This document shows, one piece after another, positions 1 to 64,000 of a DNA stretch of 64,000 nucleotides. The position numbers and the translations under genes are program-made. Positions within the stretch are counted from its first letter, which is position 1. Each line of letters begins with the position of its first letter. Location of the stretch: contig CM060851.1 in NCBI GenBank assembly GCA_030737835.1, forward strand, positions 9,853,611 through 9,917,610, in the 5' to 3' direction. The notes below the pieces were generated by a model that worked only from the letters and a program-made list of their open reading frames with translations, had not been told where the DNA came from and searched no databases. The DNA comes from Acorus gramineus (Eukaryota > Streptophyta > Magnoliopsida > Acorales > Acoraceae).

Positions 1-1904
1 CTGATGAGTATGTTTCTTCATAGTCAAATCCCAGGTTTATGCAGGAAACATTGTGCCACAAGACGTGTCTTATATCTAGCAATTTTATTTTCTCATTTCG
101 CTTTCTTACAAACACCCATTTGTAACCTTCAGGGTTAACATCTTTTGTGGTCTGTATTATAGGTTCGAATACACCACACTTTCAAGAAAACCCAATTCTG
201 CTTGAATAGCATCTTTCCACTTTGGCCAATTATTTCTTTGTCAACATTCATTTATGCTATGTGGTTCATTGTAATCATCGCCCTTTGAAATTTCAGTAGC
301 TACTTTGTATGATAAATATGTCATCGATGATCATTTATTTGCGATTCCACATTTCTCTTATATGCATATAAAATATAGAGATCTCAATATTATTAGGTAC
401 ATTTTCCTCTTCAAGAGTTTATGTAGTCACTTCTGGAACTCGTTTCTCTTCAGGGACATTATATTCTTCTAGAGTTTTAAAGAAAGTGGATCTATTGTTC
501 ATAATTTCTTCTGGAACATTATGTATAACTTCTTTTGGAGCATTATTAGAGCATGATTTTCATTTGATCTCCACTTCTGGGGAGCTGAATTTTTTTGAAC
601 CTATAGGTCTATCACGCATCTGGCGTGCATTAGGAATTTGATTTTCACGTTGAGCGATACGTGAGTCTAGATGAGACAGAGTGGATGTACTCCACGATAA
701 TTCTCGTCGTTCTTCAGGGACAGATCGTACTTCAGGTACGTTCTTCCTTCCCCTTATCGGCGGGAATATTGTCTCATTAAAATGGAAATCCACAAATCAT
801 GCGGTAAAAACTATCATCGAGCAAAAGAATCTGCTAATTCTTTAGTATATGCCCAAATGAATAGTTCAACACATCATCGTGTACCATGGATATGCGAGAT
901 AGTCATGTCAAATCATAAAGATCATAGAACTTCTAGTTTATATGAGTAAATATGGATATTTATAATAACCCTTAGGAGAGAGCATAAAGCTTTTTTAATG
1001 TATGCTTCTGGCATGAGACATTATTAATGCATAGATACTCCATAATTTTAAAATGGCATATGTTGAGATAGGTATCTTTTGTAGACTTCTTCTGGATCTA
1101 CATGAATACAATGCATTGTTGATACAAAATTTTGTATCTCTTGAAAACATGATATCTACCCTTCTGGAGCCTTCGACCAAGTTTACAATATCAAAAATAA
1201 TATTATCATTTGCATTAATTAATGTTAAACTCAAAAAATAAGATAAATATGAAAGTGCATTTCATATAATAAAGAAAAATAAAGACGTAAATATAAAATT
1301 GACAAATATCTAATCATATATCAAGTACATGACCAATAAAGAGTTTAAGCGTACTTCAGGTACGCAACCAATTTAAAGATTTGGACGTACTTCAGGTACG
1401 TGACCAAAATTATGTTATAAAATACCAAATAGATGACAATAATTTTCCTTTGCATTTTAGGGGTTTGTTATGCAAACTTTTCCCTTGCTTTCATTCAATA
1501 GCATTCCACTTTTGGTGGTTTCAAATAACTTGTCATCTCTACGATTGTTGTAGTTATATAAACCATGAAATAACCCTTGACCATGTCCATTGCTCAAAAT
1601 AAAATAAAATAAAATGCATTTGCTTCAGGCAACGATGCTGAGTCAATAGATCGGGTTTCATGATTTTTTTTTATATTTATATTATTATCAAAGTTCATTG
1701 TTCAGCAATGAAAAAACATGAAATTTGATAATAATATTTTTGCTTTCGATATTGCTACTACTGAAGCATCATTGAGGCATAATGGTCAGTGGACCTTTGT
1801 CAATGAGGTATTAATATTTAAATCCTCTTTATTATGATGTTGAAAGCTAATCACAATATTTTTTTTTTACAAGTTCTTACTGGGATACACATAGCCACCT
1901 TTTT

Positions 1905-2856
1905 TTTATGATCCTTCCAGGACCCATAAAGATTTCATAGTCTACAGACCCAAATAGCCATTAATTTTATATAATCCTTCAGGATAATAAAATTGTATTT
2001 AGTTCTTAAAGGATAAAATAAAATAAAATTTTGCATAGTCTTTCAGGAATCATATAATCATAATTTTTATACAGTCATTCACGGATAAAATAAAATAAAA
2101 TTTTGCATGGTCCTACCGGGACGCATTATTTATAATTTTTGCATGGATAATAAAATTGTATATAGTCCTTCAAGGATAAAATAAAATAAAATTTTGCATG
2201 GTCCTTCAGGGATTCATATAATCATAATTTTTATACAGTCCTTCAGGAATAAAATAAAATAAATTTTTGCATGGTCCTTCAAGGATCCATGTAAACACAA
2301 TTTTTGTATGCTCCTATAATATGACTTTTACTTGGTCCTTCAGGGACTAATATAATCATAACTTTACATGATCCTTAAGGGATCTATGTACACAATTTTT
2401 TATTGTCCTCCAAGGACACATGATTTTATAACATCAAAGTAGATTTTATATATCCAAAGAATAAATATCAAATGCCACAAAATTCTAATTTCAGCAAATT
2501 TGATGTGACAAATAATTATGATGTTAACACAAATGTTGTCAACTCACTAGTAACAAAACTAAATTTAATCAATGAGTAAAATAAGAAAATACTCTACAAT
2601 GAATAAAGCATATCATAGAGCAAGGGGACCGAATGGATATAAATGATACTAAATATAATTTAGCAGAACCATTGAGTTTCCTCTATGGACAAATCATTTA
2701 ATCAAGCTAATACACAATTCTTATTATGTGAGTCATGTGACCGAGTCAATAGAAAGTACACACTTTTTCGTATAAGCATTGGGGTTGATTATAAATGATG
2801 CATCAATGCAACATCCATGCGTATATTAATCACGAAGATGAGATTACATGGTCGAA

Positions 2857-2891
<35 letters not shown>

Positions 2892-3312
2892 ATACTATGA
2901 TATAGAAAATGCATAAAGAAATGAATTCTTAAAACAAATCTATAAAAGAATATAACACATGGGTATATTTAATTATGTAGCATAGAGTGAGAAAACTCAT
3001 TTTTCTTTTTCTTTTTCATTAGTCCTTCAAGGACCCAAAAAAATAATATATCATATGACCTTTGTTTTGTCCTACAGGAACACGAGCAACCATAATTGTG
3101 TATATATATCCTTCAAGGATAAAATAAAATAAAATATAATTTTTGCATGGTCCTTCAAGGACACCTTTAATCATGTCTTCTATATGGTCCTACGGGGACA
3201 CAAATAAATAAATAAAAATTTCATACGGTCCTTCAGAGCCACTTTTGAATCCTAACATTGCATGATCCTTCAGGGATCCATGTACATAAGTTTTTCATTG
3301 TCCTACTGGGAC
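1905..3312. repeat. Dispersed GTCCTTCAGGGAC-type dyad repeats in the copia leader
   Basis: Roughly twenty copies of a 13-base imperfect palindrome (GTCC-TTCAA-GGAC or ATCC-TTCAG-GGAT variants) occur in two clusters, about 1,905-2,415 and 3,018-3,312. They are usually 30-60 bases apart and often joined by the linker ATAAAATAAAATTTTGCATG. Each can fold into a 4-5 bp stem with a 4-5 base loop. They lie in the leader of the copia fossil between its primer-binding region and pol. No coding frame crosses them. Confidence 0.7.
2856..2892. repeat. (CA)n(TA)n microsatellite
   Basis: A run of about twelve CA units followed by about nine TA units inside the copia leader. Confidence 0.9.
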
Positions 3313-4299
3313 ACATGATTTTGTGACATTAAAATGGAACTCACATCAAATATTTATGAAATATCAAAATTGACATGATATCTAAAAAAAATGTTAACAC
3401 GTATTTGAATAATAGATTAACAAGGTAAATGTCAACATTTTTTTTTAAAATACTCAATAAGAAAAATAATGCATCAAGCAGGCATGACTCTCATGAATCA
3501 GCAAAGCAAGTATAAACACAGTATGAAGAATATATTGTATCTTTAATAGACATTAAAATAGATTCAACAAGAGTTCAGGGGAAAAAAATCCATGTTTAAA
3601 GTTCAGGGAGACCTTTTAATTTTCATTCATTCAAAATACAAAAATGGAATCATAGTTTGTCAAATTAGTATGGAAGTTTTCAAATAGGGCATGATGGTGA
3701 TATAATAAAATTATGGATTCTTCTCATGCCAATAGTATTATTCATGAATATAATAAACTAAACAATAACATATAGTATAACATATCATGCATATAACTAT
3801 AGTAAATTCAACACCAATACAAGAGATGATAAAAATAAAAAAAAATTATGTAGATCATTAAAAACCCACCGATATAAACCTTTCTCTTTAACAAAGAGTT
3901 TCTCATGCTGATAACGTGTTATAAATTAAGAATAATACATGAATATAAGAATACACAGACAAAGCATACAAGACATATAGAAAAAACAAATAGAGAGAGA
4001 TTTCTTATTTATTATTTATTGATTATAAAATACATTGTAAACCCCTCAATTTATAGAGTTCATGGAGAAATCTCAAATGTTAAAAGTTATAAGTAATAAA
4101 AGGTGATGGGGTAGTTAATAGGGTGATTAAGACAAAGGGGTTATGGAGTTGAATGAGAGGGGAAGATTATGGGTTGGAGAATTGGTAATTTTCACGATTC
4201 TCTGGAATGTAGAGTAGATTTTTTAGCACGCCTTGAGGAACACTCGTACGATAAGAGACATTGACAACCACAGACTAGTTTAAACAAACAGGATACATA

Positions 4300-5059
4300 T
4301 ATCGAGTGTTGTAGGTCTGGTTAGCCTTATTTAGGGGTACATATACATACATACTCCCTCGTAAAAATAGCATGTTGAGGTACGTTTGACAAGTAGCTTT
4401 AATTAATTATAGGTGAAAACATTTTCCTTACCTCAAAAAAAAAATTAATTTGCACAACTTTAGCCATCAAAATGGGTATGCACAATTTATTAGTCCCACT
4501 ACATGCTCTCCTCATGATAGGAGAAAACCCTTTTACAAAGAAAAAGTCACTCTATAGCAGCTAATAATGACACCAATGCTTTACTATGACATGCAATTCA
4601 AAAAGGACACCATCCAGATGAGATGAGATGCATAAAGAAATTAAGATTGGAATATTCTATTCAAAATCCTCCTTTCCTATGTGAATTCATGGATATCTTA
4701 GACAAAATTTCTCTTTCTCCGGAATCTAGATTCCTTAGAATGAAAAATTCTCCTGAAGGACCAGAATTACAAACTGGCCCTCAAATGGTTAACCCTTTTA
4801 ACTACATAATCAAGATCAAACCAATACAAAGAAGAAACTCTTAGAAATCAAACAAACATATTGAAGTTCCTCGTTTTCCAGAAATAAGCATACACGACCC
4901 CCAAGTTCATTCATAACATAAATATTTCATTCAATCCTTGAACCAAACTAAACACCTCATAAATGGTTCCAAAGCACAAGAAATTATCCTACAATACTTA
5001 CCACATAGTTCATACTGCCATAACCAAAAAGTTCATCCATGGTACCTCAGTTCAGAGCA
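4300..5059. other. Spacer, including probable RS2Z 3' UTR
   Basis: AT-rich sequence with no supported reading frame. The part just below 5,060 should hold the 3' UTR and polyadenylation region of the minus-strand splicing-factor gene, but I see no decisive poly(A) signal. Confidence 0.5.
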
Positions 5060-8000
5060 TTACGCCGGGGACTCGCTGCCTCTGGGGGAAGAAGCGTGAT
5101 TATTGTTGTTATCGTCATCAACAGGGCTCTGATCGTCACGAGGGCTAGGGCTCCGACCATTGGTCTCAGGACTCCGGTACCTGCTCCCGACGGGACTCCC
5201 TCCCTCCTGACTCATTGGACTCCTGCTGTTGTTCCCCCTGGGGCTCCTGCTATAGTCTGATCCTTCGCGTTCCCTGCGCTGCTCCTTTGGTGATGGGCTC
5301 AACCTCTCCCGGGGGCTGCCCGCTCCATTCTCTGGTGAGATGCTGCGGTCACGCCTCTTGGATGAGGGTGGTGGGGAGCTTTTCTTTGGCTTTGGGCTCC
5401 TGCTGTATGGAGGGCTCCTTGATCTCCTCTCCTCACTCTCATAGTTTCGTCCGCCTCTCCTTGGAGGAGACCGACTGCAAATCAGAAACAACTTGCAAAA
5501 GTCAGAAACATGGTTTAAAGCATCAATTTTTTCAATATATCAGTGGGGGTGGGTCCCAAATCGAAATATTCTATTAGTAAAAGTTGTGTCAAAATATTTT
5601 TTTTAGAAAATCGGGATATATGAAAAATACCAAAAAAAAAATTGCGTTGCGAACACCACACTCCCCTTCTCCCCCAATGGCCGGAAGCCATTGGTTGCAT
5701 CCAACAAAGGGCCAGGTATCAAAGAATATAAATGGTAGGTAAAGGGGTCAGGTTGACCCGTGTACTACCTACCAATATATCTAAAATATATCAACGATAT
5801 ATCAATGACATCAGTGATGGCATCATAATAAATTACCTAATCAATAAGTGGACTGATAAGTGTCCAATGTATCAGTTTTGTGGGGGGTGTTTTTTTTTTG
5901 TTTGAGGGGGGAAAGGAGGGGGGGTGGGTTGGCAAAACCGATATATTGAACAAACATATCCATATATCAGTAGACATGGTTATAACCAATCCAAGGAAGA
6001 TATAGTTAACCTAAACCAATCAAATCATGAATATTACCCAAGATAGCAGTTTGCCAAACTTATCACAGCTGATGATAGCTGTGTTCTGAAATCCAATGAA
6101 CCAACCACATAACAGACTACAACAACAATATGTAGCCACTCACTAATCACAATTATCAATTCAGCATACCAAATTGGCAAATTCACACCAACATCAACGC
6201 CAACAAGGCAAGGAAAATAGTATACATCATCTTGCAGCACGATAACCACAACATCTATAAATCTCTAAGCTTAATACAACGTATAGATTTAATAGCTTTT
6301 TGCAATAAGTCATCTCTGAGATCAATGGAAACCACCAGAGGTTAATGAACTAATAGGAGAATCAACCAACCTGTAACTGCGGCTCCGGCTATAACTGCGA
6401 CTTCTGCTTCTACCCCGTCGAGCTGGTGACCTGGAGGGAGACCTTGAATAACTTCGCCCACGCCTGCAATACAGTTTTTTTTATCATTAAGCAATAAAAA
6501 AACACCACCATGCAATGAAAGAAAAATAGACCAGTAAAAAAAATTAAACTGAATATCTGAAGTAAAATTACTTGATGTTCTTTGGACTATTCTGGCAGTT
6601 TCTTTCTATGTGGCCTCTCTCTCCACACCGGTAACATTTATTTTTCCAGTCACCAGCTTTGCAATCTCGAGCCCAATGGCCATCTAGGCCACAATTGAAG
6701 CAACGACCAGATCCAGGAGGTGGACCTCTGCCAAGATATTCTCGAGAACCTCCAGCACCACGTGGTCCCTAAAATAAAATTTATATAATATGTCAATGAG
6801 CATTAATTCAAGAACATTTTTGAAATGTTGAAAAAAGACAACAAAATTCAGGTACCATGTGGGGGTGAACGATTTGATGGCTAAAATGACGGCCAAAAGA
6901 ACAAGCAAGGAGCATTTTGTAAACAAATTAATGTCTAGTTCAGATGCATACCCCTTTAGCAAACTCAACTATAATGCGGCTTCCATCAAAATCTCGTCCA
7001 TTTAAGCTGTACCTTGCATCATCAGCATCTCTAGGATCACTAAATTCCTGCATCATCAGAAGTAAACAAATGGCACGAAATAATGCCCACATTTTCACGT
7101 CATATTTGACTACATCCAGGACATCACATTAGGTCTTGCAACTTGGTAAGACATAATTATAGAACAACCGGAAAAAGAATAGTAGGGCAAGGAATACATA
7201 CAATAAAGGCGAAGTCGTGCTTCATATCCACGTCACGTACTCTGCGAAACGGTTGCCAGAAACAGTAAGGCCATCATGACTTAAGTAGCAAAGGGTGTGA
7301 CACTTCGCCCATCAGAAGATGAAATAAACACCACTTTGGGATTGTTGCCATTCCATAAAAACACGCAATAACATTATAGAAAGGACCGCCAAAGTCTCCT
7401 ATGGACTCTGCAAGAATGGCCATCAATTCCACCAGGGCACCCTCTCACCATAGACCTCCAGGTTGGGCAAAAGCCCATAAACCTTCAACAAGATCATTCA
7501 AGTTAAAACACACGACATCTGGGGGCGCAACCTTCGCTTGTAGATAGTATGTAGAATAGAGAAAAGAAATCCAAGCACGGATTGAGTGCTTGGCAGAGAA
7601 ATGTGTTTTTCGCACCTAACTGAAGGACTCCCACCCCTCCACACTGAATGGCCACTAAGTCAACAACAAATCAAGAGAAACTAAACCAGCTCACCCACCC
7701 ACACTGAATAGCTACTGAGCCAACAACGGATCAAAAGAGGCTAAACCAGACCACCAACATTTAATAAACATAAACAAAATCACAAGGTACAACAAACAAC
7801 TTCAATCACCAAGATTCAGGAAATGACAAGCAGATGCCCCCAACCACATTATGCAATGTTCGATCAATTATAGACAGGATGGAATTGGAATACTGAAGCA
7901 AAAATAAAAGTACTACGAGATGGATGAATCAAGCTGAACAAATCATAGAACACTCATATAGGAACACAAAAAGGAGCCCACAAAATTTAAGAACCAAGTG

Positions 8001-8202
8001 ATACATATGGTTTGTGGTTGATTACCAACATTGGGTATCCTTGTTACACCCCCTCCCCACCAACAAAAAAAAAAATGCACCGGCTGAGCTGTTACCTTCC
8101 ATATCTGCTGAAAAGGTCTTCAAGGTCACGTGAGCGGGTACGATGAGAGAGCCGCCCAACATAGAGACGCGTACTTCCATAGCGATCATCGTAGCGAGGC
8201 AT
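5060..8202 (-). CDS. RS2Z33-like: RS2Z-type SR splicing factor (RRM, two zinc knuckles, RS tail), six coding exons
   Basis: This is a plant-specific SR protein of the RS2Z subfamily, a nuclear pre-mRNA splicing factor. Coding exons on the minus strand are 8096-8202, 7202-7241, 6952-7047, 6572-6768, 6371-6463 and 5060-5474. All junctions are GT-AG and phases match, giving 948 nt or 315 residues. The start MPRYDDRYG is the family's usual N-terminus. RNP2 is LYVGRL near residue 12 and the RNP1 region is HDFAFIEF at 44-51. Zinc knuckles are C104-C107-H112-C117 and C126-C129-H134-C139, with all eight ligands present. From residue 148 on, the protein is RS/SP-rich and ends [10 protein letters not shown], as in Arabidopsis RS2Z32/33. 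I see no lesion. A 3.1-kb intron separates a short upstream leader exon from a 7-base leader piece joined to the ATG. Family known; exact orthology (RS2Z32 versus RS2Z33) not decided. Confidence 0.95.
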
Positions 8203-10111
8203 CTTTAAACTGCAAAATTTTGCAAAAATAAAAGTAGATGTCATGTGTTTGAAGGAAAACCATGTTAAGAATAAAATACTACATTTCCAAATTTCATAAT
8301 AGTAAAAGTAGATGAACAAAAGGAGAGAGAATAGGCCCACAACAATAGCAGTGCCAATGTTATCGATTTATTGAATCGTGGAAGCTAGTCCCTTTTCATC
8401 AAAAAAAAAATAAAAGTGCCAGGTCAACCAAAAACAAAATCCAAACTAGACATGTAAAGGAAATAATAGTCCATAAAACCTCAAATAAAGATAGCCAACT
8501 CAATAATCAAGAATTCTACTCCTATACCATATACCCATATCAGAGGCATGTCTCATGCAACAAAAAAACTGTTCTCTCCATCCTTCATCAGCTCCAAGTT
8601 AATTAGTAAAATCATCCAGGTACACAATTCTGATGCTCCGTAATGTGAGGACCACTAGCACCACCTCTCATGCCCATATTACATAGCAGACCATCATGAA
8701 GACAAATATCACCAATTATGACATTACTTACAATAATCAATATCCACACAAATAAACCTTCCTCCATCTGAACAAGCTTATCACCATTGTAGCCTTTTTT
8801 TTGTTTTTGCTTTCGTTCAAAGATCAAATGCAATATACAAAAAAGAAAAACTAAGAAAACACAAAAAAACAATTCAATACAATCTGTGGTGACAAAAGCC
8901 ATACATGAAAGAAAGACAGCAAAACCCAACAAATGATTGTGTGGAGCATTTGTTACAACTGCATAATTTTGTGTGTGTGTGTGTGTGTGTTTATGAAAGT
9001 GAGGAAATTTGGTTGAATCAGGTTCATTTCATGTGTATGTCAGGCTTGGACCATAGCTGTAGAACCAAATCAACCCGATTATGATCTCTCTTTTTTTCCT
9101 TTTGTGCATCCGATGAAAAGGTAGGAGCGTCATTTATGATATGAAAACATGAATACTCACAACTCAGCCGTCCCCAAGAAGCAAACCAATCATGTGAACC
9201 AACTCCTGTGCCCGCTTAGAAGCCTTTATGGCTTCCCAAATATTCTCAAAGTACATGTCATTTTATTTTGACCAAATGAAAGTAGAAAATGTCATTATTC
9301 TATTTTTATTATTTAGGGTCACATGAATCAGTTTGTAAAGTATCATGGGGTTAAGAGCTTGAAAGATTAGGTTTTAGAATTTATTTGCCATGCATAAGTG
9401 CAAGTAGGGACTTAATATTAAATAAAAATTTAGCAGGGTTTTTTCTCTAAATTTGCTCTTTATAACTTTCACAAGACAGTTCGTACTAGGACTTGCCCAC
9501 GCGATTTCACACCCTTTGAAACACAGTTAACCCTTCCCTGTGTTTCAAATATCAATCAGTAGTCTTTGATATATCGATTTTTTTGAATAAATCGCAAAAA
9601 TCAAAGTACATATCAAGAATTAAAAAACAAACTCAATTTCTCACAATATATTACCCACACAGCACGATAAATTCAAAAATAAAAAATAAAACCAGCTAAC
9701 GGGCTAACATGTCATTGGGATCAGCCCAAATTCAATACTTTAGGATTTTAATTTTTTCAAAAAAGATTCCCCAACTTCTTTTAAAATTATGATCCCTAAT
9801 TTTCCTATTTCCACCATAACATCTCAAACACTCATCTTCATCAATAAAAATGTATATATTTTCTCCATTTTCCAGTTTTTATACATATCCTAATTATTTT
9901 TCTATTTTCTCCATTTTTCAAAAAAAAAAAAATCAAACAATCAATATATAGATCAATTTGCGGGTCTTTCGATATAACTTTTTGATATTAGAACCTTGAC
10001 CCTTCCTCCTCACCCAAACCCTAAACCCCCATACCCAATAGTCACAAGCCAACATCAAATCAATTGGATGAGGGTCGTAGCCAGGCCCCAAAGATGGTCG
10101 GCCAGGATGGA

Positions 10112-10148
10112 TGTTGCCAAAAGGCAGGCTTGCTGCCTTTTGGCAACA
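10112..10148. repeat. Perfect 16-bp stem hairpin in RS2Z leader intron
   Basis: TGTTGCCAAAAGGCAG (10,112-10,127) and its exact reverse complement (10,133-10,148) flank a five-base loop. The inverted duplicate has the same 16-bp stems at 19,503-19,518 and 19,524-19,539. A further partial copy (CTGCCTTTTGGATAAG) lies just downstream. Confidence 0.9.
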
Positions 10149-10871
10149 GCTCCACTGCCTTTTGGATAAGGGTTCTTCCCTGTCCCAACCACCCGAGGCC
10201 TCCCCTCTGGCTCCCACTTCCCCATCGGACAATCCCCACCACCATCCTCTCCGCCATGGCCCTCCACAGCTGGAAAATCACCCGACCGTTGACATCCTAG
10301 GCCTCCAAAACTCATGGCATACCTCAGAAGATTCAAAAACATGCAAGAAAACCCTAACCCAAAACTGTCTTACACTGAGATTTCAAATAACAAATTTACG
10401 AACAACCACTGGTCATTTTTGTTTACGACCATGTCACTAAAAACTGATATGCATGGCAAACGGACCTCAAAATCTAATCACTTAAGCTCTGAATCCCACG
10501 AAACAAATATCTGCACAAAAATATGAAATATTTTATCCTCATTTGGTCAAAAATAAAAAATTCAAATCAGACCCATTTTGTTCCACAGTTAAATGAACCC
10601 CATTTAACAAAACTCCTCATTTATATATTTTATTCACACACACACACACACACACAAAAATTCATGTAGTTGTTGCAACAATAAATACCGGAATGGATGA
10701 AGCTAACTGGACAACAAGATTACCATAAAAATTCAATTTTCACTGTAGATTTCAATTTAAGCATTAATGAATTATCTAACTCATCTGATAAATATATAAT
10801 AAAAATTTCCCCACATCCCCCAAAATTTAATTCACCATCCCCTGCCATCTAAAAATTACAATTATTCTCAT

Positions 10872-11060
10872 GGGGCTCGGACCAGTAGCCCAGTGGTTGA
10901 CAAGAGAATTTGCAGCCCCGAGGTCATGGGTCCAGGTCCCAGCGTTTACCTAACAAGAAAATTATAAAAGGATGAACCCAATGAATAAATTTTAACCTGA
11001 ACTTCTTCCACAAAAACTTACACTGGCTTTGGGTACCTCTTCAAAACCTTCTCCCATATC
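10872..11060 (+). mobile_element. tRNA-derived SINE in RS2Z leader intron
   Basis: A pol III A-box-like stretch (TAGCCCAGTGGTTGACAAGAG) is followed about 25 bases later by a B-box-like stretch (GGGTCCAGGTCCCAG), the layout of tRNA-derived plant SINEs. The same unit sits in the inverted duplicate near 18,700-18,790 on the opposite strand, so it inserted before the duplication. The 3' end and target-site duplications are not clear; the end given is approximate. Confidence 0.55.
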
Positions 11061-11403
11061 TTATTCATAACAATATATGTATAAACAGATCCACTTAAAA
11101 TCAAAGAATCACTCACCAAGAAAAGATAAACTTTTTGTTCTTCGGAGATTCATGGTTCTCCACGCATCATTAAAGGTGAATTAAACTTAAAACAAAAGAA
11201 AACACGCAAAACTCCAATACCCAGTCGCGAATCATTTCAAGAACCAACGATGGAAACCCTAGAAACAGAAGATCTGACCGAAATAGAACAAAAAAAAACG
11301 AACATGTGATACGGATCGAAGAGCACGTACCTGCAGATCTCGGCGATGAAGATCGCAAACCCTAATTTTCTGCTCTAAGGAGTCGTGCCGTCCGTGCCCG
11401 TGT

Positions 11404-11413
11404 GTTTATATAG
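11404..11413 (-). promoter_or_regulatory. TATA box of the RS2Z gene
   Basis: The minus strand reads CTATATAAAC about 70-80 bases upstream of the leader-exon donor. The position suits initiation near 11,378. This promoter side was not carried into the inverted duplicate. Confidence 0.6.
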
Positions 11414-11419
11414 CGATAT

Positions 11420-13735
11420 GAATCGATTATTTTGGACGGCTGAAACGAGTTGTTTTGATTTTAACGGTTGAGATTTAGGGACGTGTCATTAATTGGGGTT
11501 TTGGATCCTGTCTTCGTGTTTGAGGTCACCTTCGGTGAAGATAAGAGATGTGATCCGCTTTGTCCTTTAACATACCGTGCCGTTTGTACGATGGAACAGG
11601 GGGGCAAGAGGAGAGAAGTAAATTATACAAAGCAATGCACTTTATACATCATTCTATACCATATATGAATAAAATAATCATAATGATATAAATATACATT
11701 TAAATATTTAAATGTGGTTTTAAAAATATGTATTCAAAGTAAATGATCCAGTTTGTTAATTTTTAACTTAAAGAAATAATTATAATTAAAAAATAATCAT
11801 ATGTAGTGGAAAGTTTGAAATGAAAAGTATTTGTATCATCTCATTACTCTAGAACAATATTTATTTAAATAAAACAATCACTTAAAATGTGAATTAAAAT
11901 CATATATTTATATAAATTTATTTATTTAAATTAAGGATTTTGTTGAATTTAATAAGATAGAATACATGAATATCTAACATTATCCAATGTCTTAACACTA
12001 AATTTTGAATAGAATAAGATGTGATATTTTCTAGTTTAAAAATAGTTAAAAAATATGTATTTTTTTCATTTTTGCCCCTAGTTTAAAACCAAAATTAAAT
12101 AAAGATTTTCATTCATTGTATAAAAAATTAAGTATAAAATCGGAAATGAAATGTTACAAAAAAAATAAAGTTGAAAATGAAAACTCTTTGTGGTTAATAT
12201 ACTAGATAGATAGAGGGAGAATAAGCATAAAAAACTGTTTAGGTTGAAGGAATAGACAGGTAAAGCTATGCCAGAATAGGTGAGAGCAAACTGATATTTA
12301 TATTATAGTTCCTCTGTAATTGTGTTATTCTACTCAATTTATTACACTCGTATAAAATATTCATATGTCAAATCAATTGTCATCACCTTTAATAAATCAG
12401 AGTACTCACAAGTCAAATAATATTTTTACCTTAACATGAAGTTATTCTGTATTTTACATTTGGATCTACATTGTTTGAATCTACATACATGAAGAACTGC
12501 ATCCCATAAACAGGAGATAAGATGCATATCCAAATTCAACTTTACATGAAGATTCTTCAACCAAAAAAACTACCAACAAAAAAAAAATTGCAACCCTTCT
12601 TTAACATTATTTAAGCATTATATTAAAAGAGAATGTATCTTGGGTTTGGGTTTGAGATGCAGAAGCCGAAAATGTGTTGTATATGGATTTGAGAAGTTTA
12701 TGTTTTTAAAGTCTAACTGATAGGCAATAACACAACTTAGAATTTCACATATAACAAGATGCGTCTCGTTGTTTATATATTACATATTTGTTAAAACTTA
12801 CAAGCTACAGATTATAGCTTTTGGCTTAAAATAAAATTTGATTGTGTTTTTCATTAAATAGAGATTAAGTTCTATATTTTTGTCTTTCAAATTTTTTTTT
12901 TTAATTAATGTGGAATCCAAGATTTTATTAATTTTTTTACATATTATTTAGTTTTAATGAGTAAAACAATATTCTTTTATCAAAGAGAAATTAAATTTAA
13001 CTTTTACTTTTAGAAGGAGTATCTTTGACAATTACAGAATAAAAAACTATTTTACAATTTATTCTAACAAACATTCACAATTGCTTATTCTTTATTTTTC
13101 AACAGCTACAACAAACATGTTAACTGTTTTTCAGAAAGTTATAATATATAATCTATAAGTCATAATATATAATCTGTAAATTTAAACTACAATAAACATG
13201 GCCATAATTCTTTGAATGGCATGCGCTTGGTCTTTACATATTTATGTAATTTTAAATAGGAAATGAATTGAAATTGGCTATGAAATGGATCATCTTGTAA
13301 GTAAACAAATATTTGAAAACAATTATTAATGCAACCAAGATAGAAAAATAAAAATATGGGGGGATACATTTCTACATTTGTAGCATATTCTAGATGAACA
13401 ATCAATGTGATTAGAGCATTTGGGTCAATTCAGCAATCTTTACTTGAACAAGATCTAGAGGCTCATTGGAGTGCAAATTTCTTTGGCAATTAAAATTCAA
13501 AAGGATGTTGCTATATAACTACTTCCATTGATAACCAAAGATTTTACTTATTCAAAGAGAATACTCCAATATCTGAGAGTGAGGACCAAAAGGAGTTTGT
13601 ACACAATTAGCAAAATTAGACAGACCAACTTGTGACATCAAAGCATGTGTATAAAGAGGTTGCATAATAGGCCGCTGTTTTGTTGTCAATTGGTGAAAGC
13701 CAGAAAAAGATGTGGTGGTCATTAAGTATGTTTTA
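11420..13735. other. AT-rich spacer upstream of RS2Z
   Basis: Very AT-rich sequence with homopolymer tracts and only short chance reading frames. I see no gene, RNA or delimited element. Confidence 0.5.
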
Positions 13736-13739
13736 AGTT

Positions 13740-14600
13740 TCCTGAGGGTTTCTCCTAGATTTTCAAGATTTTAAAAGGAATCATAGGCACAACTGATGGT
13801 TTCATAAAGGCTATCGGATGGAAGGTGGGCAACAAGAGCTCCGCATTCTTTTTGGCATGATATATGTGTGGTTTGGTGATAGCTCACTAAAGGAGTGGTT
13901 CCCCTCCATCTTCGACCTTTCTATGGACAAATATAGACTCATGCACAATTTTTGAGCTCAGCACAAGTGCTCAATGGGACTTGCGAATGATAAGAAATTT
14001 ACGTGATGAGGAAGTGGAGTTGTTCACTACCCCATTGTTGGAGCCACATGAGAAGTCATTGGCTAAAGAGGCTACAGATAGGGTACTCTAATAAGGATAT
14101 GCTATGACTGGTGGATGAGAGACTGACCGCTGTTCGAGGCCACAACCAAAAAATACCACGAGATTTGGGGTACAAGGGCCTTTAAAGGTCAAAGCATCCA
14201 TGTGGCTCTTGTACCAAGACCGAATCATAACTAAAGCATATAGTGCAAAATGGAATATTCTAGACAGGGACCCTCCTTGTTAGATGTGTGGAGGTAGCGA
14301 GGAAACAACATAACACATTGTGATTAGTTATACCAATGCTAGACAGGTGTAGAGTTTTGATGAAGGGGGCGACTGACTTGGATGATAACTTCTCCTCCAT
14401 GGAGGTGATGTGGGAGGCCAGAAAGAAGATGAAGTTGAGAGGCGATAGGAGCGCAAAGGCGAAGATCTTGCAACTATATATACTGGCGGTAACATGGGCT
14501 CTTTGGATTGTGTGAAATCACCTAGTATTTCATGGGACTAGGGTCAATGTGAAAAAATGTATTGGAAAAGGTAGTCCACCCAGTCAAGGATTGGACCGGG
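13740..14600 (+). mobile_element. L1-type LINE relic (3' part of ORF2)
   Basis: Translated in changing frames, this stretch follows the usual order of plant LINE ORF2 C-termini. Near 13,815-13,910 is a segment reading IGWKVGNKSSAFFWHDIW. At 13,976-14,050 is WDLRMIRNLRDEEVELF, and at 14,185-14,330 is a zf-RVT-like segment (VKASMWLLYQDRI, then MCGGSEET). Near 14,490 is a WALWIV segment. Several frame changes and stops are present, so it is dead. The reverse transcriptase core and the 5' end are missing. The tail to 15,090 is unassigned. Confidence 0.75.
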
Positions 14601-15175
14601 GCTAAGAATGTGTTGTACAGTAGGGAAACTTCATCATTGAGGAGTGGGTCATGTCATGAGGTCTTCCAAGAACAGTACATGTCCAAGGATGAATGACTAA
14701 TCCAACATTTCAAGCAAAGCAACAGACTAGGTCGCTCAATGACAGTACATGTCCAAGGACAAAATCTAGCTTATTATCTCGGAAGGCTGTCCATGTTTAA
14801 GGACCGGTTTCTAGTCACGTCCTCCGAGGTGAGAAAATATCCGAGAAGTCGAGACTGACCATCCGATCCAACTACCTACGAATTGAACAAGCCAGTATGC
14901 CAAGCACAGCGGAGGCATCTAAAAGGCCCTAACTTATCCAAAATAATTGTCAGCATGTACAACCAAGTCAAACAGAATCAAGAGGGGCTTTGCATGGCCT
15001 ACTCCAAAGATGATACATGGAAGATTCCTTCAAGAGGGGCTTTTCATAAAAAAGCGCCATTAAAATTGAGATATTTCTTCATGATGTAGTTTAAAATTTT
15101 ACAATTAATCTTAGGACCTCCGTTACACATGTACATCTCATAAGCTAAAATGAACAAAATACCATTTAGTAAGCC
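14601..15175. other. Unassigned sequence after the LINE relic
   Basis: Less AT-rich than the surrounding spacer. It may be the decayed LINE tail or another element. The phrase CAGTACATGTCCAAGGA occurs twice (about 14,673 and 14,743). No protein or RNA gene recognised. Confidence 0.35.
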
Positions 15176-15190
15176 AATTCTAGTAAGTAG

Positions 15191-15460
15191 TCCCAACAGC
15201 TTTAGCTGTATGGTAAGTAGTCCCGACGACTTTAGTTGTGTAGTAAGGGACACCCTTTTTTCAGGGGTTTGCCCGGTTTCGACTGCTGATGGCAAGGAGA
15301 AACCAAAAAATGGTTTAAGCCTAGTGGCTTGGTTATTGTGGGCATGACCCACAAAGCTTGTTTTGGGCATATCAACCTGTATTAATAGTAAGTCTCTTGT
15401 TGATCATTGTATGTTCGGACTGTCTCACCCTGTCTGGGATTGTGTACGAAAAAAAAAAAA
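15191..15460 (+). mobile_element. SINE-like retroposon with 15-bp target-site duplication
   Basis: A 270-bp insert ends in a run of A (about 15,448-15,460) and is bracketed by identical 15-bp direct repeats AATTCTAGTAAGTAG at 15,176-15,190 and 15,461-15,475. That combination is the mark of L1-driven retroposition. A weak A box (TTAGTTGTGTAGTAAGGG) and B-box-like GGTTTCGACTGC suggest a tRNA-derived SINE. It has no open frame of its own. The exact target duplication points to a fairly young insertion. Confidence 0.75.
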
Positions 15461-15475
15461 AATTCTAGTAAGTAG

Positions 15476-17140
15476 ACAGCAAATGTGAGAGATGAAGCCT
15501 TGTGAAGCACAAATATTTATCTATGCAAAGATAATCTCCTATATGCCTTTGATGTCTTTCTAACTACTACTAGGATTTATATATTATTTTTTTGTGATTT
15601 CATTCTAACATTTTACATTTGCATCCAAAATAAAAACGACATAATTCATAAAAACTCATCTGAAAATCCATCTTCAATAATAATGAAATTTTTTTTTGGG
15701 GGGAATTGGACAATGTTATCAAAGATAATTAATGTTTCTTTTTTTATATATATGTTTGCTCTGTATCATTTTTTTTAATGTTTTAAAAAACCAGTCTGAA
15801 TTTAGGTTTGGTTTAATCTCAAAACTCAATAGCCTAAAAATTGGTAAAAACAAGTCAATTCACCGATCTAATATACGATTTTTAAGAACCTATCACGAGT
15901 TAATTAAACCGGTCAGTTCTTAAATTATATAAAATCACTGTCAAAAGTAAAATATTATTAAAAAAAATTTTAGGACTTGTAGTCTTACACTTTCATTCCA
16001 CCTTTATGTAACTGAAAAAGAGAAAATGTGGCTCAATTGGGATAGATCATGATTTTAAGAGAAAAAATAGCCTCAATATTTTTTATTATTTTAATTTATA
16101 TATCATACAAAAAACATGCTAAATCATGATTACGTTGTAGTGATTCAGTTCCGATTAATCCAACGAACAAACCATTAACCTTTAGCCAATTAATTTTTTT
16201 CATTTCAATAAGCTATTCGAATATAAACATTGTCATTTTTCTGGGTACCCAATATTTTGTTATTAATATACCAATAGGCTCTCTTAGGGCGGATCTATGA
16301 CAATATTTTACGGTGGGCTACATGAAATATATAGAAGTTTTTTTTCAGCATCAATTCTAATCCCATATATGTCGATAAAAAACCACAAGAGTATATATTT
16401 ACATTAACAACGTATGTGCTTCTATAAAAATTTTTTATGTTTTTTACAAATGCATCTATGCAATTCATTGAAATATATAATTCATTTTTTTATAAAAAAT
16501 TTACTACAGTAGATGTGGTATACTATTTTAAAAAAATAAAAAATTCACATAGACTGTACGTGATTTTATCTTAATATATATAATCAAATATAAAAAATAC
16601 AAAATTTAATCAACCTTTAAGTCCACCATTAGGCCCTCTTACTAAAAAAAAGAGCATTGATATACTAGTCTTTCTACAGTCCTATCTACAGATACAGTAT
16701 ATACTTTATTATCATAATATATAGGATATACGTAATTTTATTTTATTTTTAAAAATAAAATAAAATATATATTGAGATATGAAAGTGTTTGATTTAAAAC
16801 AAAAAAAATTAGCGTGAACTGTTAGTGTCACTGAGCATATCATTTTTTAAAATATAAATTATTGTGTTATTGCCCAAGAGAACACCCATTAGGCTACTAC
16901 TGTTATTGATAATAATATATATTGTTCTTATTTCTAGAACCGGTATTAATTCGTCGAACGGAGCGGGGTATCTTCTCTTCCACCAGCTCCTTTTTATTTT
17001 ATTTTTACATTTTTGACCTCACAAACGCGTCTAAAAACTCCGAACACGTTTGCTTTTTCATGATTCGGATCCGGGTACCGTAAACGGATCATCACCACCT
17101 TCAACACCCCCAACATATCATTTTATTTTTCATGATTTTA
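15476..17140. other. AT-rich spacer
   Basis: No reading frame, RNA gene or delimited element seen; long A/T tracts throughout. Confidence 0.5.
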
Positions 17141-17199
17141 TTGTGTGTTGGAGGGTTGTTTTTGTGTATGATTGAATATACATATTAGACATTCATGAT

Positions 17200-17720
17200 A
17201 TCTCTCACAGGTTAGATACTCATAATAGCTTGAACGCAATAGAAAATCTAAAACCCGTAGGCTCTGTAATGGAGTTAGACAAGACTGATATCGATAGAAT
17301 CATATATCTTAAACATTTAGTCCGTTAAATGAAATAAGAGAAAAATATGTATGTTCTAGAATGCGTTAAACACCTGAGGTATTTACGTATCGGTAATCCC
17401 TAGACACTACCTCAGTCGATGAGAACAGAAGTGAAACCCGTATGTTTTGAAATGGGGTTTGCTAAGATTGATGTCGATGAAATCATATGTCGTAGACACT
17501 TAGTCTTTCAAATAAAATAGGAGAAAAATTTGTATGTTCTGTAATGGGTTAGACACCTAAGGTGTCTAGGTATTTATAATACTTAGACACTATTGCAGTT
17601 TATGAGAATAAAAGTGAAATCCGTAGGTTCTGGAATGGTTTAGACATCTGAGATATTTAAGTATTTGTTATTTCTAGACACTGCTGCAGTCTATGGTTTG
17701 AATGAAAGGGGTGTGCAGTG
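17200..17720 (+). repeat. Degenerate ~95-bp dyad repeat array (related to 28.9-30.4 kb)
   Basis: About five decayed units share the phrases GGTTCTGGAATGGGTTAGACA, GACACCTAAGGTGTCTAGG and TAGACACTAC...TATGAGAACAGAA. The same phrases build the array inside the Mutator-like element at 28.9-30.4 kb, so both derive from one family. Terminal inverted repeats are not found here, so the host element may be truncated. Confidence 0.65.
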
Positions 17721-17737
17721 GAGAGTCAATTGTTAAA

Positions 17738-17840
17738 TAAATATTGGGGTGTGTACAGAACCCAAGTTATTTATGTGGGGTATGGTTAGATATGGGGTGT
17801 GCGCAGTAAATACAGGGGTGCAAATAGCCGGACCCAACAC
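17738..17840 (+). repeat. Copy of a repeat segment also present at 51.2 kb
   Basis: From TATTGGGGTGTGTACAGAACC to GGTGCAAATAGCCGG this resembles 51,215-51,310 (TATTGGGGTGTTTAAAGAACC to GGTGCAATTAGACCGG) at most positions. Both copies lie next to dyad-repeat arrays. Class not identified. Confidence 0.5.
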
Positions 17841-17937
17841 CCCTTCAACGAAGTGTTTCCCTATTAATCGGGTCGGGTCAACAACCGACCGATTGCGGAT
17901 CCTTGATGAGCAAGGCAAGGTGTCCGCTTCATTCATT

Positions 17938-18307
17938 CCACGTGGCATCGAAAGAACGCGTTATGAAAACGCGGACATCCCAATTAATAAATACTACACA
18001 ATGTTTCTATATATATCCATTCATAACGTGTTCTGATTTCCCGTTCTCTCTCAATCTGGTTATATATTTTTTTTTTTGGATCTTTTGAAAGTATCATCGC
18101 TTCCAAGGTGAGCATCTTTTTATGTCATTTTGGTTTTCCGATTGTTCTGGAGGTGAAGTTTGTGTTGATTGATTCATTGATGGTTGATGTTCTGTTGTTT
18201 GTATCATTTTAGTGAGGATGGGTTTTTAAAATTATGAATTGGTTTGGGATTGTTTGGATTTGGGCGTATTTCGATTTAATTAGTTGTAAAGATCAGATCT
18301 TTAATAT
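17938..18307 (+). promoter_or_regulatory. Distal duplicate of the GRP promoter, leader exon and donor
   Basis: This 370-bp block recurs at 20,651-21,048. It holds a G-box core in CCACGTGGC (17,938-17,946), a TATA tract (18,008-18,016), and a leader exon ending CTTCCAAG|GTGAGC at 18,107. The downstream glycine-rich protein gene could initiate here as well as at the proximal copy. It is one half of the direct duplication that brackets inverted-repeat arm B. Activity is inferred, not seen. Confidence 0.75.
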
Positions 18308-18311
18308 CTGC

Positions 18312-20643
18312 CGCCGAAATCTCCAGGTACGTCACGTACGTGCTCTTCGATCCGTATCACATGTTCGTTTTTTTTGTTCTATTTCGGTCAGATCTTCTGT
18401 TTCCATCGTTGGTTCTTGAAATGATACGCGACTGGGTTTTGGAGTTCTGCGTGTTTTCTTTTGTTTTAAGTTTAATTCACCTTTAATGATGCGTGAAGAA
18501 CCATGAATCTCCGAAGAACAAAAAGTTTATCTTTTCTTGGTGAGTGATTCTTCGATTTTAAGTGGATCTGTTTATACATATATTGTTATGAATAAGATAT
18601 GGGAGAAGGTTTTGAAGAGGTACCCAAAGCCAGTGTAAGTTTTTGTGGAAGAAGTTCAGGTTAAAATTTATTCATTGGGTTCATCCTTTTATAATTTTCT
18701 TGTTAGGTAAACGCTGGGACCTGGACCCATGACCTCAGGGTTGCAAATTCTCTTGTCAACCACTGGGCTACTGGTCCGAGCCCCATGAGAATAATTGTAA
18801 TTTTTAGATGGCAAGGGATGGTGAATTAAATTTTGGGGGATGTGGGGAAATTTTTATTATATATTTATCAGATGAGTTAGATAATTCATTAATGCTAAAT
18901 TTGAAATCTACAGTGAAAATTGAATTTTTATGGTAATCTTGTTGTCCAGTTAGCTTCATCCATTCCGGTATTCATTGTTGCAACAACTACATGAATTTTT
19001 GTGTGTGTGTGTGATGAATAAAATGTATAAATGAGGAGTTTTGTTAAATGGGGTTCATTTAACTGTGGAACAAAATGGGTCTGATTTGAATTTTTTGTTT
19101 TTGACCAAATGAGGATAAAATATTTCATATTTTTGTGCAGATATTTGTTTCGTGGGATTCAGAGCTTAAGTGATTAGATTTTGAGGTCCGTTTGCCATGC
19201 ATATCAGTTTTTAGTGACATGGTCGTAAACAAAAATGACCAGTGGTTGTTCGTAAATTTGTTATTTGAAATCTCAGTGTAAGACAGTTTTGGGTTAGGGT
19301 TTTCTTGCATGTTTTTGAATCTTCTGAGGTATGCCATGAGTTTTGGAGGCCTAGGATGTCAACGGTCGGGTGATTTTCCAGCTGTGGAGGGCCATGGCGG
19401 TGAGATTGGTGGTGGGGATTGTCCGATGGGGAAGTGGGAGCCAGAGGGGAGGCCTCAGGTGGTTGGGACAGGGAAGAACCCTTATCCAAAAGGCAGTGGA
19501 GCTGTTGCCAAAAGGCAGCAAGGCTGCCTTTTGGCAACATCCATCCTGGCCGACCATCTTTGGGGCCTGGCTACGGCCCTCATCCAATTGATTTGATGTT
19601 GGCTTGTGACTATTGGGTATGGGGGTTTAGGGTTTGGGTCAGGAGGAAGGGTCAAGGTTCTACTATCGAAAAGTTATATCGAAAGACCTCCAAATCGATC
19701 TATATATTGATTGTTTGAATTTTTTTTTTTTTGAAAAATGGAGAAAATAGAAAAATAATTAGGAATATGTATACAAACTGGAAAATATATACATTTTTAT
19801 CAATGAAGATGAATGTTTGAGGAGTTATGGTGGAAATAGGAAAATTATGGATCATAATTTCAAAAGAAGTTGGGGAATGTTTTTTGAAAAAATTAAAATC
19901 CTAAAGTATTGAATTTGGGCTGATCCCAATGGCATGTTAGCCCGTTAGCTGGTTTTATTTTTTATTTTTGAATTTATCGTGCTATGTCGGCAATATATTG
20001 TGAGAAATTGAGTTTATTTTTTAATTCTTGATATGTTCTTTGATTTTTGTGATTTATTCAAAAAAATCAATATCAAAGACTGCTTATTGATATTTGAAAA
20101 ACCGGGAAGGGTTGACTGTGTTTCAAAGGTTGTGAAATCGTGTGGGCAAGTCCTAGCACATATTGTCTTGTGAAATTATAAAGGGCAAATTTAGAGAAAA
20201 AACTCTGCTAAATTTTTGTTTAATGTTAAGTCTCTACTTGCACTTATGCATTGCAAATAAATTTTAAAACCTAATCTTTCAAGCTCTTAACCCCATGATA
20301 CTTTACAAACTGATTCATGGGACCCTAAATAATAAAAATAGAATAATGACATTTTCTACTTTCATTTGGTCAAAATAAAATGACATGTACTTTGAGAATA
20401 TTTGGGAAGCCAGAAAGGCTTCTAAGCGGGCACGGGAGTTGGTTCTGTTTAAGTCACACATGATTGGTTTGCTTCTAGGGGACGGCTGAGTTGTTAGTTC
20501 TCCACTGTTTTGTATTCATGTTTTTTCTATGTTTCAGTCTTTTTGTTTGTGCACGTCTTTGTTCCTGGGGTTGCATATCTTAAATGATGCTCCTACCTTT
20601 TCATTGCATGCACAAAAGAAAAAAATAGAGAGATCATAATCGG
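18312..20643. repeat. Large inverted repeat, arm B (RS2Z leader copy inside the GRP 5' region)
   Basis: This is a reverse-complement copy of 9,075-11,346, about 2.33 kb. Its plus strand equals the RS2Z sense strand, so it lies in the same transcriptional direction as the downstream gene. It begins inside the RS2Z leader exon and keeps a version of its donor (CCAG|GTACGT, with the GTACGT part doubled). It also carries the SINE (18,700-18,790) and the 16-bp hairpin (19,503-19,539). Near 20,480-20,570 it has about 70-90 bases without a match in arm A. Short filler (3 and 7 bases) separates it from the flanking direct duplication. Confidence 0.93.
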
Positions 20644-20650
20644 ACTACTT

Positions 20651-21048
20651 CCATGTGGCATCGAAAGAACGCGTTATGAAAACGCGTCATCGAAAGAACG
20701 CGTTATGAAAATACGGATATCCCAATTAATAAATACTACACAATCTTTCTATATATATCCATCTATAACGTGCTCTGATTTCTCGTTCTCTCTCAATCTG
20801 GTTATATATTATTTTTTTGGATCTTTTGAAAGTATCATTGCTTCCAAGGTGAGCATCTTTTTATGTCATTTTGATTTTCTGATTGTTCTAGAGGTGAAGA
20901 TTGTGTTGATTGATTCATTGATGGTTGATGTTCTGTTGTTTGTATCATTTTAGGGATGATGGGTTTTTAAAATTATGAATTTGTTTGGGATTGATTGGAT
21001 TCTGGCGTATTTCGATTTAATTAGTTGTAAAGATCAGATCTTTAATAT
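20651..21048 (+). promoter_or_regulatory. Proximal copy of the GRP promoter, leader exon and donor
   Basis: Second copy of the block at 17,938-18,307. It holds a TATA tract (20,750-20,758) and a leader exon ending CTTCCAAG|GTGAGC at 20,848. The likely acceptor is ATGATGCAG at 22,512, 22 bases before the ATG, giving a 1.66-kb leader intron. Here the G-box reads CCATGTGG. A 28-base phrase (CATCGAAAGAACGCGTTATG and following bases) is repeated in tandem, which makes this copy slightly longer. Confidence 0.75.
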
Positions 21049-22534
21049 TGGATTGTTTTGGTGAATTGCGATATATAAACATTACATTATGTTATTTCGG
21101 ATATTATTTTGGATACATCATACATGTACATGATCAACCTTTATAATCATAATTTATTTTGGGGGGATCTCTGTGGGTGTGTGCTTTGAGAAGAGTGACT
21201 ATGTCCCTTTTTTTTTGTAATTTTTTTTTATGAATTTGGTTATGCTGGTTGAATTTGGGCTTAGGATTAATGGGTTTTGTAAAAACCAAATTTTATGTTG
21301 GGTTTTGGTGGTTCCACTTGTTTTCTTTTCCCTTTTTGATCGTGGTTTTCTTTTTCTATTTTTCTTTTTGTGTTTTGATGAGAATGATTGAAAGCATGTT
21401 TGTTTTATGTTGTTTCATCACTTAAAAAGGTTTTGTTGATGTGATTATTGTAGATTGAATTTTGATATCTGATTTATAAACATTATACTCATCATTATAG
21501 ATGCATATGTCTGATCAAACTTTATAACCATGTATTAATTGGGGATTCAATGGGTGTGCTTTGAGAAGTGGCTGTGTCTCCTTTTTTGGCATTTATTGGT
21601 TTCTGTTTTGATTTAATTTGATTATGTTGGATTGGATTTGGGCTTATTGGATATATTGTTTTGTAAAGATGGTTTCATTGTTTTCTTTCCCTTTTAAATG
21701 ATGGGTTTGTTTTTATGGGGGAGTTTTGATTACAATGATTGAAAGCATGTTTAATTTTGATTGTTTCATCTCTCAAATGACTAGGATTCATGTGTGTGTC
21801 ACCACCGAAGTTTTGCATATAATTTCCTGCTTTTAGGATCAGGTTCAGCTGGCTTCGTTGCCAGTAAGGTATTTCATCGTAGTATTTTCAGTGGTGCAGC
21901 GAGATGCTATCTTATTTTTATAAGCACTTTAAACCAAAACTGGAGATATATATTGTAGAATGGTACCATGATACCAGAAGACTGTTGAAAGGTGTTTCAT
22001 GCAAACTGTCCTAAGTGTGTTGCAGTACGGTATTTCTTTTTATGAAGCTAAGTTTGGCGTGCAGTTTAACATATAGATGCAAATTAAAATATTTGATAAA
22101 CGTGTATTGTACAAAATGCTTCATTGATGCATTTTGATGTAAGAGATGTCAGATGTCCAACTTTCAGATTCAACTGATTATCATTTCTAGTGTGAACTTT
22201 AGTATCTCTGTTCAATGTTTCTTGTGTTTCATTTATGGTTTTGTGACTGTTCTTCTGTTCAACATTTAGAATTTCAGACATGACAAGTAGAGATTTAAGT
22301 TATACTAGTTATAGTAAAAGAAATCTTTTCGACTTAAAAATTTGTAGACTGTTCTGAGGCAGTCCTTGCATCTCTTCATAACCAGAATAGCAGGGGTTTA
22401 ATATCTTGTTTGATATCAACTTCTATGAAAGAAAAGAAAAAAAACAATGTTTTTATCATACAATGCAATGTGAGAAAAGGTAGTGAAGTATCTTTTGTTT
22501 CATATGATGCAGTATCTCTTCTCGATAGCGAAAA

Positions 22535-23406
22535 ATGGGAGGTGGGAAGGACAAGCATGACCAGGAGTCAAGTGACAAGGGTTTCCTCTCGAATCTTGCC
22601 CATGGAATGTCTGGATATCCACCAGGCCAGGGCCAGCACTCCGGAGGTGGAGGATACCCTCCGCAAGGGTACCCACAACAAGGGTATCCTCCACAAGGTT
22701 ATCCACCACAACCCGGGGCTTATCCTCCGCAAGGTTATCCTCCACAAGGCTATCCTCCGCAGGGCTATCCCCAGCAAGGGTACCCCCCACAAGGGTACCC
22801 TCCGTCAGGGCATGCTCCATCCGGCTCTCATGGTATGTTTTGGCCTAATCGTGTGATTGAATCTCTCTCTTTTTTTATTTTTTACAAAGGCCCTTAAAGG
22901 TCAACACGGTCCCAAACATGTAGCTGCAGCTCGCTACTAGTACGAGAGAGTTGGGCCAACATTGGCCCAGGACAGATCGTTAACCAAAGCCCACTATAAC
23001 CAACCCCTCGATCAGGTTCCCATACCTGGGGGACCCTTAGGGGCAGTGTCCCTTCACCGCTCGGCCTTAGGCCGTTGGGGCGCATGTGGTTGTTCTTGAA
23101 TGCAAAAAACTTATTTGTTTTGCAGGGCATGGTGGCATGGGCACAATGCTAGCTGGTGGTGCGGCTGCCGCCGCTGCAGCTTATGGGATGCACCAGCTCG
23201 GTGGTCATGGGTCTCATGGGTCACATGGGTCTCATATGGGACATGGGTCTCTCATGGGACATGCGCCTCACATGGGACAGGGGGCTTTTTACGGTCATGG
23301 TGGCGGGAAGCACCACGGCAAGTTCAAGCACCATGGAAAGTTCAAACATGGGAAGTTTGGAAAGCACGGAAAGCACGGGGGAAAGTTCATGAAGAAGTGG
23401 AAGTGA
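22535..23406 (+). CDS. Glycine-rich protein A3-like, YPPQG and HGKF repeat protein
   Basis: Two coding exons, 22,535-22,832 and 23,126-23,406, join in phase to give 192 residues. The start is the first ATG after a leader acceptor at 22,512. Residues 1-25 are polar (MGGGKDKHDQESSDKGFL). Residues 27-92 hold about ten Y-P-P-Q-G units. Residues 104-122 form an Ala/Gly-rich hydrophobic stretch. After that come HGS/HMG repeats and a basic C-terminus of H-G-K-F units ending KFMKKWK. This architecture matches the plant glycine-rich protein A3 (XYPPX-repeat) family. Its molecular role is poorly known; membrane or wall association is often suggested. There is no signal peptide. Its single coding intron holds a SINE, and its upstream region is the rearranged one described separately. 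Confidence 0.93.
22863..23095 (-). mobile_element. tRNA-derived SINE in the GRP coding intron
   Basis: On the minus strand a tRNA-Ser/Leu-like A box (GGCCGAGCGGTGAAGGGA, near 23,060) is followed by GATCGAGGGG-type B-box-like sequence and ends in an A-rich tail at 22,865-22,880. Short direct repeats TTGAAT flank it (22,857-22,862 and 23,096-23,101). It makes up most of the 293-bp intron. The B box is weak, so the class is probable rather than certain. Confidence 0.55.
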
Positions 23407-23609
23407 TGATGTGGTGTTAAAACCAACTGACTCTCCTATGGTAGTATTTCCTTTATTGTTCTGTTTGAGATCGACTGGGCTCGTACAGGCATATACTTCT
23501 GCAGACCTTATGTTTAAGTGATGATTTGGTATCGACTTTTATAATTTACTGCTACAACTGCTGCTGCAGCCATTGCTACTGTTGGTACTGGTGCTTTGTA
23601 CAGTTGTTG

Positions 23610-23615
23610 AATAAA
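23610..23615 (+). terminator. Poly(A) signal AATAAA of the GRP gene
   Basis: AATAAA lies 204 bases after the stop codon, in a T-rich 3' UTR. Confidence 0.55.
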
Positions 23616-23639
23616 AGAAATCTTTGTGAAGATGCCTGT

Positions 23640-24840
23640 GTTAGATTCTTTTGCAGCAGCTTTGCAGTTTGAGATTCATTGATTAGGTTTTCTTTGTTTG
23701 TTGGGAGGTGTTCATAGTCTAATTCTTGATTTGGTTTATTCAAGCATCCCATCAGAATTTTTTTTTCTATGGCTACATTTGGTATCATTACCTGTATTGC
23801 TGGGTTGCTCCGGATGGATTGCTCCTCCTTTGTTTAAATGATGATTGATTTCCAATTAAAAATTTCTGTGATGTTTGTCAAAGAAACGATGGCTGGTCCT
23901 GGTAAGCTGTCTGATTTGGACCCGTGACTCGGTTGAAACGCTAAATCTCATTCAATAATGTTAGGTTTGTAACGTGAAATTGAAAAATTCAATTTTTGAG
24001 AAACAATCAAACTTGGTGAACCAAGAAGCTTCTCTTTCATCCAATCAAATCATCTTATACAGATTATTGCATCCATTTAAACTGGATGAGCATTACATGT
24101 CCCTTGCATCATACAAAGGAAATTATATGGGCGTTGCTATAAATACCAGTCTTCATCTTGGCACATGTGTGTTTAAATAAAATTTTTTTTTTGAAAAACT
24201 GCCCTAATTTGACACACTCATTTTTAACACATTTATTTAAGCAGTATGATATTTGATTTATATATACATAAATAATATAATGAATTTTTTAATAATTATT
24301 AAATAAATCAATTATAAAATTTGTTGTGAAGTTACAAATGGAAGTAGTATGTTACAATTAAAAAAAGAATTTTTTAGCATATATATATACCATTTAACCA
24401 ACTATATATTGTCAAAATTTATCATTTGAAACTCTAAAAACTATAAATACCTCTCAAATGAGTTAAAAAAAAAATAGCATTCATATATTTGCTATCTTAT
24501 ATAAAAAATATGACATTGGACAATATACTTGACTTCACAAAAAACGGTTAATAGATACTGAACCATATGTCGAAATATGTAAAGACAAACATCTGCATAG
24601 CGCTGAACAATTATACAAACTATTATTATTTATTGAAAGGGAAGCAAGTAAGATATACACGGAGAAGAGACGAAAGAAGAAAAATTGGTGTTTACATTGA
24701 CCGCACAAGGCAAACGAGGATCCGTACCACACTCTTCTCGCTGAATAAAATACAAACAAGATATCAAAAGGGAAAAAAGTAAGATAATTTTAAATAGGAC
24801 GAGAGAACAAAATAAAGAACAATGTTATTTTACACTGAGT
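23640..24840. other. Spacer, AT-rich
   Basis: No gene or delimited element recognised. Confidence 0.5.
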
Positions 24841-24879
24841 TCATCATCTGGATAAGTAACAATCCCACAACACAAGTGA

Positions 24880-25065
24880 TCTTGTAAGCGATTCATCCAC
24901 AGCGGTCGCTTGGGTTCGTGGAAAAGGATGCCTTCTTCCTTGGCAACTCTTTCGCGCAAGTAATGAGTTGCAATTTCTCTTGACCTTGATTACCCAGTGA
25001 CAGATTTTAGCATGTCTTTCGTGAGGACAATCAAGCGGCGGATTTCTTGGCGTCATGGAGGTCCT
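24880..25065 (+). mobile_element. LINE relic, RNase H-like C-terminal fragment
   Basis: The plus strand reads DSSTAVAWV...NELQFLLTL near 24,893-24,990 and then, in another frame, FREDNQAADFLASW near 25,017-25,060. These are the closing motifs of the RNase H domain found at the end of many plant LINE ORF2 proteins. Stops and a frame change show it is dead. Only about 190 bases are recognisable. Confidence 0.7.
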
Positions 25066-25069
25066 CTCC

Positions 25070-25815
25070 CATGCTTTTCTTTTTCAGTCTCAATTCCAAT
25101 CTACACGTATTTTATATTTTTTAAAAATAGTATATACTTCATCTAATAAGTTATATGTTTTTATAAAAAAAATAAAACAAATACTCTTATAAATTGCATG
25201 AATACATTATTAAAAAATGTGAGTATATGTTCCGGTGATTTTCTATCCACGCATATGAGACTGAAATTGGGGCTCAAGAAAAAAAAAATGATATGTCTAA
25301 TCCCTTCTGCAACCCCATTTGCAATCCACACCTTTTTCTTTTTCTAAAAAAATTATACACTCTCCTATGGAAGTATATGTTATATGAAGTGTTATATAAA
25401 CTAAGATACACCAGTATATATTTTTTTATTGTGAATATATATATTTTTTATTCAATACACTATGATAGAACCTCATATTATGAAACACAATATATACTAC
25501 GTTATCACAGTACACGGGGCTGCAAAAAAGACGAGTGTCTTTTGAATATCATATTATTTGATATATAAAATAATTACATCAAATATAAGAAAAAAATACT
25601 TCTATATTAATATTTAATATAGTTCACCCTAAAATATTGTTTTGAATCCACCTTTGCTAATAGAGATGGACGGCTAGAAATCAGATGGACGGCTAGAAAT
25701 CTTTGTTTTTTTGTTAACAATGTACATTATGGTTGTACCTACTAACATATAGCAATACAATTTTTTTTTTTTACCCACAAAAAAAAGAGTCTAGGGTATA
25801 ATCATAGCAATTCAA
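25070..25815. other. AT-rich spacer
   Basis: No gene recognised. A short direct repeat (AGATGGACGGCTAGAAATC) occurs at about 25,664 and 25,683. Confidence 0.5.
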
Positions 25816-25819
25816 ACAA

Positions 25820-28224
25820 TGAATAACGCAGCGTGAAATGAATAAAAAGATATAAAAAGCGTTGAGATCTTATAAGCTTCTTGAATCTACAAGAAAAATA
25901 ACAAAAGAAAATATAATTTTATTGATTGATCAAAAGTTATCCCTTACAAAGATGGTGGCACTCATTATAGGCTACAAACATTAAATACACATTCATAATG
26001 TGAATTATGACTCTACTAAAAATAGTAAAGACACAATTACAATCACAATTATTAAAATCTAATAAAATAAAATATAAGATCCTAAAAATCTTAAATTTCT
26101 AATTCACCAATAAAAGGTGATTAATATGACTTTAAATAATGAGATTTGTCTATAAATGATAAAATCTCATAAAAAATTATTTTGTGGACTGATTTGAAAT
26201 CAAATATTCTACAATGATTTTTTTCCACATCTGTTCTACATCAGTCTCCTATTCTTAAAAAAACTAGTTCTTGAGTTTAAGATGAAAGAATTTTAATAGA
26301 TTTGGAGGATAATATTTGATATAATCAAATATATCAATAAGAGATATAAAGATCATTTTCCTCTCCTTATTTGATGCATTCTTGTATTTGACCTTTGACA
26401 AGAGAAGAGACATTTTCTTGAATTCAAATTCCTTTTTAATCAAATCGATCATAGAAAAATTTGAATGCATCTCGATTTATAGCCCAAACTTCTTCACCAT
26501 TGTAGTTGTCACAATGTCCCCATCATTACCTTTGTCGACGATGACATCAAAAACGCTTTTGTTGATGTTGCATGCAGTTTGCAACACGAACGTTTGTAGG
26601 AGCTTTTCTATCTTTGGTGTCACCACTAAGGAATAAGAAAATGGTTTCTCTTGTTCTCCTCCAATAATCTCTTTAGATTCAACGGAGAGAACAACATCAT
26701 CCACTTCTTTATTTGTCATGTCCTCATCAATTTTTTATTCAACCAGAGGTTGATCATGGGGGTGGTCAGTTATCAGATTCTCTTGATTTTTTGGTGGACT
26801 TTCTTCGGTCTCTTCTCCATCGATCCATCAACCATATCTTGACTTAATGCAACATCTAGATTCTAGCGGGTTGATCATGGAAGAGCCTTTGGACATCACG
26901 TTTGATCTCTCCAGTTGTGATTCCACTTTTATGGCCACAAAAATTGTTTCTGTCAAGCTGCAAATCTTTTGTGAAGCAATATTATCTCGAATTAAAGACC
27001 TCAACCCATTAAGATAATGTGCCCCTTGTCGCCACTTAGCTTCTGTAAGGTCATACCGACCCAAAATTTTTAAAAATTCAGCAGTATAGTAGAATACGGA
27101 ACGATTACCTTGGCGACAATTTTGGTACAAGTAGAGCAAATATTGTTCATAATCTAGATGAAGGAACCGAACCATGAGAAGTTGTCTCATCCTGGTCCAT
27201 GTTGGAATATGTGCTCTTCCTTGTCGCTGTCCGGTCCTTTGAAGGTAGTCCCACCAATTAACGGCACCACTCGTGAGTTGAAGTGCCACCAATCTTACCA
27301 TCTCCTCTTCACGCACCTCCATTATCTCAAAGAATTTATCAATCTCTAAGATCTAATCAAGGTACTGATTAATTGGTAAATTAATGTTGAAATAAGAGAT
27401 GACCATTTTTTAAAAAATAATTGTTGTAGTATGTGTGCTGCCTTCTCAGCTTATAGTCGTACAGTTCACCGTCTTCATCATCCGAGTCATCCTCATAATC
27501 GGGTAGATAATGAGAATGTCGTCAAACAACGTTATAAGCAATTGGTTGGCCTCAGGCAAATCCCTTGACGCGCATCCTGTCACTCCCAGGTCGTCTATTG
27601 TCGACGTTGAGATTCATTCCAGTATTTCACATCATGAAGAGCTTGCCGCGTTTGCTGACAAAAGTCCTCCCGAAGGTGCTTTTGGTCCTTCTGCAACGGT
27701 CGAAACAGCTCCTACACCCCACAATCACCGTCAATGGGATTATTGTTCCCCGCCCGGCTATGTGCCACCGAAGCTAGGTGAATCCTTGCTTTGATATCAC
27801 CCAACGCAGCTTGAAATGGATAAAAAGATCCAACAAGTGTTGAGATCTCATAAGCTCTTTGAATCCACAATAAATCCTTGAATCCACAAGGAAAATAACA
27901 AAAGAAAATATAATTTTATTGATTGATTAAAAGTTATCTCTTACGAATATGATGGCACTCATTATTTAGGCCACATACATAATGTAAATTATGACTCTAC
28001 TAAAAATAGGAAAGACACAATTACAATAACAATTATTAAAATCTAATAAAATAAAACATAAGATCCTAAAAACCCTAAATTTTTAATTTACCAATAAAAT
28101 GTGATTAATATGATTTTAAATAATGAGATTTGTCCATAAATGATAAAATCTCATAAAAAATTATTTTGTGGACAGATTTGAAATCAAATATTTTGTAATA
28201 ATTTCTTTTCAAATCTGTCATACA
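25820..28224 (-). mobile_element. Ty3/gypsy LTR retrotransposon fossil, internally deleted
   Basis: Two similar LTRs of about 420-430 bp lie at about 25,820-26,240 and 27,795-28,224. On the minus strand the upstream LTR is followed by a Met-type primer-binding sequence (TGATATCAAAGC). A gag-like frame at 26,828-27,322 contains WWDYLQRTGQRQG and MRQLLMVRF, typical of the retrotransposon gag domain. A protease-like stretch at 26,477-26,719 contains VFDVIVDKGN. No reverse transcriptase or integrase remains. The element is broken, with a large internal loss and a handful of other breaks. The LTRs differ by several percent, suggesting a few million years. Confidence 0.8.
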
Positions 28225-28337
28225 CCAATGAAAAGAGTAAAAGCATCAATCTATTCTCTATGAGTCATTCACTTGTGATTTGTCATAGGCCAAATCTTTT
28301 TTTTATATTTGTGTGTGTGTATGTGATTTTAGGATTC

Positions 28338-28553
28338 GTTTTTTTTTTTTTTTTGATATCGGAGGGACCTCCCGTGGGCCGTGGCTGACCTTACGGTCAA
28401 GCTAGGAAGGTTACCTCCGCTAGTTTGTCCCGGTCCCATGGAAAATTCTTTCGAATAATCGTCAATAAACAGGTGGGTAAAGTCAGCGCCAAGACTTGAA
28501 CACAAGACCCACCCTTAACACAGGTAAGCTCTGAACCGTTGTGCTATGACCAC
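28338..28553 (-). mobile_element. tRNA-derived SINE with target-site duplication
   Basis: On the minus strand it begins TGGTCATAGCACAACGGTTCA (A box) and has a B box GTGTTCAAGTC about 35 bases on. It ends in a run of about 16 A (28,339-28,354). It is bracketed by 9-bp direct repeats TTAGGATTC at 28,329-28,337 and 28,554-28,562. All the standard SINE hallmarks are present. Confidence 0.85.
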
Positions 28554-28783
28554 TTAGGATTCTTGCTTCTACATGGTTTTCTTTTTTGGTGTTTGGTATT
28601 TTCTTGTTATGTTGATAGAGAAGAACAACAGCTGGAAAGGAGTTTAAGAGATTAAATAAAAAAGGGAAAACCAGTCTATAGAAAAGTGAAGAAGAATGCA
28701 ATAAAAAAGGATGCAACACTTTTACTACACAATCATCCAATATGTTTGTCTTTACCGCCAAGAATCAAATGACAAAACTGTAA

Positions 28784-31700
28784 GGGGAGAGATATTGCCA
28801 CCACCTAAACTACTTTAGGTACCACCTCCTCAACTAACCAGAGGTATTGAAACACTTCTAAGGTATAATGATTAAGAGCACCACCTTCTATCTGCCACCC
28901 TTTCTCTCTTCCCGCGTTAGAGACATGTATTGTCTATGTATTTATATAACCTAGACAATCAAGATGTCTAGGTTAACAGTATGAAAAACGTAGGTTCTGG
29001 TTTGGATTAGACACATCGAGTGTCTACGTCGTTAAGGATTCTAGACAATAAGCTTGTCTAGGTGAACAAAAAATCAATCAAAAGGTTCTGGAATGGGTTA
29101 GACACACAGGTGTGGAAACATAGGAGCCACAAAGATTGGAGAGCAAGATTTTCATTTTCCTCGGGAGGTATCGGGAAGGAGTTGGAATTGAATAATATTG
29201 AAAAAAACTCGTAATGAACCTAGCCGTGCCCGGTGCTTCCAAGAAGTGACGGGTGTAGGATTGGGATGGGGAAGACCTAAATCTGCGGCAGAAGCTTTAG
29301 ACTGGTTTTCACACCTTCGGTCACCTTCTTCTTCACTTTTGGCTTTGACATTTTTTTCTAACTGTCCTGGACTTGAAGTGTTGGATCTTCGAATGCTACT
29401 TTGATGTACTTTTAGAAATGGGGAGAAACGAGGGTAAGAGCTTTTGAGTGAGGTAGTCTTTGATGAGAAAGTTAGCAAGCCCCAGGGGAAAAATAGAGAT
29501 GTCTCCTACGCTCGCACCTTCGTTCGGTTGGTCGCCTCGCTTTCTAATTGGAAACAATAGGCAACTACCCTATTGACTCAAAACGATCATTTTGCTATCG
29601 CTTTCAATGGTTGTAATCATAACTCCCTGGGAGCAAGTAGAAATCTAATGCATCGCTACACTCTATCTAAGTTTATAAATTTACTAGACAATACTTTTGT
29701 ATATGGAAACAAAAAAATCAATCAAGGTTCTGGAATAGGTTAGACATATGCAGAGTCTAAGTTTTTAAATTCCCCAGACAATAATTTTGTCTATGAAAAC
29801 GGAAAAATCAATTCATACGTTATGGAATAGGTTAGACACATGCACTGTCTAAGTTTTTAAAAACTCTAAACATTATTTGTGTCTATGGAAACAGAAAAAT
29901 AACAAATAGCTAGGTTCTGGAATGAGTTAGACATATACAGTGTCTATATTTTTAAGTATTTTAGACAATACTTCTGTCTATGAAAATAGAAAATATAATC
30001 CATATGTTCTGGAATGGGTTAGACACATAAAATATCTAAGTTTTTAAATATTATAGACAATACTTCTGTCTATGGAAACAGAAAAGTCAACCCATAGGTT
30101 CTGGGATGGGTTAGACATATGTAGTGTTTAAGTTTTTAAATTTTCTAGACATTATTGTTGTCTATGAAAACAGAAAAATCAACCCATAGGTTCTGGGATG
30201 GGTTAGACATATCCAGTGTCTAAGTTTTTAAATTTCCTAGACAATACGCATGTCGATGGGAACAGAAAAGTCCTCCATTTGGTTCTGGAATGGGTTAGAC
30301 ACATGGGATGTCTATGTATTTATATATCATAGACCACCTTTATGTCGATGGGAACAGAAAAAACAAACTGGGGGTTCTGTAATGAGTTATAGTAATGTGT
30401 TTGACTTCATCAATCAGGTTTCCTCATGAAACATGAGAAAACAAAATCACAACTTCAACAATAGTTGAATTATTCACAGGTCTTTTGACATGATTCCTTG
30501 ATAAACATGGGTAAACCTTCAAAGTCATACTTGCATTCAAAGCCATCAATACCACCATTCAAATAAACATCCACACTGTTTAAAGTAAGTTATTGAATTT
30601 GAGCAAGTGATCCTACAAAAACCATATAATACACAACTGATCGAACCATTGTTGTTACTTAAATAAACATTCATTTCAACAAATCGATGAAAAAACAAAA
30701 TGATAGTCAATGAGAAGCTCATTATTTTCGGGACCACGATGAAAAGGACCCTTCATACTACCTTCATCAATATCTGAATCTCTTCTACCTCTACTTCTTC
30801 CCTCTCATCTTCCTCTTGTGGTTCGACCTCAACATTTTGAGAATTTGATGCCACTCTTTGAGTGTATGGGATGATTGACGTTGAAGGGACATCTTTAGTC
30901 AATCTTTTAGATTGGCGTCTCTTGTGGTTTGAAGTAGTTTGTGGATCGAATGTGTGGCTTCGGAGGCATCCTGCGAACTATTGGTTCCAATAATATATAA
31001 AATATAAAAATAATAGACAGAAAGCCTATAATCTATCAAATATCTAACTCATTGACACCCCCACAATATTGACTCTTCCCTAGGTCCCCCCCCCCCCCCC
31101 GGAATTCATGAGAAAAACTTGTTAAAGAATTAGACTACAAGATAGAGACAGCCATGCACATTCTAATGGATTCATCATCAAAAAAGTAAAATAAACCAAT
31201 CCTCACTATGGATATTTGGAACACTAACAATCCAATTCTAGGTTATTAATATAATTATAGCAAATGACCATCCACATAGTAGATCAACCTGACAATCTAA
31301 TAGAAGAAGACTCATCCCAACTTGTGCATTAACACAAGAATTCCCTTTGAAATCATATTATCATTTCAATCAACCATTTAAAGAATACACGAATCACATC
31401 AACCCACAGTAACAATTAACAAATAATACAAAAAAACATCACAAAAGATAATTCATGCGCGCATCCATTAACACAAACAAAGGACAGATTGATGAGTAAC
31501 AGCATTATATAATCATATTACCCATGCCACAAATCCCTCTAAATAACTAACAAATCCGATCTAAACATGTTCAATGATGATAAAATATAGGGTTTAAACT
31601 AAACAAATGCAATCACAATCATATCTTTAAATCCAAAAATAAAAAATAAATTGATCTTAAATCATATATTTTCCCAAAAATACCCCAACATACTATCAAA

Positions 31701-32313
31701 ACCCTAACTTTATATCAAAAAATCCCATACTTAGTAATAAACAGTTTAAACCAAATAAATGAAAATTCAATCACTATCATATCTTTTAATGAAAAAAAAA
31801 GAAAAACAATTGAGCCTAAACCATACATTTCTCTTTAAATACCCTAACTTCCTATCAAAACCCTAACTTTTTAACAAAAATTCCAATAATTATACAATAG
31901 TAAAAAGTCAATGAATACAACTCATGAATCACCAATACCATTCATGTAAAGGAGAAGTGAAAAATCAAATACCCATTTCTTTCACTTTGAAAGGTCACGA
32001 GATGACGATGGAGAGAGCTGTGGTGGGGGACAATGAGAACGGAGATGCACGCTCAAGGTGGGTTCACGGCGGCCTGACGGAGGGCTCACGGTGCCTAGGG
32101 AAGAAGCCCTCGATTGGAAGGAAAAGTAGAAAACAGAGAAGAGAAGGGGAAGAAGAGAGAGGTTGTTGTGTGCATTTAGGGTAGGTGGTGGGGTTGGTGA
32201 TCTATTAGGTGGGTATTTATTAAGAGGTAGGTGTAGTAAAAATCAAAATAGGAGGTGGGGGATTTAAAAGGGTGGTGGGACATATAATTTGGGTGGTGGG
32301 AGTAACTCTACCC
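28784..32313. mobile_element. Mutator-like (MULE) element, non-autonomous or decayed, 3.5 kb
   Basis: The ends form imperfect terminal inverted repeats of about 45 bp, GGGGAGAGATATTGCCACCA against GGGTAGAGTTACTCCCACCA. They are bracketed by a near-perfect 9-bp duplication, AAACTGTAA (28,775-28,783) and GAACTGTAA (32,314-32,322), the size expected for MULEs. Inside are a subterminal array of ~93-bp dyad repeats (28,925-30,395), a 565-bp unrelated stretch splitting it, a minus-strand acidic coding-like stretch near 30,765-30,975, and a poly-C run (31,086-31,100). No transposase was recognised. The superfamily call rests on TIR plus target-site length. Confidence 0.7.
28925..30395 (+). repeat. 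~93-bp subterminal dyad repeat array in the MULE-like element
   Basis: Two units (28,925-29,115) and, after an interruption, about eight units (29,690-30,395) start with GGTTCTGGAATGGGTTAGACA at intervals near 90-96 bases. Each unit holds an inverted pair TTAGACAC...GTGTCTAAG and a second pair TAGACAATAC...GTCTATGG. The decayed array at 17.2-17.7 kb belongs to the same family. Confidence 0.85.
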
Positions 32314-33089
32314 GAACTGTAAATAGGAGAACCCAAATGAAGATAGATGACAAAGAAATGTTTCACAACAAAATCTCTACATAGAGATAGATTGTTATTG
32401 TTTCGAGTTTTGTTGATGTTAGAATAAAGGAAATGAAATTCTTGTTATTGTATTAGAGGAGCCAAATGCTCTATTTATAGATACATAAAAGAAACCTTAA
32501 AATACCAGAAAAAGAATATAGGAAAACTAGGAAACTAATAATATAATAATAATGATAATAAAGACATAATATTATTCTAATAATGACTCTTTAACACCCC
32601 CTCCCAAACTCTGAAAGGTAGAACCCTTAGAGTTTGCACAAAAATGAGAAGGTGGCGGAGGCTGGCGACAGCGACGGGCGGTAGGGTGAGGCACGGCACG
32701 ACGCGACAGAGGTGCCACATGGCGCAGTAGAGGAACGTGCAGAGGCACCAGTAGAGGCACGTGCAGGCGCGGTAGGGGTGCAACAGAGGCACGGTAGGGG
32801 CATTGCAAGCGGCAGGGGCGCTGCAGAGGCGTGGCATGGGTGCTGCACGGTGCGAGAGGAGCAAGGACAAGAACGTGGAAGGCGCACATAAAGGAAGACG
32901 CGTGCGGCGGCCGCAATGCTGAGAAAAGAGAAAGAGCGCACATAGAAGAAGACACGTGCAGAAGCAGCAAGAGGAGTCGCGAGATCGCACAAAGAGCGCG
33001 AGAGCGGTTGATGTCGCAAGGAGATGCGCGGAGGTGTGCAAATCTTTAGATAGGAAATAAAGTCCAATTTAGTGTTCTGAAATCCCGAG

Positions 33090-34560
33090 GTGGCCACCAG
33101 GGCCATAGGAGGGCGGCCGGATGCATTGGCAGTCTGTGGAGAGCGGCTGAGTGCAGCGGACAGCGCCGGAGGGTGGCTGGAGATGGTCGAGAGTAGCCAG
33201 AGGATCACCGAGGGCGGCAAAGGGCCGCCGGAGAGAGGCCGGAGGCGGTCGAGGGCTATATGAGGTGGTAGAGGGCAGCTGATGGTGGTGACAGGCAGCC
33301 AGAGAATTGTCAGAGGGCCGCCGGAAGATTGCCGGAGGTGGCGGAGGGCGGCCGGAGGATCACCGGGAGGCGGCGTTTGGAGTCGATGGCCAGCGGCGGA
33401 GGACTGCCAGAGGGAGGTGGACATTGGTGCCGGCAGAGGAGAGCGGCAGCCGCTGGTGGTGCACGTTGGCGGGTGGTGGCGTGCGCTGGGTGGCTCGAAC
33501 GCACATGGGGAGCGCTGGGGAGGCGTCTCGGATAGGATCCCGGGAGATCCGGGGCAAGATCCCAGGAGATCCGGGGCACTGTCCCGGGAACACTGGCACG
33601 CGCTGGCAGGGCTGGCACCGCTGGCAGGCGCTGGCACTCTCGGGCACGCACTGGCAGAACAGATCCCGGGGGATCTGAGAGCGCTGGCACGCGCTGGCAT
33701 GGAAGATCCCGGGAGATCCCGAAGCGCTTGCACGGGCTGGCAGGGCAGATCCCAGGATATCCGGGAACGCTGGCACGCACTGGCATGGCAGATCCCGGGA
33801 GATCCGGGAACGCTGGCACTAGGGGTGGTAAACGAGCCGAACGAGCTGAGCTTTGACATGTTCAAGCTCGACTCGTTTATAAACGAGCCGAGCCGAGCCG
33901 AGCTCACGAGCCTCAACGAGCCTAGCGTTCTTCTTCTTTTTAGGGTTTTTAAGGGTCGAAAATAAAATTTTAACCTAAATGAGTCAAGTTCATGAGCCTA
34001 AATGAGCATAGCTTTGTATTAATTTAATGTTCTGATCTTATATAAGAGTTTAGTCAAGTTTCAACTAAGTTTTTTATAACACAACGAGTTGAATTTGAAC
34101 ACAAAATGAAGTTCGATCCAGGTCCCGAGCCTAACCGAGCTTTAAAAATTGTTCAAGCTCGCTCATTTGTTTAATCGAACGAGCCTGAACAAGCTTAAAC
34201 CGACCCGAGCCCGAGCCGAGCCCAACTGGCTTGGTTCGTTTACTAGCTCTAGCTGGCACGCGCTGACAGGACAGATCCCGGGAGATCTGGGAGTGTTGGC
34301 AATTGAGAGATCCGAGAACGCTGGCACGCGCTGGCAGGAGAACCAGGAGAGCTGGGACGCCCTGGCAGGGCACGTCGACAGGGCTGGCAGGCAGCGATGC
34401 GCAAGGGCTGGCAGGGAGCGACGGCAAGGCGAGCAGGGCGCAATGGCACTGCTGATAGGGCACGTCGGCAGGGCGAGGCAGGGCGTGTTGGCCGTGCTGG
34501 CAGAGCTGGCAGAGCACAGCAGGGCTGGCAGGTCCGTCAGCAAGGCACGACGGCAAGGCT
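33090..34560. repeat. GC-rich tandem-like repeats inside the LTR element
   Basis: From 33,090 to 33,420 variants of GGAGGGCGGCCGGAGG recur. From 33,530 to 33,815 and 34,252 to 34,560 variants of GGCACGCGCTGGCAGGGCAG and ATCCCGGGAGATCCGGG recur. The hAT insertion interrupts the second set. GC content is far above that of the rest of the window. Long frames on both strands here are by-products of this composition. Confidence 0.85.
33820..34251. mobile_element. hAT-type MITE nested in the LTR element
   Basis: A 432-bp insert starts TAGGGGTGGTAAACGAGCC and ends in the inverted counterpart (reverse complement TAGAGCTAGTAAACGAACC, 15 of 19 matching). It is bracketed by an exact 8-bp duplication GCTGGCAC (33,812-33,819 and 34,252-34,259), as expected for hAT elements. 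The interior is rich in palindromic ACGAGCCGAGC phrases and has no transposase. It is younger than its host LTR element. Confidence 0.88.
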
Positions 34561-34895
34561 GGCAGGGTGGAAGCATAGAACAATGAAAAGAAAAATTTTG
34601 GGTACCAAAAGTCCTCCCCCGCTCTGATTGAACACTCCTTAATCGGAGCGGGGAAGAAGAAAAAAAAAAACTTTTGTGGATCTAGGGTTTTTGGGGTGGC
34701 TCTGATACCATGTTAGAATAAAGGAAAGAGAATTCTTGTTATTGTATTGGAGGAGCCAAAGGCTCTATTTATAGATACATAGAGGAAACCTTAAAATACC
34801 AGAAAAGGAATATAGAAAAACTAGAAAACTAATAATATAATAATAATGATAATAAAGACATAATATTATTCTAATAATGACTCTTTAACAGTTGA

Positions 34896-35567
34896 TACAT
34901 TAATATGTAATACACACATGGATATAAATAAGATGATGGACTTGACGCTTTGGCAATTATTCAATTGGGGATTTAAATTTGACATTGTTGCTATTCATTT
35001 TATATTTGCTTGTTGATTCATATGCACAGGGCCATCTTTCTCAATTGTTTTATTGTTGTTTTAGATCGCAAGGCTGCTAGCTGAACTTTTCTTTTTTTCT
35101 ATTTTTGTTGCCTTGTTAATGAAACTTACAATCTCCTTGTACTATTTATTGTTTCTACTTCTCTCATTTACTTCATGAAACTATAAAACCCCAAAAATGC
35201 TCATATTTTATTATTAGCTTCAATTCAAAACATCTTTACATAGCAGACCAGTTGCTATTCTTTTTTTTTTATTTATTCTTTGCATTTTGTTCATGTTGTT
35301 TTATTTTGTGAACCCGGTGTGTTTATTCATAATATATATAAGAATCCCAATGCTACCTAATCCATTGTTGTTGAGTCATCTGCCATACAAATAATATAAA
35401 AGCACAAATGTTCTGGTTCTCTTGTGAAATGAGATGGCCTGTGTTGAATGCAAGAGTTTTTAATTTTTTATTAAAGATGGTTGGTGGTACTGAAGAAGAA
35501 AAAATTAAATATGTAAGTGGTGTGCTAAGGAAGATATATTTAAAAAAAATTGTACCATGCGTAACAT
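34896..35567. other. AT-rich stretch of uncertain origin
   Basis: A frame at 35,408-35,570 reads MVGGTEEEKIKYVSGVLRK within it, but it runs into the neighbouring MITE and has no recognised homology. Nothing else is supported. Confidence 0.35.
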
Positions 35568-35570
35568 TTA

Positions 35571-36050
35571 CCCCTCGTTTGGATCACGAGTTAAGGGAGT
35601 ATAATGGGGGTATAAAAGTAGTATAAGAACGGATAGGAAAAATGATTGTTTGTTTGTAAAGTATAATTTGATATTACTAAGCCAGCTTAAACGAATATAA
35701 AAGAGTATAACAATTCTAAGTAACCCTTAGGATAAGCTATACTCAGTTTATCTATTCCTATGGATAAGTGGGATTCACCTACAAATAAAAAAAAACACAT
35801 CTCATCACATCAAATCACCTATCAACACCTCTTATACATCAATAGTGGCTCACATGTCAAATCAACTTTTTACACTTTATTTATATTTTATTCTTCATCA
35901 ACCAAACAACTCAACCTTTATTCTTACGTTTTCAAATGAGAATAAAAAAAATACAACCAAACAGAAAATCTCTTATTGATGTAGAATTGCTATCTATACT
36001 GTTATAGTTATCTATCCAGAATAACTCAATTTCTCAATTCAAACGGGGGC
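35571..36050. mobile_element. PIF/Harbinger (Tourist-like) MITE
   Basis: A 480-bp non-coding insert begins CCCCTCGTTTGGATCACGAG and ends with its inverted counterpart (reverse complement GCCCCCGTTTGAATTGAGAA). It is flanked by the 3-bp duplication TTA (35,568-35,570 and 36,051-36,053). Size, TIR and TTA target fit Tourist MITEs. Confidence 0.8.
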
Positions 36051-36053
36051 TTA

Positions 36054-37000
36054 AAGAATATACTGTTGCATCCTCAATGAGTATCTATATTTGTGTGTTT
36101 GTTTATTTTTTTGTGTGTTCCTTCGTATTGATTGTTGACATGCTTATTTAGCAACAGATGAAATATATGACGTTCAAACTTATTCATATAAATCTAATGA
36201 GATTTTTTTAAAAAAATAAATAGGACACCAGTGCAATGGTTATCTAAATTTATTTGTGTATCTTTCTTGTTTTGAATGTGTTGTTTCAATAAAGGGTGAA
36301 ATATATGCCTTACAAACTTGTTCAATAGAGATGCCAATTGACTTGTAATCTGCTTTTTTTTTTGTGTGGCTACCTTTCTTTCTCAAATGTTCACATAATT
36401 TGTTGATTAATAAGAGGTGAAGTGTCTTCAAACTAAAGTACTTTTGTTGTGAAAAACCATTTAGTCTTTTAAAAAAAAAATTCCCTTTCTTATTGTTAGG
36501 TTTCAAATTTGCAATTGTCAAACATTCATCACTTTTCAACATTCATATTACATTGATAGTAATATTTATGGGATGATAAAGCTCCTTTATTACCTTGTGA
36601 TAATTATTGATAACCAATGAGAGTATTACACACATCTTGCACTCATTCTGAATAACATACTTTCCAAGTATTTCAATTATTTGTTCAATAATTAATTTAT
36701 TCTTTGGCAGGTTGAATTAATATATCGAATTCAAAATCTTCAACGAAAAATTAAAGTAACTCAAGAACGATATAATAAAGGGCAATCAGGTTAGCCTCTT
36801 CCTCTTCTTTGAAATTTTTTTTTAATTCCATCTTATCACAGCGTTGGACATACAGTTTTAGCACAAAAAAAATTAAATTTAGGAAGTGGTTATGTTAAAT
36901 CAACCTTTTGTTTTTTTAGACAATCTCATTTCTAGATTTGTTGAGTACTAAAATTTTTGTTGAACATCAATCTTAAAAATCACCTATGTTTTTGTTTTAT
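36054..37000. other. AT-rich spacer with one exon-like segment
   Basis: Within it, 36,712-36,789 has an acceptor-like TTTGGCAG, then an open 69-base segment reading VELIYRIQNLQRKIKVTQERYN, then a donor-like CAG|GTTAGC. It resembles a coiled-coil exon, but no partner exons could be assigned with confidence. Otherwise nothing is recognised. Confidence 0.25.
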
Positions 37001-37005
37001 TTATC

Positions 37006-40000
37006 TGTTACACCACGGAGCGGCCGTCCTTGGGACCATACCAATCATACAATATCAGGAGTCATAAACGAGAGATCCATAATAACTCCAAATAAAATAC
37101 AACAATAACCAACAAGGATCGAATAAGGTAACAAGACGACAAGGAAGCGATAGCCAATAAAAAAATGCGGAAGTATAAAATACAAATAAGTCTGTAAATA
37201 AAAAATATTATTACAGACCCGAATACACAATCACTGTCATGTGAGAGTCCAAGTCTAGTCCAAATACAACCACATGTGCAACATGCACGATTACTAATAC
37301 ATACACAAAAAATAGGATTGTTGACAGCCTCACACTCGTCAACCGAAAGGTGGAACGCTCCACGCATGAATTACGCCAACCCAGTCCCTGGTGGATAAAC
37401 AATACACGAGGGGTGAGCTACAAGTTCAATGAGTGACAAGAATCCATGCTCTACAATAATAATATAATATTAGTGCATTTTTCCTTCCAAGGAAAAGTAA
37501 TATGGGAGAAACTCAACAGAGATGAATGTCACATGAAGACGTGACTTCACCTAGCCCTCACCCTCGACCCGGAGGGAAACTCTTAGGACTCTTGGGAAGG
37601 AACTGTACAGTTAACCATAACGCATAGCATTACTGGATAGCACAGTACTACAAGTCAATCTGCATCAAGGTATAACTACGCCAGATGCCTCACATAATCC
37701 AGTAGATGTAATATACTTTGGGCATTCCCAATGAATATAAATGTCACGTGACAACGTGACCTCAACTCACACTCACCCTCACCCTTAGGGGTGACATGAG
37801 ACTATTGGAAACAGAAAACAACCCGCTAACTCCCTTAACCTTCCGGTAGCTCTCTCTTAGGTAGCCCTCTTTCTGGCAGCCATCCATGGTAGGTTTGATG
37901 CCAAAACGGTATCGAAATACATATTGGGCATCCTAAGATGTGGAGGCCCAATCTAGGATAGCTCCAACACCGGATAGCTTCAACGCAGATACGAGGTAGG
38001 GGAGAAGCATTCCGCGCTCGCAATCCGATCCTCAAGGATCAACTATAATCATTTAGCAATTAACAATATTAGTGAATTCTCTTGAATTGCCATACAGATG
38101 GATAGCTTGGACGCGGAAAAATAGTTAAGTTCTGGCACTCAACAATAAGAAAGTATGACTCCTAAAGGTAGGTCATCCACGCGCCTATTATAGATAGGCC
38201 AATCATACTATCATAGCTATCGGTTAACGAATACCGATACAATAAATGAATTTTTTTGAATTCCCATATGAGAGCATTGCATCCATGGAGGGTAGATAAA
38301 CTACTACATTTGCATAGTAAAACAAAGTATGATCCTGACCACGGATCACACATATGCCTATCAAAGTTATGTTCGACTAATTAAACATACAGACAGTAAT
38401 TACAAGAGAAATTCTATCATAAAAGAGATACATGGACCACATATCCAAATAACCTATGATTAAACCATGTATATACCCACTTTATACAATCCAACATAGG
38501 CCCACTAATAAGCTAGCATATATATCATTCCATTAGCTAAATATAATACAACCATACTAAGCATCTATTAATATGAAGGCAGCCCTACAAATAACTACCT
38601 ATGACGTGCTGTACTCTATATTTCATAATATATAAGACACCAAAAATAATACTAGCAAGCATAGGATCCTAAACATAATACAATTCACATATAAACTAAA
38701 CATGCAAGTTATCTAGTATGGTATGGATCTAATATAGCAATACAATTTAGAAATCAATATTGAATATAGCTATAAAGCCCCATAGATACGCAATGCACAA
38801 CTACAGGCATCGAGCGCTTTTCAAAAGGGGTAGATCGAACTACTCACTGGTACTTGGATCGTCGCGCGTCCGGTCTACGAGATCTGCAAGACACAACAAA
38901 ATAAAGATAAACATCGTGACATACACAACTTACATAAATGAATCATAAACATGATCCCTGACGCAGGACAGTGCGCGGCATGGGACGGGCAACGCGCAAC
39001 GCACTCCCATGGCAACACAATCACATGAATAGTGTCATAACTTCTAAACCCGACAACTAATGGGGCTCAAATCAAATATAAAGCTTCTTGACACATAAAT
39101 AAGCCTACTTCATGAGACGCAAACTCTTAGTATTGCCTACAACATGCATAAATAACTCATTGACACAGCCATGTAAAACTGGTGCAACTGCAGCAAACAA
39201 CCCTACTCTTGGATCTCTACAGCACCAAATACACATCCAAAAATTCTAAAAACAATCATACATGTTCTCGGATATGTTGGGATCATAATCCGTGAAGACA
39301 TCATAACTTGATTTAGCCACTACATACCCAAAATAAAATGTTTCCGGACACTGGTTAATTCCCACGCGAATCTTGACAGCCCATGCAAATTAGCTTATAA
39401 CTCACAACACAAGTAATATTATGATACAAATTTCATATATAGCATCTAGACACATGGATGATTATATCACATGATGACACAATACTCAAAATATGCCTTT
39501 AAGTACTAGTTTCATAAGGATCTTCACAAGACAGAAATCTGCCTTCCTATGTCATAGAACTCACAACAACAAGAAATGGGGTAAAACACATACAACAGCA
39601 CCTGAGGATCATTGCTGACCACCCAAAGCACTAAATAAAAACATTCATACTTCACTGAATCATAAACACAAGCACCTACATTGCATAAAGGGGAAGCAAG
39701 CATACCATGAGAAGAAGAGGGGAAGAGGGTGCACACAAGGATTTCCACCACCATCACCACAAGAAACCAAACCATCACACATGCTATAGCTACAACCACC
39801 ACTAGATCAGCACTCTCACATAATCCAAAACAAATAATGAGGTCAAAAGATGCCGTGGAAAAGAAGAGGGAGGTGGGGGGTAATAAAAGAGGGCACACAC
39901 ACACACCCATAACCCACACATACCCACAACCACCATCACATGCACACATTGACACAAACACACTCACAATAAAGGAAGGGAATACCTTGAGAGGGAGGAG

Positions 40001-40440
40001 AAGAAGGAAGCCAAGCTCAAACACACAAATTCTTTCCCTACTCACTCACTCTGTTCCTTTCTCTTTTCTTTCTTTCCCTTCTATTTCTCTGTTTTTCTCC
40101 TTCTTCATTCTTTGCCAGCAGCAGCACAAAGAGGGGAAAAATATGAGTGTGTGAGAGAGAGATGTGACAAAAAGCCTATTTGAGGGTTTGGTGTGATGAG
40201 ATGATTATGGGGGGGAGTTGAGGCAAGTTTCACTCACCAAATAGTGATTTAAAGTGGGGGTGGCTTGTTTGGTAAGTTAATGAAAGATGAAACATCAATT
40301 TCACCCACTTTTCAATCCATTAAAAATCAAACCCAGATACTAATCAGAATTGAATAATTTCTAAAACGACATCAGAATGCGATGAAAATTTACAAGTAGG
40401 CCAATGCCAGTACCAAGAGAATAAATATACAGTCAGATTT
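37006..40440. other. Unclassified non-coding repeat-like block (possible LTR-derived sequence)
   Basis: The composition changes abruptly at TGTTACACCACGGAGCGG: higher GC, many short direct phrases (GTGACTTCACCTAGCCCTCACC near 37,540 versus GTGACCTCAACTCACACTCACC near 37,760), and no credible coding frame. The TGTTACACC start resembles long LTRs of some plant retrotransposons, but I could not find a matching end or target duplication. The right end near 40,440 is a guess. Frames here (37,062-37,367, 39,524-40,154) are low-complexity and not supported. Confidence 0.3.
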
Positions 40441-40445
40441 TTTAC

Positions 40446-40763
40446 TTAAGCGCCCAACTTTTTAAAATAAATAAAACACGATATTTGACCTTTAAAAAGT
40501 GCCACGGTCTTAACATTATCCACTCCACACATGTGATATTCTACATTCTTCATCATTTTTACAATTTGGAGTAACATTGAGGAAGCACTTTGTGAGCCCT
40601 TAAATGAGATTCCCATTATTAAGCATTCCAAACTAAATATGTGGTAGAATGCAATGCCATTCTCAAATTTTTTACTTGACTTGTAATATTTCTTTAACCA
40701 GTGGTCAACAAGGTTTTGGTCATCATTGATGTTATGAATCCACCAGTTGTCGTTTAAAAACAT
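40446..40763 (-). CDS. Unrecognised 105-codon open frame, possibly a gene fragment
   Basis: I do not recognise this protein. The frame MFLNDNWWIHNINDDQNLVD...CFIYFKKLGA has a protein-like composition (W, H, C, K spread through it) and stays open over 318 bases of AT-rich DNA, where stops are expected often. It lies at the right edge of the unclassified block, with no neighbours of the same strand. It could be an exon of a lost gene, part of a transposon protein, or chance. Confidence 0.2.
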   Translation of the reverse strand: MFLNDNWWIHNINDDQNLVDHWLKKYYKSSKKFENGIAFYHIFSLECLIMGISFKGSQSASSMLLQIVKMMKNVEYHMCGVDNVKTVALFKGQISCFIYFKKLGA

Positions 40764-41477
40764 ATTTATGATTTAGCTCCCAATCTTTCTTTCCACTAAA
40801 GTTCTTGCCAGACATATTGTATCAATTAGGTGTTAATTGCAATGCACATTTTCTTAGATAAGTATTTCTTTTTTTATTTATAAATACAGTGGTCCTTTAA
40901 TTCAAGCAATCTTATCAGGTGTAGGTTCTCTTTTCTTTTAATATTTAGAAAAAATAAATGTTTTTAGAACTTTGGTCGTATATGATTTTTCTTTTCTCGA
41001 TAAAAGAGTACAGTTAGAGACATCTCATATATAAACACAAGAATATGGTTAGTGTATTTTTTGTTTACTTTTTAAAACTTGGTGTAATATGTAAGAAAAA
41101 TGATGTTGTAATTTCAAACAGTTATTAAACTGGACCTCAGTGTTCACTACCTAGAACTTTACACTTCATATGCATACATGGGGTATCTCAGTCATTTTTC
41201 ATTATTATATATTCCATATATACTTCTCTAGTCTCATGTCATCCAGCTCCTTCTTCCTTGAGCTTCAAATTAAGCACTCATACTTTCCATAAATTGTACC
41301 ACTTGATTATCTTTCTTTTCTGGTGTGCAATATAAAATAAATTAATTTTGTCCAAGATTTTTGTCTTTCTAATACTCCCATCTTTTTTTTTTTTGTCAAT
41401 TTAAAAGGATGTTTCCAAACCTTTGCCGCAATACTGGTTTGGATTGGACAATATCAAGCTCTTTTAATTGTCACAAT
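40764..41477. other. AT-rich spacer left of the LTR element
   Basis: No gene or element recognised. Confidence 0.5.
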
Positions 41478-41482
41478 TTAAG

Positions 41483-41551
41483 TCTTGTGCGAGGCAAATA
41501 AATATTAGGTTAAACACAAATTCTTATAATAATCACATTAAGAATATAAAT

Positions 41552-41602
<51 letters not shown>

Positions 41603-44600
41603 ATATATATATATACTTGCATTCTCTAAAATATATAGGAAAAACAAGATATAAATGAGATAGGAATTAGAAAAGTGTATCCGAAATGTGGAAGCGAGTG
41701 AAAACACTCTGTCATCGGTGAATAAGGCCTCCTCACGCACACGGTTGAATGGCTCCTACCACTAAGAGATGCGACCACAATAGGTTTTGTTCTTTCGGGG
41801 TGCGAGCTACAGAACAACCACGATGAATAGACTACGATCCTTTCAGACGCCCAGATCAAAGATCATAATATCAAGAGATTGATAAGTGGAAAGGGAATAG
41901 ATGATTTAATATCTCAGGAATAAACAATTTTGTATTTGATGTGAAAAAGCCTAAAGCATGTAACTCTCTTATCTCCTCACGCAACCATCAAATCACATTT
42001 TTTTTCTTTGGTAGAGATGAAAACTTATTAGTGTAGTATATAATGAGAATGCATAAGCCCTATATATATACATTCACAACACATAGGTGCTACCAAGTAA
42101 TTTCCATTAAATGCCTTATAAAAGCAATATGGCAGTTTTGAACATTTCGAAAGACCAAAATGTTCCACAATAAAGCACCTATATAATGTTGAAATTAAAC
42201 ATTTATAATGAAGTTATAATTCATGCAATTATATGAGGAGGTTACAATTCATTATGGAATATTGAATTATGTATTTTAGTCAAAATACCAACAATCTCCC
42301 ACTGACCAAAATACATAATAAACCCAATTATAACACAAAATAGATAAAATTGAGAAATTGGAATGAAGGCAAATTCATCTAGGATAGAACAATTAATCTG
42401 GGATAAAACAAATTGATTTGGAATGGAAGCAAATAATTTTGGATGAAATAAATTTATCTGGGCATCTTATACCATGTAATAGGTGAAGGTATCTTCTGAG
42501 TTTGAACTTTCACTTAGTGTAAATCATATCCCCCGGAGAAGCCTGAATAGACTAAGTCCTTGAATTCGACCCCTTTAGCCCGGTTTCACTGATCACACAC
42601 ACGGTACAAGATATGAGTTCTGTTCTGCGGGGTAGCACATTACGGCCATGTGCTCGTATCCTTTCTTGAGTGCCTTAGAGATTTAGCCCAAATCCCAAAG
42701 GACGCGGCCCCACGTCCGTGCACTCATATAGGTGAGTTCTCCAGGGTGCATGCATGGACCACACCCTATTCGAAAAGGACTCGAACTTATTAAGAGCATT
42801 AGCTCAACCTACTTCTACTACAGTTAACATTGTTACCATAGGGATGGGTTAGAGGAATTTTTTCTGTATAATACTCACAAATTTACCAATACAGCTTCGT
42901 TAACCCCTTGAAACCCATCTTCATGGGATCTCCAATAACAATGGTAGGGAGCCCGCTGTAGGTAATTAAATAATGGGCTTAACCCATATCCCCCTCGGTC
43001 TCGATATTAAGGACGAGTCATCTCGCAAGTCCTTTAGTGAAGTTCTCTGCAACCTCACAAACTCGAGTTATATTCCCTTAGATAAGGTGAATCAACTCAA
43101 GTTTTATTTATAGTTGTCTAGACATATTTATTTTCTTGTCCCAACATTTTGTAACCTATCTGTCAATATTTTTTCTTTTAATTAATGAGGTACTTGTCTC
43201 CCTCACAATTTTAGGGTATATATAAATTACCACTGTAATTTTTATGATTTGGCAAATACCCCCACATTTAGAGACTACTCAAAATAATTTCCAATATGCA
43301 TGCAAAATTATTCTCCACAAATAAATAACAATTTTATTTTAATTTATGCATGCAAGCAATAAAACTTAGTCATCATCACATGAGCATACAAACATATGAA
43401 GTATATAATAACTCACATGTTAATTATAATTTTATTATAAAAGTATGCAATTGACCAAGACATTTATATAAGCATGATTAACACAAAATTATTTAATATG
43501 ACCATTAATAATTAAGGTAATAAAAAGTTAGGTCTGTACTCACGTACCTCGGATGGACCTATGTCACATAATCTTCATCCAGAATACCATATAATATTGT
43601 GATCTCCCATGAACTTAAAACTAACATATATGATATCTATAGAAGAATATCTGTAAATCACTTGGATCAAATGATACTGAGATAACCTAGAATAGCAATA
43701 AGTCCAGAACAATAAAGATCTCATATAGTATCCCGATTGCATGTGTGGAGTGATACTCAAGAAAGCCATTGAACCATAATAATAAACTCTTGTGAATATA
43801 TTGGCCCATAAAGTATCTCAAGAATTCCATATATAATAATAACAATGAAACTCCATATATAAAAATTGTAGAACCAATAATCATAGCATCTGGCCAAGCA
43901 TAACCTCATATGAGAATAACTGGATTGCTGGTAGTCACGTCTCAGAAATATCAACAGATTGTTCATTTATCATCCGAAAAAATTAATATATCTGCCGTTG
44001 GTTCATATGTGTAGATCCTTGAGCTTCTTTCCTGCCACACCACCCATTAAATTCTCATAGAATTGGTTACAATTTTCAAATTAAGCAGCTTGACCACCAT
44101 CTTTAATTAACATTCTATTTCTTTAAAACAATAAAGATTATGCCATAAGCATTAAAAATTTGATTCTCTTGATATTTCATCATGAGACTCTTTAAAATAT
44201 GCATTGAAAATTCAATTAATACAAAACGGTTAGAATTTATAACATGCAAATTCATTCAAATTAATCAAAATCTAATCACAATAAAATGGACATTAAAATA
44301 ATCAAAATATGATTAGAAATTGATCCCGAGATCACATCTGTTGGATTTACGAAATATAATTCCAATAATTTAAATCTATAACAAATTAGCACCCAAAAAT
44401 GAGATCACACTTTTCATTTGTTTAATTAGTCACCATATCTGATCTGAGAAATCTCATACAAACACCACTAATATGAAAGACTCTAGTCAGAATAAAATTC
44501 TGAAAGATCATTTTCTAATTAAAGGAAGAGTTATCACATACTAAAATTTAGAGATGAACTCCAAATCCAATTACCGTATATACAAAAAATGCATATAGCA

Positions 44601-45266
44601 TACATCACAATATATTATTAAAAAAAAATTCCTTCCATATTCAATTGATAATAATATTTAAAACATAACAACTATGGTATATATGTATATGATGAAAGAT
44701 GTGGCCAACAATCCTAACTCATGTATGCATAGAAATATAGAATGAGACCCCCACATTACAATGAAAATGAAATTCATTGTAATTTATAATTCTTCCTGGC
44801 AGATCATAAAGAAAACAATCATTGTTCAATTAAACTTTTAAAAACACATGCAATCATAATACATCCCTTACTTTTCAACAAACAATTGCATGCGAATTAT
44901 AAAAAGATCCCAAAAAATAATTGGACCAGAAATAACATGTATTGTTTATTCTATAATTCTCCCCGGCATTGCTATCAATAATTAAGCATTTCATGCATGA
45001 AATAATAGATCACACCCTTAACATATTTATTTATTTACTATAATGACTAATCAATATATGCATGATCACAAAAATCATATTCTAGCATATTTTTCAAATG
45101 CAAGCATATTTTCCATCATCTCAAATATAATAAAATTATATAATTAGCATATATTCGTTTTTAATATAAGAATTTGTATACTTATTCACCGAGATTGTTG
45201 TGCGAGACAAACAAATATTAGGCTAAACACAAATTCTTATAATAATCACATCAAAAATATAAACAT

Positions 45267-45335
<69 letters not shown>

Positions 45336-46013
45336 AATCATGCATTCTCTAAAATATATAGGAAAAACAAGATATAAATGAGATAGGGATTAGAAAAGTG
45401 TATCCGAAATGTGGAAGCGAGTGAAGACACTCTGTCCTCGGTGAATAAGGCCCCCTCACGCACAGGGTTGAATGGCTCCTACCACTGAGAGATACGACCA
45501 CAATAGGTTTTGTTCTTTCGAGGTGCGAGCTACGGAAGAACCACGATGAACAGACTACGATCCTTTCAGACACCCGGATTAAAGATCATAATATCAAGAG
45601 ATTGATAAGTGGAAAGGGAATAGATGATTTAATATCTCAGGAATAAAATTTTTGTATTTGATGTGAAAAAGCCCAAAGCATGCAACTCTCTTATCTCCTC
45701 ACGCAACCATCAAATCACATTTTTTTTTCTTTGGTAGAGACGAAAACTTATTAGTGTAGTATATAATGAGAATGCATAAACCCTATATATATACATTCAT
45801 AACACATAGGTGCTACCAAGTAATTTCCATTAAATGCCTTATAAAAGCAATATGACAGTTTTGAACGTTTCAAAAGACCAAAACGTTCCATAATAAAGCA
45901 CCTATTTAATGTTGAAATTAAACATTTATAATAAAGTTATAATTCATGCAATTATATGAGGTTACAACTCATTATGGAACATTGAATTAAGTATTTTAGT
46001 CAAAATACCAACA
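41483..46013 (-). mobile_element. Non-autonomous LTR retrotransposon, 4.5 kb, no gag-pol
   Basis: Direct LTRs at 41,483-42,293 and 45,196-46,013 (about 0.8 kb each) run from a TTGTGCGAG start to a CAAAATACCAACA end. They are bracketed by the 5-bp duplication TTAAG (41,478-41,482 and 46,014-46,018). On the minus strand a purine tract TCAGTGGGAGAT abuts the LTR at 42,294, so the element reads right to left. The 2.9-kb interior has no gag, protease, RT or integrase. It contains non-coding sequence such as CCCCTCGGTCTCGATATTAAG, reminiscent of large retrotransposon derivatives. LTRs differ by about 5% outside the TA tracts, roughly two million years. It looks structurally whole as a non-coding element. 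Confidence 0.88.
45269..45334. repeat. (TA)n microsatellite in the right LTR
   Basis: About 33 TA units. The left LTR has a shorter interrupted TA/TACA tract at 41,556-41,615. Confidence 0.95.
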
Positions 46014-46018
46014 TTAAG

Positions 46019-46500
46019 TGCACAAGATATCAAATTCAATTTCTTTCATTATCACTTCTCTTAACAAATCTTGATTTCTTTCTTCAGATTTGCTCACTTA
46101 ATAATCTGTTTCTTTGAAAGGTTTACTGATGTAACTGATAGAAGTTTTTTTTTTTCTGATTCTTCAAGAGACCTAACCATACTTGTTGCTCGGCAGAGTG
46201 GAGTTGGCGTATCTTTGCTTTTTTGTTTTGTGATAAGAAACATGTGACTTGCAGAAAAAATATTGTCTATGTGATATTCTAATTTGCGCAGTTACATGTT
46301 TTTGGATAAATTTGGTTTATTTGAGATTCTTTACATTCCTAACTGTTTTGTTGAATTGATTCATGATCTGTGATGGTTTTCGTTCACATCCGTCGCTTAT
46401 TATTTGTGGAATGGATGGATTACTTGTGGAGACAAATTGTTTGTTTTATTCATCCAAAATTTTACTAGCAGTAAGTGATTCAAACATGAAATTAAAATAC
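46019..46500. other. AT-rich spacer
   Basis: No supported gene. A frame beginning at 46,363 runs into the solo LTR and is not credible. Confidence 0.5.
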
Positions 46501-46505
46501 ACTAG

Positions 46506-47083
46506 TGGAGGGTCGGAAATTAACTATCCGGGTTTGGGTCGCCAAGATATGTCTGCTCCGCTCCTCCATGTCTCCTCCTTGGCCCGGCCGGCTTCCCCCT
46601 TTATAGGATGTGGTGAACAATTTATTTTTTTGAACTGAGCCTTGAGATCTTTTCTCTCGGTTGTCTACGTACCCCTGCTATTTGCCTCTAGGGATCAAGT
46701 CATACGTAGTTCTCTATTTATAGTGTTTTTTTAGGATCTGGAGATCACATCCTTGTGGATTAGATGGGATCCCAGATCATGGTCTTCAATATAATCCAAT
46801 AAAGATTGACCTTACCCACACCCCAGATTTGTCAGAATTCAGGGGTTGATCTATTCATTGATCCTATCCCTAGTCATATTAGTGGATCAGGATTATGATG
46901 GATCTAGATTTACTGGATTTACCCTATCTGGGGGGTCAACAAGTTTGAGTGGATTAGGATTTTGACCGGTAGACGGGTCGGATCCACTATGGTGGGTGAT
47001 CCGGGCCGTGGGCCACCCTTAGATAGATCGTGGGCCGCCGCTTTCTGGAGCTCGACGGATGGGCCTTATTTTTGGGCCCTACA
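46506..47083 (-). mobile_element. Solo LTR with 5-bp target-site duplication
   Basis: A 578-bp block begins TGGAGGGTCGG and ends GGGCCCTACA (TG...CA). It is bracketed by ACTAG at 46,501-46,505 and 47,084-47,088. On the minus strand it starts TGTAGGGCCC and has a TATA box CTATAAATAG near 46,720, as an LTR promoter would. No internal domain remains, so it is the product of LTR-LTR recombination. Confidence 0.82.
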
Positions 47084-47349
47084 ACTAGTATGGGTGGCTA
47101 ATTAAGCATGTCAATAATTGTTTGTTTATGAATCATGTAGCCAATTGATTTAGTTATATATGTAAATATTGATCAGCTGGTTTTTTTTTTTAAAACATGA
47201 TTTTCACTTTTATTTTTATTTTTTATAATATAATACATTTTATATATAAAACCCAACTTCCTAAATTATTATGAACCAATGAAATTATATTACTTGACAT
47301 CAATACATATCAAAATATGTTAAAACTTTATCATGTGTATCTATACATG

Positions 47350-47844
47350 TAAGTCTGTCAATTATTAAAAAAAAATCCGAATCTGATCTGAATTCGTATC
47401 CAAAAAATAAAAAATATCTGATATTCAAAGATCCGGAATGTGGATATGGATATCAGTCTATCCTACCCGAAAAATATCCGTATCCGACATATATTATAAA
47501 AATATCTATATTTGTATTATATATTGTCCACATTGTTATCTTGTATGATTAATCATAATGATAATATATTATAATACTATTAAATTTTCAATGTATGATA
47601 TCTGAAAGAGAGAATAAGTCTTAAAATCTCAATTTTGATTTTGATATCTCTCTAAAATATTACTTGATTATTCAAATAATGTTAATATTCAAACATGTCA
47701 ATTATCTGAAAAATATTCGTATACGAAGAGATCCAAATCCAAAAATTAATATCCGTATCTGAATCTGAAAGTTAGGATATGGATAAAAGTTAGGATATGG
47801 ATATTAACATATCCGATCCATATCCGTCCGATTGACGGACTTAT
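47350..47844. mobile_element. Probable hAT-type MITE rich in GGATATCCGATCC phrases
   Basis: The left end TAAGTCTGTCAAT and right end (reverse complement TAAGTCCGTCAAT) form 13-bp inverted repeats with one mismatch. The flanks TATACATG (47,342-47,349) and TATACACA (47,845-47,852) are a possible 8-bp duplication with two differences. The interior is made of GGATAT/ATATCC palindromic phrases and is non-coding. Confidence 0.6.
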
Positions 47845-48109
47845 TATACACATATCTAACAACTACTTACCTTAAAAAATGAACACAATGAAACACATAG
47901 AATAGCATGAATGATTAAAAAAGCACATTCTAGTTAACCTTTCAACAAGCAAACGTGGAGAGATGTAAGGGTGGTGCAAGAGAGGACAACGGCGCCGAAG
48001 TGGAGGGTCGGCGAGAGAGACAGGGGTGAAGGGTTGTTAAGATAGAGGTAGAGTGTGAGAGGGAGGAAGAGAGGAAACTAGGTTTTGTTTTGGGTTTCAA
48101 ATGGTTTGT

Positions 48110-51100
48110 CTGGTTCAGCGAAAAGCTGATTTTAAGTCTTGATTCATAAGTGCAGATTATATAAGTCATGATATTTTTTAATCAGTTTAGAAGAAAAAAG
48201 TGTTTGGTTCAACGGAAATTATAAGCACTTATGAAAATAAGTGAGTTTGGTTCAATACTAAAGAGTAAAGCTTATGCTAAGGGTGTTTTGGTCCATTTAA
48301 TAAGTGCTTAATGTAATTTGATGTTTGGTTGAAAACTTGATTATTTGCTTATTTTTTCTATTTATTAAAAAAAGATACTTTGATATATGTCTATTTAATA
48401 AATTATGAGATACTGCACGTTGAAGACTTGTTAGAACCTGATACAAGCCTATACAGATTTAAAAAAAAAAATAGTAATCACATACCTGTTGAAATTAGCA
48501 AACAAGTTTCACCTAATAGTGGCAAAGCTGCATATCATGTCATGCTACACAAGATAAATACAAGAGAATATTACAACATTTTATGATTAAAAAAAAAACA
48601 TTACAAACATGGTACTAAAGCTGCATATATTTTCATGCTACGATAGATAAATACATGAGAATGTTACAATCCTTCTCAAATAAAAAAAAAAGTTTTTGAG
48701 CAGTTATTATTTACATTACAGTGTTGGTTTCATTATCCAATTTCTACAGTTATTTGATGGCTAGGAGTACAAGAAAAAAAAAAGATCACAAACACCATCA
48801 ATATAATACATAAGCATGAGCAGTATCCAAAGATGAGTAACCCTGTGGGGCGTGCAACTGCGGCGGCCTTCTCCACCTTCTTCTGAACTTGCACCGGAAT
48901 ATGATCAGGTCCGTGCGCCTGACGCAATTCATCAACCCACATGAAGCATTGTGGGCGTTCCTGATTACATGAATGACAACAAATCAATAAAATGATATCA
49001 TTACACAGTTTATAGGGATATAGAAATAGCAATTCATCATGGTTTACATTGTCTATGACTTACCACTCTAGCTGGGCACCTCAAAAACCATCGACCATAG
49101 TTCTTTGAAGTCCTCTCCATCAAGAGGACCATGTAATAAACCTGTTTTGCAGGAACAAATTAAAAAAAAAAAAAAGCCAAAGATGCACAAAATCAAACAC
49201 AAAAAAGCCCTTCAAAATCAGGATTTCCAATCCCTTCAAAACAAGCCTCATCAGGTCCTACTCTCTGTCACTCCACAATCAAATCATCCAACCAAAGAAT
49301 TATTTCCCTAAAAAAGAGAAAAACAACAAGTCATTCAAAACCCTCTCTAATGGCTTCCTTAAATTCTTGGGACATCATCATTGTTTAACACACTCAACAG
49401 AGTAATCTATCCACCTATTCTCAGCTTTCCATAAAAGGCCTAGTTTTTGCTGTAAATTTTCAACTAAGTTCTATTCAATCTAAGGATTGCTTTTCACTAG
49501 GTCTCTCATTTCATTCCAAATTCAGTTCTGTTCAATACAAGAGAGCAGCCACTTCTGCGGAAATTACAACAACAGTGCATTAGAGACAATATCCCAACAA
49601 AATGCTTCAAATAATACAAGGCTGCCTTCATTTCTAATTCTGCAGACAGCTAGCACATAGTAAAAAAACAAACCAGTTTTAAGTAAGGGCAAGATCCCAC
49701 TTGTGTGGATAAAAATGAAGTTCCATTAGAAAAGACCAAGTACCTTTCTCTTTCAGAACAACAAAGTCCAAACAACTCCAAATCACAAGTGGTGAAGAGG
49801 ATATGAAAGCAACAATGAACAAGAAAGTAATCAGAAAGAAATAAAAAAACATGGACAAGTGAAATGTGCCACACTAATTGCATTCCAAATCATATCATAT
49901 GAGAAAAAAACTAGTCTGTTACATGACTCAACTATAGAGCTATCCCATTCCCACCTGAATCATCCATAATTGGCACTATTCCAAATAGGTCCATATGAAA
50001 AAACAAAACATTTTTTTTTAATATCTCACTGCAACCCTTAAGGAAGAAGTGTAAGAGAAAGCCAGCCATGCATGATTACCATATTTTTGAGGGTTGGAGG
50101 GTTGTCATTGTTTATGTAGCAGGTATGTTTGTGTATATTTGGATCTTTCATTGTTTTGATGAAAACAATGATGATGATCGTGTTCAACTTGTTCATGATT
50201 TTATTTAAATAATGACAACAATGTATATATTACATTCAATAGAATATAAGATAAATCTGAGCATACCTATATGTAAAATAATGTTTACTCTAAACAGAAG
50301 ACCGAGACAAAAAGCAGAGCAGTATTTTTAGATTCTGTTCAAAAAAATAAAAAATAGTTGATTGACGAAAAGATGTAAATTTTATTTTATTTTTTGTTAA
50401 AAGAAGTTTATTATAAAAACATAGATATATATGTTTTGAGAATTTTGTTTTATAAATTGATTGGATAAATGAATTTTAGCACAAAAATTGGCAGGTTTGT
50501 GAGGGAAACCAGGGACACAATTTAGCATCATAAAAGTAGAAAAAAATACACATTTCAGCCGATGCAACATATACATTCATCTACATTCATCTCCATGAAA
50601 CCCTGAACGGTTTTTCATCTACAGATCTGAGGAAATATCACAAACGGAGGAGATGTGGTGGGTTTTTTTTTACCTAGATCGTTGGTTGGGGAGGAGATCT
50701 AAAGAGGAGGAAGCAGATCAGAGAGACTTTTGCCTATTGTTGGAGACGGTGAGAGGGATGATAGAGTGTAAGCTCGTGTTTTGTGAGGAGGATTAGTCAA
50801 AGAACCATTTAATAAGGAGATTGGCGAAGAACCTTGACGGAGATCGGCGCAGAAGGTGATAGCAGGTCGAAGCTCATCTTTTAGGGTTCGAAGAGGGTTT
50901 TTGGTTCAGCAGACAAATAGCTAGGAGAGAGAAGGGTTGAGAGGTTGAAAGAGGGTTTAAATACCCCATGTAAATTCTAAACATAGACAGGGGCATTATG
51001 GACTTTTCACAATGCACAGAAATCGCTGAACACTTTACCTGGATATTTTAAGTAAAGATTTTGGGCTGAAAAAAAGTTGCCCAAAATGACTGAATGAGGT

Positions 51101-51190
51101 AAATAAAAAGGGCTTATTTGACATCCAACCAAACACTCTTAAAGCTTATTTTCAGTTTTAAGATGAATAAGCACTGATAATAAGTTGAAA
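48110..51190. mobile_element. Probable DNA transposon-like unit enclosing the GRF-finger frame
   Basis: Both ends carry inverted copies of phrases such as GTGTTTGGTT and AAGCACTTAT/ATAAGTGCTT. A loose terminal match (GGTTTGTCTGGTTCAGCG against GGGCTGTTTGTTTCAACT) is visible. No clean target duplication was found, so the boundaries are approximate. Inside are the GRF-finger exons (minus strand) and, near 50,650-50,950, a 5'-UTR-like minus-strand stretch with CT-rich sequence and ATGAGCTTCGACC at about 50,882. Confidence 0.4.
48733..49141 (-). CDS. Partial GRF-type zinc finger protein with a C-terminal membrane segment
   Basis: Two minus-strand exons can be joined: 49,064-49,141 (acceptor CAAAACAG, donor AGTG|GTAAGT) and 48,733-48,960 (acceptor TAATCAG, then a stop). 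They are in phase and read TSKNYGRWFLRCPA...RPQCFMWVDELRQ, then a charged stretch VQVQKKVEKAAAVA, then a hydrophobic segment GLLIFGYCSCLCIILMVFVI. The G-R-x-F...C-P...C-x-F-x-W-V-D-E pattern is the second half of the plant GRF zinc finger, usually followed by a coiled coil and a membrane helix in small plant proteins. The first half with the CxC pair, and the start codon, were not found. It could be a live small gene with an unseen first exon or a captured relic. Confidence 0.6.
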
Positions 51191-51214
51191 CAAACAGCCC
51201 CAAGTCTAATTAAG

Positions 51215-51310
51215 TATTGGGGTGTTTAAAGAACCAAACTTATTGGTGGGATGTGAAAAAACACGGGTTGTGCAGGGTGGGTAAAAATATAGGTGCAATT
51301 AGACCGGTTC
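51215..51310 (+). repeat. Second copy of the TATTGGGGTGT repeat segment
   Basis: Partner of 17,738-17,840, same orientation, lying between the GRF-finger unit and the TIR element at 51.35 kb. Confidence 0.5.
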
Positions 51311-51347
51311 AACTCTAGGGGGGTTATAAACCGACCCCATACAATGA

Positions 51348-53282
51348 GAAAACCACCCCATTACTAACAGAATTTATGCACTCCAAAATCAAAGAAAAAT
51401 CACCTCTACCAATGTCACCCCATTTTGAATCAAATCAACCCCCGTACACCACCTGTTCAACTGTAAATCTGTAGATAGGATCTTCATCCATTGACATTTG
51501 GGATGTTGATTCATACAGAAAAATTCACATGTTTTCTATCACATGTTTGACAGCACAACTGTCGACAAGATTATCATCTCTTAATAACTGGGGTGTCGAT
51601 CCATACAGAACGTGACATTTATTTTTTGTCACATATTTAATAGTACCATTGCTGACGGGAGCTTCGTATGTCGACACCTGGGGTGTCGATACCTATAGGA
51701 CATGACACACTTGTTTACTGTGACCTGTTCGATAGTCAAATTGCGACATTATGTTCATACATCGACATTTCGGGTGTCGATCCTTACGAAAAATCACACA
51801 CTTGTTTTTTATAAGTGTCGACACCTGGGGTGTTGATACTTACAGGACATGACACACTTATTTACTGTGACCAGTTCGATAGTCAAATTGTGACATTATC
51901 TTCATACATCAACATTTGAGGTGTCAATCCTTACAAAAAATCACACACTTGTTTTCTATAAGTTCTTCGATAACCGTATTACTCCTTTGGATGCTCCACT
52001 GTCAAATGTAATACTTAAATCAACAAATTACATTGAATAACAAGCCGCAAAGAGCAAATACTCATTAATTCTATTACTGCACTACTAAGCCAACCACCTA
52101 ATACAACTACACATTCAGCACATATATTGATGTTCAACAGACACATGTTGAAAATTCAACATTGAACAACCAAATATATATTGAAGATTGTTAATCAGCC
52201 AAAAACACATTCTAAAATTTTGTGCATCAACACAGACTGATCTTCTTGTGGATGTGTTTGACCTTCATCATTTCAAAAACTCAATGCCACGTCATTAGTA
52301 CGATTTTTTCGATTGAAAGTTGTACATCAAATACATCCTTGGAAGTCATACTACATTATAAAAAATTAAGTAAATATTTAATCATACACAAGAAATTAAT
52401 TAAGTACACATGATGAACTGACAAATACTAGGGTGTGTTCAATACTACATCATAATCAATATTACAACCAATCATTCATATGCCAATCAACATGGGATAA
52501 AACCAATAATCCAACCACATCTCTCCTTTGAAGTCTTGATCCCCTTCATAATATCTTAATTTATCTAGCTTCTTATGTTAGGGGTATATTTTTTTAATAC
52601 CCACCTGTTTGAATATTCACAAGGATCATATATACACAAAAACAAAAGGGTCATGCTTTTAATAAAATACCAATTACAAAAGCTACAAAATAATCTGAAT
52701 CCCCCCCAAAAAAAAAGAACCCTACTTCTCGGCCTATCTCAAAAACCTCACCAAAACCCAGATAAATCCCATAGTCCACCCCAACTTATCCAAGGTCACG
52801 TTAATAAACCCATTCTAAAACCATTAAAAAAAACTCTCAATTAGAAAGTGAATCAACATTCATTGATCAACTAGGGTTTCAAAGTACAAAATCATTGATT
52901 AGCTAGAGTTTCAAATGATAAAATAATTGATCAATTAGGGTTTTGAAAGACAAAAAAATAACATAGACAATACCAACAACAATAAGAAAAAGATGAAGGA
53001 GGAAAGATATTTATCAATACCAGAGACGGTCAAAGAAGGAGAGGAAGGCGGCTGGAACCGTGGAAGATGGGACGACGATCGGTGGGTGTTGTGGACGGCA
53101 ATCAGCGGTCGTCGTGGAGGTGATCTGAAGGGATTACGTTGAGAGATGGGTCAAAGAGAGAGGGAATTTTTAAATGAGTTAGGGGTGATTTTATATTGTT
53201 CACACCCTTGTATTTAAGATGGTGGTGGTTTTGTAGGTTTAAGAAAAGTAGGAAGGGTGGGTTTCTCATAGGGGTGGTTTTC
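51348..53282. mobile_element. TIR element (GAAAACCACCCC ends) next to RPP30
   Basis: GAAAACCACCCC at 51,348-51,359 and its exact inverse GGGGTGGTTTTC at 53,271-53,282 delimit 1.93 kb with a dyad-repeat array near one end. The other end has a 5'-UTR-like minus-strand stretch (52,990-53,150). No clear target duplication is seen (ATACAATG and ATTAAATG are only similar) and no transposase. By analogy with the 28.8-32.3 kb element it may be Mutator-like. Its right end is 107 bases from the RPP30 start codon. Confidence 0.55.
51490..51930 (+). repeat. ~91-bp dyad repeat array in the TIR element
   Basis: About six units are marked by GTCGACACCTGGGGTGTCGAT and its variants, at 51,501, 51,590, 51,682, 51,772, 51,827 and 51,917, so mostly 89-92 bases apart. 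Shared linkers include ACAGGACATGACACACTTG and TTCGATAGTCAAATTG. Confidence 0.8.
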
Positions 53283-53290
53283 CATTAAAT

Positions 53291-53312
53291 GGGGGGGGGG
53301 GGGGGGGGGGGG
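53291..53312 (+). repeat. 22-base G run upstream of the RPP30 start codon
   Basis: An uninterrupted run of 22 G ends 76 bases before the ATG, on the coding strand, just after the TIR element. Opposite-sense runs of C lie at 31,086-31,100 and 60,314-60,331. Confidence 0.9.
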
Positions 53313-53388
53313 AGGATTTTTTTAAAAAACCTCTCCAAAACTCCATTCACAAAACCCTACCCAAAACCCTAATTTTCCCGGAAAACAA

Positions 53389-56300
53389 ATGGTCTTCTTC
53401 GACCTCAACATCCCCTACCTCGAAAAGGGCGACCACTCCACGGCCGCCCACGCCTCACACAAGTCCACCCGCCTGAAACTAACGGTGAAGGCGATGGAGC
53501 TCGGATACGCCGGCGTCGCTTACAACCGTCCAATCAAGGGCGTCATTTCCGACGCCGACCGCTGCTCCATCTCCCTCTTCACCCTCTCCTCCCTCCTGAA
53601 GGCCGCCCCCGCCCTCTCCGCCGCCGTCCGATTCCACCGGGAGCTCCTTGGAGTCCCCCTTGATGCGCCATTCCGGCAGTACACGAGGGTGACCGTCGCC
53701 GTCGACAATGTGATCTCCGCTGCCGCGCTCAACAGCGCGAACCCTGTTCTTAAGACTTACGATTTGGTTGTTGCTCGGCCGCTGAATCAGATTGCGTTCG
53801 ATCAGACCTGCAAAGTGTCTGAGGTGCGTGGTTTTGGTGGACTATTGTTTTTTTTTTTGTTGTTGTTTCTAGTACTTGATGGTCTGGGACTTTGTATATC
53901 TGGTCACCATGGATATCTTTTCAATGATTGTGATTTTTTATGTGTTTTTGTAGATGTATTGGGGGATTTGTATGCTTTAGTAGTGTAAATGTTTTCGGAT
54001 GGAGGGTGGCGATTAGTATCATAGTATGATGGATGTTTTACTTTTTGACATGGGGATGTCGGTTGTGGATGTTGGGCTAGTGCATTTGATGGTGGGTTTT
54101 ATTGTAGGTGGAGGATTTCTTTTGCCCGGAGAGGTGATTAGGTTTTGGATTTGATGTATTTGTGGCTTGAAAGATGTGGTGGAAAAAGAAGCAAGTCGTT
54201 CTTTATTAGACATGGAAGAAAAACTCGGATATATATTTTATTTTTTTGCTTTGTGCCTTGTGTTTCTTTCTTTAATTTAACTTCCAGTTTTTAAGTCCTG
54301 GGATTGTACCTTGATATTTCATTAATTGAAGTTAAGCGGTAGATTTCTTACCTTCTTTTTTATTGAACAGTAGGCCTTCACATTCATTCTATTATAATAA
54401 GAGAGACAGCCCAAAAGGGGTACAAAAACAAAAGGAAAACATAAGGGATGCAATATTTGAAACTAGGGGCCATTCAGAGTCGCGCACATGAAAGATTACT
54501 CCTGAATTAGGAGCTAACCCCCCGAGAGCCTACAGTTCTTCCCTTGCCCTCAAAAGAAAAAAAACACAAACAAAAAAAAAACCCACCTGCCACTTCCACC
54601 ATAGCTCTTCCCCAAGAGAAAATATTGATGCAACTTCACAGTCTAACAACTCCTCTAGAGTTTGTGGTTCTTCATGTTCAAATCCTTGCGCTGTATTTTA
54701 TTATGCTATGACTCCTTAACTCATCTCCTTATGTTGGGGGGTTTTGTTTAAAACCACATCGCTCCTATTCTATCTCAAAAAAAAAAAAAAAAAATCTAGA
54801 AGCCTTCATGCAGGTTTGAATATTCCCGAATTTAGGTGTTTTCACTTTGTTGGTAATATTCCCGAATGCAGGTTCTGGATTTCTCAGAACCATTAGCTTT
54901 GTGCTGATACTTCTACATTTGGCAATCGGAATCCTTTTATCATCCTCCCTTATTCCCTATCCTCTGACATTCCAATGAGGGTTGAATATGCTGAAATGTG
55001 AATCTTCCCACTTAGGTTTACTCTCTCTAATCCATCAAGGCCATTATCTGATCCCGGAAAACTAAGGCCTCCACCCATCATAATTCCTTGCTGGGATCAG
55101 GACAGACTCGCCTGCACCACTTATCCCCTTAGCACATCAAACAGCCACCTGTTCGCCCTTCCAACACTTTTGACTATTAATTAAGTCTCCAATATCTCTA
55201 ACATCCTTCCTGTCATGAGATCCACTCCAGCATCTCATGGAACCACTTTATTTATGTGACCGATCTTCCTGCCTGATCTTACCTGCCTTTCTTCTGACCC
55301 TTTGTTTTTCTTTTTAAGACAAGGTAGGAACCCTACCACCTTCATTCATGAGTGAAATCTGGGATGCAGTTCCACAATAGAAAAAAAGGATCAAAACCTT
55401 AGATGAGCAGTCTGCATTGTGATCCACTGACAAAACAGAAAAATTAAGCACAAAAAGAAAATTCCAAAACTCAGAACCACCTATCTCACTCTGAAATAAC
55501 TAATCTTCTGACTTTTTGTTAATGGCATATCTTCCATTGCAGAATTTAGGGATCAAAATGTCTTTTCTTTGTTTGTTTTGTTCAATGGTTTGTATGAATC
55601 CTTTACTGGATCCAAAGGCCAGACCCAACTAGGACAATTCGAGTAATAATAATTATTTCTTTAAAAAAGAGAAATTTTTTTTCTTGAAAACCTAAAAAAA
55701 AGAGGAATTTAATTAACATTTAGAATTTTCCAACGCTTGACTAATGGTGAAACCAGAAACAGAACAACACACCGTATACGCATTATTGCATTAATACCTC
55801 TTTCAATAAACAAATGTTCATAGTGGAAATATATTTCCTAGCATCCAGACTTACCTAAAGCAAACCCTGTAAAAAAATCCCGAGTAAATTTTTTAGTAGC
55901 TGAGGTTGTCATATTGGTTCACTTTTCCTTTTTTTTGTTGTTTGTGATTGTGAGACAAAGACACCAAGGTTGGTTAGTGGTGGTTGATTAATCTGGTGGA
56001 ACCGGAAACAGAACAACACACCTTATACACATTGTTACATTAATATCCCTTTCAATAAACAAATGTTCATAGTTGAAATATATTTCCTAGCATCCAGACT
56101 CACCTTTAAGTAAACCCTGTTAAAAAATCCCGAGTAAATTTTTTAGTAGCTGAGGTTGTTATATTGGTTCACTTTTCCTTTTTTTTGTTGTTTGTGATTG
56201 TGAGACAAAGATGCCAGGGCTGGTTAGTGGTGGTTGATTAGTCTGGTGGAATGCTTGTTGTTTACAGTCATCAGCTTATGTTTAATCTTTAAAAAAAGAC

Positions 56301-59300
56301 ACATGCTTAAATCAATTTGGTTTTCATTCAGATTATATGCCTTGGCATCCTATTATTGAATCTTTTTGAATTTGGGGTAACTAGAAAGTAGAAACACTTA
56401 GTGGACTTTCTTTTCCATCTACAGTTAGCATGTGATTGTGTTTCTAGATGACCAACATTATGATCCATCTGTCTTGTTCAGGTTGATTTAATCTCTATAG
56501 ATTTCTCTCAGAAACTTCCTTTTCGCTTGAAGCTTCCAATGGTCAAGGCTGCAACTGAGGTATCTTTCGAGATTAGTATAGCAAAGTTTTGTCAAGTTAT
56601 CCAATGGTGTGAAATAACCATTTATTTTTGAAGAGTGAAATAGCCATCATAAATATACTTTGATATTGTCATGCATGCTTATTTGATTACACTTTAATTT
56701 TGTGCAGCGAGGGATATACTTTGAGATTACTTATTCACATCTTATTTCTGATTTGAATACCAGGAGACAAATGCTTACAGGTGCTAAGGTAAGATTCTGT
56801 TTTTATAGTATATTATGCAATCTGATTGTTTGTTAAATTTCATGTGGAAAGATGTATTATCTTTGTTTAGAATATGTGTCTGGATATATAGGTTTGTATG
56901 AAAGCATGTGAATAGTGAATATACCTCATATGCACATTCATATAAAAGTATATACCTTTCTTGGGACACCATTGGAATTTAACCATGTTGCTACCATCTC
57001 CTTTTTTTTTCTCCTCTTGTGGAATCCCTCCCACGTCTTCAAGATTTGTGAGGTTACAAAGTAAACCAAAGGCTCAACCCTCTTTCAACCAAATATGGGA
57101 GCTAATATGGCAACCATAGAATAGGCGTTCTCTTGTTTCTTCTTCCATAACGCAAATTGCACGCATGGTATTCTCATTGTTCCCCCATTGGTCGACTTTG
57201 GTGAGAAATCAGGGGAGAGTAACCACATGAAGCAACTAATCTTCAATGGGGAAGTGCCACCCCAAATGAGATAAGAGAAGAGCTGCATTGTTTTGGGTTG
57301 AAGACACATTAGGCACTGGTACTTTCGCCATTTCGCTCACTTATGTATAATGTCCTGGAACAGAAAGACTAGTAGGAATTCACTTGACCCCGTCTTGGAC
57401 AAGAGCAGGGCGCCACTTGCAAGAACTTTCTCTTTCAGTCTGTTTGTGTGCGCGTGTGTTAACTGCATATGTCTTACGCGGTTTGAGATTTGTTGCTGCT
57501 GATGCAACTGCATAACATATATGCAGCCTGTTTTTACTAAGTTCATGTTAATGTAGATCTCTCTCACTTATGTGCCCTGGTTGTAATTATTATCCTTACA
57601 TGCTACAAATTAACCACTCCACTTTGTGGGGTGTCAGAAAAAATCTTCTTAAATCTCAGTCTCAACTCCATAAATGCCCATACCCCATTCTTAAACAGAC
57701 CCGAAGCCCTAATTTAATTAAACAACTGCCCTAAAATTCCTTTAAAAATCTTATTCGAACACAAAGTTAAATCCCATATGCCACCTAGTTATTATAAGAG
57801 CAGCAATCTTCTTATTTCTCATAACCGGACCACTAAAGCTCAATTTTCATTAGTTTTCTTTAATTTTTTTTTTTAAATAGAAAAGAGTTTTGTAGAAGCC
57901 CTTGCTAAACAGACTGGACTGTAGAACCTTGTCTTCACTTGATTACCCCACCATGGACTGACTTTTTAACCCGGAATTCCCTGGAAGTTTCTTGAAATAT
58001 CATTATGCCAATATGTCTGTTCTGCTCCACTGTCTCAATTTAATAACTTACAACAAGTGTTGTGCATCATTCCTAGCTGGTGTTCATTTTTGGGAAAAGA
58101 AGAAGCAGGCAGACAGTTTAGCTATCAGTTTGCTAACCCCTTTGGTTTAGTGGTGTGACAGTATATTATTGGGAAGAATTGCTGCATGACCCACCAGTAA
58201 ATTGATGACCTTCTATATTGTGTATGGCTGTGTGTAATGTAGAGGGACTTAGCAACATATGGTTGATAGAAGAGAAAATTTATCTCTGGTTCTTCTGTAG
58301 GAGCTTCAGTTTTTTGAAAAAGTGATGCATGCCTCGATTTTCTCTTTCCTCAATGTAGAATAACGGGAGTCTTCATGTGATTTTGAGGCCATTTTGAAGG
58401 CAATGCTATAACCATCTAAACAGATTCCCAATTTTGCAGTTACTAGTGGATTGGACACGTGGGAAAAACATCGTTTTTTCAAGCGCTGCTGCTAATGCAA
58501 ATGAACTGAGAGGACCATGTGATGTTGCAAATTTATCCACTTTGCTAGGACTTTCCATGGAGCGAGCTAAAGCAGCTATTTCTAGAAATTGCAGGTATGG
58601 ATATTCTTTGATTCTATAGCAATGTGGACATTTTCTGTAGTTATAAATCCTTTAATTGTGACTAATTACATTCTGATTTTCTGTCAAGCAGTTCTTTAAT
58701 GGCTAATTCATTAAGGAAGAAGCACTATTATAAGGAGGCTATTAGAGTTGAGAAAATTTTACCAGATGAACTTTTGAATAATGAAGCTGCTTGGTTTAGT
58801 GCTTGCCATAATTGGGATTCCATCTCCAGTGGGGAAGGTGATCTGATGCCTTTTGACGAGAGGGTACAATCTCTTCCTTCTGCAAATAAAGCTACTCATG
58901 ATGGGAGTGATCTAGTTTCAGCTGTAGTCAAGTGGCCATTAGATAGCACCCCACTAAATTTTCAGATATCAACTGTACAAGGAATATCATGTTCAATGAT
59001 TGATCAATCCCTTGACTTGAAAGTTGAGTCATCCTATGATGTCCTTGCAAACACTGAATATTCTGAAAATCTAAATACTGAAGACACGACATCCATGGCT
59101 ATTATTTCCAAAAAGGATCAGAATTTTGGTGAAGATGTTCTGATGTCATCAAATGATACCCCAATATCTTCCAGCACCATGGCATGTGATCCTTTTGCTG
59201 CCTGCAATGAAGTCCCAAAAATATCATTTAAACCCCAGTTACTTTCCATATCGGCTGAGATGTCACCAGATGAGGAAACATCATGGTGTGGCATATCTAG

Positions 59301-61829
59301 TGGTGAAAGTGATCTACTGCCAATCAATGGTGCTGCTACAATTTCCTCCGTTGTTAAGGATATGTCAGATAAAATCATTGAATGTTCAAGTGGGGCTGAA
59401 TCCGATTCACTTCACGATGAGGTGTCACTGGATGGTAGATCATCACTGGTTTCCGTAGCTTGTGGTGAAGGTACTGGGACACCTCTCACTTCCAAGCTGG
59501 CAGTAGATTCTAATGTTTTCATAAATCATGCTGAAAGGTTGAACTCGACTCCTTTTTCCTCAACTATATCTGATACGCCAATGGAGGAAGTTTTACTGGG
59601 AGAACGAGTAGTAGAAAAGAAAGTAGATTTTGCTCTACTTGGCCCACATTCGCATGAGGCCCTTGCAAAATCTCTGTCTGCAGAACATGGAGAAGATGAG
59701 GTTCTCTCTACAAATGATGTGACTGTGCCGGGCGCATTTGAGGAAATGGAAGATCAAGAACCTATGTGCTTCAATGATGTGCCTTTGGAGCAGAATCCAA
59801 TCATATTGATGGAGCAAGGGCATGAAGTTTTAGCTGGAGAAAACAGTCATGAACCTAACTCGGGTATGTGAGTACAACTTTGTAGACTGCTTTTATTTAA
59901 TATTCAATTACTTTATCCACTTGTGATTTCCTGTGTAATTATTTCAGTGCTCTATTTAAAATTAACCAAAATAGGAGCATGGGCCCAGTAGTTCATTCAT
60001 ATGTAGCATCACTGACATCAATGCATGGAGACTTCCATGCCATGGATAACTTCAGTAGGAAACTTATCAAAAGATGTGCAATGAGTTCATAATTGGGTAT
60101 GTTTTCCTGGCATCATCAGCAGAATTATTGCAAGAAAGTGGACTCTATGATAAACAAAGTTTCTCATATTGATAATATGTGCTTGATTTATGGTTAAACA
60201 GGTAGTTTCAAACAATCGCTGATGAATAGGTAGAAGATTCTCCTTCTATTATGGGGTCTTGGTGGTTTGGAAGGTGAATTTTTGAGTGTTTTTTTAAGGG
60301 ACTCTCCCCTTCACCCCCCCCCCCCCCCCCCAATTTTTCTTTTTCCTCTTCTTCTCTTCTTTCTACTCGATGGAGATACCTCGTCTCCTATCCAGAGGTT
60401 TCTTATTAAATAAGATTCTGCTATCACCCTTAATTTTTTTTTTCTGGATGAATGTGAAAAATTTTGAGAACACAAAAATGTTATCAAATGATATTTCTGT
60501 AACATGTACTCCTGGTATCATCAAGTATGCCCTCATCTTATTGCATGTGAGGTGTCTGTCACTTGTTAGTCAGTTCTTCAACTTTCAGGCTGTCAATTTC
60601 TTATAGCCTTTCTGAGTTATATTTTTGTTCTGGCATGCCCATCAAATTTATTATGTGGTCAAGTCTTATGCAGCTCCTCTTGGCTGCCCGGGTAGAGAGC
60701 CAGGTTCTACACTCAATTACAAGGAGGCATCAAGTGATGGTTTAGGCATTTACCTCGATGGTTTACTTAATCAAAATTCTGTGAAAGGAGAATAGAAAAG
60801 ATGGGTCCAATATGGAAACACCCTACGTGTGCAATGAAGAGAAAGTACTGATAACCTTTCGTCTAAATTGTCTTTAGCCATGCAATGACATTGATTTTTC
60901 TTTGTGAGAATCAGTAGGAATTTTATCACCAAATGTCCTTCAGGTACAATTCCAAAAAAAGTGAAGGGAGAGAGAGGGAAGGGAGGGAGCACAAATTATC
61001 TCAGTACACCCTCTCAATAATGCTGACTAAAATTACTTTTTTGCTCTCCTGTAGTCACCAGCTATATTAATATACACATTTCATAGAAAATATTACTGAT
61101 TGAGCCATCCTGACACTCACCTCCTTGTTTGGTACTCGTATTTTTCTTATCAGACTTCGGCAAAACAGTCCTCAAGAGATGCATATGGTTGGTCACATAC
61201 ACGAATGCCAAAATTGGTCAAATTACATTCTTTGATTCAGTTCAAGATAAATGAATACATCTATCATAACTTTTTCACGAGGTGGTTCCACCTATTGTGT
61301 CATGATTCATGAATAATTGTTTTGACCATTCAAAACTCAAAATCAGACAAATAAATTTGGAGCATCTGGCCAATGTAATAATTTAAATGCAACATTTTAT
61401 AGAGGATGTAGATTATTTAATGGATTTGGTGGATTGAACTCATAGTCTAAATGAATTTAATAATACTGATGAAAACTGCCTTTTTACTCTCCTGTAAATT
61501 TTTTTACTGAATGAGACATCCTGGCACTCATCTTCTTGCGTGGCACTCTAAATATCTTCTATCAGACTTTGGCAAAACAGTCCTCAAGAGGAAACATATT
61601 TACTGACTGCCTGGAGCATAATTTTGTTTTTCCCCCCTATATGTTTATGACCACTTATATGATTTCTGGTTTTGATGTTGCAGGGAAAAGTAGATTTAAG
61701 CGGAGGTCTTCCAACTCAGCCTCTCCACTACCTTTCAAAGGTTTGTTAAAACCTTTCCTTATGAGAAAGAAAGGAGGCCGGTTAAAAAAGATAAAGAAAA
61801 ACCATGTAAGGGTGAATTCCCATTACTAA
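53389..61829 (+). CDS. RPP30: RNase P/MRP protein subunit RPP30, six coding exons
   Basis: RPP30 is a protein subunit of nuclear RNase P and RNase MRP, acting in tRNA 5' maturation and rRNA processing; the Arabidopsis counterpart is GAF1. Coding exons are 53,389-53,823, 56,482-56,559, 56,708-56,788, 58,440-58,594, 58,692-59,863 and 61,684-61,829. Phases match at GT-AG junctions, giving 688 residues. Residues 1-265 follow the RNase P p30 TIM-barrel-like domain: FFDLNIPY at the start, LGYAGVAYNRP, DLVVARPLNQ, VDLISIDFSQKLPFRLKLP, RGIYFEITYSH, and NIVFSSAAANANELRGPCDVANL. Animal RPP30 ends soon after. The plant protein adds a long Ser/Asp/Glu-rich tail and a basic last exon (KRRSSNSAS...RKKGGRLKKIKKNH). 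Retention of intron 5 would end the protein at 59,871. The last exon also contains a possible donor (CCAT|GTAAGG), so the extreme C-terminus is less certain. Confidence 0.93.
55747..56244 (+). repeat. 249-bp tandem duplication in RPP30 intron 1
   Basis: Two adjacent copies (55,747-55,995 and 55,996-56,244) run from GGAACCGGAAACAGAACAAC to TGATTAATCTGGT with few differences. The rest of the 2.66-kb intron (53,824-56,481) is non-coding, with a possible retroposon end near 54,360-54,800 (A run at 54,777). Confidence 0.85.
57020..57320 (-). mobile_element. LINE relic (zf-RVT region) in RPP30 intron 3
   Basis: The minus strand reads WGGTSPLKISCFMWLLSPDF near 57,200-57,265 and further decayed cysteine-containing stretches to about 57,090. 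This is the pattern of the zf-RVT domain after the LINE reverse transcriptase. Only about 300 bases are recognisable and the frame changes. The remainder of intron 3 (56,789-58,439) shows nothing else. Confidence 0.6.
61030..61600 (+). repeat. Diverged direct repeat in RPP30 intron 5
   Basis: About 61,030-61,175 and 61,455-61,592 share CTCTCCTGTA, TGAGCCATCCTGACACTCA versus TGAGACATCCTGGCACTCA, and TCGGCAAAACAGTCCTCAAG versus TTGGCAAAACAGTCCTCAAG. It is an older local duplication than that in intron 1. The rest of intron 5 (59,864-61,683) has an 18-base C run and no gene. Confidence 0.75.
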
Positions 61830-64000
61830 TTTTATTACAATCATAAAATTATGGTGATAATTTATATTCCTCTGTCCAGCTTTGTGATTTTGTGTGTTAT
61901 TAGTTTGCTGGTCCTTTTTTTGGCCCTATTATGTGATCTGCCTTTAGGGCTTTAAAGCAGAAAGTTCAGGCTCTAGGTTTTTACAGAACTTGCATAGGAG
62001 ATGGGTGGTGCAGCCATTACTGTGGTGATAAAATGGGGTCGTTTGTATTAGGCAGATTTTCAATGGGTTGGACGGTGGAAGGGTGGTTATCATAATCAAG
62101 ATTGAATGCCATTCTGTAGAATAATGGCAGTCAATGGTGGTTGAGTAACTTAGTATGAGTCTTAGATGTTATGAATGTTTTAAATTTTCTGTGGTATTGG
62201 TTTTCCCAAAACCAATAAGTACTGTTTTGTAGGGGCTGATACCGAATGAAGTTTTTTCTAATATATTTCTTAGAAATGCGAAAAACTATGAAAGAAGGAA
62301 AAAGAAATAGGAAAAAAGATATGGTTAAAAACAATTTGTGTAGCGTCACCCTTAAGCTCTAAGCTATGATGCTTAACTACGACTTTGAACAGGGAAGATA
62401 TGGCGTCAAAACATTTTTTTCTTTTTTTGGGTTGGGAGTGTTGTGGGGGAAGGGATGAGCGATTCCAAAGTTTCTGTGCATCATAAACTTTAAGTTTAGG
62501 TTGTTGGAAAAAAATAATAAAAAAGCACATTTATATGGAGGATGAACATTTATATGGTGGCCTTACATAGCAGACAAAATTTATGTTCATTTACTGATCA
62601 TGTTTTGTGAACTTTAATTAATAGAGGACTAGAAACACGTATTTTTCGTGTTCTCTAGAGGTGCATGTAATTTAACATGTTGTAATTATTATTGATCACA
62701 ACAGTGTCATGACTCACATCATGAATTTGATGATTGCTTTTTCAATTCTTTTTCTAACATCTAACCATTTGTCTGACTTGGAGTCTTGCTTTTTAAGCCA
62801 ACAAAGGGATGTTATTTGCATGTTCTTCCACTTTAAAAACTAAGCAAGGAATTTTAACTACAGGAGTTATAAGTCATTTTTTTTTCTATCCATAATTCTG
62901 TATTATTGTTGGCATGCTAGGTTTCTAATTGGCTGAATATTTGTATTTTTATACTTATTTAGTTGACTAATAAGCTATTATGCTATCTTATTTTAATTTT
63001 CTATCTATTATTTAATTTTCATATGCTATCCTTGTTATGCTGATATTGTTAATATTATTTTGATGCTATTTTGTTATTATTTTGCTATATATATAAAATA
63101 TGCACATGTATTGCTATTTTTTAATATTAAAAGTGACCGATCCCTGACCACTTGATTAATCCCTAGTCTGTCACCAACTGCCTAACTAGCACCTAATGTT
63201 TTTTACAACATTGATTAATGGTAGTGCTCATATAGTCAAATTGGATTTTTTTCTGGGGAAAATCCTGAACTTTTTTGTGTTGCCTCATCTAAGATTCAGA
63301 TTTTCTTGCTTTCATCCATGCATAGCAAATTGTTGATGTTGTTTTTTCTTTTCTTGGAAAAGGGGTGAGAATCCTACCACCTCAATTCATTAGAATTTTA
63401 TGGGTACAGTTCAAAGAAAACATTACACAGAAGAAACTGGATTGGTCTTTTGATTGATTGAGTTCTAATTTTTGGGTCTATTCAATTTTAGATATTTTTG
63501 ATTCGTATTGCTTTGAAGGGTAAATCAAACATGTAAAACATTCACAGGAGCAATCAACGCACACAAAAATAATCACACACAACATAAAAGAGATGATATA
63601 GATTAATGTTGAAAATCCCCAATAAGGTAAAAAACCACGAAACCTAGTCCAGAAACAATTCAGTGTGAGATAATAGGTTTACAATCCTCATTACATTGAC
63701 TCCTCCCTGGAGATTTCCAAAAACTCCCCTGCGACTGTTGTAACTGCAACACCAAGCTGTAAACTTCACGTTGACGGTAACTCCCTGAATGATCTCTTCC
63801 TTAGTGATCAATCTGGTGCAAAGGATCCTTTGTTTGTCCTCCTTTCTTCTCTTCTGTGTTCCCTTCAGGAAACAGTGAGATCCAGTGATGGATCAACCCT
63901 CTATCACAGGTTTGAAGGAGTGATGTTTTAAGAGATTTGGATATGGAACTTTAAAATGTCTCTGAAGATGGTAAAAAAAACTAGTATAGACTCACAAAAA
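61830..64000. other. RPP30 3' region and unassigned sequence
   Basis: It should include the RPP30 3' UTR. No other gene is supported. At 63,350-63,420 a phrase (AATCCTACCACCTCAATTCAT...GGGTACAGTTC) resembles 55,325-55,375 in RPP30 intron 1 (AACCCTACCACCTTCATTCAT...GGGATGCAGTTC), so the two are copies of a small unidentified repeat. From about 63,510 the sequence looks like the edge of another repeat that leaves the window. Confidence 0.4.

Follow-up and report, generated by a model that had tools for sequence, protein, structure and literature searches.

The locus and its genes

The stretch analysed here, referred to below as the window, comprises 64,000 nucleotides of Acorus gramineus (GenBank assembly GCA_030737835.1, contig CM060851.1, positions 9,853,611 to 9,917,610 of the forward strand), and all coordinates are positions within it. 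Judging from its genes it is plant nuclear DNA, and it contains two divergent neighbouring genes (Table 1). On the minus strand lies a splicing factor gene that, from its sequence, we take to belong to the RS2Z family. The RS2Z ATG begins at 8,202, and the protein portion spliced in this analysis has 177 amino acids, with an RRM and two zinc knuckles. A TATA-like stretch was seen by eye on the RS2Z side near 11,404-11,413. On the plus strand lies an XYPPX-repeat protein gene, called GRP in the first-pass annotation, whose coding region has one intron and a stop codon at 23,404-23,406. At the sequence level, an acceptor is present just before 22,513. The inferred leader intron of this gene would span 20,849-22,512 if the proximal of two leader exons is used and 18,108-22,512 if the distal one is.

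ATG is absent from the stretches assumed to be leader in either gene (18,030-18,107, 20,771-20,848, 11,332-11,400 and 22,513-22,534). Scans of the window returned no Rfam hits at gathering scores and no tRNAs, and a literature search on the RS2Z leader intron found nothing relevant.

Table 1. Coordinates of the genes, repeats and fillers at the locus
Feature	Start	End	Strand	Remarks
RS2Z leader (5'UTR) intron, inferred	8210	11330	-	acceptor GCAG/TTTAAAGATG, donor GCAG/GTACGT
RS2Z leader exon	11331	11400	-	5' end approximate; from sequence
Donor arm of the inverted repeat	9075	11345	-	RS2Z leader exon end and 5' part of intron
Spacer between the arms	11346	18311	.	RS2Z promoter, intergenic DNA, distal XYPPX promoter/leader
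Direct repeat, distal copy	17936	18307	+	putative promoter, leader exon to 18,107, donor
4-nt filler	18308	18311	.	
Inverted copy of the RS2Z arm	18312	20643	+	15 nt of exon, donor, truncated intron
Low-divergence arm part, candidate conversion tract	18312	19630	+	one-changepoint fit
5-nt filler	20644	20648	.	
Direct repeat, proximal copy	20649	21048	+	putative promoter, leader exon to 20,848, donor
XYPPX-repeat (GRP) gene: shared acceptor exon and coding region	22513	23406	+	ATG at 22,535

An inverted RS2Z leader copy between direct repeats

Self-BLAST, a repeat search and a gapped alignment each recovered what the first-pass annotation had observed, namely 2.3 kb of RS2Z leader exon and intron recurring in inverted orientation, bracketed by a direct repeat. 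The self-BLAST E-values of 0 and 1e-158 show that these repeats are not due to chance. The arms of the inverted repeat differ by 73 substitutions in about 2,243-2,244 aligned sites (96.7% identity in the gapped alignment) and by 13 indels. This self-comparison, which had been named as the way to settle the identity and borders of the arms, gave the borders in Table 1. The spacer between the arms measures 6,966 bp, which agrees with the 7 kb originally given between the two genes.

The copied RS2Z DNA consists of 15 nt from the leader exon followed by the initial 2.26 kb of the leader intron, about 2.3 kb in total. This corrects the earlier description: the RS2Z donor lies between 11,331 and 11,330, and no more than those 15 nt of exon are in the copy. 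Only the 5' part of the intron was taken, and the copy contains neither the RS2Z promoter nor the intron acceptor. RS2Z sense within the copy is on the same strand as the XYPPX gene. A 9-bp insertion at the copied RS2Z donor, near a junction, partly repeats that donor. The insert matches another genomic place, the RS2Z gene, where the donor template is still present.

The direct repeats adjoin the copy at both sides with only the short fillers between, of 4 and 5 nt where 3-7 bases had been described. The distal repeat is 372 bp long and the proximal one 400 bp, matching the earlier estimate of a 370-400 bp block, and they differ by 20 substitutions in 361 aligned sites (K2P 0.058). Both are TATA-like in part. 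The distal repeat has an intact G-box (CACGTG) at 17,939, which is replaced by CATGTG at 20,652 in the proximal repeat. A 29-bp tandem duplication (20,659-20,716) lies near the start of the proximal repeat and its junction.

Both XYPPX leader exons end with the identical donor AAG/GTGAGC (at 18,107 and 20,848), and these donors, together with the acceptor before 22,513, bear out the splice sites proposed earlier as far as sequence can. The XYPPX gene, judged by these signals, has two putative promoter/leader-exon units, and either leader can be spliced to 22,513, which would yield the same protein. Transcripts from the distal promoter had been expected to carry RS2Z-sense leader sequence. This would be true of the pre-mRNA but not of the mature mRNA, from which the copy would be removed if 18,107 is joined to 22,513. 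In that case, the mature leader would be nearly identical from either putative promoter.

Divergence along the arms

The inverted arms show a bimodal divergence profile, a feature that the first-pass annotation did not contain. A one-changepoint fit placed the break near 19,631, with 22 substitutions in 1310 sites on the promoter side and 51 in 934 in the rest, and a two-changepoint fit (18,341-19,661) gave 21 in 1,320 for the inner part and 52 in 923 for the outer. None of 2000 permutations reached the first fit and none of 1,000 the second, where the permutations treat each substitution as an independent event, an assumption that holds only approximately. The indels lean the same way, with 3 of the 13 (p=0.011) or 4 of the 13 (p=0.051) in the inner arm depending on the cut. 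The longest stretch of identity is 303 bases, above the 99th percentile of 5000 permutations (247) but below their maximum (322). A further caveat is that the inner and outer arm parts differ in GC content (0.40 and 0.32). The bimodality suggests a later exchange between the arms.

The direct repeats (20/361) and the outer arm are equally diverged, as expected for a single event (Fisher p=1.0 against both 52/923 and 51/934). The inner arm is less diverged than the direct repeats under either fit (21/1320, p=1.2e-4; 22/1310, p=1.7e-4). Taken whole, the arm is also below the direct repeats (73/2243, p=0.045), so that the two agree only when the inner part is set apart. From these sequence differences, the arms have probably converted each other after the copying event, and the simplest reading of the timing would be one event, after which gene conversion acted on the 1.3 kb on the promoter side. 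The age of the conversion would then be about 0.28 of the age of the event (95% interval 0.16-0.45). Plant substitution rates of 7e-9 to 1.3e-8 would place the event about 2-4 million years ago.

An alternative cause of the low inner-arm divergence would be purifying selection acting on signals of the intron close to its donor, which would be compatible with a repair origin of the copy. The gradient does run toward the donor, and expression-enhancing signals sit toward the 5' end in leader introns. However, both copies would have to be constrained over 1.3 kb that include a CA/TG microsatellite and a GC-rich block. The motif of intron-mediated enhancement, TTNGATYTG, is absent from the arm, where 0.4 occurrences are expected and the numbers are too few to decide. 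It is also absent from the RS2Z intron and occurs once in the proximal XYPPX intron; with 0.4-0.7 expected, these counts leave intron-mediated enhancement unsupported. We regard selection in place of conversion as quite unlikely. As for conversion, recombination in Arabidopsis is highest near transcription starts and declines further into the gene, whereas the picture in maize genes is mixed (PMC6215864). The direction of the gradient in the arms would fit the Arabidopsis pattern, which proves nothing.

Origin of the arrangement

A break in the XYPPX promoter region was apparently mended by copying part of the first intron of the neighbouring RS2Z gene, by which the promoter was doubled. We hold with moderate confidence that this took place through repair, or through template switching in replication, with neighbour DNA copied into the break and 372 bp of target duplicated. 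The process would begin in the XYPPX promoter/leader region, either with a germline break whose nicks lay far apart or with a stalled fork. The 2.3 kb of RS2Z leader exon and intron would then be copied in inverted orientation by synthesis-dependent strand annealing or by microhomology-mediated template switching, leaving the 372-bp target on both sides together with short fillers. Later gene conversion would homogenise the promoter-side 1.3 kb of both arms, and either XYPPX leader could use the shared acceptor at 22,513, the RS2Z piece leaving as intron. Templated copying, target duplication, later conversion and two promoter/leader units together make an account that we think rather probable.

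The exon-intron border and the intron are kept in the copy, which indicates copying at the DNA level, and the donor and acceptor loci are neighbours 7 kb apart. The short duplications at both junctions (the 29-bp duplication and the 9-bp insertion) are such as error-prone synthesis leaves. Junction microhomology is at chance level, the left 6-mer being found in 22% and the right 5-mer in 83% of size-matched random stretches, and therefore provides no evidence for a mechanism. The break repair or template switching suggested in the first-pass annotation thus retains its DNA-level copying from a neighbour, its duplicated target, its filler and its non-transposon character. It is modified in that the arms are not uniform, that RS2Z sequence would be missing from the mature leader, and that an inversion followed by re-inversion gives the same order as a one-step history.

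In such a two-step history, a staggered-break inversion would create inverted duplications of 2.3 kb at RS2Z and 372 bp at the XYPPX gene, and recombination between the arms would flip the spacer back. By reasoning, the order A-b-c'-M'-b'-c-D, flipped between b and b', becomes the observed A-b-M-c-b'-c-D. The divergence profile also suggests arm exchange, and a Drosophila study (PMC7584159) accounts for a directly oriented staggered-break duplication through a microinversion that followed it. Two events and a 2.3-kb stagger are required, whereas a single event accounts for the order, and an inverted allele is not known. We consider the two-step history unlikely, though economy is our only reason for preferring one step. 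A staggered-break inversion with no later flip was rejected, because it predicts one 372-bp copy at each end of the spacer in inverted orientation, which is not seen.

The one-step repair that we favour belongs to a mechanism that is already known, templated repair with target duplication. In plants, patch-mediated or filler-DNA repair, reportedly described by Wicker in 2010, Vaughn and Bennetzen in 2014 and Schiml in 2016, leaves extra copies of the break site or brings in filler copied from elsewhere. Templated or filler insertions in plant repair are also described, second-hand, in a passage of PMC3445842. Our locus resembles such cases, as far as they are described, in its break-site duplication and copied filler. 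It differs from them in that the filler is the leader intron of a neighbour, inverted, which creates matching arms in two genes.

In vertebrates, Pace et al. 2009 (PMC2671141) describe copies of linked DNA inserted at breaks. The cases detailed there share with our locus the linked-DNA copy at a break, the filler and, sometimes, a target duplication. They also show microhomology, and their copied pieces include exons, UTRs and splice sites. However, these pieces are at most 619 bp long with a donor less than 5 kb away, compared with 2.3 kb and 7 kb here. The human target duplications given in that source, present in only 6 of 39 proximal cases, are of 4-21 nt. The 372 bp found here exceed this range, which counts against the repair explanation. 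Paired nicks are also known to give rise to tandem duplications, but the induced overhangs reported in the relevant part of PMC8355091 are 43-49 bp, again shorter than 372 bp. What sets this locus apart is its size, its target in two leader introns and the hint that the arms exchanged sequence later.

Alternatively, the promoter/leader block could have been tandemly duplicated before an unrelated RS2Z insertion landed between the copies. The final order would be identical, and grape reportedly carries a 408-bp promoter duplication (PMC7464560). Yet this reading needs two unrelated events to have coincided to within 4-5 nt at either border of the repeats, and the equal divergence of the direct repeats and the outer arm also speaks against this sequence of events, which we judge very unlikely. 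An assembly artefact, in the form of joined haplotypes or a misjoin, is highly improbable, given that the direct repeats are about 5.5% diverged with the differences spread along them, that short duplications mark the junctions, and that the arms are inverted and not in allelic order.

Finally, a captured gene piece between direct repeats looks LTR-like at first sight, but a mobile element, whether a small LTR element (its LTRs then being the 372-bp repeats) or a TIR element or Helitron that captured RS2Z, is scarcely credible here. The repeat ends are TTCCAC..TTTAATAT with flanks ATTCA and TGGAT, so that the TG..CA ends and the 5-bp target duplication of an LTR retrotransposon, both looked for at the locus, are absent. 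The insert ends match at 18 of 55 positions at best (ungapped), below the mean of 21 for 500 random pairs, and thus do not form the matching ends of a TIR transposon. Helitrons begin with TC and end with CTRR, whereas the possible 3' end seen by eye is CTAC. A retrocopy was likewise rejected, as the intron is kept, poly(A) is absent at 20,643 and the duplication is 372 bp long. The initial view that this is not a normal transposon is strengthened by the lack of a target site duplication, TG..CA ends and matching terminal inverted repeats.

The window also holds two LTR-like repeat pairs. In the pair at about 32,417-34,890, both repeats have TG..CA ends, GTTGA is found at both flanks, and a motif that we take to be a tRNA-Met-like primer site lies by the right repeat. 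The pair at about 41,483-46,013 has TTAAG at both flanks and CA ends, with the right repeat starting with TG and the left with TC. Since both pairs show 5-bp target site duplications and CA ends, the test applied to the locus can detect LTR elements.

Possible consequences for the two genes

The locus illustrates how break repair would give a gene a second putative promoter and leader exon, and how the same repair would plant a matching inverted repeat across two neighbours, RS2Z and the XYPPX gene. Each arm sits in a leader intron, beside the donor, and the two genes are divergently transcribed. The spacer might flip by recombination between the arms, and the order seen today may already be the result of flipping back. 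That the locus acts as an invertible promoter swap between the two genes is a doubtful proposition. A literature search found, under the terms used, no report of promoter swaps through inverted repeats, which is no proof of absence.

The Drosophila O7 case offers a comparison: in the account given in PMC7584159, the spacer between inverted repeats segregates in both orientations, and inverted duplications are found there as well as direct orientation after a flip. Our locus differs in that one orientation is seen, in one sequence, and in that its arms occupy the leader introns of a divergent pair of plant genes. If the arms cross over, the 7-kb spacer would flip, and RS2Z would gain the distal XYPPX promoter and leader exon, and the reverse. 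Splicing and both proteins would then stay intact with the coding regions untouched, because both leaders are noncoding and contain no ATG in the stretches checked. The neighbours could in this way trade promoters with neither protein damaged.

Features within the copied RS2Z intron

The inverted copy of the leader intron of RS2Z, a splicing-factor gene, carries a 15-bp and a 49-bp segment (at 20,497-20,573) that are absent from the RS2Z intron itself. These could represent either loss from the donor after copying or gain by the copy. Words that by eye resemble tRNA-like A and B boxes lie within the copied intron at 10,860-10,960 and 18,700-18,800, and are perhaps the remnant of a SINE. A tRNA scan and an Rfam scan were both negative.

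Mobile elements and other features of the window

Two repeat pairs have the structure of LTR elements, judged from sequence. The shorter putative element has a GC-rich interior, repeats with TG..CA ends, a GTTGA target duplication and a tRNA-Met-like primer site. In the longer, which also appears to be an LTR-type element, each repeat contains a long AT run. Inspection of the repeat ends of the gag-containing pair found no clear TG..CA ends.

Repeats and other features in the window
Feature	Position	Strand	Description
Tandem array, 183-bp units	17,251-17,646		Immediately upstream of inferred distal XYPPX promoter
Old tandem repeat	21,131-21,777		In XYPPX leader intron; 68% alike, spacing ~351-381 bp
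Direct repeats	25,825-28,227		83% identity; enclose Retrotrans_gag ORF
Retrotrans_gag ORF	26,831-27,352	Minus	
Tandem array, 92-bp	29,666-30,366		12 kb from 183-bp array
Putative short LTR element	32,417-34,890	Probably minus	~180-bp direct repeats, 94% identity
Putative LTR-type element	41,483-46,013		~810-bp direct repeats, 93% identity; TTAAG on flanks
RNase P p30 subunit gene, part	53,326-53,985		Pfam match

The RNase P p30 match scored 35.4, barely over the Pfam cut-off of 35. The 92-bp and 183-bp tandem arrays are related (~73%). The old tandem repeat resembles in length the 372-bp direct duplication that flanks the intron copy.
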